The position numbers were made by a program, and so were the translations under genes. Shown piece after piece: positions 1-48,713 of a stretch of DNA of 48,713 nt; the stretch's first letter is position 1; the number at the start of each line of letters is the position of its first letter. This DNA is from Actinomycetales bacterium. GTDB taxonomy: Bacteria; Actinomycetota; Actinomycetes; Actinomycetales; Microbacteriaceae. The DNA lies in the NCBI GenBank assembly GCA_015655445.1, contig JAATFA010000160.1:1-48713 (forward strand), in the 5' to 3' direction. A model generated the notes under the pieces. The model saw only the letters and a list, made by a program, of their open reading frames with translations. It was not told the origin of the DNA and made no database searches.

Positions 1-22
1 CCTCGGAGCACACGCTCCGAGG
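1..22. terminator. Perfect 9-bp stem-loop at window edge
   Basis: CCTCGGAGC and GCTCCGAGG form a perfect 9-bp stem around the tetraloop ACAC. No U-tract follows on either strand. It probably ends a gene beyond the left edge, or acts late on the leftward transcript whose last gene stops at 136. A second G+C-rich hairpin (42-57, stem GGGGCC/GGCCCC) follows, so the first 135 bases look like a double terminator region without coding sequence. Confidence 0.55.
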
Positions 23-135
23 CCCTCTCGCATGCCGCGGCGGGGCCGCTCGGCCCCCGCGCTCCTCATGGCGCACACGGCGGCCCGCCGGGCACGGACG
101 GGGACCGGCACCCCCATCGACGCCGGTCCCCCGCT

Positions 136-630
136 TCAGGATCCGGTCGCGCGCACGGCGGGCTCGCCCGCGACCGGCGCCGCCGCGCGACCGCGCGCGG
201 CCGCCGCGGACCGCGCGGGGAACGCCGCGTCGCGCTTGGCCGATCGCAGGAAGAGGATCCCCGTCACGCCGATCGCGACGTGCATGACGATGAACACGAC
301 ATTCTGCGCGGTCGGGTAGCCGGCCGCGATCATGTAGGCGTCGTCGAACACGCCGCGCACCGCCGAGAGCGCGACGATGAGCCACACGAGCGGCTCCTGC
401 CATCGTGGGCGCCACGAGGCGAGGATGAGGAACGCCCCGACGACGAGCATCTCGAGGCCGAACATGAAGAGGTAGTCGAGGAAGCCGCGGTACGCGGTGC
501 CCCCGTGAGGACCGTCGAAGCCCGGGATGACCGTCCCGAGCTTCGCGGCGTTGATCGTCGGCAGCCACAGGGCCCCGAGCACGAGATAGACGATCCCGGT
601 GATCCGGAACCACCATGCGAGCTTCTTCAT
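136..630 (-). CDS. BphX-like small integral membrane protein
   Basis: This is a 164-residue membrane protein with about four hydrophobic segments (roughly 10-27, 50-72, 80-95, 109-128) and an Ala/Arg-rich C-terminal tail. The N-terminus (MKKLAWWFRITGIVYLVLG) and the overall layout resemble the BphX family, whose biochemical role is unknown. The ATG at 630 lies 6 nt from a TACGGT box (637-642, complement), so the mRNA may be leaderless. A perfect inverted repeat (645-671) sits directly upstream, in the -35/spacer area, and overlaps the stop of the preceding TetR gene. The regulator therefore probably represses this gene. Family assignment is by resemblance only. Confidence 0.7.
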   Translation of the reverse strand: MKKLAWWFRITGIVYLVLGALWLPTINAAKLGTVIPGFDGPHGGTAYRGFLDYLFMFGLEMLVVGAFLILASWRPRWQEPLVWLIVALSAVRGVFDDAYMIAAGYPTAQNVVFIVMHVAIGVTGILFLRSAKRDAAFPARSAAAARGRAAAPVAGEPAVRATGS

Positions 631-644
631 GCGCTCACCGTACC

Positions 645-671
645 ATTGATTAGACCACCGATCTAATCAAT
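645..671. promoter_or_regulatory. Probable TetR operator (10-7-10 inverted repeat)
   Basis: ATTGATTAGA (645-654) and TCTAATCAAT (662-671) are a perfect 10-bp inverted repeat with a 7-bp spacer, A+T-rich in a G+C-rich setting. It covers the stop codon (663-665) of the TetR gene and ends 15 bp before the ATG of the BphX-like gene, just upstream of its TACGGT -10-like box. Position and symmetry suit a TetR-dimer operator controlling the downstream membrane protein. Binding by the adjacent regulator is inferred. Confidence 0.7.
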
Positions 672-1322
672 CTTGTCGACGACGGCGCCCTCGTCGAACA
701 CGAGGCGCTCGAGGGAGCGCCGCAGCCAGGCCTCGTACCGCTCGCGGGTCCAGCCGGAGTCCTCGACGAAATAGAGGTAGGCCGCGGGACCGGTCAGGAA
801 GCCGAGCACGTCGGCCGCCCCCCCCGCGCGCGCCTCGTCGACCACGCCGTAGCGCACGAGGAAGGACGCCCCGAGGGCCATGTCCGCCCGCCGCCGCTGC
901 TCGAGCTGCGCGGCCGTCTCGCGCACGACCGGGTCGGCGTCGGCCGCCGCGACGAAGGCGCGCCAGATGCCCGCGGCGCGCTCGTTCGCCATCGCGAGAA
1001 AGGAGACGTAGCGCGAGAGCGCCTCGTCCAGGCTCGGCGCGGCGAGGATCTGCGCGAACTCGGGCCGCTCGCTCAGCGAGTGCTGCCCCTCGCTGCCGGC
1101 GAAGGTGCGCTCGAACGCCGCGAGGAGGAGCGCCGACTTCGGGCCGGCGAGGTTGACCGACTGCACGGAGACACCGGCCTCGAGGGCGATTGCGCGCATG
1201 GGGGTGGCGACGTAGCCGTCGCGCACGAAGAGCTTCGCCGCCGCGTCGACGATGCGCGCGCGCGTCGCCGCGGCCTCGGCCTCGCGCCGCGGCGATCGAT
1301 AGGGTCGGGGAGCGGTCGTCAG
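663..1322 (-). CDS. TetR/AcrR family transcriptional regulator
   Basis: This is a TetR-type repressor. The helix-turn-helix is recognisable around ARIVDAAAKLFVRDGY and MRAIALEAGVSVQSV, followed by an alpha-helical ligand-binding domain. Start choice is difficult. The first GTG in frame (1226) would remove half of the DNA-binding domain. Upstream the frame stays open with a typical N-terminus (TTAPRPYRSPRREAEAAATR), but it contains no ATG, GTG or TTG before the stop near 1363. The best start is therefore a CTG at 1322, giving 219 residues. There is no clear ribosome binding site. It is followed by the BphX-like gene, with a perfect operator-like repeat at the junction. Confidence 0.8.
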   Translation of the reverse strand: MTTAPRPYRSPRREAEAAATRARIVDAAAKLFVRDGYVATPMRAIALEAGVSVQSVNLAGPKSALLLAAFERTFAGSEGQHSLSERPEFAQILAAPSLDEALSRYVSFLAMANERAAGIWRAFVAAADADPVVRETAAQLEQRRRADMALGASFLVRYGVVDEARAGGAADVLGFLTGPAAYLYFVEDSGWTRERYEAWLRRSLERLVFDEGAVVDKID

Positions 1323-1354
1323 GATGGGCCCATTTCGGTTAGAGTGCCGGTACG

Positions 1355-1383
1355 TCCATTAGGGCAATGATACGGCCAATGGA
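1355..1383. promoter_or_regulatory. Weak inverted repeat between divergent tetR and glycosyltransferase genes
   Basis: TCCATT (1355-1360) and AATGGA (1378-1383) are inverted around a 17-bp spacer in the short divergent region. It could be a second regulatory site, but the match is short and unlike the operator at 645-671. Confidence 0.25.
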
Positions 1384-1401
1384 GATCAGATCGGGGAAAG
1401 A

Positions 1402-2691
1402 ATGGCCTCCTACCTTATCGGCAGCACCCCCATCCACGGCCATGTCGCGCCCATGCTCGCGATCGGCGCGCACCTCGTGCGCCGCGGCCACCGCGTCACG
1501 ATGGTCACCGGCAGCAGGTTCCGCGATCGCGTCGAGGCCGCCGGCATCGACGTCATCGGCTTCTCGGGCCGCGCCGACTTCGACGACCGCGACCCCGCGA
1601 GCTACCTGCCGGACCAGCATCGCCATCCGCCGGGCATCCGACGCGCGCAGTACGACATCCGCACGATCTTCATCGAGACGATCCCCGACCAGTTCCGGTC
1701 CATGCGCGCCGCGCTCGAGGCGCGCGCGCCCGACGCGATCCTTGTCGACGGCGCCTTCGCGGGCATCGCCCCGATGCTCTTCGGCGACGCCCCGCGACCG
1801 CCGATCATCGGCATCGGCGTGCTCCCGCTCGCGCAGATGAGCCGCGACGTGGCCCCCGCGGGCATGGGGCTGCCGCCCTCGGCGACGCCGCTCGGGCGAC
1901 TGCGCAACCGCACGCTCAACCTCGTCGCGCGCGACGTGCTCTTCCGGGCGACTCAGGAGGCCGCCGGGCGCGCGTTCGCCGAAGTCGGGGCTCGGCCGCC
2001 GCACCGGTTCATCATGGACCTCTCGTCGGCCTTCGACGCCTTCCTGCAGCTCAACGCCGCCGCGTTCGAGTACCCGCGCAGCGACCTCTCCCCCAACGTG
2101 CGCTTCGTCGGTCCCATCCCCGTGCAGGCCACGGCGGGACCCACGCCGCCCTGGTGGGGCGATCTGGACGGCACGCGTCCCGTCGTGCACGTGACGCAGG
2201 GCACGATCGACAACCTCGACCTCGGACGGCTCCTGCGGCCGACGATCGACGGGCTCGCGGACGACGAGACGCTCGTCGTGGCGAGCACGGGCGGCCGCCC
2301 CCTCGCCGAGCTCGGGCCTCTGCCGTCGAACGCACGCGCCGCCGAATACCTGCCCTACGATCGCCTGCTCCCCCTCGTCGACGTCGTCGTCACGAATGGG
2401 GGCTTCGGGGGCGTGCAGAACGCGCTGAGCGAGGGGATCCCGCTCGTCGTCGCGGGCGTGACCGAGGACAAGCCGGAGGTCGCCGCTCGCGTCGCGCGCA
2501 CGCGTGCGGGGATCAGCCTGCGCACGGGCACGCCGAGCGCCGCGCAGGTCGCCGGCGCGGTGCGGCGCGTGCTCTCCGAGCCCGCGTACAGCGAGGCGGC
2601 ACGCCGACAGGCGCAGGCGATCGCCGAGTGCGACCCGCTCGCGACGATCGAGGCCGAGCTCGAGCGGCTCGCGCTCACGGGACAAAAATGA
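1402..2691 (+). CDS. Macrolide-type (GT1, UGT-like) glycosyltransferase
   Basis: A 429-residue GT-B glycosyltransferase of the MGT/UGT type. It transfers a sugar from a nucleotide donor to a small hydrophobic acceptor in the cytoplasm. The N-terminal Rossmann half begins with GSTPIHGHVAPMLAIGAHL, the acceptor-side signature. The C-terminal donor half carries YLPYDRLLPLVDVVVTNGG, with the NGGFGG motif at about 332-337 replacing the common HGG of the family, followed by SEGIPLVVAG. GGGGAAAG precedes the ATG. It is divergent from the TetR gene, so the regulator may respond to the substrate. The acceptor cannot be told from sequence. Confidence 0.88.
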   Translation: MASYLIGSTPIHGHVAPMLAIGAHLVRRGHRVTMVTGSRFRDRVEAAGIDVIGFSGRADFDDRDPASYLPDQHRHPPGIRRAQYDIRTIFIETIPDQFRSMRAALEARAPDAILVDGAFAGIAPMLFGDAPRPPIIGIGVLPLAQMSRDVAPAGMGLPPSATPLGRLRNRTLNLVARDVLFRATQEAAGRAFAEVGARPPHRFIMDLSSAFDAFLQLNAAAFEYPRSDLSPNVRFVGPIPVQATAGPTPPWWGDLDGTRPVVHVTQGTIDNLDLGRLLRPTIDGLADDETLVVASTGGRPLAELGPLPSNARAAEYLPYDRLLPLVDVVVTNGGFGGVQNALSEGIPLVVAGVTEDKPEVAARVARTRAGISLRTGTPSAAQVAGAVRRVLSEPAYSEAARRQAQAIAECDPLATIEAELERLALTGQK

Positions 2692-2692
2692 G

Positions 2693-2703
2693 TAGATGAT
2701 CTA
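2693..2703. promoter_or_regulatory. Short A+T-rich palindrome before membrane protein
   Basis: TAGAT-G-ATCTA is a perfect 11-bp palindrome just after the glycosyltransferase stop, in an A+T-rich stretch that also holds TAGTAT (2713-2718), a possible -10 box for the next gene. It is a candidate operator/promoter; the regulator is unknown. Confidence 0.35.
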
Positions 2704-2758
2704 GCTAATGAATAGTATGGTGGTGCATCGGAATATCCCTTCGACGACAGGACCATCG

Positions 2759-3394
2759 ATGACCGACATCACCTCCGCGGCTCCCGAGAGCCGCACGACC
2801 CCGACGGGCGCGGCGCGCTGGCGCGTCGCCGGCGGCGCCCCGCTGCTCCTGGCGGCCGTGCTGCTCCTCGTCGCCACCCTCATCGAGGCGGCCGTGCTGC
2901 CGCACCCCGACCGCCACGACGGACTCTTCTGGACCTTTGCGGCGCTCTTCGCACTCAGCTCGATCCTCTTCCTCGTGGCCGCCGTGCCGCTCGCCTTCGG
3001 CACCGACGGCGAGGACGGCGTCGTCGGCTCGTCCGCGACCGGCAGGACGGCCCTCCTCGCCTTCGCGGTCTTCTGGATCCTCGCGCAGGGGCTCTACCTC
3101 GTCGGCACCTACCTCGCGCCCGCGTCGGGCTGGCTCGCGGCCTCGACCGTGCTCTCGATCCTCATGCTCGCGTGCGCGGCGGTCGCCGCCGTCGTCGTCG
3201 TCATGCGACATGTCGTCTCGGGCGCCGCGCGCTGGAGCATGCTCGGTGCGGTCGTCGTGTCGGCGGTCACCGGCGGCGTCGCCTCCGGCACGGACGACGT
3301 GACGATCGTGACCGTCATGCACTGCCTCTCGGCCGCCGGCTTCGCCGCGGTCGCGATCAGCTACCTCACCGCGCGTCCGCGGCGGCTCCGGTAG
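2759..3394 (+). CDS. Hypothetical multi-pass membrane protein
   Basis: A protein of 211 residues with about six hydrophobic segments starting at LLLAAVLLLVATLIEAA; no family was recognised with confidence. The ATG at 2759 is preferred because AGGA lies 6 nt upstream. An in-frame ATG at 2708 would add 17 polar residues and falls inside a promoter-like A+T-rich stretch. It follows the glycosyltransferase by 67 bp on the same strand and may be co-expressed. Its 3' end overlaps the convergent thioredoxin gene by 29 bp. An export or sensor role would be guesswork. Confidence 0.75.
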   Translation: MTDITSAAPESRTTPTGAARWRVAGGAPLLLAAVLLLVATLIEAAVLPHPDRHDGLFWTFAALFALSSILFLVAAVPLAFGTDGEDGVVGSSATGRTALLAFAVFWILAQGLYLVGTYLAPASGWLAASTVLSILMLACAAVAAVVVVMRHVVSGAARWSMLGAVVVSAVTGGVASGTDDVTIVTVMHCLSAAGFAAVAISYLTARPRRLR

Positions 3395-3845
3395 ACCCGG
3401 CCGCGGCGAGCGACGCGTCGAGCCACGATCGCAGCTGGGGAGCGGGGACCGCGCCGACCGTGCGGGCGGCCTCCGCTCCGTTGGCGTAGAGCAGCAGCGT
3501 CGGGATGCCCGTGACGCCGTGCCGCGCGCTTACCTGCGGCGAGACGTCGGCGTTCACCTTCGCGACCTTGAGCTCGCCCGCGCGCTCCCTCGCGAGCTGC
3601 TCGACCACAGGCGCGATCGCCCGGCACGGACCGCACCACGGCGCCCACACGTCCACGAGCACGGGCAGGGAGCTGTGCACGACCGCGTCGTCGAAGGTCG
3701 CGTCGTCCGCGTCCACGATCCACGGCAGGAACGCGTGGCACGACGCGCACCGCACGCGCCCGCGGCGCGCGACCGGAACGCGATTGCGCGTGCCGCAGCT
3801 CGGACACGTCGCGACCGCCGCGGCGGCCCGCTGCGTGGAGGTCAT
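3366..3845 (-). CDS. trxC: Thioredoxin with N-terminal zinc-finger (thioredoxin-2 type)
   Basis: A 159-residue cytoplasmic dithiol oxidoreductase. Residues 14-36 carry two CxxC pairs (CPSC at 14-17, CASC at 33-36), the zinc-binding N-terminal module of Trx2/TrxC. The thioredoxin fold follows, with the active site WCGPC at 70-74 and a cis-proline TGIPT near 115. The ATG overlaps the stop of the glutaredoxin gene as ATGA (3842-3845), so translation is coupled. With the peroxiredoxin and glutaredoxin upstream it forms a peroxide-reduction operon, likely regenerating the peroxidase or other oxidised thiols. The symbol is by domain architecture. Confidence 0.9.
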   Translation of the reverse strand: MTSTQRAAAAVATCPSCGTRNRVPVARRGRVRCASCHAFLPWIVDADDATFDDAVVHSSLPVLVDVWAPWCGPCRAIAPVVEQLARERAGELKVAKVNADVSPQVSARHGVTGIPTLLLYANGAEAARTVGAVPAPQLRSWLDASLAAAGSTGAAADAR

Positions 3846-4156
3846 AGCGCGACCCCGTGCATGGCGAGCATGCGGCGCACCTCCGCGAAGGTCGGAGCCA
3901 TGAGCCAGTCGCCGTCGACGTAGACGACGGGCGTGCGGAGCCGGCCGCCGGCAAGCAGCTGCAGCTTGCGCTCCGCGTCCGGATGCAGGTCGAGGTCCAC
4001 GTACTCGTATGCGATGCCCGCGCGCGCGAGCCCGCGCCGGATCGCCTGCGTGAGGCCGCACCAGCGCGTCCCGTAGATCGCGACGGGCACCGTCACCCTC
4101 GGCTCGGGACGCGGTCGCGACCACGTGGGAGCCGTCATCGCACCGAGAAGAGTCAT
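3842..4156 (-). CDS. Glutaredoxin/mycoredoxin-like protein with monothiol CGLT site
   Basis: A 104-residue thioredoxin-fold protein related to actinobacterial mycoredoxins. The strand-helix IYGTRWC is followed by the active site C33-G-L-T36, then LRTPVVYVDG with the cis-proline. The second cysteine of the usual CxxC is a threonine, so it is a monothiol type that would act on mixed disulfides (mycothiol in actinobacteria, by family knowledge). The ATG at 4156 has GAGGA upstream; the ATG at 4138 is a less likely start. It starts 24 bp after the peroxiredoxin stop and ends in an ATGA overlap with the thioredoxin. Confidence 0.82.
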   Translation of the reverse strand: MTLLGAMTAPTWSRPRPEPRVTVPVAIYGTRWCGLTQAIRRGLARAGIAYEYVDLDLHPDAERKLQLLAGGRLRTPVVYVDGDWLMAPTFAEVRRMLAMHGVAL

Positions 4157-4180
4157 CGCACGTTCCTCCTCATCGCTGTC

Positions 4181-4789
4181 TCATACGTGCTCGGGGCCGT
4201 CCTGCCCGGCGCTCACGAGGTCGAGCGCGGCCACGAGCTCATCGAAATCGGGAAGATGATGCAGCTGGGGCGAGACATGCGCCCAGCGAATGACGCCGTC
4301 GCGGTCCAGCACGTAGAGCGCACGCTCGCTGAACCCGTCGCCCTCGCGCCACACGCGGTAGCGGCGCGCGACGTCGCCCCGCGGGTGGAAGTCCGACAGC
4401 AGCGGGAAGCGGATGCCGCGCACCGCCGCCCACGCGCCGTGGCTGTAGATCGAGTCGACGGAGATCCCGAGCAGCTGGACGCCGCGCGAGGCGAACTCGT
4501 CGTGCTCCTGCTGATAGAGCTCGAGCTGCACGCTGCACCCCGGGCTCCAGTCCAGGGGGTAGAACACGAGCGCGACCGGTCGGCCGCGCAGATCCGCCAG
4601 CCGCACGAGGGTGCCGCTGGCGTCCGGCAGAGCGAAGTCGGGAGCGGGCGTGCCGACGGGCAGCCCCTCCGCCACGCGCTCGCCCTCCATGGGCGGCGCC
4701 GTGCGGTAGAGGTCGCGCACGTCCGGCTCGGCCGGGTCCACGATCCTCAGCTGCGACGTCTCATCGAGCAGGGAGAGCGCGTCCGTCAC
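4181..4789 (-). CDS. Peroxiredoxin (AhpC/TSA family)
   Basis: A 202-residue thiol peroxidase that would reduce hydroperoxides in the cytosol. The peroxiredoxin core starts at GTPAPDFALPDASG (about 46-59). The peroxidatic cysteine is C85, in the motif FYPLDWSPGC, followed by ELYQQEHDEFASRGVQLLG and SERALYVLDRDGVIRW. No obvious resolving cysteine is present, which suits a 1-Cys enzyme recycled by the glutaredoxin and thioredoxin encoded next. The GTG at 4789 is chosen because GGGAGG lies 5 nt upstream and the residues before it are low-complexity Arg/Pro. The three genes form one redox operon. Confidence 0.9.
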   Translation of the reverse strand: MTDALSLLDETSQLRIVDPAEPDVRDLYRTAPPMEGERVAEGLPVGTPAPDFALPDASGTLVRLADLRGRPVALVFYPLDWSPGCSVQLELYQQEHDEFASRGVQLLGISVDSIYSHGAWAAVRGIRFPLLSDFHPRGDVARRYRVWREGDGFSERALYVLDRDGVIRWAHVSPQLHHLPDFDELVAALDLVSAGQDGPEHV

Positions 4790-4907
4790 GCGAGCCTCCC
4801 CAGACGAGCGGAGACGCGGGGACGCGACCTGTGGACGGGAACGGGGACGCCGCGCATCCGCGAGCCCGTGGAGCCGCTGCTCCGGCGGCCCCACGGGATC
4901 CAGCGAG

Positions 4908-5411
4908 TCAGGCTGCGTGCGAATGCGCGGGCTGGGCTTTTCCCTCGCTCACCGCCTCGGGCCTCGAGGACGCCTCGCTCGCGCCGGCCGTGATCGCCGC
5001 CGACTCGGCGACCGTGCCGGCCGTGACCGCGATCCTCTTCGGCCGCGCGTTCTCCACGATCGGCATCACCACGGTCAGCACGCCGTCTCGGTAGTCCGCT
5101 CGGATGCCGTCGACGTCGACGTCCTGGCCCAGCGCCATGCTCCTGACGACCGACGCGTCGGAGCGCTCCTTGAGGAGCCACTCGCCCTCGGTCCACTCGG
5201 AGCTCGTCGAGCGATCGGCTCGAATCGTCAGCCAGCGCCCGTCGACGGACACGTCGATGGACTTCGGGTCGACCCCCGGAAGGTCCGCGTCGACCACGTA
5301 GCGATCCGACTCACGACGAACGTTCATCGGCGCGGCCTGCCCCCACCCGCTCAGGGCGGTGGACAAGGCCGAGTCGATCCGATCCAGTTCCTGCATCACA
5401 TCGAAGAGCAT
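4908..5411 (-). CDS. hsp20: Hsp20/alpha-crystallin small heat shock protein
   Basis: A 167-residue ATP-independent chaperone that binds unfolding proteins. The alpha-crystallin domain spans about residues 30-120 (VRRESDRYVVDADLPGV, the beta-strand IDVSVDGRWLTIRA, and ADYRDGVLTVVMPI near its end) and is followed by a variable Ala/Ser-rich tail. Two adjacent ATGs exist. GGAGG lies 3 nt from the first (5414) and 6 nt from the second (5411), so the second is preferred. No HspR-type inverted repeat is visible upstream. It lies 118 bp upstream of the peroxiredoxin on the same strand and may be a separate stress unit. Confidence 0.92.
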   Translation of the reverse strand: MLFDVMQELDRIDSALSTALSGWGQAAPMNVRRESDRYVVDADLPGVDPKSIDVSVDGRWLTIRADRSTSSEWTEGEWLLKERSDASVVRSMALGQDVDVDGIRADYRDGVLTVVMPIVENARPKRIAVTAGTVAESAAITAGASEASSRPEAVSEGKAQPAHSHAA

Positions 5412-5510
5412 CATCGACCTCCAATCCCTGAATCACTTGCGGATCAGTTGTCGATAGTGGTGACGCACGAGCGCGCGAGAATATTCCCGCCCTCCGCCCC
5501 GTCCATAAGA

Positions 5511-5580
5511 ACTCGCGCCGGCGTGTCTGACGTGGGCGACCGGAATTCCGGGCGCCCACGTCAGACACGCCGGCGCGAGT
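5511..5580. repeat. 70-bp near-perfect palindrome after GH127
   Basis: Positions 5511-5538 are an exact reverse complement of 5553-5580 (28 bp). The 14-bp centre contains CCGGAATTCCGG (5540-5551), itself a perfect 12-bp palindrome. Only one symmetric pair (5539/5552) does not match, so the whole is a 35+35 palindrome with one mismatch. It begins within the GH127 stop codon. It would stop the arabinose operon transcript, but it is far longer than a normal terminator stem and lacks a U-tract. Confidence 0.9.
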
Positions 5581-7370
5581 CAGACGATGCGGGGATCGTC
5601 GAGGTCGAAGTAGACGCGGTAGGGGAACCGGTCGGGGTAGTCGGCGAGCGGCTTCAACGCCCCCTGCGGCAGGCGCGCCGTGCCCGGTCCGACCGGGCGG
5701 TAGACGAGCCCCTCCTCGCGCGTGAAGGCGCGGCCCAGGTCGACCATCTGCCACGGCGTGTGCAGCGCGATCGGCGAGGTCCACTCGGCCGTCTGGGCGA
5801 GCACGACGGGTCCGTGCGCGAAGGCGACGCGGTTCGGGTGCTGCCGGTCGATCGGCAGCACCCGCAGCCCCGCACCGAGCACGATCTCGATGCGATCGCC
5901 GTCCCTCCACTCTCGCGCGAGCTCGGCCCACGTGCCCGGGCGGCATGCGACGCCCGCGTCCTCGCCGTTCACGCGGATCGTCATCCCCTCGCTCCAGGCG
6001 GGCACGCGCACACGCACCGTGAACCCCTCGGCGCCCGTGCCGTGCACGACGATCTCGCTCGTGTCCTCGACGGGGAAGGACGTGCTCTGCGTGAGGCTCC
6101 ACGTGCGGCCGCCGCGCTCCCACTCGACCGTCGACGGCACGAACAGCGCGACGGCGATCCCGTCGTCGCTCGCGTGGTAGACGAGGTCCGGCAGGTGCGC
6201 GACGTTCTGGATGTAGGTGCCGGAGCAGCACGGCCAGTCGTCCCAGTGCGGGAGCTTCGTCGCGATCCCCAGACGGTAGTCCTGGTAGTACGGAGAGCGG
6301 CCCGAGGCGCGCACGGGCGTCACGGCGCCGATGCCGCTGTAGACGAGCTGCTCGACCCAGTCGCCGTAGTGCGCCTCACCCGTGTGCCGCAGGAGCGCCG
6401 CGGACAGCTTGAAGGCCGCCCACGTGCCGCACACGATCTCCGCGCTGTCCGTGCGCCACTCCACCGACCGTCCGAGGGCGCCGTCCTCGGGCAGCGTGAG
6501 CTCGCCCGGGCCGTAGCCGCCCGTCGCATAGGTCTGCGTCGTCGTGAAGTACTCGTGCGCGTTCCGCAGGATGCGCAGGTACCGCTCGTCGCCCGTCACC
6601 TCGTAGACCGCGGCGGCGGAGGCGAACGTGTTGAGGTGGGAGTAGGCGTGGAGCCACACGGGCACGTCCCACGGCTGGCCGGGCGGAGGCGGCGTGAGGA
6701 AGCGGTCCCAGTAGGCGTCGTAGTGCCACTCCTGCGCGAACTCGCGCACGGAGTCGTCGGCACCGAGAAGCCACGCGCGATAGAAGTTCTCGGAGAGGGT
6801 GTACCACTCGAGGGTGCGCGTGGGACTGAGGATGCCGCCCTCGAAGTCGACGGCGTCGCCCACCGGGCGCTCACGGCCGAACACGCGCGACGACGCCTCG
6901 GCGATCGGGGCCACGAGCTCGAGCATCTCCGGGTGGCCGCCATATTCGGCGAGGTCGACGAGACCGCACACGACCTTCTCGATGCCGTAGCCGCTCAAGC
7001 CGTGGTCGCCGCCCGGCGGCACGGTCTCCCACCACCCGCGCACGAGCTCGACCGCGCGCTCGATCGCCTCCGGTGCTCCGGCCGTGACGCCCAGGCGCGC
7101 GAGCCCGCTCACCCACTGGCCGAAGGTGGACTCGGTGGTCCTCGACGACCAGCCGGTCATCGCGCGGCCGGGCGCGGGCAAGCCCGCACGCTCGCGGAAG
7201 CCGTGCAGGACGTCGTCGGGGGCGAGCCCCAGATAGGTCTCGAGCGCGTCGCTCATGCGCTCCGCGAGGGGCCCCCCGGTGATGCGCACGCGTCCCGTGT
7301 AGCCGAGGGAGCGCAGGACGGGAGTCGGGACGGCGCGCGACGCGGGTCGCGCGGGGACGGTGCTGCTCAT
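5580..7370 (-). CDS. GH127 beta-L-arabinofuranosidase-like glycoside hydrolase
   Basis: A 596-residue protein of the DUF1680/GH127 type with an (alpha/alpha)6 catalytic barrel and C-terminal beta domains. It lacks a signal peptide, so it acts on imported arabino-oligosaccharides. The conserved cysteine cluster WPCCSGT (C381, C382) is present; in the family this holds the zinc-bound cysteine nucleophile. E311 and C314 (EIVC) match the other metal-ligand region, although the family usually has ExC. TGGYGPGE supplies a candidate acid/base glutamate. AAGGA precedes the ATG. It is last in the operon of binding lipoprotein, two permeases and this enzyme, and ends in a 70-bp palindrome. Confidence 0.9.
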   Translation of the reverse strand: MSSTVPARPASRAVPTPVLRSLGYTGRVRITGGPLAERMSDALETYLGLAPDDVLHGFRERAGLPAPGRAMTGWSSRTTESTFGQWVSGLARLGVTAGAPEAIERAVELVRGWWETVPPGGDHGLSGYGIEKVVCGLVDLAEYGGHPEMLELVAPIAEASSRVFGRERPVGDAVDFEGGILSPTRTLEWYTLSENFYRAWLLGADDSVREFAQEWHYDAYWDRFLTPPPPGQPWDVPVWLHAYSHLNTFASAAAVYEVTGDERYLRILRNAHEYFTTTQTYATGGYGPGELTLPEDGALGRSVEWRTDSAEIVCGTWAAFKLSAALLRHTGEAHYGDWVEQLVYSGIGAVTPVRASGRSPYYQDYRLGIATKLPHWDDWPCCSGTYIQNVAHLPDLVYHASDDGIAVALFVPSTVEWERGGRTWSLTQSTSFPVEDTSEIVVHGTGAEGFTVRVRVPAWSEGMTIRVNGEDAGVACRPGTWAELAREWRDGDRIEIVLGAGLRVLPIDRQHPNRVAFAHGPVVLAQTAEWTSPIALHTPWQMVDLGRAFTREEGLVYRPVGPGTARLPQGALKPLADYPDRFPYRVYFDLDDPRIV

Positions 7371-7431
7371 GGGATCCTTCCGCGGAAGAGGGGCTGGATG
7401 GTCGGAGGAGCGGTGCGCCTCGCTCGAGCGC

Positions 7432-8337
7432 TCACGACTTGACGGCGCCCTGCGTGAGGCCGGCGATGAGCCACTTCTGCAGGACGTAGAAGAGTATGAG
7501 CGGGGGCAGGGCGGCGAGGATGGCGCCCGCCGCGAACAGGCCGAAGTCGACGGTGAACTGGGAGATCGACATCGTGTAGAGGCCTAGCGGCAGGGTGAAC
7601 AGCTGTGGGTCGCGCACGAGCACCTGGATGATGAGCACCTCGCCGTAGGCGTTGACGAAGGTGAGCACCGCGACGACCGCGAGCATGGGCCGGATGAGCG
7701 GGAAGAGCAGCCGGCTGAAGATGATCCAGTGCGAGGCGCCGTCGATCGTGGCCGACTCGTCGATGTCGCGCGGGATCGAGTCCATGTAGTTCTTGAGCAG
7801 CCAGACGTTGCCGCCGATCGCGCCGCCGATGTAGACGCAGATGATCGCGACGTGGCTGTTGAGGCCGAAGACGTCGCTCACGGTGTCCCCGAGCTGCTGC
7901 ACGATGAGGAAGATCGCGACGATCGCGAGCAGGTTGGGGAACACCTGCAGCAGCACGACGACCCGCAGCAGGCCCTCGCGCCCGCGGAAGCGCAAGCGGG
8001 AGAAGGCGTAGGCGGACATCGCCACGACGAAGGTCGTCACGACGGTGACCGCGAGCGAGACCTTGAGCGAGTTCAGGAACCACAGGCCGAAGGGGATCGT
8101 GGGGTCGCTGAACAGCCGCGCGAAGTGCGCGAACGAGATCCCGTCGGGGATGAGGCTCGCGGTCGTCGTCGCGCCGACGGGACTCAGCGCCGTCTTGACG
8201 ATGAAGTAGATCGGCAGGAGGGTCGAGGCGAGCGCGAGCGCGATGAGCACCGTGCTCGCCGCGACCGCTCCTCGCCGGCGGCGCCTCCGGCGGAGCGCGC
8301 CCGCGGTCAGCCGCGGGCGCGCGAGCGCCTCGGTCAT
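7432..8337 (-). CDS. Carbohydrate ABC transporter permease (MalG type)
   Basis: A 301-residue inner-membrane permease with six predicted transmembrane segments and the EAA-loop signature ESATIDGASHWIIFSRLLFP that docks the ATPase. The C-terminus GLTQGAVKS is typical of MalG-like subunits. It starts one base after the upstream MalF-type permease ends and lies 61 bp before GH127. The locus has no ATPase gene; in actinobacteria such importers generally share an MsiK-type ATPase encoded elsewhere. The substrate, inferred from neighbours, is arabinofuranosyl oligosaccharides. Confidence 0.92.
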   Translation of the reverse strand: MTEALARPRLTAGALRRRRRRRGAVAASTVLIALALASTLLPIYFIVKTALSPVGATTTASLIPDGISFAHFARLFSDPTIPFGLWFLNSLKVSLAVTVVTTFVVAMSAYAFSRLRFRGREGLLRVVVLLQVFPNLLAIVAIFLIVQQLGDTVSDVFGLNSHVAIICVYIGGAIGGNVWLLKNYMDSIPRDIDESATIDGASHWIIFSRLLFPLIRPMLAVVAVLTFVNAYGEVLIIQVLVRDPQLFTLPLGLYTMSISQFTVDFGLFAAGAILAALPPLILFYVLQKWLIAGLTQGAVKS

Positions 8338-8338
8338 C

Positions 8339-9973
8339 TCAGTCCTCCCTCCGCCACGCGTTGTAGTAGCGCAACTGGCTCAGCACGATGGGGGTGAGGG
8401 CGACGAAGATGAGGCTCGTCACGACCGCCGCGAGAGCGTAGTCGTTGCCGCCGCCCACCGATCCGAACGAGATCTTGTAGGTGAAGCTGATGAGAAGGTC
8501 GGTCTCGCCCGCGGGCACTTGCGCGTTCGTCATGGGCGGTCCGCCGCGGAAGAGCAGGTAGGCCAGGTAGAAGTTGTTGAAGTTGAAGGCGAAGGAGAGC
8601 ACGACGAGCGGGGCGATCGTGCGCATGAGCAGCGGGAACACGATCGTGCGGAAGCGCCGCCAGGGCGAGGCTCCGTCGACCGCCGCGGCCTCGAGCAGGT
8701 CCTCCGGTATCGCCTGCAGCGCTCCCGTGTTGATGAGCAGGAAATAGGGGAAGCCGAGCCACACCCCGACGAGGAGCATGATGAGGCGCGCGCCGGCGCC
8801 CGTGCCGACCCACGCGGGGTCGATCCCGAACGCCGAGTGCAGGAGGGTGGGGAACAGTCCGGTCTCGCCGTTGAACAGGGAGGCCCACGTGAGGATCATG
8901 AGGTAGGCCGGGATGACGTACGGCAGCAGGAGGATCGCACGCACCACGCGCGCGACGACGGGGTTCACGGCCCTGCTGTTGAGCACGACGGCGTAGAGGA
9001 GCGCGAGCACGAACTGGATCGCGACGACGAGCACGGCGAACACGACGGTCCAGAGCAGCACGGCGAGGAACGGGCCGCGGATCCGTCCGTCCGTGAAGAG
9101 GCGCACGACGTTGTCGAAGCCGACGAAGTTCTGGAAGGCCGGCTTGATGCGCTCCCCCGTGTCCGACTCGAAGTAGCCGGCGGCCGTCGGACGGTACACC
9201 GTGCCGGTCCGGGCGTCGGTCACCGCGCCCGTGCTGCCGTCGATGCTGTACAGGCTCTTGACGGACGCGGCCTGGGAGGCCGAGACGACGCGGTAGATCG
9301 TGGGCCGCTCGCCGAAGCGCGTCGCGGTGATCTCGTCGATGCGCTGCACCTTCTCGACCGGCGTGAGCCGCGTGTATCCGTCGATCGAGGTGGGGAAGCC
9401 GTCGGAGTCGGCGGCGCCGAAGATCCCCTGGCCCGGCACGGCCGTGCGCGTCTCCCCGTCGGCGAGGGCGAACAGGGCCGACCCGTCGGCGTCATCGGTC
9501 CCGTCGTCCGCGGCGGGCACGAGGAAGAGCGCGAGGCGGCCGTCCCCCGCCCGGTACGCCGCCCACGAGTACGGCTTGGCCGACTCCGGCACGTAGGTCT
9601 GCCGCTCGAGCGCGGTGACCGCCTGCTGCTGCGTGAGCAGGTGCGTGCCGTTGTAGTTGGTGAGCGCGACGTAGGCGGTGTACACGATGGGCGCGAGCGC
9701 GAACACGAGCATGAACGTGAGCGTCGGGAGCAGCCAGCGCAGCGCCGTCGCGCGCAGCACGAGCGCCGCGACGTTGATGCCGACGACGAGGAGCGTGATC
9801 GCGGAGCCGACCAGCCACAGGCCGGCAGAGAACGCCGACCACGCCCACATGACGGTGACGATGTCGAGCGCGAGCAGCAGCGGGACGAGGAGCAGGCGCA
9901 GCCAGCTGCGCCCGCGCACCGTCTGCGCGCCTCCCGCTCGGGATGGCCTCGTCTTCGAAGCGACGCCGCTCAT
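8339..9973 (-). CDS. Carbohydrate ABC transporter permease (MalF type, long periplasmic-loop form)
   Basis: A 544-residue permease with early transmembrane segments, a large extracytoplasmic segment of about 200 residues (including VYRPTAAGYFESDTG), then the conserved permease core and the EAA motif EAAAVDGASPWRRFRTIVFP. Many actinobacterial MalF proteins are near 300 residues, so this one carries the long P2-loop-like insertion known from enterobacterial MalF. The ATG at 9973 begins MSGVASKTRPS. It is 17 bp after the binding-protein stop and is followed immediately by the MalG-type gene. Confidence 0.9.
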   Translation of the reverse strand: MSGVASKTRPSRAGGAQTVRGRSWLRLLLVPLLLALDIVTVMWAWSAFSAGLWLVGSAITLLVVGINVAALVLRATALRWLLPTLTFMLVFALAPIVYTAYVALTNYNGTHLLTQQQAVTALERQTYVPESAKPYSWAAYRAGDGRLALFLVPAADDGTDDADGSALFALADGETRTAVPGQGIFGAADSDGFPTSIDGYTRLTPVEKVQRIDEITATRFGERPTIYRVVSASQAASVKSLYSIDGSTGAVTDARTGTVYRPTAAGYFESDTGERIKPAFQNFVGFDNVVRLFTDGRIRGPFLAVLLWTVVFAVLVVAIQFVLALLYAVVLNSRAVNPVVARVVRAILLLPYVIPAYLMILTWASLFNGETGLFPTLLHSAFGIDPAWVGTGAGARLIMLLVGVWLGFPYFLLINTGALQAIPEDLLEAAAVDGASPWRRFRTIVFPLLMRTIAPLVVLSFAFNFNNFYLAYLLFRGGPPMTNAQVPAGETDLLISFTYKISFGSVGGGNDYALAAVVTSLIFVALTPIVLSQLRYYNAWRRED

Positions 9974-9990
9974 CGGATCCGCGCGTCCCG

Positions 9991-11244
9991 CTACTTCGCC
10001 GTGGACGCGATCGAGGTGCGGAACTGCTGGGCGACGTTGCTCGCGACCTCCGCGGGCGAGGACTTGCCCTGCAGGATGAGCGTGAGCCCGTCCGTCATGG
10101 GCGTCCAGAAGCCGTTGAGCTCGGCGTTCTGCGGGATGGGCTGGGCGTTCGTGCTCGCCGCCGCGAACGCGAGCGTCGTCTTGTCCGCCGCGGACTGCTG
10201 CACGGGCGTCCACGCCGAGAGCTTGGAGGTCGTCTTCGCCCAGGTCGTCATCGGTCCGTCGGCCGCGAGGTAGTCGGTGAGGAACGTCGCGCCGAGCGCC
10301 GAGCTCTTCGAGTTCGAGTTCACGACGAGGCCGCGAGCCGACAGCCACGAGACGGCAGGGCCCGCGGGGCCCGCGGGGATCGCGTCGATCTCGAACGGGC
10401 CGCTCTTCTTGTAGGTGTCGAGCATCCATGGACCGGAGAGGTGGAGCCCGACCTGGCCCGCCTTCCACGCGTCGCCCGCTCCCCCGACGTCGAGGCCGCT
10501 GTTGTCGGCGGCGCCCGCGTACTTGACCCATCCCGCTGCGACGCCGTCGGCCAGGAACTGCAGGCACGCGATCGTGCCGGCGTTGTCGAGGCCGACGTCC
10601 TGCACGTTGTAGGAGCCGTCGGAGTTCTGGGCGAAGACGTAGCCGCCGAAGGCACGCGCCATCCCCTGCCAGACGTACGCGTTCACGTCGATGAGGAACG
10701 GGTACTTGATGCCCTTCGCCTGGAGGTCCGCGCCGACCTTCGCGAGGTCGTCGAAGGTCGTCACAGGCTCGGACACGACCGCGGGATTGCGCCACATGTT
10801 CGTCGCCTCGATCGCGAGCGGCAGTCCGTACTGCTTGCCGTCGACCGTGTACCCGGTGACCGCGCGCTCGTCGAGCTTCGACAGCTTCGCGCCGAAGTCG
10901 ATCGCGTCGACGAGGCGCGCGTCGACGAGCGGGCCGATGAAGTTGATGTTGACGTCGAGCAGGTCGGGCCCGCTGCCGGTGGGAGCGGCCTGCTGGAAGT
11001 TGGCGAGGATCGTGCCGTAGTCCTTCGGCTGCACGTCGAGGGAGACCCCGAACTTGTCGGAGAAGCCCGACACGGTCTTCTTCATCGCGGCCGTGAAGGC
11101 GGAGTCCATCCACAGCGAGAGCTTCTGCGTGCTGCTCGTGCTCTGACCGCTCGTGCACGCCGCGAGGAAGGCGGCGAGGCTCATGCCGCCCAGGCCCACG
11201 AGGGCGGTGCGACGCGTGACGGCGAGGCGCGGTACGGGGTTCAT
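9991..11244 (-). CDS. Extracellular sugar-binding lipoprotein of ABC importer
   Basis: A 417-residue solute-binding protein (cluster 1, MalE-like). A twin-arginine pair (R11-R12) precedes a hydrophobic stretch ending in the lipobox LAAC, with C30 as the lipid-modified cysteine. The body carries typical motifs such as LSLWMDSAFTAAMKKTV and GLHLSGPWMLDTYKK. AAGGAG lies upstream of the ATG. It is first in the arabinose-type operon, behind a TTGACA promoter and two TTACATCGATGTAA operators. It would capture oligosaccharides outside the cell for the two permeases. Confidence 0.93.
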   Translation of the reverse strand: MNPVPRLAVTRRTALVGLGGMSLAAFLAACTSGQSTSSTQKLSLWMDSAFTAAMKKTVSGFSDKFGVSLDVQPKDYGTILANFQQAAPTGSGPDLLDVNINFIGPLVDARLVDAIDFGAKLSKLDERAVTGYTVDGKQYGLPLAIEATNMWRNPAVVSEPVTTFDDLAKVGADLQAKGIKYPFLIDVNAYVWQGMARAFGGYVFAQNSDGSYNVQDVGLDNAGTIACLQFLADGVAAGWVKYAGAADNSGLDVGGAGDAWKAGQVGLHLSGPWMLDTYKKSGPFEIDAIPAGPAGPAVSWLSARGLVVNSNSKSSALGATFLTDYLAADGPMTTWAKTTSKLSAWTPVQQSAADKTTLAFAAASTNAQPIPQNAELNGFWTPMTDGLTLILQGKSSPAEVASNVAQQFRTSIASTAK

Positions 11245-11332
11245 CTCAGGTCTGCTCCTTTGCGGACGAGCGTGGACGGGCTCCGCCGGCGGCCGGGCCC
11301 GTGATCACGGGTCGCCGACGCGGCCCGTGAGC

Positions 11333-11372
11333 TTACATCGATGTAAACACGACATTTCTTACATCGATGTAA
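11333..11372. promoter_or_regulatory. Tandem LacI-type operators TTACATCGATGTAA
   Basis: Two identical, perfectly palindromic 14-mers (11333-11346 and 11359-11372) lie 26 bp apart, upstream of the binding-protein gene. The central CG and dyad symmetry are typical of LacI-family operators. A 12/14 match occurs at 13027-13040 before the GH51 gene, and a half-site before the lacI gene. They lie downstream of the predicted transcription start, suggesting road-block repression. Confidence 0.85.
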
Positions 11373-11385
11373 CAGTGCTGCTGGA

Positions 11386-11415
11386 ATGCTGCACCGGCAT
11401 GCTCTCGCTTGTCAA
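11386..11415 (-). promoter_or_regulatory. Predicted promoter of arabinose import operon
   Basis: On the minus strand TTGACA (11415-11410) is followed after 18 bp by CAGCAT (11391-11386). The -35 is consensus and the -10 weak. The start would fall near 11379, just before the two palindromic operators. The -35 overlaps a short hairpin (CAAGCC-TC-GGCTTG, 11413-11426) after the GH51 stop. Confidence 0.5.
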
Positions 11416-11431
11416 GCCTCGGCTTGGCCGA

Positions 11432-12955
11432 TCACGCCCGCACGGGCGAGAGCGAGACCGCGGTCCAGCTCGCGGCGGGCAGCTCGACGCGCAACACGGC
11501 GCCCTCGATGCGCGCCGTGCCGTTCGCCCGCAGGCCCACCCGATCCGGGTTCTCACGATCGTTGACCGCACGGAGGTCGGCGTCGTGCAGGGACTCGCAC
11601 GCGCTCACCGTCGACGGCGCGAAGCCCGAGACGTCGACCGTGACGGCCATGGCCTCTCCGAGGTGACGGTTCACGAGGAAGAGGGCCGTCTCCCCCGTCT
11701 CCTCATCGTGGGTCGCGACCGCATCGAGCAGGGGCACCGGCCCGTACTGGGCGGTCTCGGTCGTGCCCGCGCTGACGCTCGTCGTGAGCGACGCACCGCG
11801 CGCGAGCCGCGCGGTGAGGGCGAAGGGGAAGAACGTCGTCTGCCGCCAGGCGGGGCCGCCCGGCTCGGTCATGATCGGGGCGATGACGTTGACGAGCTGC
11901 GCGAGGCTCGCAGAGGTCACGCGATCGGCGTGCTTGAGCAGCGAGATGAGCAGGTTGCCGACGACCACGGCGTCGGCGACCGTGTACACGTCCTCGAGCA
12001 GGCGCGGCGCACGCGGCCAGAGCTCCGGATCCGTGATGCGCTCCTCGTTGCGATACCGGTCCAGGTACCAGACGTTCCACTCGTCGAACGAGATCTGGAT
12101 GGTCTTCTCGCTGTGGCGCTCGGCCTTCACTGCGTCGGCCATCGCGGCGACCGACTCGATGAAGAAGTCCATGTCGACCGCGGAGGCGAGGAAGCTCGCG
12201 AGGTCGCCGTCGTGCTCCTGGTAGTACGCGTGGCAGGAGATGTGCGAGACGACGTCGTACCCCGCGCGCAGCACCGTCTGCTCCCACGTCCCGAAGGTGG
12301 GGATGTGCGCTCCCGAGCTGCCGCACGCGACGAGCTCGAGGCCCGGGTCGAGCTGCAGCATCGCGCGGGCCGTCTGCACGGCCTTCTTCGCGTACTCCTC
12401 CGCCGTCCAGTGGCCGAGCTGCCAGTCCCCGTCCATCTCGTTGCCGAGACACCACATGCGGATGCCGTGCGGCTCGACCGCGCCGTTGGCGACGCGCCGG
12501 TCGGAGAGCGCGGTGCCCGCGCGCACGTTCGCGTACTCGAGCACGTCGACGGCCTCCTCGAGCCCGCGCGTGCCGAGGTTCACGGCGTACATGACGTCGA
12601 CGCCCGCCTTGCGGGACCATGAGACGAACTCGTCGAGGCCGACCTCGTTCGTCTCGATAGAGTGCCACGCGAGGTCGAGGCGGCGCGGACGGCTCTCGCG
12701 CGGCCCCACGCCGTCCTCCCACCGGTAGCCCGACACGAAGTTGCCGCCCGGATAGCGCACCATCGTGACGCCGAGCTCGCGCACGAGGTCGAGCACGTCG
12801 GTGCGGAATCCGTCCTCGTCCGCCGCAGGATGCCCGGGCTCGTAGATCCCGTCGTAGACGCATCGCCCGAGGTGCTCCACGAACGAGCCGAAGAGCCGGC
12901 GGTCGATCACCCCCACCGGGAAGCGGGGATCGATGACGACATGGCCGGTCTGCAT
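11432..12955 (-). CDS. GH51 alpha-L-arabinofuranosidase
   Basis: A 507-residue intracellular retaining arabinofuranosidase that removes terminal alpha-L-arabinofuranosyl residues. The acid/base glutamate is E173 in WCLGNEMDG and the nucleophile is E292 in SFDEWNVWY, each in its family context. MVRYPGGNFVSGYRWEDG is the family's N-terminal signature, and a beta-sandwich follows the barrel. The ATG at 12955 is chosen because GAGGAGAG is just upstream; an earlier start would add only Pro/Arg. There is no signal peptide. It lies between lacI and the import operon and has a LacI-operator-like site in its promoter region. Confidence 0.95.
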   Translation of the reverse strand: MQTGHVVIDPRFPVGVIDRRLFGSFVEHLGRCVYDGIYEPGHPAADEDGFRTDVLDLVRELGVTMVRYPGGNFVSGYRWEDGVGPRESRPRRLDLAWHSIETNEVGLDEFVSWSRKAGVDVMYAVNLGTRGLEEAVDVLEYANVRAGTALSDRRVANGAVEPHGIRMWCLGNEMDGDWQLGHWTAEEYAKKAVQTARAMLQLDPGLELVACGSSGAHIPTFGTWEQTVLRAGYDVVSHISCHAYYQEHDGDLASFLASAVDMDFFIESVAAMADAVKAERHSEKTIQISFDEWNVWYLDRYRNEERITDPELWPRAPRLLEDVYTVADAVVVGNLLISLLKHADRVTSASLAQLVNVIAPIMTEPGGPAWRQTTFFPFALTARLARGASLTTSVSAGTTETAQYGPVPLLDAVATHDEETGETALFLVNRHLGEAMAVTVDVSGFAPSTVSACESLHDADLRAVNDRENPDRVGLRANGTARIEGAVLRVELPAASWTAVSLSPVRA

Positions 12956-13026
12956 GGCTCTCCTCGGTGGGCGCGGCGGGCGCGGCACCCCGGGGGGGGC
13001 ACCGTCGGATGACTGCGCCTAGTGTG

Positions 13027-13040
13027 TTACATCGTTGGAA
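13027..13040. promoter_or_regulatory. Candidate LacI operator before GH51 gene
   Basis: TTACATCGTTGGAA matches the perfect operator TTACATCGATGTAA at 12 of 14 positions, with the left half and central CG intact. It lies 72 bp upstream of the GH51 start, so the glycosidase probably belongs to the same regulon as the importer. Confidence 0.65.
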
Positions 13041-13080
13041 ATCGTGCAAGGCAGCGCGGCTCCCCCTCCGCGGTCACGCG

Positions 13081-14094
13081 TCAGGCCGCCGTGGACTCCC
13101 GCACCTCGAGGCGGAACGAGGCGACGACCTCCTCGTGCTCCTCGTCCTCCCGCTGCCCGCTCAGCCGGCGATGGAGCAGGTCGACCGCGAGGCCCGCGAT
13201 CTCCCGCCGTCCGGGGTCGACGCTCGTGAGGCTCGGGGTCGAGAAGCGCGCGTCGAGCGTGTTGTCGAACCCCGCGACCGCGACGTCCTCGGGGACCCGC
13301 CGTCCGCTGCTGACGAGCGCCCGAAGCGCCCCGAGGGCCAGAGCGTCGTTCATTCCGAACACCGCATCGAAGGGCATCCCCTGCTCGAGAAGGGCGCGCA
13401 CGGTCGCCTCCCCCGCGTCGCGAGACCACTCGCGCGGCGCGACGACGAGGCGCGGATCGAGGTCGACCCCCGCCTCCGCATAGGCTGCGCGCGCCCCGCG
13501 CAATCGCAGCGGGCCGGCGCCCACGACAGGATCGTCGGGCGCCGCGCCTAGGAGCACGACACGCCGACGACCGGTCGCGAGCAGGTGCGTGACCGCCTCG
13601 TTCGCGGCCGCCTCGTTCGCCATCGTGACATGGTCGAGGGAGCTGTGGAAGATGCGCTCCCCCAGCAGGACGGTCGGAACGGTCGGCGTGATCGCGCTCG
13701 CGTCGTCGGGGCCGATGCCCTGCGGGCTGAAGATGAGCCCGTCGGTGAAGACCTCCCGCCGCCCCGAGACGATCGCGAGCTCGCGATCGACGTCGCCCCC
13801 CGTCGTCTCGACGAAGACCGTGAGGTCGACGGTCGCGGCGACGTCGATGACCGCTTGGGCGAGCTCGGCGAAGTAGGGCTGCGTGAGCTCGGGGATCGCG
13901 AGCGCGATCGTGCCGGAGCGCCCCGATCGCAGGTTGCGCGCCGAGATGTTCACGCGATAGTCGAGCTCGCGGATCGCCTCCTCGACGCGTCGGCGCGTCG
14001 ACGCGCGGATGTAGGGGTGCCCGTTGATGACGTTCGAGACGGTCTTCACCGAGACGCCCGCGCGCCTCGCCACGTCGCTCATCGTCGCGGCCAC
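13081..14094 (-). CDS. LacI family transcriptional repressor
   Basis: A 337-residue LacI-type regulator. The N-terminal helix-turn-helix and hinge (MSDVARRAGVSVKTVSNVIN, then DYRVNISARNLRSGRS) precede a periplasmic-binding-protein-like effector domain (SGTIALAIPELTQPYFAEL, DAVFGMNDALALGAL). The GTG at 14094 has GGAGGT 4 nt upstream; an ATG four codons later is possible. It stands between the sugar loci and directly upstream of GH51. The palindromes before the importer and GH51 are its likely targets, and an AATGTAA half-site (14127-14133) in its own leader suggests autoregulation. The effector is probably an arabino-oligosaccharide. Confidence 0.92.
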   Translation of the reverse strand: MAATMSDVARRAGVSVKTVSNVINGHPYIRASTRRRVEEAIRELDYRVNISARNLRSGRSGTIALAIPELTQPYFAELAQAVIDVAATVDLTVFVETTGGDVDRELAIVSGRREVFTDGLIFSPQGIGPDDASAITPTVPTVLLGERIFHSSLDHVTMANEAAANEAVTHLLATGRRRVVLLGAAPDDPVVGAGPLRLRGARAAYAEAGVDLDPRLVVAPREWSRDAGEATVRALLEQGMPFDAVFGMNDALALGALRALVSSGRRVPEDVAVAGFDNTLDARFSTPSLTSVDPGRREIAGLAVDLLHRRLSGQREDEEHEEVVASFRLEVRESTAA

Positions 14095-14233
14095 CGCACC
14101 TCCCGGTCTGACATCCGTCCGCGCTCAATGTAACGCCGCGACGTGGGCCGCCATGCCGTCGCTCCGGCGACCGCCCCGGCTGCCGCGCCCCACCGAGGCG
14201 AGGACCGCGCGCGGCGGCGCACGGCCGCGCGGC

Positions 14234-15256
14234 TCAGCCCGGTGGCGCGACCGACGGGGCGAAGTCGACCGCCGCGACACCCTCCCGGTATCGGCCGAGC
14301 GCCGAGCGCGCGGCTCCCGCCGCGTCGAGGGCCGCGAGCCCTGCGCCCAGGATCGGGGGCGAGGTCACGAGCACCGTCTCGGCCCGCGGGGCCGTGCGGG
14401 CGAGACGATCGGCGATGCCGGGGACGAGCGTGCGCGACTGGCCCGCGATGACCCCGCCGCCGAGCACGATGGGCACCGGCCGATCGTCGAGGCCGAGCCG
14501 GCGCAGGCACGTCGTGGCGAGGACCACGACCTCGTCGACCTGCCGCTCGACGATCGCCGCCGCGACGCGATCGCCCTGCCGCGCGGCGTCGAAGACGACG
14601 GGCGAGAGCAGGTTGATGCTCCGCCGCGGGAGTCGGCCGAAGTGGAGCCCCTCGACGACCTCCCGCACGGACGCGAGCCCGAGCGCGCGCGGGACGAGCT
14701 CGCACAGGAGCGTGGTCTCCCCCCGACCGTCGTCCGCGCGCGCGGCATGCCACAGCGCCCGGATGCCCAGGTGCGCGCCTCCGCCCCAGTCGCCGGATAT
14801 CTCGCCGAGCGCCGGGAAGCGCGCCGTCGCGCCGTCGGCGCGCACGCCGAGGGCGTTGATGCCCGTGCCGCACACGACCGCGACGGCGTCCGGGGAGAGC
14901 GTGCCCGCCCGCAGGAGCGCGAACAGGTCGTTGTCGAGCACATCCGGGCCGCGGCCCCGCGGGCCCCAGTGCGCGAGCCGCTCGCGTGCGACGTCGAGCT
15001 CGGCCGGCAGGTCGAGGCCCGCGAGGTAGACGTGCGTCGTGACGATCTCGCGATCGCCCATCGCGGCGAGCACGCGGTCGCGCAGCGTCACAAGGATCTC
15101 GAGCGCCCTCGGCCAGCCGGCCGTCTGGGGATTCGACCCGCTCCCGCGCGCGTGCGCGACGATCCGTCCATCGAGCCCGATCGCGACGACGTCCGTCTTG
15201 CTCCCGCCGCCGTCGACCGCGAGGACGACGGGCGATGCGCCTGTGCACCCGGTCAT
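14234..15256 (-). CDS. BadF/BadG/BcrA/BcrD-type sugar kinase (N-acetylglucosamine kinase-like)
   Basis: A 340-residue ASKHA-fold kinase. The phosphate-1 motif is VDGGGSKTDVVAIG, the phosphate-2 motif is VCGTGINALGV, and the adenosine motif is VLGGGVIAGQ. SGDWGGGAHLG matches GlcNAc-kinase relatives. It would phosphorylate an imported sugar with ATP. The ATG overlaps the GH4 stop as ATGA (15253-15256), so the two are translationally coupled. The GH4 next door acts on phosphorylated sugars in much of its family, and this kinase may supply the phosphate. The substrate (glucose, GlcNAc or a disaccharide) is undetermined. Confidence 0.87.
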   Translation of the reverse strand: MTGCTGASPVVLAVDGGGSKTDVVAIGLDGRIVAHARGSGSNPQTAGWPRALEILVTLRDRVLAAMGDREIVTTHVYLAGLDLPAELDVARERLAHWGPRGRGPDVLDNDLFALLRAGTLSPDAVAVVCGTGINALGVRADGATARFPALGEISGDWGGGAHLGIRALWHAARADDGRGETTLLCELVPRALGLASVREVVEGLHFGRLPRRSINLLSPVVFDAARQGDRVAAAIVERQVDEVVVLATTCLRRLGLDDRPVPIVLGGGVIAGQSRTLVPGIADRLARTAPRAETVLVTSPPILGAGLAALDAAGAARSALGRYREGVAAVDFAPSVAPPG

Positions 15257-16527
15257 CGCGCCCAGGGGAGGTAGTCGGCGTTCGCGGCGAGCAGGAGGTC
15301 GGTGAGCCGCTCCGCGCGGTCGAGCTGCCCTACGAGCGGGTGGGCGAGCATCGCGCGCAGGACGCGCTCGCGTCCGCCGCGCACGGCGGCGTCGAGCGCG
15401 AGCCGCTCGTACGCCGCGACGTGCGCGATGAGACCGGCGATGTCCTCGGGCACGTCGCGCACGGGCTCGGCGACGATGCGCCCCGCGCGCACGGTCGCGG
15501 GCACCTCGATGACGTGGTCGTCGGGCAGGAAGGGCAGCGTGCCGTCGTTGCGCACGTCGAGCACCTGCACGTCGCCGCGGTCGTGCAGGATCGAGGAGAG
15601 CACGTCGATCGCGGCCTCCGAGTAGTACGCGCCGCCGCGCTGCTCGAGCTCGGGGGGCTTCGTGTCGGTCGCCGGGTCGGCGTACCGCTCGAGCAGCGCG
15701 CGCTCGGTCGCGGCGACCTGCTCGGCGCGCGTGGGGCCGCTCAACTGCTCCGCGAGCACCTCGTCGTGGGCGTAGTAGTAGCGCAGGTAGTACGACGGGA
15801 GGGCCCGCTGCATCGCGAGGAGCTCGGGGCGGGCGTGGACGACGTCCGCGAGCTCGGCCAGACGCTCGTCGAGCAGCTCCGGCAGCACGTCGCGCTCGCC
15901 GCCGTCCGCGTCGAGGACGCGGACGCCGCGCTCCCACGTGAGGTGGTTGAGGCCGACGTGCTCGAGGCGCACGCGATCGGGCGAGACCCCGAAGTCGGCC
16001 GCGAGGCGACGCTGCAGGCCGATCGCGACGTTGCAGAGCCCGACCGCGCGGTGGCCGGCCTCGAGCAGCGCGCGCGTCACGATCCCGACGGGGTTCGTGA
16101 AGTCCACGATCCATGCGTCCTTCCGGGCGTGCCGGCGCACGGCCTCCGCCGTCTCGAGGACGACGGGCACGGTGCGCAGTGCTTTCGCGAGGCCGCCAGG
16201 CCCCGTCGTCTCCTGGCCGATGCAGCCGACCTCGTGCGGCCAGGTCTCGTCGTGGCGCCGCGCCTGCTGCCCGCCGATGCGGAACTGGAGCATGACGGCG
16301 TCGGCGTCGGCGACCCCCGCGACGAGATCGTCGGTCACGCGCACGCGGCCCGGATGCCCCGCGCGCGCGAACATCCGCTCGGCGACGCCGCCGACGAGCT
16401 CCCGCCGCACCGGATCGGGGTCGACGAGCCACAGCTCGTCGACGGGCAGCTGCTCGCGCAATCGGGCGAAGCCGTCGACGAGCTCGGGCGTGTACGTCGA
16501 TCCGCCGCCGACGACGCTCAGTTTCAT
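15253..16527 (-). CDS. GH4 glycosidase, 6-phospho-beta-glucosidase type
   Basis: A 424-residue NAD- and metal-dependent glycosidase that works by oxidation, elimination and reduction. The N-terminal NAD loop is LSVVGGGSTYTPELVDG. C165 (GLCNVAIG) and H195 (GLNHLTW) are the expected metal ligands. IGQETTGPGGLAKALRTVP is typical of the 6-phospho-beta-glucosidase branch. AGGATAGGA precedes the ATG. It follows the MalG-type permease by 2 bp. Because uptake here is by an ABC importer and not a PTS, the 6-phosphate, if needed, must be added in the cell. Confidence 0.92.
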   Translation of the reverse strand: MKLSVVGGGSTYTPELVDGFARLREQLPVDELWLVDPDPVRRELVGGVAERMFARAGHPGRVRVTDDLVAGVADADAVMLQFRIGGQQARRHDETWPHEVGCIGQETTGPGGLAKALRTVPVVLETAEAVRRHARKDAWIVDFTNPVGIVTRALLEAGHRAVGLCNVAIGLQRRLAADFGVSPDRVRLEHVGLNHLTWERGVRVLDADGGERDVLPELLDERLAELADVVHARPELLAMQRALPSYYLRYYYAHDEVLAEQLSGPTRAEQVAATERALLERYADPATDTKPPELEQRGGAYYSEAAIDVLSSILHDRGDVQVLDVRNDGTLPFLPDDHVIEVPATVRAGRIVAEPVRDVPEDIAGLIAHVAAYERLALDAAVRGGRERVLRAMLAHPLVGQLDRAERLTDLLLAANADYLPWAR

Positions 16528-16529
16528 TC

Positions 16530-17411
16530 CTATCCTTTCACTCCCGTGAGGGCGATCCCCTCGACGAAGGCCTTCTGCGCGAAGAAGAAGATCACGACGA
16601 CCGGTGCCGTGATGACGACGGTCATCGCCATCGTCATGCTCCAGTCCGTGCCGTGCACGCCGCGGAAGGTCGCGAGCCCGTACGCCACGGGCCACGCCCC
16701 CGGGTTCTCGGAGGCGTAGAGCAGCGGACCGTAGTAGTCGTTCCAGGAGTGGAAGAACAGGAAGATCGCCGCGGACGCGATGCCCGGCCGCGCCATCGGC
16801 ACGATGACGCGCATGAGCACGCCGAGCTCGCTGCAGCCGTCCATGCGCGCCGCGTCCGCGTACTCCTCCGGGATCGTCAGGAAGAACTGGCGGAGCAGGA
16901 AGATGCTGAACGCGTCGCCGAGCAGGTTGGGGAGGATGAGCGGCCACAGCGTGCCCGTGAGGTGGAGCTGGCTCCACATGACGTAGACGGGCACGGCGGT
17001 GACCTGGGGCGGCAGCAGCATCGCGACGACGATCGCGGTGAAGATCACGTGCGACCCGCGGAACCGGATGCGCGCGAGCGCATACGCGGCGGGCACGGAC
17101 GACACGAGCATGAACGCGGTCGCGAGCACGGCGTACAGCGCCGAGTTGCCGAACCACTGCGCGAGGGGCAGGGTCGCGAACACGCGCGCATAGTTCGCCC
17201 ATTCCCACGTCTGGGGCACGAGCGACCTCGTGAGCGCCTGCCGGCTCGACATGAGCGAGGTGAGCACGACGAAGACGACGGGCGCGATCGTGAGCACCGC
17301 GAGCGCCACGAGCACGACGTGCTCGGCGACCCACGCGAGGGCGCGCGCGGGCGGCCGGCGTCGTCCTCGCGGCGCCGTGGGCACGAGACCGCTGCGGACG
17401 GCGAGGCTCAT
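16530..17411 (-). CDS. Carbohydrate ABC transporter permease (MalG type)
   Basis: A 293-residue six-transmembrane permease with the EAA motif YADAARMDGCSELGVLMRVI and the usual C-terminus GIALTGVKG. GGAGG precedes the ATG, which overlaps the upstream permease stop as ATGA (17408-17411). It stops with TAG. With the upstream permease and lipoprotein it forms the second sugar importer of the window. Again no ATPase is encoded nearby, so a shared MsiK-like subunit is expected. Co-transcription with GH4 and the BadF kinase suggests a beta-glycoside or amino-sugar disaccharide substrate. Confidence 0.92.
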   Translation of the reverse strand: MSLAVRSGLVPTAPRGRRRPPARALAWVAEHVVLVALAVLTIAPVVFVVLTSLMSSRQALTRSLVPQTWEWANYARVFATLPLAQWFGNSALYAVLATAFMLVSSVPAAYALARIRFRGSHVIFTAIVVAMLLPPQVTAVPVYVMWSQLHLTGTLWPLILPNLLGDAFSIFLLRQFFLTIPEEYADAARMDGCSELGVLMRVIVPMARPGIASAAIFLFFHSWNDYYGPLLYASENPGAWPVAYGLATFRGVHGTDWSMTMAMTVVITAPVVVIFFFAQKAFVEGIALTGVKG

Positions 17412-18424
17412 CGGACCTCCTCGGCACGGAATACGCGAATGCGGCGGATGGTGAGGCCGAGCACGGTCGCGGTGATCGCGAAGAGCACGACGGCCATCGC
17501 CGACGCGTACCCGAACTGGAAGCTGGCGAACCCGTGCTCGTAGAGCAGCTCGGTGTAGGTCAGCAGGGACGTGCCCGGATAGCCGAGCAGCGTCGCGGTG
17601 CCGGACCCGACCGTCGCCTTCCCGCTCGCGACTCCCGACGCGACGGCCGCCTCCGTGAAGTACTGGAGCGCGGCGATGACGCCCGTGACGACCGAGAAGG
17701 CGATCACGGGAGAGATCGTCGGCAGCGTGACGTGCCGGACCTGGTGCCACGCGCCGGCGCCGTCGAGCGAGGCCGCCTCGTAGAGCTCCCGCGGGACCTC
17801 GAGGAGCGCGGCAAGGAGGATGATCATGAGGTCGCCCATGACCCACACGCCGAGGATCACGAGCGAGGGCTTCGACCACGCGGGGTCGTTGAACCATAGC
17901 GGCCCCTGGACGCCGAACCACGACAGCACCTGGTTGACCGGTCCCGTGCCCGGGTTGAAGAGGAACACGAACGCGACGACGCTCGCGACGGGCGGCATGA
18001 GCGCGGGCAGGTAGAAGATCGTGCGCCACAGTCCCGGCGCCGTGCGCGCCCGCGCGAGCAGGCCCGCGACGATGAGCGCGCAGACGATGCGCACGGGCAC
18101 GAGGACGACCACGAACCACAGCGTGTTCACGACCGCCGCGCCGATCTGCGGGTCCTGCGTGAAGAGGTATCGGTAGTTGAGCAGGCCGACCCACGCCGGG
18201 CTCGCGAGCTGGTCGTAGCGCGTGAACGACCAGAAGACGGAGGCGACGAGCGGGTACCCGTAGAAGAGCCCGAGGCCGAGCAGCGCGGGCGCGAGCAGGA
18301 GCATGGCGACCCCGAGTCGACGGCGGGCCGCGCGATCGCCGCGCCGCGCCGTCGCGGACCGCGCCCCCGGTCCGCGCAGCAGCCGGAGGCGACCGGACCG
18401 CACGTTGCTGGCTCCCGCGATCAC
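17408..18424 (-). CDS. Carbohydrate ABC transporter permease (MalF type)
   Basis: A permease of 338 residues with an Arg-rich N-terminus, six transmembrane segments (first around LGVAMLLLAPALLGLGLFYG) and the EAA motif YEAASLDGAGAWHQVRHVTLP. The GTG at 18424 overlaps the lipoprotein stop as GTGA. A second GTG six codons later has GGGAG upstream and is an alternative. It pairs with the MalG-type subunit in the membrane to carry sugar delivered by the upstream binding lipoprotein. Confidence 0.9.
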   Translation of the reverse strand: MIAGASNVRSGRLRLLRGPGARSATARRGDRAARRRLGVAMLLLAPALLGLGLFYGYPLVASVFWSFTRYDQLASPAWVGLLNYRYLFTQDPQIGAAVVNTLWFVVVLVPVRIVCALIVAGLLARARTAPGLWRTIFYLPALMPPVASVVAFVFLFNPGTGPVNQVLSWFGVQGPLWFNDPAWSKPSLVILGVWVMGDLMIILLAALLEVPRELYEAASLDGAGAWHQVRHVTLPTISPVIAFSVVTGVIAALQYFTEAAVASGVASGKATVGSGTATLLGYPGTSLLTYTELLYEHGFASFQFGYASAMAVVLFAITATVLGLTIRRIRVFRAEEVR

Positions 18425-19749
18425 GGCCCGCTCAGCGCCTTCTCGTTGTCGATGTCCTCGTCGAGCTTCGCGAGGGCCGCATCGAGGTCTCCTCCCTTGC
18501 TCTGGTAGTCCTCCCACATCGTCGTGAACGTCGTGAGGTAGGCCGCGCCGTCGCTCGTCGCCGGAGAGGTGAGCGTGTGCGGGTCGGTCGCCGCGTCGAC
18601 GAACACCGAGTAGTCGCCGTCGACCTCGAGCGTCGGCGAGGTGAGGGCGGAGGTGATCGTCGGCACGTTCTTGAGGCCGTTGCCGAGCGCGACCTGCGCG
18701 TCGGTGTCGAGGGCGAGGTACTTCAGGAGCGCCCACGCTAGCTCCGGATGAGTCGACCCCTTGGCGATGCCCGCGACGTTCCCGGAGATGTAGGACGCGC
18801 CGTAGTGTCCCAGCCCGTCCATGACGGGCGTGGGCGCGATGCCGTACTGCAGGTCGGGGGCCTGATCCGCGATGAAGGCGGTGCGGTACTCGCCGTCGAT
18901 CTCCATGGCGACCTGGCCGGTCTGGAACGCGTTGTCGGCGTCGAACTCCTGCCCGAGGCCGGAGGTGAACGCCTGCAGCTTGTCGTAGCCGATCGCGTCG
19001 ACGAAGCGCTTCTGCCATTGGATGAGCTGCTTCCAGCCCGCCGAGGTGCCGATCGCCGACGTGCCGTCCTCCTTGAGCCACGGCCCGTCGACCATGGGCG
19101 AGAAGTGGGCCGGGGAGTTCTCGTAGAAGCCCATGAGCGGGTCGAAGCCGAGCGTCTTGATCGAGCCGTCCGGGTTGTAGGTCGTGAGCGCCATCGCGTC
19201 GCTCTCGAGCTCGTCGAGCGTCGTCGGCGGCTTCGTGATGCCGGCCGCCGCGAGCAGCTTCGTGTTGTACAGGAGCGCGCTCGTGTCGGCGAGCACGGGA
19301 AGGGTGCAGCGCGTTCCCTTGTACTCGGTGTAGGAACGCGGGGCGGCGGGGATGTCGGAGAGGTCGACGCCGTCGCGCTTGACGTAGGGCCCGAGGTCGC
19401 GGAACGCTCCCGACGAGCAGAAGGAGCCGACGATCGCCGTCGAGTAGGAGAGGCCGACGTCGATCTGCTGGCCCGAGGCGATCGCCTTCTGCAGCTTCTC
19501 ATCGTCCTGACCCGCGTGCACGTCGACCTTGACGTCAGGATGCCTCTTCTCGAAGTCGTCGACGACGCCCTGCACGACCGATGCCTCGCGGCCCGTGAAG
19601 AAGTGCCAGAGCGAGACGGTTCCGGACAGGTGGCTGGGCGCCGCGTCGGCGATTCCGGCGGAGCCTCCAGGGCTGCAGGCGACGAGGCCTGCGACGACCG
19701 CGGCGGCGGCTGCGACGGCCGCCGCCCGGCGGAGGGTGGTCTTGCTCAC
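18421..19749 (-). CDS. Extracellular sugar-binding lipoprotein of second ABC importer
   Basis: A 442-residue solute-binding protein of the MalE-like cluster. A short basic N-terminus (SKTTLRR) and a hydrophobic stretch end in the lipobox LVAC, with C25 lipidated. The mature start HLSGTVSLWHFFTGREAS is characteristic of the family. The GTG start has GGGAG upstream. It is first in a five-gene operon (lipoprotein, two permeases, GH4, BadF kinase) and lies 100 bp downstream of a ROK regulator on the same strand, separated by a 12-bp stem-loop. Confidence 0.93.
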   Translation of the reverse strand: MSKTTLRRAAAVAAAAAVVAGLVACSPGGSAGIADAAPSHLSGTVSLWHFFTGREASVVQGVVDDFEKRHPDVKVDVHAGQDDEKLQKAIASGQQIDVGLSYSTAIVGSFCSSGAFRDLGPYVKRDGVDLSDIPAAPRSYTEYKGTRCTLPVLADTSALLYNTKLLAAAGITKPPTTLDELESDAMALTTYNPDGSIKTLGFDPLMGFYENSPAHFSPMVDGPWLKEDGTSAIGTSAGWKQLIQWQKRFVDAIGYDKLQAFTSGLGQEFDADNAFQTGQVAMEIDGEYRTAFIADQAPDLQYGIAPTPVMDGLGHYGASYISGNVAGIAKGSTHPELAWALLKYLALDTDAQVALGNGLKNVPTITSALTSPTLEVDGDYSVFVDAATDPHTLTSPATSDGAAYLTTFTTMWEDYQSKGGDLDAALAKLDEDIDNEKALSGP

Positions 19750-19790
19750 GTGACATCACTCCCGGGGTGGATGGGTGGCATGGACGGATG

Positions 19791-19822
19791 CGGAGCGCAC
19801 GGACGACGGGCCGTGCGCTCCG
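19791..19822. terminator. 12-bp stem-loop between ROK regulator and importer operon
   Basis: CGGAGCGCACGG (19791-19802) and CCGTGCGCTCCG (19811-19822) are a perfect 12-bp inverted repeat with an 8-nt loop. Placed after the ROK stop and before the lipoprotein start, it probably separates the two transcripts; it could also be an attenuating leader hairpin. No U-tract is present. Confidence 0.65.
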
Positions 19823-19849
19823 CGGGACGCACGGCACCGGCGAGGGCGC

Positions 19850-21064
19850 TCACGAGGACTGGCCCGAGCCCGCGGGCTCGGCGAGGTCGGACAGGGAGTC
19901 GGCGAGCGCGCTGCGGATGCGGCCGACGAGGACGCGGCGGGCGCCGTGCAGCACGGGCGTCTGTGTCACGACGGGCGGCACGACGGCCGTGCACCAGCGC
20001 GTGTGGGTGCGCAGCCAGCGGGTGACCTCGGCGGCGAGCGGCGCCCCCGCCGCGATGCCCGTCGGCCCGTGCAGGATGACGACCTCGGGGTCCGCGACGG
20101 CGAGCGCGGGAAGGATCGCGTGGCCGACGCGCTCGCCGAGGGCGGCGACGAGCGGATGGTGCGGGTCGAGCTCGGGAAGGCGCGCGAGCACGTCGCGCCA
20201 CTCCGCGCCCTCGGGCACGACGCCGTGGCGGATCCCGAGGCTCGTGATGGCGCGCTCGGAGACGAGCTCGGCGATGTCAGGGGCGTTCTCGTCGAGCGCG
20301 AGAGCGTCGGCCGGGGGGCTCAGGTATCCGATCTCGCCCGCGGCGCCCGACGCGCCGCGGTGCAGCACCCCGCCCAGGTCGAGGGCGAGACCGAGGCCCT
20401 CCGCGAGCCACACGAGGGCGAACGAGTCGTGCGCGGCGCCCGCGCCGAGCTCTCGCTCCGCGATCGCCGCGAGGTTCGCGTCGTTCTCCACGGTCACGTG
20501 CACGCCGAGCTCGCGCGAGAGCGTCTCGGTGACCTGCTCGTGCGGCCAGCCGAGGAGCCCGTCGGTGAAGGTGAGCGTGTCCGAGGCCTGGTCGACGGAG
20601 GCCTGCACTCCCGCGCACACCTCGGTCACGTCGTCGGGATCGACGCCCGCGGCGGCCGCCGCGCGCTCGACGGCGTCCGAGAGGATCCCCGCCGCGGGCG
20701 CCGCCGCCTCGGCCGGCGTCATCCGGCGGGAGGCGACCGGGAAGGTGCGCCCGCGCGCGTCGACGACCGCCGACCGGACGTCGACGAACTGGACGTCGAC
20801 GGCGACCGCGAGCGTGCGCTCGGTGATGACCTCGTAGAGCACGGGGTTGGGCCCGCGCCGCCCCGACGTCGTGCCGGACTCGCGGATGAGCCCCGCGAGC
20901 TCCAGCCGCCGGATGATCTCGCCCGCGGTGGGCTTGCTCAGGCCCGTCAGGTGCGCGATCTCGTTGCGCGTGAGCGCGCCGTGGTCGAGCAGGAGCGAGA
21001 GCGCCGCGCGGTCGTTGAGCACGCGCAGGAGCGCCGGCTGACCTCGATTGGGGACCGCGTCCAT
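19850..21064 (-). CDS. ROK family transcriptional regulator
   Basis: A 404-residue repressor of the NagC/XylR type. The N-terminal winged helix (LTRNEIAHLTGLSKPTAGEI) is followed by a ROK sugar-binding fold (VAVDVQFVDVRSAVVDARG; VENDANLAAIAE retains the kinase-type Asp). The usual zinc motif with several cysteines after GEIGYL is missing, since no cysteines follow, so it is a zinc-less ROK. The ATG at 21064 has GGAGGAG upstream and is preferred to the GTG at 21082. It probably senses the sugar of the adjacent operon. A direct repeat (21122-21146) in its promoter is a candidate autoregulatory site. Confidence 0.92.
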   Translation of the reverse strand: MDAVPNRGQPALLRVLNDRAALSLLLDHGALTRNEIAHLTGLSKPTAGEIIRRLELAGLIRESGTTSGRRGPNPVLYEVITERTLAVAVDVQFVDVRSAVVDARGRTFPVASRRMTPAEAAAPAAGILSDAVERAAAAAGVDPDDVTEVCAGVQASVDQASDTLTFTDGLLGWPHEQVTETLSRELGVHVTVENDANLAAIAERELGAGAAHDSFALVWLAEGLGLALDLGGVLHRGASGAAGEIGYLSPPADALALDENAPDIAELVSERAITSLGIRHGVVPEGAEWRDVLARLPELDPHHPLVAALGERVGHAILPALAVADPEVVILHGPTGIAAGAPLAAEVTRWLRTHTRWCTAVVPPVVTQTPVLHGARRVLVGRIRSALADSLSDLAEPAGSGQSS

Positions 21065-21121
21065 GGACTCCTCCGGAAGCACGAGAGCGTGTCTGGGTGA
21101 GAGCCACCGTAACAGGCAGGC

Positions 21122-21146
21122 TTGTTTATAGAAAGGTTGTTTACAG
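21122..21146. promoter_or_regulatory. Direct repeat TTGTTTAYAG upstream of ROK gene
   Basis: TTGTTTATAG (21122-21131) and TTGTTTACAG (21137-21146) differ at one base and start 15 bp apart in an A+T-rich island before the ROK gene. They may be a ROK-binding site with promoter function. The rest of 21147-21330 is G+C-rich with nothing recognisable. Confidence 0.5.
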
Positions 21147-21330
21147 ATCCGTAACGCGCCGTCACGCGCTCGAAACGTTCGCGCGCGAGGGACGGGAGGC
21201 CGGGCCCGCGGCGCGGACGCCGGTCGAGGCGGACGCCGACCGGGACGGCAGCCGACCCCTCGGGGCAGCCGAGACCGGCCACCAGCGCGGAGTCAGCGCC
21301 CGCCGGGCGCCGCACCAGCCTGGGGACGCG

Positions 21331-21498
21331 TCAGTCGCGGTCGGACGGACCGACGGGCGCGTGATGGTCGAGCGCCGCGACGCCGCGCATCCAGTGGCCG
21401 CTCGCCGACACCTGCTCCGCCGGCAGGGCGAGCTCCCGCCCCACGACGAGCGGATTCCGCACCCGGTCGCGGTGGACGAGGCTCCCGTCGACGCTCAT
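21331..21498 (-). CDS. Small hypothetical protein downstream of antiporter
   Basis: A 55-residue ORF starting MSVDGSLVHRDRVRNPLVVG, containing several His, Asp and Arg residues and no membrane segment. GGAGGGAG lies 7 nt before the ATG, which supports translation. It starts 34 bp after the Na+/H+ antiporter stop on the same strand and may be co-transcribed. No family was recognised. In this base composition spurious ORFs are common, so the call rests on the ribosome binding site and position. Confidence 0.5.
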   Translation of the reverse strand: MSVDGSLVHRDRVRNPLVVGRELALPAEQVSASGHWMRGVAALDHHAPVGPSDRD

Positions 21499-21532
21499 CC
21501 CGCCTCTCCCTCCATGGCCCCGCCCCGCGCTC

Positions 21533-23170
21533 TCACGCGTCGGGATCGCCCTGCAGCTCGAGGCTGATCTGCTCCGCGTCGAGCGCCGCGAGCACGCTCG
21601 CGAGAGCCTCGGCGTCGTACGTGCCCGCGTCGCGCGCGTCGAGCACGACGTCGCGCTTGGCGCGCACGAGCGCGATCTCCCGCTGCTTCGGCGAGAGCCC
21701 GTCGGCGGGCACGTCGACGCCCGCGAGCAGGGCGAGGACCTCCGCGCGCTCGGCACGCTCCGCCTCCGGGTCGACCGCCGTCGGCTTGAGCAGCCGCACG
21801 ACCCACGCGAGCGTGCCGCCCTGCAGCAGGAGGGAGAACGTCGCGACCGCGAACGCGACCAGCACGAGGAGCGATCGGTGCGGTGTGTGCTCGGGCAGGG
21901 TCTGGGCGGCCGCGACCGTGACGGCGCCGCGCATGCCCGCCCACACGAGCACGCCGCCGTCCCGCCAGGTGAGGGGCGCCTTGAGCAGGTAGTCGACGTC
22001 GGCGAGCATGCGTCGCACGCGCGAGCCGAACTGATCCAGGTCGAACGCGCGACGGCCCGAACGACGCACGCGTCCGCGGGCGGCGAGGGCGAGGCGCTCG
22101 CGCAGCTCGCGAGCGCGCGCGGGATCCTGCAGGGCGTCGTTCATCCGCGTCAGCCGCGGCTGCATGCGCAGCGTGCGCTCGGCGCGCCGGCTCTGCCCGC
22201 GCAAGAGCGGTGCGACGTACGCGAGCCGCACGACGAGCGTGATCGCGATCGCTGCCGCCGCGAGCAGGAGGGCCGTGCCCACAGCGCCGGCCTCGCCGCG
22301 CACCTCGGAGAGGATCGCGGAGAGCTCGAGGCCCATGAGCAGGAAGACCGCTCCCTCGAGCACGAGCTCGATCGTGCGCCAGTTCTCCGAGTCCGACAGG
22401 CGGTGGCGCGGCGAGAGCGTGCGCGGCGCGGCGCGCCCGGTGATGATGCCCGCCGTCACCGCGGCGACGAGCCCCGACGCGCCGAGGAGCTCGGCGGGGA
22501 TCGACGCGGCGAAGGGCACCGCGAAGGAGAGCACGGTGTTGACGGTCGCGTCGCTCGTGCGCGCCCGGACGATGAGGTTGAGCCGTCCGACGACGGCGCC
22601 GATCACGACGGCGACGACGACCGCGAACGCGAACTGCCCGACCGCGTGGCCGAACGAGAACGCCGCGGCGGCGCTCGCGACCGCCGTGCGCAGGATGACG
22701 AGCGCGCTCGCGTCGTTGAGCAGGCTCTCCCCCTCGAGCATCGCCATGACGCGCGGCGAGACGCCGACGCGCTTCGCGATCGTCGTCGCCACCGCGTCCG
22801 TCGGGCTGATGACCGCGCCGAGCGCGACGCCCCACGCGAATCCGAGGCCGGGGATCGCCCATGCGAAGAACAGCCCGAGCGCGAGGGACGTGAGCAGCAC
22901 GAGGACGATCGAGAGTCCGCCGATCGCGCCGAACTCGCGGCGGAAGTTCGTGGCGGGCATCGAGACCGAGGCCGAGTAGAGCAGCGGCGGGAGCACCCCC
23001 GCGAGGATCCACTCCGGATCGATCTCGACGTCGGGCGTGAACGGCAGGAGCCCGACGACGATCCCCACGACCACGAGGACGAGGGGGGCGGGGATGCCAT
23101 AGCGCCCCGCGAGCGTGCGGCTGCCCGCGATCACGAGCAGCGCGAGCGCGCCCACGACGAGGATCTCCAC
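21533..23170 (-). CDS. Na+/H+ antiporter (CPA1/NhaP family)
   Basis: A 545-residue cation/proton antiporter with about twelve transmembrane segments in the first 400 residues, followed by a cytoplasmic tail. Family motifs visible are GVLPPLLYSASVSMP, VISPTDAVATTIAKR and LEGESLLNDASALVI; the ND pair is the ion-binding site in NhaP relatives. GLVAAVTAGIITGR and VWAGMRGAVTVAAAQTLP also match. The GTG at 23170 has GGGGGTGA upstream. It would expel Na+ (or K+) in exchange for protons, supporting pH and salt homeostasis. A short ORF follows. Confidence 0.93.
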   Translation of the reverse strand: MEILVVGALALLVIAGSRTLAGRYGIPAPLVLVVVGIVVGLLPFTPDVEIDPEWILAGVLPPLLYSASVSMPATNFRREFGAIGGLSIVLVLLTSLALGLFFAWAIPGLGFAWGVALGAVISPTDAVATTIAKRVGVSPRVMAMLEGESLLNDASALVILRTAVASAAAAFSFGHAVGQFAFAVVVAVVIGAVVGRLNLIVRARTSDATVNTVLSFAVPFAASIPAELLGASGLVAAVTAGIITGRAAPRTLSPRHRLSDSENWRTIELVLEGAVFLLMGLELSAILSEVRGEAGAVGTALLLAAAAIAITLVVRLAYVAPLLRGQSRRAERTLRMQPRLTRMNDALQDPARARELRERLALAARGRVRRSGRRAFDLDQFGSRVRRMLADVDYLLKAPLTWRDGGVLVWAGMRGAVTVAAAQTLPEHTPHRSLLVLVAFAVATFSLLLQGGTLAWVVRLLKPTAVDPEAERAERAEVLALLAGVDVPADGLSPKQREIALVRAKRDVVLDARDAGTYDAEALASVLAALDAEQISLELQGDPDA

Positions 23171-23233
23171 GCGTCACCCCCTTCGCCGCCGGCGGACGCT
23201 CAGCGCGCCGCGCACGTGCTCCGCTCCGCCGAC

Positions 23234-23250
23234 GCCCGCGGCCCGCGGGC
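23234..23250. terminator. G+C-rich stem-loop between DUF2255 and antiporter genes
   Basis: GCCCGCGG (23234-23241) and CCGCGGGC (23243-23250) are a perfect 8-bp repeat. A second palindrome, CATCGCGCGCGCGATG (23271-23286), lies beside it. Both are in the gap after the DUF2255 stop and before the antiporter start, so one may terminate and the other may regulate the antiporter promoter. Confidence 0.4.
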
Positions 23251-23309
23251 GCCCCTCGCATCCAGCTTGGCATCGCGCGCGCGATGAGCGCGAGCGGAGG
23301 CCAGGGAGG

Positions 23310-23684
23310 CTAGACGGGCTCGACCCGCAGCGTTGCCTCGACCGACTCGCCCTCGACCATCGGATCGAGGAACTGGCGCGGCTGGGAGGCGTACGCCGTG
23401 CGGTACGCCTCGGTCGCCTCGGCGATCTCGTCCGCGTCGGCCGGCACGAACGCGACCTCGCGGTCCACGGCGCCCGCGCGCAGGCGACCCCGTCCCGACT
23501 CCACGGCGTGGCGGTACCACTGGCCGCGGCGTCCCTTGACGGAGCGCACGTACACCTTCTCACCCGCGGCGACCGCCCAGATGGTCGTCGCACGCCCCGG
23601 CGCGCCGCCGGGCGCCAGCGGGGTGACCTCGACCTCCTCGGCTCGATCGATCTCGGCCAGCTCGTCGCTCGTCCAGGCGCTCAT
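23310..23684 (-). CDS. DUF2255 family protein
   Basis: A 124-residue small cytoplasmic protein. WTSDELAEIDRAEEVEVTPL and TTIWAVAAGEKVYVRSVKG, followed by GQWYRHAVESGRGRL, match the DUF2255 family, which has a flavin-reductase-like split barrel and no established function. The ATG at 23684 is chosen because it begins the conserved region directly; upstream codons encode low-complexity Arg/Ala sequence. It is transcribed divergently from the GntR regulator 202 bp away. It stops with TAG. Confidence 0.85.
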   Translation of the reverse strand: MSAWTSDELAEIDRAEEVEVTPLAPGGAPGRATTIWAVAAGEKVYVRSVKGRRGQWYRHAVESGRGRLRAGAVDREVAFVPADADEIAEATEAYRTAYASQPRQFLDPMVEGESVEATLRVEPV

Positions 23685-23842
23685 GTCACCAGTCTCGGCC
23701 TCTCGCGCCGCATGCGCCAGTCCGCCCGGCCGATCGCCGCGGCGTCTCGCCGCGTCGCCCGTCGCAGCCGGTCCCGGCGCCGGTCGCCCCGGCCCGCTGC
23801 GCGTCGAAGAGGGTCGCTCCGGTCCCCTCGCGCTGTGCGCCG

Positions 23843-23879
23843 CAAATGTCTGACATTTGACCGCCGTGCCTGATAGCGT
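23843..23879 (+). promoter_or_regulatory. GntR operator and leaderless promoter
   Basis: CAAATGTC-T-GACATTTG (23843-23859) is a perfect 17-bp palindrome with the TGTNNNACA core typical of FadR-type GntR operators. TAGCGT (23874-23879) lies 7 nt before the GTG start, so the mRNA is probably leaderless and the palindrome covers the -35 region. This arrangement predicts autoregulation of the GntR-MFS pair. Confidence 0.75.
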
Positions 23880-23886
23880 CGAGCGC

Positions 23887-24597
23887 GTGCCTTCGCTCCC
23901 CCGAGCCGTCCCCCTGTCCGAGCAGGTGAGCCGCGAGCTGCGCGACCGCATCGCACGCGGCGAGCTCCCCGTCGGCGCGCGCCTGCCCACCGAGCTCGAG
24001 CTCATGCGCGAGCTCGGCGTGAGCCGCAGCAGCGTGCGCGAGGCGCTCCGCTCGCTCGTGCACGCCGGACTCCTGCGGTCGCGCGCGGGCGACGGCACCT
24101 ACGTGACCGCGACGAGCGACCTCGCGCCCGCGCTCGCGCGCCGCCTCGAGCTCGAGCGCACGGCCGACGTGGCCGAGGTGCGCCTCCTGCTCGAGCGCGA
24201 GGGCGCGCGACTCGCCGCCGAGCGGGCGAGCGACGACGATCGGGCCCGGCTGCGCACGGCCCTCGCGGCGCGCGCGGCCGCGACCGAGGGCATGGCGTAC
24301 GCGGCCGCCGACATCGCCTTCCACCACGCCCTCCTCGACGCGTCCGGCAACGTGCTGCTCGCCGAGCTGTACCGCGGCACGGGAGGCATCGAGGAGAGCG
24401 TGCTGCGCATCACCCCCCTCGACGAAGGGTTCGCGGCGTTCGCCGCCGAGAGCGCCGAGCTCTACGCCGCGCACGTCGCCCTCGTCGAGGCGATCGAGGC
24501 GCGGGACTCGGCCGGCGCCGCGGCGGCGGCCGAGCGCGTCGTGCGCCTCGCCCAGGCGCACGTGCCCCTCGCGCCCGCCCGGGAGGCGGATCGGTGA
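23887..24597 (+). CDS. FadR-type GntR family transcriptional regulator
   Basis: A 236-residue regulator with an N-terminal winged helix (SEQVSRELRDRIARGELPVG, ELMRELGVSRSSVREALRSL) and an all-helical FCD effector domain (VAEVRLLLEREGARLAAER, then the metal-site-like AADIAFHHALLDASGN). The GTG at 23887 is preferred because it lies 7 nt from a TAGCGT box; the upstream TTG at 23857 is inside the operator. It overlaps the following transporter gene as GTGA. It probably represses itself and the transporter until a small carboxylate-like ligand is present. Confidence 0.92.
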   Translation: MPSLPRAVPLSEQVSRELRDRIARGELPVGARLPTELELMRELGVSRSSVREALRSLVHAGLLRSRAGDGTYVTATSDLAPALARRLELERTADVAEVRLLLEREGARLAAERASDDDRARLRTALAARAAATEGMAYAAADIAFHHALLDASGNVLLAELYRGTGGIEESVLRITPLDEGFAAFAAESAELYAAHVALVEAIEARDSAGAAAAAERVVRLAQAHVPLAPAREADR

Positions 24598-25820
24598 GCG
24601 CCGTGCCCGCATCCGCGGCGCGCACGCACGCGCTCGTGCGCCCGGGAGTCGTCCTCGTCGGCGTGCTGCTCGTCGCCGCCAACCTGCGCGCCGCGATCAC
24701 ATCCGTGGGTCCCGTGCTCGGGGACGTGCAGCACGACCTCGGCATCCCCTCCGTCGCCGCGTCGGTGCTCATCAGCCTGCCGCTGCTCGCGTTCGGGGTC
24801 GTCTCGCCCTTCGCGCCGTCCGTCGCCCGCCTCCTGGGGATCGAGCGCACCCTCGGGCTCGCACTCGCGGCGCTCGCCGCGGGCATCGTGCTGCGCTCGC
24901 TCGCCGGCCCCGCGCCGCTGTGGACCGGCACGGCCCTGCTCGGAGTCGCGATCGCCGTGCTCAACGTCGAGCTGCCCGCGCTCGTCAAACGCGACTTCCC
25001 GGGCCGGATCGGCCAGGTCACGGGCGCCTACTCGGCCGTGCAGTCGGCCTTCGCCGCCCTCGCCGCGGGCGCCGCCGTGCCCATCGCGGGCGTCGGCGGG
25101 TCAGGCTGGCGGCTCGCTCTCGGCATCTGGGCGGGGCTCGCGCTCATCGCCCTCGGCGTGCTCGCGCCGCAGCTGCGCCGCCGCACGATCGAGCCGCCGG
25201 GCACGGAGGACGTGAGCCTCGCCGGGCTGCGCCATCCGGCACCCCGCGGCCGCTCGCCGTGGCGCACGGCGCTCGGCTGGCAGGTCACCGCCTTCATGGG
25301 CTTCCAGTCGGTCACGTACTACGTGCTCATCACGTGGCTGCCCTCGATCGAGCGCTCCTCCGGCACGAGCGCGGCGGCCGCGGGCGTGCACCAGCTACTG
25401 CTCAACGCCTTCGCGATCGCGGGGAGCCTCGGCTGCTCCGCGCTCATCCCGCGCTTCCGCGACCAGCGACTGCTCGCGGTCCTCTCCCCCGGCGTCCTCG
25501 TCGTCGCGCTCATCGGCATGCTCGCCGATCCGCGTCTCGGGGCCGTGTGGGACAGCCTGGTCGGCGTCGCGGGCGGGGCGACGATCGTGCTCGCGCTCTC
25601 CTTCTTCGGCCTGCGGACGCGCGACCACGCCCACGCGGCGGCGCTCTCCGGCATGGCGCAGTCGCTCGGCTACCTGCTCGCGGCCGCCGGCCCGATCGCG
25701 ATCGGCGCGATGCACGACGCGCTCGGGTCGTGGACGCCCGCGCTCGTCGTCGTCCTCGTCGCGAGCCTGCTCGTGATCGTCTTCGGCCTGCTCGCGGGGC
25801 AGCCGCGCGTCATCCGGTGA
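24594..25820 (+). CDS. MFS transporter, CynX/NimT family
   Basis: A 408-residue major facilitator with twelve predicted transmembrane segments. VAANLRAAITSVGPVL is the hallmark of the CynX/NimT (cyanate, 2-nitroimidazole) branch, and LPALVKRDFPGRIGQVTGAY also matches. GGGAGG lies 7 nt before the GTG, which overlaps the regulator stop as GTGA. It likely exports or imports a small anionic or heterocyclic compound sensed by the regulator; the substrate is not known. Confidence 0.92.
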   Translation: MSAVPASAARTHALVRPGVVLVGVLLVAANLRAAITSVGPVLGDVQHDLGIPSVAASVLISLPLLAFGVVSPFAPSVARLLGIERTLGLALAALAAGIVLRSLAGPAPLWTGTALLGVAIAVLNVELPALVKRDFPGRIGQVTGAYSAVQSAFAALAAGAAVPIAGVGGSGWRLALGIWAGLALIALGVLAPQLRRRTIEPPGTEDVSLAGLRHPAPRGRSPWRTALGWQVTAFMGFQSVTYYVLITWLPSIERSSGTSAAAAGVHQLLLNAFAIAGSLGCSALIPRFRDQRLLAVLSPGVLVVALIGMLADPRLGAVWDSLVGVAGGATIVLALSFFGLRTRDHAHAAALSGMAQSLGYLLAAAGPIAIGAMHDALGSWTPALVVVLVASLLVIVFGLLAGQPRVIR

Positions 25821-25885
25821 CGCCGGGCCGGACGGGGCAGCGCGGCGGGAGGGCACGGCGGCGGGAGGAGGCGGCGCGGAAGCGC

Positions 25886-25967
25886 GAGGCGACCCCGGCG
25901 GATGGTGCGGCCCGGAAGGACGCGACCGCACGACGGCGAGCGGGAGGCGACGCCGGCGGATGGTGCG
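25886..25967. repeat. Imperfect 24-bp direct repeat
   Basis: Positions 25886-25909 and 25944-25967 match at 23 of 24 bases. They lie in the noncoding gap between the MFS and secreted-protein genes. ATCCGGTGACGC also occurs twice (about 25812 and 25990), suggesting a local duplication. No function is evident. Confidence 0.6.
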
Positions 25968-26006
25968 CCACGCAGCCGGGCTACCCGAGGATCCGGTGAC
26001 GCGCGC

Positions 26007-26012
26007 TAGCGT
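26007..26012 (+). promoter_or_regulatory. Candidate -10 box TAGCGT
   Basis: TAGCGT lies 55 bp before the GTG of the secreted coiled-coil protein and has the same form as the -10 boxes of the leaderless genes in this window. This would give a short leader containing the AGGAG ribosome binding site. Confidence 0.4.
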
Positions 26013-26067
26013 GGCCTCGCGGGCGGCAACCGCTCCACGGGCAGGAATCGAGGCGAGAGGAGCCGCC

Positions 26068-27363
26068 GTGCGGATGACGACAGCAGGCGCGCTCGCGACG
26101 TGCGCCGCCGTGGTCGTGCTCGCGCTCGGGGCTCCCGGCGCCGCGGCAGACACGGCGCCCGTCGCCGCGAGAGCGACGAACGGCGTCGTCGGCACGGCGA
26201 GCGGCGCCAGCGCGGCGAGCAGCGTCGTCGATGCGGCGAGCGGTGGGGCGACCATCGCGAGCGGCGCAGGCGCGCGGACCGTCGCGGCGGCCGCCGATCT
26301 CGCCGTCCACGCCGACGACGACCAGTATCCGAGCTGGGCCGACGTCGAGAAGGCCAAGTCGGACGCGGCGGCCGCGAAGGCGGAGGTCGACCGGATCAGC
26401 GCGCTCGTGCAGCGGCTCCAGGACGAGGCGGACGCGGCGACCGCGGACGAGCTCGCCAAGCAGGCCGCCTCGACGCTCGCACAGACCCAGCTCGCGCAGG
26501 CGACGCAGAAGGCGGAGGTGCTCGGCCAGCAGGCGAGCGTCGCCACGGACGCCGCCAAGCAGGCGAAGCAGCGGTTCGCGCAGTTCGCATCCCAGTTCTA
26601 CGTGCTCGGCCGCGTGAGCCTCACGACGCAGCTGCTCGTCGACGGCGGGTCCAAGGACGAGCTGCTCGGCCGGCTCGGCACGGCGAGCCGGCTCACGAAG
26701 CAGGCGTCACAGCTGCTCGAGCAGGCGCGGGAGAAGCAGAACCTCGCCGCCTCGCTCTCCGCCCAGGCGAAGGCCGCACAGGCCGTGCGCGCATCCCTCG
26801 CCGAGCAGGCGTCGCAGAAGCTCGCCGTCGCCCAGGAGGCGAAGCAGGCCGCGGACGCCGCGGTCGCGACGCAGCAGCAGAACCGCGCGGTGCTCTACCA
26901 GCAGGCCGCGGTGCTCCAGAACACGTCCGAGGACGTCGTGCAGCAGTACTACGCGGGCGTCGAGAAGCGCCGGGAGGAGCAGCAGCGCCAGCAGCAGCTC
27001 GCGCGGGGCGGGAGCCAGCAGACGATGAGCCTCGGCGCCGGCGTCGTCGACGACCCGGCCGCGGCGCAGGCCTACGCCCGCAGCGTGCTCGGGTCCTATG
27101 GCTGGAGCGGCAGCCAGTTCGGCTGCCTCGTCGACCTGTGGAACATGGAGTCGGGCTGGCGCACCGACGCATACAACCGCTCGAGCGGCGCGTACGGCAT
27201 CCCGCAGTCGCTGCCGGCCAACAAGATGGCGTCCGCGGGCGCGGACTGGATGACGAACGCGGCGACCCAGATCGCGTGGGGCCTCAGCTACATCAAGAGC
27301 GCCTACGGCTCCCCCTGCGCCGCGTGGAACGCCGAGATCTCCCGCACCCCCCACTGGTACTGA
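26068..27363 (+). CDS. Secreted coiled-coil protein with aggregation-promoting-factor-like C-terminal domain
   Basis: A 431-residue exported protein. A signal peptide (RMTTAGALATCAAVVVLAL, cleavage probable after GAAA) leads into an Ala/Ser/Gly-rich stretch. A long Ala/Gln/Lys-rich coiled coil follows (about 90-325). The C-terminal 95 residues are a lysozyme-like domain of the aggregation-promoting-factor type (QFGCLVDLWNMESGW, with the Glu of MESGW as catalytic candidate, then AYGIPQSLPANKM and PCAAWNA). AGGAG lies 5 nt before the GTG. It probably remodels peptidoglycan, as coiled-coil murein enzymes do. Confidence 0.9.
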   Translation: MRMTTAGALATCAAVVVLALGAPGAAADTAPVAARATNGVVGTASGASAASSVVDAASGGATIASGAGARTVAAAADLAVHADDDQYPSWADVEKAKSDAAAAKAEVDRISALVQRLQDEADAATADELAKQAASTLAQTQLAQATQKAEVLGQQASVATDAAKQAKQRFAQFASQFYVLGRVSLTTQLLVDGGSKDELLGRLGTASRLTKQASQLLEQAREKQNLAASLSAQAKAAQAVRASLAEQASQKLAVAQEAKQAADAAVATQQQNRAVLYQQAAVLQNTSEDVVQQYYAGVEKRREEQQRQQQLARGGSQQTMSLGAGVVDDPAAAQAYARSVLGSYGWSGSQFGCLVDLWNMESGWRTDAYNRSSGAYGIPQSLPANKMASAGADWMTNAATQIAWGLSYIKSAYGSPCAAWNAEISRTPHWY

Positions 27364-27391
27364 CCCCCTCCCCCCTCCCCTCCTTCCTTCC

Positions 27392-27473
27392 CCGAAAACG
27401 AAGGAGTTCCGGCCGCCATCGAGCAGCGGAACGCGTTTCGCAACCCCTACGGCGTCCGATCTCCTTCGTTTTG
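27392..27473. repeat. Intergenic inverted-repeat element, copy 1
   Basis: CCGAAAACGAAGGAG (27392-27406) is inverted at CTCCTTCGTTTT (27461-27472), 54 bp apart. The inner sequence shares its edges with copy 2 (an n-CGG-n-CGC start and a GCGNNCGAT end) but differs in the middle. The last bases differ from the left arm. Confidence 0.8.
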
Positions 27474-27556
27474 CTGTCGGCCGCGGGGTCGGCGGGACGG
27501 GCCGCGACGACGAGCGCTCGCGCCCGGACGCTGCCGCCGCGGCATGACCGGAGCGA

Positions 27557-27639
27557 CCGAAAACGAAGGAGCTGCGGTCGCTGGGGATGCCGAAACGTCG
27601 TTCGCGGGGGATGTGGCGCGCGATCTCCTTCGTTTTCGG
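27557..27639. repeat. Intergenic inverted-repeat element, copy 2
   Basis: CCGAAAACGAAGGAG (27557-27571) and CTCCTTCGTTTTCGG (27625-27639) are exact 15-bp reverse complements with 53 bp between. Size and ends match copy 1, 84 bp to the left. It could be a mobile miniature repeat or a paired terminator between the convergent genes. Confidence 0.85.
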
Positions 27640-27733
27640 GAGTCACGCCGGTGAACGGGCAGCGGAGCGGCGAGCCGACGCCGCACTCGCGGCGCGGGGA
27701 CCGGCCGCGCCAGGGTCCCGACTCGCGCGCGGC

Positions 27734-27865
27734 CTACGACTCGCGCCCGGCCCGCGGCTCCTCCCGCAGCACGCGCACGGGCCCGAGGAGGCCGTACTCG
27801 CGCGGATACGTGGACTGCATGCGATCCTCGTGCCCGCCGATGACCGCGATGACGTCCTGCACGTG
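27734..27865 (-). other. In-frame coding tail of GH106-like gene beyond TAG
   Basis: Past the TAG at 27866-27868, the same frame stays open for 43 codons to a TAG at 27734. It encodes HVQDVIAVIGGHEDRMQ and then PREYGLLGPVRVL. YGLLGPVR is the usual closing motif of the C-terminal jelly-roll domain in this glycosidase family, so this stretch was recently, or is still, coding. Confidence 0.75.
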
Positions 27866-30703
27866 CTAGTAATAGCCGCGCGCGAGCAGGCGGTTGTTGA
27901 GCGAGCTCGCGACGCGGACGGTCACGACGGTGTCCCCCGCGTGCAGGCGCCCGGTGAGGTCGACCATCGGATGCGAGGTGTCGAACCCCTGCGGCTCCCC
28001 GCCGTCGATGCGCACGGCGCCGAGGCCGCCCGCCGTGGAGCCGAGGTCGAGCACGTAGCGTGCGTGCGGGTCGGGCTCCTCGTCGAGGTGCAGCGTCGTC
28101 GTGTACTCCCCCACGCCCGAGACCTCCGGCCCGATCTCGGGGATGTCCTTCCACGGGCGCAACGGTCCCGTCCCCGCGTCCAGGCGCGTGACCGCCGTCG
28201 TCGGCCGCACCTCGCGCGTCTCGTAGCCGAGGCCACGATCCTCGGTGATGAGCCGGGGCTCACCCGCGTCCCAGCTCTCCACGGCGATCGACCACTCCGC
28301 GAGCTCGGCGACGGTCTCGCGCACGGCGGGCGCCGACGCGGGGGCGGGAGCGGACGAGCGGTCGAGGGTCAGCAGCGCCGTCTCGCCGGGGGCGAGTGCG
28401 ACGGTCACGAGCGTCCGCTCGCCCTCCAGCCGCACGCCGTCGTGGGGCCGCACGTCCCCCGTCCACGCGTCGATGCGGTGCACGCGCCCCGCACCGGGCA
28501 GGCTCACCTCGACCTCGACGGGCTCGCCCGTCTCGTAGAGGAAGTGGTACAGGTACACGTGCAGCAGGTCTCCGTCCTCGCGCACGTGCGACAGCACGGT
28601 GCGGTTCTCGCGCGTGAACTCGGCGCGACCGACGACGCCGAGGCGCCGCAGTGCGTCGACCGTGAGCGCGGGGTCCTCGATCTCCGCGACCGTGGGCAGC
28701 GCCACGAGCTCGGCGATCGTCGCCGCGAGCTCGTCGTCCCGGCCGTCGAGGCCCGGCGTGCGCGCGGCCGCCCGCTCGTGCACGCGGTGGCGGCGCTTGG
28801 TCAGCTGCACGAGCTCGCGCGCGCCGTGCACGACGAGCACCCGGAGGCCGCGACGCGCCTCCTCGAGGAGCTTGGCCGCGGTGTCCGGGTCGAGCTCGCC
28901 CTGGTAGACGATGAGCGCCTGGTAGCCGGGACCGCCGGGCTGCACGAGCCCGTCCTCGATCGTCACGTCGTCGTGCAGGAGCAGCGACCCGTCAAAGAAC
29001 TCGTAGGTCCAGCCCGCGTCCTGCATGCCGAGGTCCTGCCACCAATGGTTCTCGCGATCGCGCATCCACCACCGCCCGTAGGCCACCTCGTCGGCGACGC
29101 GCGTGCCGTCCTCGTCGAAGAACGCCATGCCCGACATGTTGTCGGTGAAGTGGTCGGTCCGCAGGATGCCGACGTCGATGCGCGGCCGCCCCTGCCGCAG
29201 GACGAGCTGGTAGCGGCCGATCGCGCGATTCCAGAGCGGGTAGAACTCGGCCGCCGGCTGCCGCGTGTCGAAGCGGTCGGAGAACATCGGCCACATGCCC
29301 TCGTGGCCCGGCCACTCGGTCACGCCCTCCGCGCCCGCGGGGCTCGCCCAGCCGTGCAGCACGGTCTTGGTGATCCCTGCGGCGAGCTGGGTCGCGATGA
29401 TCTGGTCGTAGAAGCGGTGGTCGAGCATGAGGTTGCGTGTCGTCGCGCCCGTCTCCGAGGAGTACTGGCGCCCGAACAGGTGCGCGGGGCCCGCGAGGAG
29501 GCGGTAGGCGTCGATCTGGGCGGCGAACTCGAGCGACTCGGTCTCGATGCCGTCGACCTCGGGGCCCGGGCGCGTGAGCTCGAACGGCAGGCCGTAGCTG
29601 ATCTCGGAGCGCAGCCCGATGCCGTTCTCGTGCAGGAAGGCCGCGAACGGGCGGAGCATGTTCTCGATGTAAAGGTCGGTGAGCGTGCGGACGTAGTCGA
29701 AGCGCACCTTCTCGACCGTCGCGCGGTGCCCCTCGTCGGGCTCGTTGTGATAGGTCGTGTCGACGGCCATCATGGGTGCGTCGCGCGTGAGGAAGGGCAG
29801 CCAGGGCACGATGTCGTAGCCGCGCCGCGCGCGGAACTCGTGCGCCACGGTGCGTCCCCAGAACATGCCCCCCGCACCGAAGGTCGACAGCTCGAGCGAG
29901 TCCATGTACATCTGCGTACGCGGGTTGCGGGCGATCTGCTCCCGCAGCTCGGGCGTGAGCACGACCGAGTCCCAGTAGTCGATGACGGCCTCGACGCCGT
30001 CCCGGTCGAGGTAGTTGACGGTGTAGTTGACGGAGGCGGAAGGGAAGGCCGTCTGCCCCGTGCCGTGCACCCAGTACGCGAAGAGGCGCCAGTCGCCCTC
30101 GGCCGGGGCCGTCCAGTCGAGCACGTCGTCGTGCACGTGCGGCGTGAGGTCGAGCACGGAGTCGGTGTCGAGGACGACGCCGAGCGCCGTCGATCCTGTC
30201 ACGCGCGCGGCGACGACGGCGACGAGCGACTGCTCGCGGATCTCGCCCCGGTGACCGGGGATCGCGCGCGGGGGCGGCGGCGCCGCGAGGTCGACGCGCG
30301 GGAGCGGACCGGTGCGCGTCGCACCGCCGCGCACGTCCTCGACGACGACGTCGAGCTCCTTCGCGGCCGCGGGGTGGTCGGGGTCGATCGTGGGGAGGTT
30401 GGCGTTCGACCAGTTCGTGCCGGATGTGAAGCTCACGGCCATGCCGCGCCTCGTCGTCTCCTCGACGACGATCTGCGAGTCGTGCACCCACTCCTCGGAG
30501 CCCCACCCGTAGCGGGAGTGGTCGACGTTCTCCTCGTCCATGGCGAGGAACTCCATGCCCCCGAAGCCGAGACGGTGGGCCGCGTCGATCTCGTGCCGGA
30601 GCGTCTCGTCGGTGTGCAGGCCCTCCGCGAGCCACCACCGCACCTCGGGGCGGTACTCGATGGGCGGGTCGACGAGGAGTCGAGCGAGGTCGTCCAGTGT
30701 CAT
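27866..30703 (-). CDS. GH106-like glycoside hydrolase (alpha-L-rhamnosidase family), truncated by TAG
   Basis: A 945-residue cytoplasmic glycosidase resembling GH106 alpha-L-rhamnosidases. The N-terminal motif RPEVRWWLAEG, with GFGGMEFLAMDEENVDHSRY, begins the barrel, and MAVSFTSGTNWSNANLP follows. C-terminal beta-sandwich domains end in VRVASSLNNRLLARGYY. AAAGGAG precedes the ATG. A TAG codon then interrupts a frame that continues for 43 typical residues, so the protein lacks the end of its last domain (full length 989). A LacI-type operator (30797-30808) lies upstream. Its role is release of rhamnose from plant pectin or glycosides. Confidence 0.82.
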   Translation of the reverse strand: MTLDDLARLLVDPPIEYRPEVRWWLAEGLHTDETLRHEIDAAHRLGFGGMEFLAMDEENVDHSRYGWGSEEWVHDSQIVVEETTRRGMAVSFTSGTNWSNANLPTIDPDHPAAAKELDVVVEDVRGGATRTGPLPRVDLAAPPPPRAIPGHRGEIREQSLVAVVAARVTGSTALGVVLDTDSVLDLTPHVHDDVLDWTAPAEGDWRLFAYWVHGTGQTAFPSASVNYTVNYLDRDGVEAVIDYWDSVVLTPELREQIARNPRTQMYMDSLELSTFGAGGMFWGRTVAHEFRARRGYDIVPWLPFLTRDAPMMAVDTTYHNEPDEGHRATVEKVRFDYVRTLTDLYIENMLRPFAAFLHENGIGLRSEISYGLPFELTRPGPEVDGIETESLEFAAQIDAYRLLAGPAHLFGRQYSSETGATTRNLMLDHRFYDQIIATQLAAGITKTVLHGWASPAGAEGVTEWPGHEGMWPMFSDRFDTRQPAAEFYPLWNRAIGRYQLVLRQGRPRIDVGILRTDHFTDNMSGMAFFDEDGTRVADEVAYGRWWMRDRENHWWQDLGMQDAGWTYEFFDGSLLLHDDVTIEDGLVQPGGPGYQALIVYQGELDPDTAAKLLEEARRGLRVLVVHGARELVQLTKRRHRVHERAAARTPGLDGRDDELAATIAELVALPTVAEIEDPALTVDALRRLGVVGRAEFTRENRTVLSHVREDGDLLHVYLYHFLYETGEPVEVEVSLPGAGRVHRIDAWTGDVRPHDGVRLEGERTLVTVALAPGETALLTLDRSSAPAPASAPAVRETVAELAEWSIAVESWDAGEPRLITEDRGLGYETREVRPTTAVTRLDAGTGPLRPWKDIPEIGPEVSGVGEYTTTLHLDEEPDPHARYVLDLGSTAGGLGAVRIDGGEPQGFDTSHPMVDLTGRLHAGDTVVTVRVASSLNNRLLARGYY

Positions 30704-30796
30704 GGTTCTCCTTTGAAGCGGACGTGGACCACCGGCGCGGGAGCCGGTCCGAAGGGGAAGCCCAGGGGTCTGCCCCGGCACGGGGCGGCGCCTTGA

Positions 30797-30808
30797 TGAA
30801 ACGTTCCA
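30797..30808. promoter_or_regulatory. LacI-type operator TGAAACGTTCCA before GH106-like gene
   Basis: TGAAACGTTCCA is a near-palindrome with the central CG of LacI-family operators. It lies about 20 nt downstream of a minus-strand -10 box (TAGCAT, 30831-30826), a road-block position. It differs from the operator of the LacI gene in this window, so the cognate regulator is elsewhere. Confidence 0.6.
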
Positions 30809-30825
30809 ATTCGGCAGTGGTTAGG

Positions 30826-30831
30826 ATGCTA
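30826..30831 (-). promoter_or_regulatory. Candidate -10 box of GH106-like gene
   Basis: TAGCAT on the minus strand, preceded by GTG. It would start transcription near 30818, leaving about 115 nt of leader with the LacI-type site inside. No good -35 is seen. Confidence 0.35.
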
Positions 30832-30913
30832 CACCCCGGCGGGCGCACGCGGCGAGAGGGAGATCGGTCGCCACGAGCACGTAACACGGCGATGCCGGGC
30901 CGCGCGGGGCTCG

Positions 30914-30919
30914 TAGGTT
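30914..30919 (+). promoter_or_regulatory. -10 box of leaderless PLP-enzyme gene
   Basis: TAGGTT lies 6 nt before the ATG at 30926. No ribosome binding site is present, so transcription probably starts at or next to the start codon. Confidence 0.5.
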
Positions 30920-30925
30920 GGCCTC

Positions 30926-32155
30926 ATGACGACGAGCCCCCACGGCACGAACGACCGGAGACCGGACAAGCGCGATCCCTCGACGCTCGAGCTCCTCACG
31001 CAAGCGGTCCACGCCGGCAACGAGACCGATCGCGGGTCGGGCGCGATCCGCACCCCCATCGTCATGGCGAACTCGTACGCGCTGCCGGAGGACCCGTCCG
31101 ACATCTCCTGGTCGGACACGACCATCCCCCTCTACACGCGCAACTCGGGCACGAACCAGATCGCGCTGCAGCGCAAGCTCGCCGCGCTCGAGCGGGGCGA
31201 GGACGCCGTCGCGCTCGCATCGGGCGTCGCAGCCCTGCATGCCGTCTTCTTCACGACGCTGCGCACGGGCGACCACGCGATCGTGCCGGACGTGACCTAC
31301 GAGGCCACGTGGCGTCTGTTCGCCGAGCTCCTGCCCGAGCGGTACGGCATCGAGGCGACCTTCGTCGACGCGAGCGACCCGGCCGCCGTCGCCGCCGCGA
31401 TCCGCCCGACCACGCGCCTCGTCCACGTCGAGACGATCGGGAACCCCACGACGAAGGTCACCGACGTCGCCGCGGTCGCGCGCATCGCCCACGACGCGGG
31501 GGCGCTCCTGAGCGTCGACTCGACGTTCACGCCGCCCCCGCTGTACCGGCCGATCGAGGACGGCGCCGACCTCGTCGTCCACTCGCTCACGAAGTACATC
31601 AACGGCCACGGCGACGCGATGGGCGGCGCCGTCATCGGCCGGCGCGACCTCGTCGAGCGGATCAAGGCGGACGCGATGGTCGACGTCGGAGGCGTCATCT
31701 CCCCGTTCAACGCGTGGCTCATCCAGCGCGGGTCGATCACGCTCCCGCTGCGGCTGCCGCGTCACCTCGAGTCGGCCGCACGCGTCGCCGCGTTCCTCGA
31801 GGACGACCCGCGCGTGCGCCACGTCGCCTACCCGGGGCTCGCGTCGCATCCGCAGCACGTCGTCGCGACACGCCAGTTCGGCGGACGGGGCCACGGCGCG
31901 ATGATCGCGTTCGCCCTCGCCGCGGACCCGGACGCGCACAACCGCTTCGTCGCGAGCCTGCGCGTCATCACGTCTGCCGTCTCGCTCGGCCACGACGAGT
32001 CGCTCATCGTGCACATCGGCACGGGCGGGCCACGCGTCGCCGCCTACCCCGAGCCGTTCCGCCGGCACGGGCTGCTGCGCCTGTCGGTAGGCCTCGAGGA
32101 CCCGCGGGACCTCGTCGCCGACCTCACGGCCGCGCTCGACGCGACCGTCGACTGA
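30926..32155 (+). CDS. Cys/Met-metabolism PLP-dependent enzyme (cystathionine gamma-synthase / gamma-lyase type)
   Basis: A 409-residue fold-type I PLP enzyme. The lysine forming the Schiff base is K223 in VVHSLTKYINGHGDAMGG. YTRNSGTNQIALQRKLAALE and HVETIGNPTTKVTDV are family motifs for phosphate and cofactor binding. Members perform gamma-elimination or gamma-replacement on cystathionine, methionine or O-acylhomoserine; sequence alone does not decide which. It is a single gene with a leaderless promoter, divergent from the GH106-like gene and convergent with the next hydrolase. Confidence 0.92.
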   Translation: MTTSPHGTNDRRPDKRDPSTLELLTQAVHAGNETDRGSGAIRTPIVMANSYALPEDPSDISWSDTTIPLYTRNSGTNQIALQRKLAALERGEDAVALASGVAALHAVFFTTLRTGDHAIVPDVTYEATWRLFAELLPERYGIEATFVDASDPAAVAAAIRPTTRLVHVETIGNPTTKVTDVAAVARIAHDAGALLSVDSTFTPPPLYRPIEDGADLVVHSLTKYINGHGDAMGGAVIGRRDLVERIKADAMVDVGGVISPFNAWLIQRGSITLPLRLPRHLESAARVAAFLEDDPRVRHVAYPGLASHPQHVVATRQFGGRGHGAMIAFALAADPDAHNRFVASLRVITSAVSLGHDESLIVHIGTGGPRVAAYPEPFRRHGLLRLSVGLEDPRDLVADLTAALDATVD

Positions 32156-32188
32156 CCGCTCCCGAGGCGGCGCCCCGTGCGGGCACGC

Positions 32189-32971
32189 CTACGCGGGCAC
32201 GGTCCCCGGCGACCCGCCCGGCTCCGCGCGCGTGCCGTCGAGGCGGGCGACGAGCGCGACGAGCTCGCGCGCGACCGCGCGAGGGTCCTCGAGCATGCCG
32301 AGGTGCCCGAGCTCGAGCCGCGCCGTCGGCCAGCCGCGTGCGAGAGCGCGTGCGCGGTCGTCCGCGTACGCGTCTCCGAAGGAGAGGAAGGCGCCGGGCA
32401 CGGCGGGCGGCCATGACGCGGGGCCGTCGACCCGGCGCGAGAGGTAGGCGGCGGGCAGGCGCGGCGTCGCGGCGCGCACGGCCGCGTACGCCGCCTCGTC
32501 CGGGAAGAGCGCGCGCACGTCCTCGCGCGGCCACCACTCGGTCCACGGCGGCAGGAGGCCGTCGTCGGCGCGCGCGGAGAGCTCGCGCGCGAACGCCTTC
32601 GGCACGACGCGCATCGATCCGCCCGCGGGCAGGATCGCGTCGAGCAGGACCGCGGCGGGCACGATCCCGCGCGCGGCGAGCGCAGGCACGTACGCACCCG
32701 CGTTCGAGTGCGCGACGACGACCGCGTCCGGCCGATCGCGAGCCTCGCCGATCGCCTCGGCATAGGCCTCGAGCACGGCGTCCGGGTCGGCGGAGACCGG
32801 CGGCCGTGCGACCGTCACGACGAACGCATGTCGCTCGAGCTCCGCCGCGAGCGGATCCCACACGGTCGCCGGCAGGAAGACGCTGCCGAGCAGCACGGCC
32901 GGACGCACGGACGCCGCCCGGCGTCCCGTCCTCGCGGCCGGCAGGGGTGCGGGCGGAAGGGGTGCGGGCAT
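32189..32971 (-). CDS. Alpha/beta hydrolase
   Basis: A 260-residue hydrolase of the small esterase-like type. VLLGSVFLPATVWDPLAAEL is the oxyanion-side strand-loop, the nucleophile elbow is AHSNAG (Ser in the serine-histidine-aspartate triad), and the histidine is likely in LGHLGMLEDP. Start: a TATGCT box (32984-32979 on the minus strand) lies 7 nt before the ATG at 32971, so a leaderless mRNA beginning MPAPLPPAPL is most likely. It is divergent from another alpha/beta hydrolase 46 bp away. The substrate is unknown. It stops with TAG. Confidence 0.85.
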   Translation of the reverse strand: MPAPLPPAPLPAARTGRRAASVRPAVLLGSVFLPATVWDPLAAELERHAFVVTVARPPVSADPDAVLEAYAEAIGEARDRPDAVVVAHSNAGAYVPALAARGIVPAAVLLDAILPAGGSMRVVPKAFARELSARADDGLLPPWTEWWPREDVRALFPDEAAYAAVRAATPRLPAAYLSRRVDGPASWPPAVPGAFLSFGDAYADDRARALARGWPTARLELGHLGMLEDPRAVARELVALVARLDGTRAEPGGSPGTVPA

Positions 32972-32978
32972 GCGCGGC

Positions 32979-32984
32979 AGCATA
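32979..32984 (-). promoter_or_regulatory. -10 box of leaderless hydrolase gene
   Basis: TATGCT on the minus strand, 7 nt before the ATG at 32971. It sits in the 46-bp divergent gap together with the plus-strand box at 33005-33010. Confidence 0.45.
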
Positions 32985-33004
32985 GCCCGGCGGCGGGCAT
33001 GCTC

Positions 33005-33010
33005 TAGCGT
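33005..33010 (+). promoter_or_regulatory. -10 box of leaderless hydrolase gene
   Basis: TAGCGT lies 7 nt before the ATG at 33018, with no ribosome binding site between. Confidence 0.5.
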
Positions 33011-33017
33011 GCTGGGC

Positions 33018-33764
33018 ATGGACGCAGAGGTCGTCGAGAGGTTCGAGCGCGGAGACACCGTCGTCGTCTACACGCGCAATGGCACGCCCGGCTCCACGGC
33101 GTTCGTGCTCGTGCACGGCATCGGCATGGGGCACCGCGTCTTCCGCGACCTCGCGCGCGAGCTCGGGCGAGCCGGCCTCGTGTACGCGATCGACCTGCCC
33201 GGGTTCGGCGACTCGCCCGAGCCGCCCGTCGCCCTCCCCATGGCGGCGAGCGGGGACCTGCTCGCCGACTTCGTGACCTCGCTGCCCGTGCGCGACCCCG
33301 TGCTCGTCGGGCACTCGATGGGGACGCAAGTGGTCGCCGAGGCGCTCGTGCGCCATCCCGGGATCGCGACTCGCGCGGTGCTCATCGCGCCGACGGTCAA
33401 CGCCGCCGAGCGCACCGCGGGCCGGCAGGCGCTGCGCATGGTGCAGGACCTCGCGGACGAGAGCCCCAAGGTGCTCGTGCTCGGGATGATCCAGTACGCC
33501 AAGGCCGGCCCGCGATGGTTCATCCGCAAGCTGCGGCAGATGCTCGACCACCGCGTCGAGGACGTGCTGCCGCAGGTGCGCGCGCGCACCCTCGTGCTGC
33601 GCGGCGAGGACGACCGCGTCTGCCCGCGGGAGTGGGTGCAGCGCGTCACCGCGCTCATCCCGCGCGCGACCATGCGCGAGGTGCCGGGACGCGGCCACGA
33701 GGCCATGATCCGCAGCCCGCAGCCGGTCGCCTCCATGATCATCGAGCACGCGCGCGGCGCGTGA
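33018..33764 (+). CDS. Alpha/beta fold hydrolase
   Basis: A 248-residue hydrolase with a complete canonical set: oxyanion loop LVHGIGMGHRVF, YAIDLPGFGDSP, nucleophile S100 in VGHSMG, an acidic residue in LRGEDDRVCP and the histidine in GRGHEAM. It probably hydrolyses an ester or similar bond of a small substrate. The mRNA is likely leaderless. Residues 142-175 form a positively charged cap (GPRWFIRKLRQMLDHR). It is divergent from the preceding hydrolase, to which it is not closely similar. Confidence 0.9.
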   Translation: MDAEVVERFERGDTVVVYTRNGTPGSTAFVLVHGIGMGHRVFRDLARELGRAGLVYAIDLPGFGDSPEPPVALPMAASGDLLADFVTSLPVRDPVLVGHSMGTQVVAEALVRHPGIATRAVLIAPTVNAAERTAGRQALRMVQDLADESPKVLVLGMIQYAKAGPRWFIRKLRQMLDHRVEDVLPQVRARTLVLRGEDDRVCPREWVQRVTALIPRATMREVPGRGHEAMIRSPQPVASMIIEHARGA

Positions 33765-33793
33765 TCTGCGATCGCCCGGACGTCCCGGCAGTC

Positions 33794-33808
33794 AGAAGCG
33801 CGGCTTCT
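33794..33808. terminator. Short stem-loop after hydrolase
   Basis: AGAAGC-GCG-GCTTCT is a perfect 6-bp stem with a 3-nt loop, 30 bp after the hydrolase stop; weak but suitably placed. Confidence 0.4.
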
Positions 33809-33891
33809 CCCGCGCGGCAGCGATGCCTGTTGGACCTCGCCCGCTCGCGCCGGGAGGATCGAGAGGTCGGGTCGAGACGAGGAGGACTGCC

Positions 33892-34425
33892 ATGCCGAGG
33901 GACGCGGATCCGTTCGAGGGCGTCGACGCGCACGTGCGACCGCACTGGGAGCGGTCGGCACTGCTGACGATCGACGTCCAGCGGGACTTCCTCGACGGAG
34001 GCGCCGCGCCGATCCCCGGCACGACGGGCGTGCTGCCGCGGATCGCGGAGCTCGTGCGCGCGTACCGGGACGCAGGTCTGCCGGTCGTCCACGTCGTCCG
34101 CCTCTACGCGGGCGAGGACGTCGACCTCGTGCGCCGCAGCGCGGTCGCGGCCGGCGCGCCCCTCGTGCGCCCGCGATCGGAGGGCTCGCAGATCGCGGCC
34201 GCGCTCCTGCCGTCCGCGGCGGCCCCGCTCGACGCGGAGCGCCTGCTCGCGGGAGACGTGCAGCCTCTCGGCGGCGCCGAGGTCGCGATCTGGAAGCCGC
34301 GGTGGAGCGCCTTCCACCGCACGCCCCTCGCGGAGCACCTCGCCGCGCTCGACGTCGACACGGTCGTCATCGCCGGCTGCAACTACCCGAACTGCCCGCG
34401 CGCGACGCTCTACGACGCGAGCTAG
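33892..34425 (+). CDS. Isochorismatase-family cysteine hydrolase, interrupted by TAG
   Basis: A 177-residue product with the isochorismatase triad: D28 (TIDVQRDF), K135 (IWKPRWSAF) and C168 (GCNYPNCPRATLYDAS). GGAGG precedes the ATG. The frame meets TAG at 34423-34425, then continues with RDLRAVLASDAISRL, exactly what follows YDAS in this family (normally YDAS-E/Q-RD). Translation therefore loses the last strand and helices of the Rossmann fold. It is either a recent nonsense pseudogene, a sequencing error or an amber readthrough product. The intact enzyme (223 residues) would hydrolyse a small amide or ester. Confidence 0.82.
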   Translation: MPRDADPFEGVDAHVRPHWERSALLTIDVQRDFLDGGAAPIPGTTGVLPRIAELVRAYRDAGLPVVHVVRLYAGEDVDLVRRSAVAAGAPLVRPRSEGSQIAAALLPSAAAPLDAERLLAGDVQPLGGAEVAIWKPRWSAFHRTPLAEHLAALDVDTVVIAGCNYPNCPRATLYDAS

Positions 34426-34563
34426 CGAGACCTGCGCGCCGTGCTCGCCTCCGACGCGATCTCCCGCCTCGCGCCCGCCCACCTCGAGGAGGCGCGGGAG
34501 ATCGGCGCGCTCGCGGCGTCCGCCCGCGCGATCGGCGAGTGCGCGGCCGCCGCCGCACGCTGA
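34426..34563 (+). other. In-frame coding tail of isochorismatase-family gene beyond TAG
   Basis: After the TAG the same frame is open for 45 codons to a TGA at 34561. It starts RDLRAVLASDAISRLAPAHL and encodes the expected C-terminal region of the family. This shows that a single base change separates the present gene from an intact one. Confidence 0.8.
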
Positions 34564-34626
34564 CCCGGCGGAAGCGCCGCGCCCGCCCCGGCAGATCCGC
34601 ACGCGGACGCGACGCGAGGGCCGCCG

Positions 34627-34640
34627 GCCCGGACCCGGGC
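34627..34640. terminator. Short stem-loop between convergent genes
   Basis: GCCCGG-AC-CCGGGC lies between the isochorismatase-type gene and the MMPL gene, which converge here. A plausible bidirectional terminator of low strength. Confidence 0.35.
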
Positions 34641-34648
34641 GCTACGGC

Positions 34649-37093
34649 TCACGGCTCACGCAGGTGGTGCCGTCGCTCGAGCGCGGCGCCCTCGACGTCG
34701 ACGCTCGGCATGATGCGGTCGAGCCAGCGCGGCACCCACCACGCGCCGCGCCCGATGAGGTGCATGAGCGCGGGCATGAGCAGCATCCGGACGACGAACG
34801 CGTCGACGAGCACGCCGAACGCGAGCCCGAAGCCGATCGAGCGGATCATCTCGGAGTCCGAGAACACGAACCCGCCGAAGACGGAGACCATGATGAGGCC
34901 GGCCGCGATCACGACGGCGCGCCCGGAGCGGAACCCCTGCACGACCGCGAGCCGCGCCGGCGATCCGTGCACGTACGCCTCGCGCATGCCCGAGGCGAGA
35001 AAGAGTTGGTAGTCCATCGCGAGGCCGAACAGGATGCCGACGAGGATGACCGGCAGGAAGCTCAGGATGGGTCCCGTGCTGTGGATGCCGAGCACGTCCG
35101 CGAGCCATCCCCACTGGAACACGGCGACGGTCGCACCGTAGGTCGCGAACAGCGAGAGCACGAAGCCACCCGTCGCGATGAGGGGCACGAGCAGCGAGCG
35201 GAACACGACGATCATGATGAGCAGCGAGAGCCCGACCACGACGACGAGGTAGAGCGGCAGCACGTCGAGCAGGCTCTCCGAGATGTCGATGTTGATCGCG
35301 GCCTGGCCCGCGACGCCGAGGCGGATGTCGCCGTCGACGGGCGGCAGGCCCCGGATGTCGCGCACGAGCTGCTCCGTCGAGGCGCTGCTGGGCCCGTGCT
35401 CGGGGACGACCTGGAAGGCCGCGAGCCGGTCGTCGTGCGACACCGCGATGGGCGCGACGGCGGCGACGTCGTCGAGCTTCGCGAGCGTGCGCGCGACGGT
35501 CGCCTGCGCCTCGAGCACGTCGTCCCCGTCGAGGCCGGCCGGCAGCTCCGCCGTGACGAGGAGGGGTCCGTTGAAGCCGGGTCCGAACTCGTGCTCGACG
35601 GTCGTGAACGCGCGGTACGAGGGCGACCCGACGGGCTCGGTCGAGCCGTCGGGCAGGCCGACGCGCATGGACAGCGCGGGGATCGCGACGACGAGCAGCA
35701 CGGCGACGCTCACGACGGCCGTCACGAGCGCGCGCCACGTGGGCATGGGGCGCGCCGCGGCGACCGCGTGCCGGCCCTCGCCGAGACGCGCCCGCGCGCG
35801 ACGGCTAAGGAGCCGATGCCCGGCGAGCCCGAGCAGCGCGGGCGTCATCGTGACGGCCATGAGCACCGCGACCGCGACGCACGCCGCGCCGACCGTGCCC
35901 ATGAGGCCCAGGAACGGCACGCCCGTGACGTTGAGCGCGAGGAGCGCGACGATGACCGTCGTGCCCGCGAACACGACGGCGTTGCCGGCCGTGCCGTTCG
36001 CGAGGCCGATCGACTCGCGCACCTCCGCTCCCTGCAGCAGCTGCGTGCGGTGACGGTTGATGATGAAGAGGGAGTAGTCGATGCCGACCGCGAGGCCGAG
36101 CATGATGCCGAGCACGGGCGTGACCGAGGTCATCTGCACGATGCCGGAGAAGGAGAGGGCGCCGACGACGCCGATGCCGACGCCGACGATCGCCGTGATG
36201 AGCGGGAAGACGGCCGCGAGCAGCGATCCGAGCATGACGATGAGCACGACGGCGGCGAAGACGACGCCGACCGCCTCGCCGACGCCGAAGACCTCCGGCA
36301 CGCCCTGGGCGATGTCGGTGGAGAAGGAGACCTCGACCCCGCGGACGGGCCTGTGCTCGAAGTAGTCGATGACGGCCTGCTTGGACGTCTCGGGCAGCTC
36401 GAGCCGGGGCTTGGTGAAGGCGACGTTGACGACCGCCGTCGTGCCGTCCTGCGAGACGGTGCGGATCTCGCGCGAGAGGTCGAGCAGCTCGGCACCGAGC
36501 TCGAGCGAGCGGCGCTGCTCGTCGAGCCGGGTCTGCTGCTGCTGCAGCTGGGTCCGCTGCGCGTCGAGCTGGCTCAGCTGCGCGTCGATCGCGGCGGTCG
36601 GCGCGCCCGCCGCCTGCGCCTGCTCGCGCGCCGCGTCGAGCTGCTGCTGCGCCGCGGCGAGCTGCTGCGTCGCCGCGTCGAGCTGCCTCTGGCCGTCCTC
36701 GAGCTGCGCGCGGCCGTCCTCGATCTTCTGCTCCTGGTCTGCCCGCTGCTGCTCGGTGACGAACGGGTCGACGACGTTCGCGACGTCGGGCAGGTCCTTC
36801 GCGCCCGTGACGAGCGCGCTGATCCGCGCGCGCTCGGCGGAGGTGAGCGCACTGCCGTCGCTCGTCGTGAAGACGACCTGGCCGGACGCGCCGCTGAAGT
36901 CGGGGAGCTTCTTCGCGAGCTCGTCGGTGACCTTGCCGGAGGCCGTGCCGGGGATGTCGAAGCTCGAGGAGAGGCCGCCGAAGCCGAGGAGGAAGCCACC
37001 CCCTGCGAGCGCGAGGAGGACGAGCCAGCCGATGACTACCGTCCATGCGCTGCGGGCCGCGAACACCCCCAGCCGGTAGAGCACCTCCGCCAC
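34649..37093 (-). CDS. MMPL family RND-type transporter
   Basis: An 814-residue membrane transporter with two repeats of one plus five transmembrane segments. GLAVGIDYSLFIINRHR and FGLAMDYQLFLASGMRE are the two Asp-Tyr motifs that carry the proton relay in MMPL proteins. The first external domain holds a Gln/Ala-rich coiled-coil insertion (about 118-225). GGAGG lies 9 nt before the GTG. MMPL proteins export lipids or hydrophobic compounds by proton motive force. It is divergent from a TetR regulator 89 bp away that probably controls it. Confidence 0.93.
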   Translation of the reverse strand: MAEVLYRLGVFAARSAWTVVIGWLVLLALAGGGFLLGFGGLSSSFDIPGTASGKVTDELAKKLPDFSGASGQVVFTTSDGSALTSAERARISALVTGAKDLPDVANVVDPFVTEQQRADQEQKIEDGRAQLEDGQRQLDAATQQLAAAQQQLDAAREQAQAAGAPTAAIDAQLSQLDAQRTQLQQQQTRLDEQRRSLELGAELLDLSREIRTVSQDGTTAVVNVAFTKPRLELPETSKQAVIDYFEHRPVRGVEVSFSTDIAQGVPEVFGVGEAVGVVFAAVVLIVMLGSLLAAVFPLITAIVGVGIGVVGALSFSGIVQMTSVTPVLGIMLGLAVGIDYSLFIINRHRTQLLQGAEVRESIGLANGTAGNAVVFAGTTVIVALLALNVTGVPFLGLMGTVGAACVAVAVLMAVTMTPALLGLAGHRLLSRRARARLGEGRHAVAAARPMPTWRALVTAVVSVAVLLVVAIPALSMRVGLPDGSTEPVGSPSYRAFTTVEHEFGPGFNGPLLVTAELPAGLDGDDVLEAQATVARTLAKLDDVAAVAPIAVSHDDRLAAFQVVPEHGPSSASTEQLVRDIRGLPPVDGDIRLGVAGQAAINIDISESLLDVLPLYLVVVVGLSLLIMIVVFRSLLVPLIATGGFVLSLFATYGATVAVFQWGWLADVLGIHSTGPILSFLPVILVGILFGLAMDYQLFLASGMREAYVHGSPARLAVVQGFRSGRAVVIAAGLIMVSVFGGFVFSDSEMIRSIGFGLAFGVLVDAFVVRMLLMPALMHLIGRGAWWVPRWLDRIMPSVDVEGAALERRHHLREP

Positions 37094-37169
37094 TGCCCGC
37101 CACCTCCTGGGTCGTCTCCGCGTCGTCCTCGCCAGATGATACGCAACGTCTTGTCTAGAGAGCTGAAAC

Positions 37170-37175
37170 TAGGAT
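37170..37175 (+). promoter_or_regulatory. -10 box of leaderless tetR gene
   Basis: TAGGAT lies 7 nt before the ATG at 37183. An ATG at 37174 is inside this box and is therefore not the start. CTAG also appears twice in the divergent region (from 37155 and 37169), a possible part of the operator. Confidence 0.5.
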
Positions 37176-37182
37176 GTGCGCC

Positions 37183-37755
37183 ATGAGTGAGCACCGCAGC
37201 GGCCCCGTGCGCAACGAGGCGGCGCGGCAGGCGATCCTCGAGGCCGCCGCCTCGCTGTTCGAGGAGCACGGCTACGACCGCCTCACGATGGAGGGCATCG
37301 CCGCTCGCGCGCACACCGGCAAGCAGACGATCTACCGCTGGTGGCGGTCGAAGGGCGACCTCGTCGCGGACTGCCTCCTCGAGGGGCTCATCCTGCCCGA
37401 CCAGCTCATCCCGCCGAGCACGGGTGACGTGCGCGCCGACCTCGCCGTGTGGCTCGAGCGGATCTTCGGGCTCCTGCAGGACTCGCGGGGCGAGGGGCTC
37501 CTGCGCTCGCTCGTCGCGGCCGCGGCCGGGAACGCCGACGTCGGGCGCCGGCTGCGCAACAGCCTGTGGGCGAACTCGTCGCTCATCGAGCGCCTGCGCG
37601 CCGCCGCGGAGACGGGCGAGCTGCCGGCCGACCTCCCCTTGCCGGAGGTGAGCGAGGCGCTCCTGGGCGCCGTGATCCTGCGCGCGCTGGGCCGCGAGGC
37701 GGCAGATCCCGAGGCCGTCGACCGCCTGCTCACGGTCGTGCTCGGCGTGCGCTGA
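37183..37755 (+). CDS. TetR/AcrR family transcriptional regulator
   Basis: A 190-residue regulator. The helix-turn-helix (AILEAAASLFEEHGYDRLT, MEGIAARAHTGKQTIYRWW) ends in the YRWW variant common in this subfamily. The C-terminal domain (TetR_C, helical) has ANSSLIERLRAAAETGEL. The start is set by the -10 box at 37170. It is divergent from the MMPL transporter and probably represses it, a common arrangement for efflux or lipid-export systems. Confidence 0.92.
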   Translation: MSEHRSGPVRNEAARQAILEAAASLFEEHGYDRLTMEGIAARAHTGKQTIYRWWRSKGDLVADCLLEGLILPDQLIPPSTGDVRADLAVWLERIFGLLQDSRGEGLLRSLVAAAAGNADVGRRLRNSLWANSSLIERLRAAAETGELPADLPLPEVSEALLGAVILRALGREAADPEAVDRLLTVVLGVR

Positions 37756-37781
37756 CCGGTGGCCCGGGGCGCACCGGCCGT

Positions 37782-37816
37782 GATGCATCTATGGATGCAT
37801 CTATGCCTGCTAACGT
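37782..37816 (+). promoter_or_regulatory. GntR operator (tandem 12-bp repeat) and leaderless promoter
   Basis: GATGCATCTATG occurs twice head-to-tail with no gap (37782-37793, 37794-37805). The junction forms the perfect palindrome ATGCATC-TATG-GATGCAT (37783-37800). TAACGT (37811-37816) lies 6 nt before the GTG at 37823. The repeats therefore cover the promoter of the GntR-MFS pair and are a strong autoregulatory candidate. Confidence 0.75.
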
Positions 37817-37822
37817 GGCACC

Positions 37823-38578
37823 GTGCCCTCCTCCCCCGACTCTCCGCGCTCTCCCGGCCTGCCCTGGGAGCGCCTCGACGACCGTTCCCCGCTCGCGACC
37901 CGCATGGCGGCGAGCGCGGCGCGGGCGATCGTCGAGCAGCGCCACGAGGCCGGCGCCCTCATCACGGAGGCGGACATCGCGGCCACGCACGGCGCGAGCC
38001 GCACGCCCGCGCGCGAGGCGATGCTCCAGCTCGAGTCATGGGGGCTCGTGCGCCTCATCCCCAAGAAGGGCGCCGTCGTCGCGCCCGTGCGGACGCGGGA
38101 GCGCCGCGACCTGCTCGCCGTGCGCACCCTCTTCGAGACCGACGCGGTCGAGGCCGTCGCGCGCGGGGACGCGGACCTCGCGGCCCTCACGACGGACCTC
38201 GAGCGGCAGCTCGACCGCCAACGGCGCGCCGTCGCGGACGCCGACCCCCTCGCGTTCGCGGGCGCCGACTGCGCGTTCCACGGCTGCATCGTGCGCGCGG
38301 GCGGCAACGACGTCGTCGTCGCGCTTCTCGAGACCCTCGGCCCGCGGCTCGCGCGTCTCACCTACGACGTCGCGCTCGAGAGCCCCGGTCGCCTGCCGAC
38401 GCTCCTGCACGAGCACGAGCAGCTCGCCGACACGGCCCGCGCGGGCGACGCCGCCGGGTTCGCGGCGCTCGTGCGGCGACACGTCGCGGCAGGCCACTTC
38501 TCCCCGGCCGAGTCCCCCGCGAGCGACCCCGCATCCGACGGACGGCGCGGCGAGCGCCCCGCCGCCGGGCGCGCCTGA
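37823..38578 (+). CDS. GntR family transcriptional regulator (FCD type)
   Basis: A 251-residue regulator. The winged helix (ALITEADIAATHGASRTPAREAMLQL, with LIPKKGAVVAP as the wing) precedes an FCD domain (LLAVRTLFETDAVEAVARG, FAGADCAFHGCIVRAGGN, LLHEHEQLADTARAGD) bearing the histidines expected for metal and carboxylate binding. The GTG start is 6 nt from a TAACGT box. The stop overlaps the MFS start (TGATG). It likely senses a sugar acid or related carboxylate handled by the transporter. Confidence 0.92.
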   Translation: MPSSPDSPRSPGLPWERLDDRSPLATRMAASAARAIVEQRHEAGALITEADIAATHGASRTPAREAMLQLESWGLVRLIPKKGAVVAPVRTRERRDLLAVRTLFETDAVEAVARGDADLAALTTDLERQLDRQRRAVADADPLAFAGADCAFHGCIVRAGGNDVVVALLETLGPRLARLTYDVALESPGRLPTLLHEHEQLADTARAGDAAGFAALVRRHVAAGHFSPAESPASDPASDGRRGERPAAGRA

Positions 38579-39780
38579 TGCGCGCCGACCGCGGGCGCCC
38601 CGCGGCCTGGCTCCGTCCCGCCCCGGCCGTGTTCCTGCTCGCGTGGGGCGGCAACCACTTCACACCCCTCCTGCACCTCTACGAGCAGCTCGGCGGATAC
38701 GCGCCATGGCAGGCGAACCTGCTGCTCGGCATGTACGTCGCGGGGCTCGTGCCGGGACTGCTCGTGGCCGCCGCGATCTCCGACCAGCACGGCCGCAAGC
38801 CCCTCCTCGTCGCGGGGACGATCGCCGCGATCGTCGGCAGCGTCCTGCTCGCGATCGGCTTCCACGCCTTCGCGCTCCTGTGCCTCGGCCGGGTGTGCGC
38901 GGGCCTCGGGGTCGGCGTCGCCATGTCGGTGGGCACGAGCTGGATGAAGGAGCTCTCCTCGCCCCCGTTAGACTCCCGCGCGAGCGCGACCGCCGGCGCG
39001 CGTCGTCCGGCGCTCACGCTCACGCTCGGGTTCGCCCTCGGCGCGGGCGTCACAGGCGCCCTCGCCCAGTGGGCGCCCGGGCCGGCCGTCACGCCCTACC
39101 TCGTCCACGGCCTCCTCGCCCTCGGCGCGCTCGCGCTCCTCGCCACGGCGCCCGAGTCGCTGCCCGTCCACCGGCGCGCCCGTGGCCCGTGGTGGCGGGA
39201 CCTGCGCGTGCCCTCCGCGGCGCACCGCCGCTTCACCCGCCTCGTCGTCCCGGCCGCGCCGTGGGTGTTCGCGGCCGCGGGCGTCGCCTACGCGATCATG
39301 CCCTCGATCGTGCGCGACCGGCTCGGCCCGTGGACGACGCTGTACGCGACCGCTCTCACGGTGCTCACCCTCGGGGCGGGCGCGCTCGTGCAGAACGCCG
39401 TGCCCGCCCTCAATCGGCTCACGCGCGGCCACGCGCTCGTGATCGGGCTCGCGCTCATGACGATCGGGATGCTCCTCGCCGTGCTCGCCTCGATCGTGCG
39501 GGACCCCGCGCTCGCGCTCCTCGTCGCGGCCGTGCTCGGCGCCGCCTACGGCATCTGCGTCGTCGCGGGCCTCCTCCACGTGCAGGACATCGCGACGCCG
39601 CAGGACCTCGCCGGTCTCACGGGCGTCTACTACTCGCTCGCCTACGCCGGCTTCCTGCTGCCGACGCTGCTCGCCCTGCTCACGCCTGCCGTGACCTACA
39701 CGGCCTCGCTCGCGGGCGTCGCGCTCGCGTGCGCGGCATGCCTCACCGTCGTCGCGCGCGCATCCCTCCGCCGCGCGTGA
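38578..39780 (+). CDS. MFS transporter
   Basis: A 400-residue major facilitator with about twelve transmembrane segments. VAAAISDQHGRKPLLVAGT is the loop 2-3 MFS signature, and HVQDIATPQDLAGLTGVYYS lies late in the protein. The ATG overlaps the regulator stop, so the pair is co-translated. The last 38 bp overlap the convergent LysR gene. The substrate is unknown; GntR-FCD partners often accompany uptake of organic acids. Confidence 0.9.
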   Translation: MRADRGRPAAWLRPAPAVFLLAWGGNHFTPLLHLYEQLGGYAPWQANLLLGMYVAGLVPGLLVAAAISDQHGRKPLLVAGTIAAIVGSVLLAIGFHAFALLCLGRVCAGLGVGVAMSVGTSWMKELSSPPLDSRASATAGARRPALTLTLGFALGAGVTGALAQWAPGPAVTPYLVHGLLALGALALLATAPESLPVHRRARGPWWRDLRVPSAAHRRFTRLVVPAAPWVFAAAGVAYAIMPSIVRDRLGPWTTLYATALTVLTLGAGALVQNAVPALNRLTRGHALVIGLALMTIGMLLAVLASIVRDPALALLVAAVLGAAYGICVVAGLLHVQDIATPQDLAGLTGVYYSLAYAGFLLPTLLALLTPAVTYTASLAGVALACAACLTVVARASLRRA

Positions 39781-40654
39781 CCACGGCCGCCGCGTCGACC
39801 GCCGCCGCGGCGGGCGACACGGGCTCCTCGGCGAGTCGTGCGAGGGCGATCGTGATCGACACGCTCGGATCCACGAGCTCGGCCACGCGGAGCCCGTGCG
39901 GGCCGCCGTCGGGGAGCGCGGCCGAGCGCGGGACGATCGCCGCCCACGCTCCCGTGCGCGCGAGGGCGAGCAGGCCGTCGACCGAGTCGCTCTCGATGCG
40001 CGGCGCGAGCGCGACGCCGCGTCGCTCGAACGCCGCGTCGAGCAGCTGGCGCGCCCGCATGCGGGGCCCGAGCAGGCACAGCGGCAGCGCGCTCGCCTGG
40101 CGCCCCGTGAGGGCAGCGGGCGCGTCGGGGAGGACGCCGGGCGAGCCGACGACGACCATCGTCTCCTCGTAGAGCGGGGTCACGAGCAGCTCCTCGTCGT
40201 CCTCGACCGAGGGATGGATGAGGCCCGCGTCGATCTCGTAGCGGCGCAGTCGCCGCACGATCTCCTCGGTCGTGAGGCCCGTGAGCATGCACACGCGTGT
40301 GAGCGGGTTGCGCGCGGCGAGAGCCGTGAGCACGGATGCCGCGCGCACGAGGGCCGAGGGGATGACGCCGAAGCGCACCTCCCCAGCGAGACGGCCGCGC
40401 GCGAGCGCGAGCTCGTCGCGCAGCGCGCGGTCGTCGGCGAGCATGCGCCGCGCCCACACGAGCGCGACCTCCCCCTCGGGCGTGAGCCCCTCGAACACGC
40501 GACCGCGGCGCACGAGCGGCACGCCCAGCTCGAGCTCGAGCTTGCGGATCGCCTCGGAGAGCGCGGAGGGCGAGACGTAGCACGAGGCGGCGGCGCGTCC
40601 GAAGTGCTGCTCCCGGGCGACCGCGACGAAGTACTCCACCTGGGTGAGCAGCAT
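39743..40654 (-). CDS. LysR family transcriptional regulator
   Basis: A 303-residue regulator. The N-terminal winged helix is LLTQVEYFVAVAREQHFGRAA with CYVSPSALSEAIRKLE, followed by a two-lobed effector domain (LAGEVRFGVIPSAL, IDAGLIHPSVE). It lies 83 bp downstream of the formate dehydrogenase gene on the same strand, so it may be its regulator or be co-transcribed. The 3' end overlaps the MFS gene by 38 bp, which could cause transcriptional interference. Confidence 0.92.
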   Translation of the reverse strand: MLLTQVEYFVAVAREQHFGRAAASCYVSPSALSEAIRKLELELGVPLVRRGRVFEGLTPEGEVALVWARRMLADDRALRDELALARGRLAGEVRFGVIPSALVRAASVLTALAARNPLTRVCMLTGLTTEEIVRRLRRYEIDAGLIHPSVEDDEELLVTPLYEETMVVVGSPGVLPDAPAALTGRQASALPLCLLGPRMRARQLLDAAFERRGVALAPRIESDSVDGLLALARTGAWAAIVPRSAALPDGGPHGLRVAELVDPSVSITIALARLAEEPVSPAAAAVDAAAVVTRGGGMRARRR

Positions 40655-40737
40655 CGCGCCCCTTCCGGATCGGGGACGACAGGCGTCGTCCCCGCGCGCT
40701 CGGCGATGCTGCCTCTCGCGCGCGTCCCGGCCGGCGC

Positions 40738-41898
40738 TCAGTCCTTCTTAGCGTACGAGTGCGCGCCCGTGCCCGCATAGGCACCGCCCTCGACGATGAG
40801 GTACTCGGGGCGGATCGGGCGTCCCTCGAGGTGGCACTCGAGGATCTCGCGCGTGCCCGCCGCGTACCGCGCCTGCGACGGCAGGGACGTGCCCGAGGTG
40901 TGCGGGGTCATGCCGTGGTGCGGCATGAAGCGCCACGGGTGGTCGGGCGGAGCCGGTTGGGGATACCACACGTCGCCCGCGTAGCCGGCGAGCCGGCCGC
41001 TCTCGAGCGCACGCACGATCGCGTCGCGGTCGGCGATCGCCCCGCGTGCGGGGTTCACGATGTACGAGCCGCGGCGCATCGTGCTCAGCAGGTCGTCGTC
41101 GAGCAGGCCGCGCGTCTCGTCGGTGAGCGGCGCGTGCACCGTGAGCACGTCGATCCCGCGGACGAGCGAGCGGATGTCGTCGTGGAAGGTGAGCCCGTAC
41201 CGCTGCTCGACCTCGTCGGGGAGGCGATAGCGGTCGGTGTAGTGCAGGCGCACGCCGAAGGGGGCGAGGCGCTCGATGACGGCGCGCCCGATCCGGCCGG
41301 CGGCGAAGACGCCGACGTCCATGCCCTCGAGGTCGTAGGAGCGCTGTACCGCGTCCGCGATGTTCCAGCCGCCCTCGACGACGATCCGGTACTGCGGGAG
41401 GTAGTCGCGCACGAGGGCGAGCACCTGCATCACGGTGTGCTCGGCGACCCCGATGCTGTTGCTGTAGGTGACCTCGGCGACCGTGATGCCGCGCTCGATC
41501 GCCGTCGCGAGGTCGACGTGGTCGCTGCCGATGCCCGCCGTGATCGCGAGCGCGAGCCTCGTCGCCTTCGCGATGCGCTCGGGCGTCAGGTAGGCCGGCC
41601 AGAACGGCTGAGAGATGACGACGTCGGCGTCCACGAGCTCGCGCTCGAACTCCGAGTCGGGGCCGTCCTTGTCGCTCGTGACGACGAGCGTGTGCCCCGC
41701 CGCCTCGAGGAAGCGCCGCAGGCCGAGCTCGCCGGAGACCGACCCGAGCAGCTCGCCGGGCGTGAAGTCGATCGCGCTCGGCGTCGGGAGCGTCTGGCCG
41801 TTGGGGTACGCGTCGATGACGGGGATCGAGTCGCGCGCGTACGCGGGAGGATATCCGTCGACGGGATCCGGGTAGAGAACGAGCAGCACCTTCGCCAT
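40738..41898 (-). CDS. fdh: NAD-dependent formate dehydrogenase
   Basis: A 386-residue metal-independent formate dehydrogenase that oxidises formate to CO2 with NAD+. The substrate strip PFWPAYLTPERIAKA starts at P98; R285 (NPARGAI) and H333 (TPHTSGTS) follow. These lie one residue from the catalytic positions of the Pseudomonas enzyme (P97, R284, H332), so length and spacing are conserved. The NAD fold has GVFAAGRIGRAV. AGGAAGG precedes the ATG. It is a single gene followed by a LysR regulator; it likely removes formate from C1 or plant-derived metabolism. Confidence 0.95.
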   Translation of the reverse strand: MAKVLLVLYPDPVDGYPPAYARDSIPVIDAYPNGQTLPTPSAIDFTPGELLGSVSGELGLRRFLEAAGHTLVVTSDKDGPDSEFERELVDADVVISQPFWPAYLTPERIAKATRLALAITAGIGSDHVDLATAIERGITVAEVTYSNSIGVAEHTVMQVLALVRDYLPQYRIVVEGGWNIADAVQRSYDLEGMDVGVFAAGRIGRAVIERLAPFGVRLHYTDRYRLPDEVEQRYGLTFHDDIRSLVRGIDVLTVHAPLTDETRGLLDDDLLSTMRRGSYIVNPARGAIADRDAIVRALESGRLAGYAGDVWYPQPAPPDHPWRFMPHHGMTPHTSGTSLPSQARYAAGTREILECHLEGRPIRPEYLIVEGGAYAGTGAHSYAKKD

Positions 41899-42073
41899 GC
41901 GGGAGCCTTCCTGTCGTCGCGGCGACATGCCACGCGTCCAGTCTCCGCACGGAGGGAGGCGGCCTCCATCCGGCAGCGCCGCACGCGTGCTCGGCCGCAC
42001 CGCGCACCGGGCGGCGACGCGGCGCGGCCCGCCGGGCATGCCGCGTGCCGCGCGCCGGCGGAGCCCCGCACCA

Positions 42074-42102
42074 TTGACCCCTCTCCCGCGCGAGCGTAGA
42101 CT
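42074..42102 (+). promoter_or_regulatory. Promoter of Asp23 operon (TTGACC-17-TAGACT)
   Basis: TTGACC (42074-42079) and TAGACT (42097-42102) are separated by exactly 17 bp, the best housekeeping-type promoter in the window. Transcription would begin near 42109. Confidence 0.7.
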
Positions 42103-42117
42103 GAAGTCGTTGCTCCG

Positions 42118-42300
42118 GCCTCTTGGCAGCGAATGATTCGCTCAGCCTGAGAGGCACGTCTTGAAGCACGCATCGTCCGACGGTTCGCACGTCGGCTTCT
42201 CACGAGCCCTGCACGCGCGGGTCCCGCCGTCGTCGCACGGCTGACCGCGCCACGCTCTCATCCGCACCGCCTGCTCCGAGCGACGACGACCCGTCGTCGT
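42118..42300 (+). ncRNA. Structured 5' leader of Asp23 operon (candidate cis-regulatory RNA)
   Basis: Hairpin 1: GCCTCT (42118-42123) with AGAGGC (42150-42155) encloses the 15-bp palindrome AGCGAAT-G-ATTCGCT (42128-42142). Hairpin 2: CCGACG (42177-42182) with CGTCGG (42190-42195), 7-nt loop. Hairpin 3: ACGACGAC (42283-42290) with GTCGTCGT (42293-42300). All lie in the long untranslated leader, and no known riboswitch was recognised. The palindrome could instead be a protein operator just downstream of the start. Confidence 0.4.
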
Positions 42301-42370
42301 GCCCGGTCTCACCGGCCGAACCCCCGTCGCCTCGGGCGCGCGACGACCACGATCTGAGGAGATCAGGACC

Positions 42371-42814
42371 ATGGCAAACGCAACATTGACCCCCGTCGTC
42401 CGCGCAAGCACCGAGACCGGGCACGGCAAGACCGTCATCAACGACAGCGTCGTGGCGAAGATCGCGGGGATCGCCACGCGCGACACCGCCGGCGTCTACG
42501 CGCTCGGCGGCGGCGCGGCACGTGCGATCGGCGCGATCCGAGACGCGATGAACAACACCGACCTCGGCCAGGGCATCAGCGTCGAGGTCGGCGAGACGCA
42601 GGTCGCCGTCGACGTGAGCATCGTCGCCGAGTACCCCGTGCCGCTGCAGAAGGTCGGCGACGACGTGCGCGCCGCCGTCATCGGCGCGATCTCGACGCTC
42701 GTGGGCATGGAGGTGACCGAGGTGAACATCACGATCAACGACGTGCACATCTCCTCCGGCGACGACGACACGGCCGACGACGCCGCTCCCGCGGCGGCCG
42801 GCCGCGTGCAGTGA
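42371..42814 (+). CDS. Asp23/Gls24 family envelope stress protein
   Basis: A 147-residue cytoplasmic protein of the alkaline-shock family. The Asp23 core runs from GKTVINDSVVAKIAGIATRD through VYALGGG and VAVDVSIVAEYPVPL to VTEVNITINDVHI, followed by an acidic tail. In Firmicutes these proteins coat the membrane through the AmaP anchor; a homologous anchor is encoded three genes downstream of it. AGGA precedes the ATG. The operon's later genes each overlap the previous one, so stoichiometric production is likely. Confidence 0.93.
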   Translation: MANATLTPVVRASTETGHGKTVINDSVVAKIAGIATRDTAGVYALGGGAARAIGAIRDAMNNTDLGQGISVEVGETQVAVDVSIVAEYPVPLQKVGDDVRAAVIGAISTLVGMEVTEVNITINDVHISSGDDDTADDAAPAAAGRVQ

Positions 42815-43005
42815 TCTCATCCGCCAAGGTCGGGATCCTCGTCGGGGCGGTCCTCGCCCTGACGTGGATCGTCGTCGGGTTCTGGGCGTTCGTCGCGGTC
42901 GTGCTCGCGATGCTCCTCGGAGCGCTCGTGGGCCGCCTCGTCGACGGCACGCTCGACGTGCGCGGGCTCGTCGACGCGGTCCGCGGCAAGCGCTCCTCGT
43001 CGTGA
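42811..43005 (+). CDS. Small membrane protein of Asp23 operon (DUF2273-like)
   Basis: A 64-residue protein with one long or two short hydrophobic segments (ILVGAVLALTWIVVGFWAF, then VVLAMLLGALVGRLVDG) and a basic C-terminus (VRGKRSSS). The GTG overlaps the Asp23 stop as GTGA (42811-42814). Small DUF2273-type membrane proteins accompany Asp23 and AmaP in many genomes. It probably helps anchor or organise the Asp23 layer. Confidence 0.85.
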   Translation: MISSAKVGILVGAVLALTWIVVGFWAFVAVVLAMLLGALVGRLVDGTLDVRGLVDAVRGKRSSS

Positions 43006-43379
43006 CCCTCGCACGCGCATCCGCGGACAGCCCCTCGCGAGGGCGCACGCGCGTCACCTCGCGAGCGCTGAGCCGCGTCGTCGCGGCGGTCGCCGCCGAA
43101 TCCCTCGACGTGCCCGTCGAGAACGTGCGCGTCGAGCTCGGGGACGAGCGCGGCGCGCTCGCGGTCACCGTGAGCACGCGCGTCGCCGTCACGACCGCTC
43201 GGAGCCCACGAGACCGCGACGGCCTCCTCGCCCGATCCGGCGGCGCCCTTCTCGAGCGCTCCGAGCGTGCGCAGCGGACCCTCCGCGACCGCGTGCCCGC
43301 CCTCACGGGGGCGAGGCTCGGACCGGTCACGATCCGCTTCACGGGAGCCGCGCCGCGGCCCGAGGAGCGCGTCCGATGA
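43002..43379 (+). CDS. Asp23-like hypothetical protein
   Basis: A 125-residue protein whose centre (VTSRALSRVVAAVAAESLDV, ENVRVELGDERGALAVTVS) resembles an Asp23 half-domain. The N-terminus is basic and disordered. The GTG at 43002 overlaps the previous stop as GTGA, and its own stop overlaps the next ATG. It seems to be a diverged Asp23 paralogue acting with the first gene; function is inferred from context. Confidence 0.8.
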   Translation: MTLARASADSPSRGRTRVTSRALSRVVAAVAAESLDVPVENVRVELGDERGALAVTVSTRVAVTTARSPRDRDGLLARSGGALLERSERAQRTLRDRVPALTGARLGPVTIRFTGAAPRPEERVR

Positions 43380-43957
43380 GCGGCGGCCCGCCCTACGCGC
43401 GCATCCGCCGCCGCGAGACCCACTCCCCCCGCTCGGTCGCCGCGATCGCCCTCGCGATCGCCCTCATGCTCGTCTTCGCCTGGCTCGCCGTCGAGATCGT
43501 GCTCGGGCTGCTCGGGGCCCCGCCGCTGCTCGTCCCGCCGCGCGCGATCGCGACGGCGACGGTCGAGGCGACGTCCCTTCCCGTCCCGGCGCTCGTCGCC
43601 GGCGGCATCGTCGTCGCGCTCGTCGGCATCGCGCTCCTCGCGCTCGCGCTCGCTCCCGGCCGCCGCCCGCGGCACACGATCGCGTCCGCGCACGCGCTCG
43701 TCGTCGTCGACGACGAGGTCGTCGCGTCCGCGCTCGCCCGGAGCGCCGCGCTCACCGCGGGCGTCGATGCCGGCCAGACGCGCGTCACGGTCTCCCGGCG
43801 CCACGCGGACGTGCGGCTGACCCCGCACTCGGGCTTCCCCGTCGATAGCGACGCCGTGCGCGACGCCCTCGCGCGCGAGCTCGACGCGTACGGCCTCGAG
43901 CCCGCGGTGCGCGCGCGTCGCGTGTCCGTGACCGCCGAGGGGCGGGTCGGCGCATGA
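43376..43957 (+). CDS. DUF6286-like membrane protein of Asp23 operon
   Basis: A 193-residue protein with a basic N-terminus, two transmembrane segments (AAIALAIALMLVFAWLAVEI; LVAGGIVVALVGIALLALAL) and a cytoplasmic C-terminal alpha/beta domain (HALVVVDDEVVASALARSAA, VTVSRRHADVRLTP). It resembles actinobacterial DUF6286 proteins found in Asp23 loci. ATGA overlaps link it to both neighbours. Likely a membrane partner of the Asp23-type proteins. Confidence 0.82.
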   Translation: MSGGPPYARIRRRETHSPRSVAAIALAIALMLVFAWLAVEIVLGLLGAPPLLVPPRAIATATVEATSLPVPALVAGGIVVALVGIALLALALAPGRRPRHTIASAHALVVVDDEVVASALARSAALTAGVDAGQTRVTVSRRHADVRLTPHSGFPVDSDAVRDALARELDAYGLEPAVRARRVSVTAEGRVGA

Positions 43958-44610
43958 ACCGCACGAACCGCTTCGCAAACCGCCTGCTGCTGGCCGTCGT
44001 CGGCCTCGTGCTGCTCGTGCTCGGTCTCGGCGCGATCGGACTGGCCCTCGCCGGCGGACTCGCCGCGGGCTGGGACGCGACGGCGCCGCGTGTCCTCGCG
44101 CGCGTCGAGGCGTGGCTGCGCGCGAGCCCCATCGCGCCGTCCGGTCCGAGCTGGCCGCTCGTCGCCGCGATCGCCCTCCTCGTGCTCGCGATCGTCGGCC
44201 TCCTCGCGTTCGCGCTCCGACAGGGCCGTGGGCGTACCGGCCGCCTCCTCGTGCACGACTCGGGCGACGGCGGCACGACGATCGTCGAGGCAGCCGTCGC
44301 GGCCGACGTCCTGCGACATGCGCTCGCACAGCGCGCCGAGGTGGTCTCCTCGCACGTGTCCGCCTACACCGTGCACGGCACGCCCGTGCTCGAGGTCGCC
44401 GTCGCGTGTCGGCGCGGCACGTCGCCGCGCGCGATGAGCGAGGCCGTCGAGGGCTCCCTGCGCGACCTCTCCGCGCTCGTGGGCGCCGATGTCCCCGCCC
44501 TCGTGCGCATCGGCGGCGGCCTGCGGACGCGGTTCTCGGCCCCGCAGCGCCTCGCCCTCGCGACGGCCGTCGGCGCGGAAGCACCGGCGGACGCGCACCC
44601 GCCCCGCTGA
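43954..44610 (+). CDS. amaP: Alkaline shock response membrane anchor (AmaP-like)
   Basis: A 218-residue protein with two transmembrane segments (LLLAVVGLVLLVLGLGAIGL; LVAAIALLVLAIVGLLAFAL) separated by about 50 residues, then a cytoplasmic Asp23-interacting type domain (VHDSGDGGTTIVEAAVAAD, TPVLEVAVACRRGTSPRAM). This layout matches AmaP, which tethers Asp23 to the membrane. It is the fifth and last gene of the operon, joined by ATGA (43954-43957). The symbol is by architecture. Confidence 0.85.
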   Translation: MNRTNRFANRLLLAVVGLVLLVLGLGAIGLALAGGLAAGWDATAPRVLARVEAWLRASPIAPSGPSWPLVAAIALLVLAIVGLLAFALRQGRGRTGRLLVHDSGDGGTTIVEAAVAADVLRHALAQRAEVVSSHVSAYTVHGTPVLEVAVACRRGTSPRAMSEAVEGSLRDLSALVGADVPALVRIGGGLRTRFSAPQRLALATAVGAEAPADAHPPR

Positions 44611-44671
44611 CGCGCGCGCCTCCACGCGCATTCCGCCAGCCCGTGCCTGCGGATGCTGCCAGGTCCGCGGC

Positions 44672-44688
44672 CCCAGGGCAGGCCTGGG
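44672..44688. terminator. Stem-loop after Asp23 operon
   Basis: CCCAGG-GCAGG-CCTGGG lies 62 bp after the amaP-like stop and ends 2 bp before the candidate -10 box of the next gene, so it may terminate the operon and overlap the next promoter. Confidence 0.45.
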
Positions 44689-44690
44689 CG

Positions 44691-44723
44691 TAGGGTGACA
44701 GGCACGCGCAACGGTGGTTGCGC
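44691..44723 (+). promoter_or_regulatory. Promoter box and 5' hairpin of first GAF-ANTAR gene
   Basis: TAGGGT (44691-44696) would start transcription near 44703. A perfect hairpin GCGCAAC-GGTG-GTTGCGC (44706-44723) then lies at the very 5' end of the leader. ANTAR proteins bind RNA hairpins, so self-regulation is possible. This one has a tetraloop, not the hexaloop pair of known ANTAR targets. Confidence 0.35.
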
Positions 44724-44783
44724 ACACGGTCGACGCCCGGTTTGCGTGCCGATCTTGCCGCATGCGAGGTCCGCGAGCCGCTC

Positions 44784-45488
44784 ATGACCGATGATGTTCC
44801 GGCATTCGACCCGCTGACCCCGCCCGGCGTCCCCGCGTGGGAATGGGGCGAGGACCTGTGCGCTCCCTTCGTCTCCCTGCTCCCCGTCTCCGGCGCGTCC
44901 ATCTGCGTCGTCCACGGGCAGACCGGGCACTGGACGGTGTGCGCGAGCGATCCCCTCGCCGCGCGCCTCGACACGCTGCAGTTCGAGCTCGGCGAGGGAC
45001 CGCAGTGGCTCGTCGCCCGCAGCAGGCGACCCGTCGTGAGCGCGGACGTCGTGCACGACGCGTCCCCGGACTGGCCCGTCTTCGGCAGCGCCGTCGTCGC
45101 GCTCGGCGTCGGCGCGCTCTTCGCGTTCCCGATCACGATCGGCGCCGTCATGATCGGGGTCGTCGACCTCTACCGGCGCACGCCCGGATCGCTCGACCGC
45201 CGGGCGACCGCGCAAGCCCTCGCCCTCGCCCGGAGCGTCGCCGCGCCCGCCGTGCGCGAGGCGCTGCGCTCGGTGCGGGCCGATCGCGCCGCGGGCCCCG
45301 CGAGGGCGCCCGCCCTGCGACGCGAGGTCCATCAGGCCGTCGGGATGGTCCTCGTGCAGATGGACGTCTCCCCCGCCGAGGCGCTCGACCTCCTGCGGGC
45401 GCGCGCGTTCGCCACGACCCGCACGCTCGAGGAGGTCGCCCGCGACGTCGTGGAGGGCCGCATCGACTTCCGGCATCTGCCGGGCTGA
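44784..45488 (+). CDS. GAF and ANTAR domain-containing protein
   Basis: A 234-residue putative RNA-binding antiterminator. The N-terminal GAF-like sensor spans about 20-165 (SICVVHGQTGHWTVCASDPL, LGVGALFAFPITIGAVMIG). The C-terminal ANTAR domain (LRREVHQAVGMVLVQMDVSP through TTRTLEEVARDVVEGRI) has the three-helix RNA-binding form. The ATG at 44784 lacks a strong ribosome binding site. It lies directly behind the Asp23 operon and before a second GAF-ANTAR gene, which suggests linked stress signalling. Confidence 0.9.
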   Translation: MTDDVPAFDPLTPPGVPAWEWGEDLCAPFVSLLPVSGASICVVHGQTGHWTVCASDPLAARLDTLQFELGEGPQWLVARSRRPVVSADVVHDASPDWPVFGSAVVALGVGALFAFPITIGAVMIGVVDLYRRTPGSLDRRATAQALALARSVAAPAVREALRSVRADRAAGPARAPALRREVHQAVGMVLVQMDVSPAEALDLLRARAFATTRTLEEVARDVVEGRIDFRHLPG

Positions 45489-45496
45489 GCACGGCA

Positions 45497-45502
45497 TAGC
45501 AT
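45497..45502 (+). promoter_or_regulatory. Candidate -10 box of second GAF-ANTAR gene
   Basis: TAGCAT lies 22 bp before the ATG, followed by a GAGGGG ribosome binding site, so the second ANTAR gene may be expressed separately from the first. Confidence 0.35.
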
Positions 45503-45524
45503 TGCAGGTGAGGACGAGGGGACG

Positions 45525-46271
45525 ATGATGGGCAAGATGTCCCGAGAGAGCCGCCTGAACGCCGCTTTCGTCCTCGTCGCGGACACCCTCACGGCCGACT
45601 ACGACGTCGTCGACCTGCTCCACACGCTCGTGAACGAGTGCACCGAGATCGTCGCGGCGCAAGCGGGCGGCCTCCTCCTCGTCGACGCCGACGGCAACCC
45701 GCAGGTCGTCGCCTCGACGAGCGAGAGCGCGGACCTCGTGGAGATCCTGCAGCTCGCGGCCGGGGCCGGACCGTGCCTCGACTGCTTCGCGACGGGCAAG
45801 CAGATCGCGGTGCCCGACATCGCCTCGGGAGGCGACCAGTGGCCCGCCTTCCGCGAGGCCGCCCTGCAGCAGGGCTTCCACTCGGTGCACGCGATCCCGC
45901 TCCGGCTGCGCGGGGACACGATCGGCACCATGAACCTCTTCGGAGCGTCGGTCGGGCGCCTCAGCCGGCGCAACGCCGCAGCCGCGCAAGCGCTCGCGGA
46001 CGTCGCGACGATCGGGATCCTGCAGGAGCGCGTGGCCTCGCACGCGAACGTCGTCGCCGAGCAGCTCCAGCGGGCCCTCGACAGCCGTGTGCTCATCGAG
46101 CAGGCCAAGGGCGCGATCGCGCAGGCGAACGGCACGTCGATGGACGAGTCGTTCGCCGCCCTGCGCCGCTACGCGCGCAACCACAACCTCACGCTCCACG
46201 CCGTCTCGGAGGCCGTCACGGCGCGCACGCTCGACATCCGCGCCGTCACGGGCGACCGCACGTCGCGGTAG
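45525..46271 (+). CDS. GAF and ANTAR domain-containing protein
   Basis: A 248-residue putative transcription antiterminator. The GAF domain (LLHTLVNECTEIVAAQAGGL, GPCLDCFATGKQIAVPDI, MNLFGASVGRLS) precedes an ANTAR domain (LQRALDSRVLIEQAKGAIAQ, then TSMDESFAALRRYARNHNL). The order and length match the common actinobacterial type. GAGGGG lies before ATGATG; the second ATG (45528) is possible. It starts 36 bp after the first GAF-ANTAR gene. The two are of the same family but differ clearly in sequence. The GAF ligand is unknown. Confidence 0.93.
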   Translation: MMGKMSRESRLNAAFVLVADTLTADYDVVDLLHTLVNECTEIVAAQAGGLLLVDADGNPQVVASTSESADLVEILQLAAGAGPCLDCFATGKQIAVPDIASGGDQWPAFREAALQQGFHSVHAIPLRLRGDTIGTMNLFGASVGRLSRRNAAAAQALADVATIGILQERVASHANVVAEQLQRALDSRVLIEQAKGAIAQANGTSMDESFAALRRYARNHNLTLHAVSEAVTARTLDIRAVTGDRTSR

Positions 46272-46320
46272 CCCCTCGGCGGTCGGGCTCCCCGGGCCTC
46301 GGCTCCTCGGCGCGCGGGTG

Positions 46321-47595
46321 CTAGGACCTCTCGGCGCGGCGCGCGGCCCAGCTCGCGGACGGCGAGACGCCGTTGAGCCGGTAGTCGCCCACGGCGCGCT
46401 CGCGGTAGATGAGCGGGTTGTGGGAGGCGATCGTGCGGGCGTTGCGCCAATGGCGGTCGAGCCGGCGGTCCTCGCTCGTCGCGGACGCTCCGCCGACCTC
46501 GAAGAGCTCGGTCACGGCGTCGAGCACGAGGGGGATCACCGTCGTCTGCGCCTCGAACGCGCCCACCTCGACGCGGTCGAACGCGGCCTGGTCCGCCGTG
46601 CCGGCGAGCCCGGCCTCGCGCACCTCGTCGAGCTCGTCGGCGACCGCGAGCACGATCCTCTCCGCCGCGGAGGCCTTCGCGGAGACCCGACCGACCACGC
46701 CGAGCACGAGCGGGTCGGTGCGCGGGCTGCTCGTGCCGGGCACGCCGAAGGTGCGCGTGCGCGGCCGCACGAACTCGATCGTGTCCTCGAGCGCACGCCG
46801 CGCGATGCCGGCGAGCGCCGCGAGCAGCACGAGCTGGTAGAAGGCGGTGATCGCGGCGTGCGCGCCCGCCTCGTCGGCTGAGAAGCGGATCACCTGGTCG
46901 TCCTCGACGACGACGTCCTCGAAGCGCGTCGTGCCACTCCCGGTGAGACGCTGCCCGAAGCCGTCCCAGTCGTCCAGGCGCGTCACGCCGGGCGCGTCGG
47001 CGGGGAGCGCGACGCCGACGTGGTCGTCGCCGAGCGTCGCTGTCGCCCAGATCCAGTCCGCGAAGATCGTGCCCGTGCTGTAGTACTTCGTTCCGTTCAG
47101 CCGGAACCGGGACCCGTCGGGGCGCAACGCGGTGGTCGAGGCCGTCTCCGCCCCCCGCTCGGCCTGCGCGTTGCCGAACAGCACGCCGTCCGCGGCGAGG
47201 CGGAGCCAGCGTGCCTGCGCGGGACGGTCCCGTGCCGCGAGCCGGCCCTCGACGAAGGCGAAGTGCCCGCGCAGCAGCTGCGGCAGGTTCGAGTCGGCCG
47301 ATCCGAGGTCGATGAGCAGCGTGAACAGCTGCCGGAGCGTGACCCCGAAGCCGCCCTGCTCGACCGGCACGCGCAGCGCGCCGAACCCGGCGGCCTTCAG
47401 CTCGTCGACGGCGTCGAAGGGCAGCCGACGCTGCTGCTCGCGCTCGACGGCCCCGTCCCGGATGCGGGCGAGCACGGGAGCGAACTGCGCGCGCAGCCCG
47501 TCGGTCGCCGATCGATCGGCCACGCGCCGGTCGGTCGCAGGTCCGTCGGTCGCAGGCCCTTCGGTCGTCGGGTCGACGAGATCCTGAGCGGTCAT
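46321..47595 (-). CDS. Acyl-CoA dehydrogenase-fold flavin oxidoreductase (SfnB/DszC-like)
   Basis: A 424-residue protein with the three-part acyl-CoA dehydrogenase fold (LPFDAVDELKAAGFGALRVP; GNAQAERGAETASTT; LNGTKYYSTGT). The sequence branch and the ABC transporter partner resemble SfnB/DszC-like flavin-dependent monooxygenases used to scavenge sulfur from organosulfur compounds, not fatty-acid dehydrogenases. The N-terminus has a short Thr/Asp/Ala repeat (TDGPATDRRVADRSATDG). The ATG overlaps the transporter stop as ATGA (47592-47595). The substrate is inferred from family only. Confidence 0.82.
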   Translation of the reverse strand: MTAQDLVDPTTEGPATDGPATDRRVADRSATDGLRAQFAPVLARIRDGAVEREQQRRLPFDAVDELKAAGFGALRVPVEQGGFGVTLRQLFTLLIDLGSADSNLPQLLRGHFAFVEGRLAARDRPAQARWLRLAADGVLFGNAQAERGAETASTTALRPDGSRFRLNGTKYYSTGTIFADWIWATATLGDDHVGVALPADAPGVTRLDDWDGFGQRLTGSGTTRFEDVVVEDDQVIRFSADEAGAHAAITAFYQLVLLAALAGIARRALEDTIEFVRPRTRTFGVPGTSSPRTDPLVLGVVGRVSAKASAAERIVLAVADELDEVREAGLAGTADQAAFDRVEVGAFEAQTTVIPLVLDAVTELFEVGGASATSEDRRLDRHWRNARTIASHNPLIYRERAVGDYRLNGVSPSASWAARRAERS

Positions 47596-48713
47596 GCCGG
47601 TTTCCTTTCCGTGTTCGCGACCCGCCGGGTGTCGAGGCGCGGTATGGCGTCGATGAGCTCGCGCGTGTACGCGTGCCGTGGGGCGTGGAAGACGTCGTCG
47701 ACGTCGCCGGACTCGACGACGTCGCCGCCCTTCATGACGAGCACGCGGTCGCTCACGTGGTAGACGACGCCGAGGTCGTGCGAGATGAACAGATAGGCGA
47801 CGCCCGTGCGCGCCTGCACGTCCGCGAGCAGGTCGAGCACCTGCGCCTGGATCGACACGTCGAGCGCCGACACCGGCTCGTCGAGCAGGATGACGCGAGG
47901 CGACGGCGCGAGGGCTCGGGCGAGCGCGACGCGCTGACGCTGGCCGCCGGAGAGCTCGAGCGGCCGGCGCTGGAGCGCCGTCGCGGGCAGCCCGACCTGG
48001 TCGAGGAGCTCGACCGAGCGGCGCACGCGTGCCCCGCCGCGCGGCACGCCCGCGACGCGCAGCGCCTCGTCGAGCACCCTCCGCACGGTGTGGCGCGGAT
48101 CGAAGGCGCCGAGGGGATCCTGGTAGATGACCTGCACGAGCCGCCGCAGCTCCCGTTCCTCGCGCTCTCGGAGGCCGGCCCAGCCGCGCCCGAGGATCCG
48201 CACGGATCCCGCGTCGGGCTCCGTGAGCCCGAGCACGATCCGGCCCGTCGTCGTCTTGCCCGACCCGGACTCGCCGACGATGCCGAGCGTCTCGCCCTCG
48301 CGCAGCTCGAACGAGACGTCCCGCACCGCAGCCCGTGCGACCCCGTCCGGGCCCGTGTACGCCTTCGACAGGCCCTCGGCGACGAGGATCACCTCCCCGG
48401 GCGGGCGACGGGGCATGGCGTCGTCCGCCGCGGACGCGGCGGACGCGGACAGGCGCGTGCCCTTCGCGTGCTCGGCGGGGACGGCGTCGAGCAGTGCGCG
48501 CGTGTAGGCGTGCCGCGGCTCGTCGAAGACCGCGCGCGTCGGCCCGGACTCCACGATCCTCCCCGCGCGCATGACCGCGACGCGGTCCGCGACCGAGGAC
48601 ACCACGGCGAGATCGTGGCTGATGATGAGGATGCCGCGGTCCTTCGTCTTGAGGTCGGCCAGCAGGTCGAGGATCTGCGCCTGCACCGTGACGTCGAGCG
48701 CGGTCGTCGGCTC
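47592..48713 (-). CDS. Fused dipeptide/oligopeptide-type ABC transporter ATP-binding protein (5' end outside window)
   Basis: A protein of at least 373 residues whose start lies beyond the window edge. The visible N-terminal part is the end of a first ATPase domain (EPTTALDVTVQAQILDLL, then LIISHDLAVVSSVADRVAVM). A complete second domain follows with Walker A GESGSGKTT, Q-loop QVIYQDPLGAF, signature LSGGQRQRVALARAL and Walker B VILLDEPVSALD. Each domain ends in a DppD/OppD-type HAYTR motif. It is a DppD-DppF fusion powering import of a peptide-like or organosulfur substrate, coupled to the downstream oxidoreductase. Permeases are probably further right. Confidence 0.93.
   Translation of the reverse strand, partial: EPTTALDVTVQAQILDLLADLKTKDRGILIISHDLAVVSSVADRVAVMRAGRIVESGPTRAVFDEPRHAYTRALLDAVPAEHAKGTRLSASAASAADDAMPRRPPGEVILVAEGLSKAYTGPDGVARAAVRDVSFELREGETLGIVGESGSGKTTTGRIVLGLTEPDAGSVRILGRGWAGLREREERELRRLVQVIYQDPLGAFDPRHTVRRVLDEALRVAGVPRGGARVRRSVELLDQVGLPATALQRRPLELSGGQRQRVALARALAPSPRVILLDEPVSALDVSIQAQVLDLLADVQARTGVAYLFISHDLGVVYHVSDRVLVMKGGDVVESGDVDDVFHAPRHAYTRELIDAIPRLDTRRVANTERKPA

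Follow-up and report, generated by a model that had tools for sequence, protein, structure and literature searches.

A derived amber codon in an otherwise intact GH106-like glycosidase gene, and similar mid-gene stops in the same draft assembly

An amber codon near the C-terminal end of an otherwise continuous open reading frame may be the natural end of the protein, a mutation, a codon that is read through, or a flaw of the assembled sequence. This question is raised by a GH106-like gene in a window of 48,713 nucleotides, which is contig C141 of a draft genome assigned to the Microbacteriaceae (2.96 Mb, 185 contigs, 86% complete). The minus-strand frame spans 30703..27734, starting with an ATG (30703-30701) preceded by AGGAG at 30712-30708. 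It meets a TAG (27868-27866) directly after the residues LLARGYY, and then continues for 43 sense codons including the motif YGLLGPVR. The original prediction was correct on the position of this stop and on the length of the run-on, and a gene call halting at the first TAG does drop the tail, as it had anticipated. In a coding scan of the window, the tail codons score as coding (+0.46 per codon, n = 43). Positive-scoring extensions past the stop are exhibited by five of the 44 predicted window genes: the GH106-like gene, an isochorismatase-family gene that is also interrupted, two genes for which the extension coincides with a downstream gene read in the same frame, and one scoring about zero per codon. 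We rejected the presence of a second GH106 copy, a single match being found in the source genome (86% complete).

The coordinates of the interrupted genes and their stops are given in Table 1.

Table 1. Interrupted genes and in-frame stops discussed in the text (window positions unless a locus is named)
Feature	Position	Strand	Remark
GH106-like glycosidase, open frame	27869..30703	-	945 codons before the stop; PF17132 match at 176-513
In-frame TAG, codon 946	27866..27868	-	D/E column in 55 of 60 actinobacterial homologue loci
In-frame tail, 43 codons	27737..27865	-	shares homology with the C-terminal ends of relatives; the predicted model has its last strand at residues 976-983
Second TAG, terminator near the end point of relatives	27734..27736	-	end of the GH106-like frame
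Isochorismatase-family gene, interrupted	33892..34560	+	stop lies within the Pfam match (22-197)
In-frame TAG of the isochorismatase gene, codon 178	34423..34425	+	E in the three closest relatives
purB in-frame TAG, codon 75	L175 2907-2909, contig C83	-	26 of 29 relatives have Gln, among them the same-genus genome

The family assignment made in the original prediction holds, the protein matching PF17132 (GH106 alpha-L-rhamnosidase) with 106.4 bits (cut-off 29, E-value = 2e-30). An AlphaFold2 model built with the TAG read as Gln (pLDDT 88.5, pTM 0.90) exhibits the overall fold of the solved GH106 members, with matches to 6q2f (Z = 26.3, 839 residues, rmsd 4.6, span 4..981), 5mqm (Z = 25.1, span 5..982) and 5mwk (Z = 25.4). 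The residues D268-S269-L270-E271 are invariant in a 37-row alignment and are aligned with DSIE of 6q2f. The accessible text of PMC6828813 gives D458, S459 and E461 as the acid/calcium motif of BT_0986; the corresponding D-S-x-E motif of the window protein is recognized through the 6q2f alignment and not through BT_0986 itself. E417 and E367, invariant in the same alignment, are candidates for the catalytic base E593 and the calcium ligand E538 of BT_0986. The window protein thus shares family match, fold and D-S-x-E motif with the GH106 alpha-L-rhamnosidases (PF17132), such as BT_0986 and RHA-P of Novosphingobium sp. PP1Y, with 14-22% identity to the solved members. Unlike theirs, its gene is interrupted by a single in-frame TAG, 44 codons short of the frame's end. 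According to the model, this first TAG strips the last strand of the C-terminal domain and leaves the catalytic part, including D268, S269 and E271, in place.

The alignment of homologues indicates that the 43-codon tail belongs to the protein. We fetched 80 homologue loci, one of which (L078) ends before this point and was left out. In none of the remaining 79 does the frame stop after GYY or the residues matching it, and related sequence follows that point; the natural end at GYY by which the original prediction would have been refuted is not seen. The YGLLGPVR motif closes the last domain of relatives, as stated there, and the tail aligns with their C-termini. At column 946, the 60 actinobacterial loci (some genomes being represented twice) exhibit Asp (35), Glu (20) or Ala (5), and further residues also occur in distant loci from other phyla. 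No row of the 37-row alignment departs from G971 or G974. The seven tail residues that are invariant in 29 relatives (D950, G957, G971, L972, G974, P975 and V976) are all kept in the window. When compared with 29 intact actinobacterial rows in a leave-one-out score, the window tail ranks 16 of 30, and 13 of 30 when the 200 columns before it serve as the reference. The tail was accordingly rejected as chance or unrelated sequence. That the natural protein ends at GYY, followed by unrelated downstream sequence, has a negligible probability given these loci and the model, which aligns with rhamnosidase 6q2f up to residue 981.

In the whole window protein, four departures from near-invariant columns are observed, a number within the range of intact relatives. 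A test for base errors revealed one departure of each of four change types, hence no excess of any. The gene exhibits one mark of a pseudogene, a premature stop absent from relatives, and no sign of lost constraint was found in the tail score or in the departures across the protein. A very recent nonsense change would leave no such sign. Since no homologue stops there, the column is Asp/Glu and the tail is undecayed, the TAG is a derived change of a single base in a GH106-like gene that is intact and of full length in all other respects. The lack of a shared stop, together with the few departures, means that the change is either recent or not real.

A search of 398 genomes of the family, our own included and drawn from a larger group, yielded some GH106 match in 32 and a close orthologue (at least 58% identity) in 13 others than our own. 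None of these 13 has a stop at the position of codon 946. The close orthologue is broken or truncated in other ways in three of them: a frame break lies near residue 485 in G376 and near 251-264 in G343, and in G389 only residues 626-978 are present. One of the two frame-broken orthologues appears to be that of Frondihabitans sucicola (L069, about 6440-6470), a species yielding alignments identical to those of G376. As candidates for a shared stop, we considered the in-frame stops flagged in G437, G343 and G376, and rejected them, none lying at codon 946. The G437 orthologue has no stop in its aligned part (to residue 976), the stop of G343 sits in a stretch read past the frame break, and G376 has none within its two pieces; these flagged stops are most readily taken as terminators or frame breaks. 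Plasmid homologues of the GH106-like protein exhibit at most 30% identity among the best 8 of 38, and the one that was aligned has gaps at the TAG position.

The original prediction overlooked that other genes of the same genome are interrupted likewise. A second case, the isochorismatase-family gene (Table 1), emerged from the coding scan of the window, and for this reason we scanned further stretches of the same genome. The scan covered 81 stretches from 59 contigs (one being all N), or 1.34 Mb of 2.96 Mb (about 45%) and 413,105 coding codons, the window included. By eye, we identified 13 stops inside genes (12 TAG and 1 TAA) on 12 contigs. Homology runs across the stop in 11 of the 13, all TAG and on 10 contigs. 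The genes concerned are GH106, isochorismatase, purB, Asp23-like, amidohydrolase, inositol monophosphatase, acetamidase, Wzz-type kinase, GMC oxidoreductase, PrpB-like lyase and a GntR-UTRA regulator. The other two stops are a TAG on C4 in a frame with no Pfam match and a TAA on C26 with a weak match falling short of the stop. The interrupted purB is the only full-length adenylosuccinate lyase match found in the source genome (86% complete). A TGA on C41 (19773) was dropped, being antisense to a long open frame, and a TGA on C6 (11807) is uncounted, having failed the common filter described below.

Recognizable frameshifts are fewer than stops by eye, in a scan that is less sensitive to them; they are found on C78 (two matching pieces) and, by eye only, on C50 and C32. 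Contig C78 (L190, about 12941 and 14729, plus strand) carries two adjoining amidohydrolase paralogues, one frame-broken into the two matching pieces and one with an in-frame TAG. Probable frameshifts seen by eye lie at L315 13287 and L171 2882, both on the minus strand, in MFS-like and DUF2332-like genes.

Is this number of mid-gene stops unusual? We compared our genome with two controls under one common filter, sorting mid-gene stops from gene ends by eye. In our genome, 32 stops are flagged, of which 12 are mid-gene (11 TAG and 1 TAA) and 20 correspond to gene ends, gene boundaries or spurious frames; the stop of the GntR-UTRA regulator falls just below this filter. In 400 kb (125,092 codons) of a genome of the same genus (G001), seven stops are flagged and none is clearly mid-gene, a TGA at L218 2162 being ambiguous. 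In 48 of 51 actinobacterial contigs (GC above 64%; 597,597 bases, 187,243 codons), all nine flagged stops are gene ends. The two controls together thus exhibit no clear mid-gene stop in 312,335 codons. At an equal rate, the chance that all 12 fall in the 57% of codons contributed by our genome is about 0.001, or about 0.004 for the 10 homology-supported cases alone (calculated by hand). There is an excess of mid-gene stops in our assembly over these two controls, which are one single-contig genome and a set of contigs chosen for holding GH106, unlike the fragmented draft.

The cause of this excess is inferred, as is the effect of the GH106 stop on its protein. Because at least 10 more genes of the assembly look intact except for one TAG, purB among them, the GH106 TAG is probably confined to the consensus sequence of this fragmented draft, either as a wrong base or as a variant carried by a minor strain, the gene being otherwise intact. 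This option was missing from the original prediction. Ordinary gene loss fits an excess of single stops in otherwise clean genes, together with a broken purB, less well than consensus errors or a mixture of strains. Several observations do not favour this explanation. Base errors are not otherwise apparent in the GH106-like gene, and no inner stop is seen among the matches listed of 98 PF00005 (ABC-domain) matches of our genome. GH106 is also an accessory gene, and three of the 13 other genomes of the family carry a frame-broken or truncated orthologue, making a real loss plausible. Overlaps between contigs were considered as the origin of variants; among the matches listed for the sampled contigs, there is no repeat of at least 150 bases at 88% identity or more.

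The TAG may instead be a real and recent nonsense allele of the strain, with the gene at the first step of loss, a possibility that we consider appreciable but clearly the less likely one. The stop is derived, seen in this assembly only and unaccompanied by further decay, and it affects a single-copy gene of the accessory kind just described. In that event, the ribosome would make a 945-residue enzyme with a complete catalytic part, and the loss of the last C-terminal strand would probably destabilize it. Against this allele, the 45% of the genome that was sampled contains ten further genes in which homology continues past a like stop, one being the sole full-length purB found. That frameshifts are fewer than stops does not sit well with it either, with the reservation on sensitivity made above. 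The accessible text of Belinky et al. 2021 (PMC7918605) describes short-lived in-frame stops in bacterial genes, those that are kept being common to two or more species. Those cases, as far as that text goes, resemble the present one in being single nonsense changes in conserved genes lacking further decay. They differ from it in occurring in at least two species, the window stop being seen in one draft assembly only, where an artefact is possible.

A further explanation is natural amber suppression in this lineage: UAG would be decoded in part as an amino acid, perhaps Gln or Glu, yielding low levels of full-length GH106 and of the other interrupted products. We regard this as improbable. In its favour is the identity of the stops: TAG accounts for 11 of 11 homology-supported interruptions and 12 of 13 overall, with a usage-weighted expectation of 73% (0.73^11, calculated by hand, is about 0.03). 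However, G>T or C>T changes alone would yield 84% TAG, and the TAG-only bias is at best suggestive. The residues replaced point in the same direction in part. Besides the D/E column of GH106, the Glu of isochorismatase and the Gln of purB (Table 1), the PrpB-like lyase has E in three of three alignments, the monophosphatase has Q in the closest of three relatives and N in the other two, and the Wzz kinase has Q, R and E in three relatives. In contrast, the columns of the amidohydrolase (T, A, M; G in its paralogue) and of the GMC oxidoreductase (D, A, A; K, G) are not of the E/Q type. By a hand calculation from codon usage, Glu or Gln codons are the origin of about half of the single changes producing TAG, and therefore the E/Q columns are weak evidence for suppression. 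Expression of purB, which is presumably needed, would also be explained by suppression.

The translation machinery speaks against it. RF1, whose loss full reassignment would require, is intact (TIGR00019, 470 bits, an open frame with GGQ). None of the 34 tRNAs scoring over the cut-off in the genome (86% complete) has a CUA anticodon. TAG would also be expected to be unused as a terminator under full reassignment. In the window, the frames of 10 of 44 predicted genes end in TAG, and after removal of the two interrupted genes 8 of the 42 others terminate at TAG; the GH106-like gene's own terminator at 27734 is TAG too. The base following TAG in 11 contexts is C in six, A in two, G in two and T in one, exhibiting no common signal. 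These data, with the lack of a PylS match, argue against both reassignment and a programmed site, and are compatible with weak suppression by a gene located in the missing part of the genome. Of the two outcomes offered by the original prediction, a recent nonsense change agrees with the derived state of the stop, and read-through does not agree with the intact RF1, the lack of a CUA tRNA among those found, and the lack of a stop at this site in the 13 orthologue genomes.

It is less likely still that a Microbacteriaceae-like lineage generally tolerates UAG in ordinary genes through low-level Gln- or Glu-inserting suppression, keeping RF1 and UAG terminators, with tens of genes including purB made at a reduced full-length level. 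A pyrrolysine system and full UAG reassignment were rejected, RF1 and TAG terminators being present and no match to PylS (TIGR02367) being found in the source genome (86% complete). As in known cases of stop-codon reassignment or pyrrolysine/amber suppression, TAG occurs here within conserved genes and partly at E/Q columns; the present genome differs from them in its RF1, its TAG terminators, and the lack of a PylS match and of a CUA tRNA among those found.

By itself, the GH106 stop is probably worth no more than an ordinary derived stop in a conserved glycosidase. Among the literature matches listed, no title or opening of an abstract concerned this case (a GH106 rhamnosidase amber stop or pseudogene, or amber suppression in Actinobacteria). 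Neither dropping the tail from the annotation nor calling the gene a pseudogene is safe on this assembly, and the internal TAGs of this draft call for a check against the reads before gene loss or recoding is claimed. Were they borne out there, the coexistence of a functional RF1 with TAGs in genes such as purB would make this bacterium a direct test case for natural amber suppression.

A sugar-use cluster is also found in the window, at 7432-21082 on the minus strand, about 6.7 kb from the GH106-like gene. It comprises an arabinofuranosidase C-domain, a GH4 gene, LacI and ROK regulators and parts of an ABC importer.
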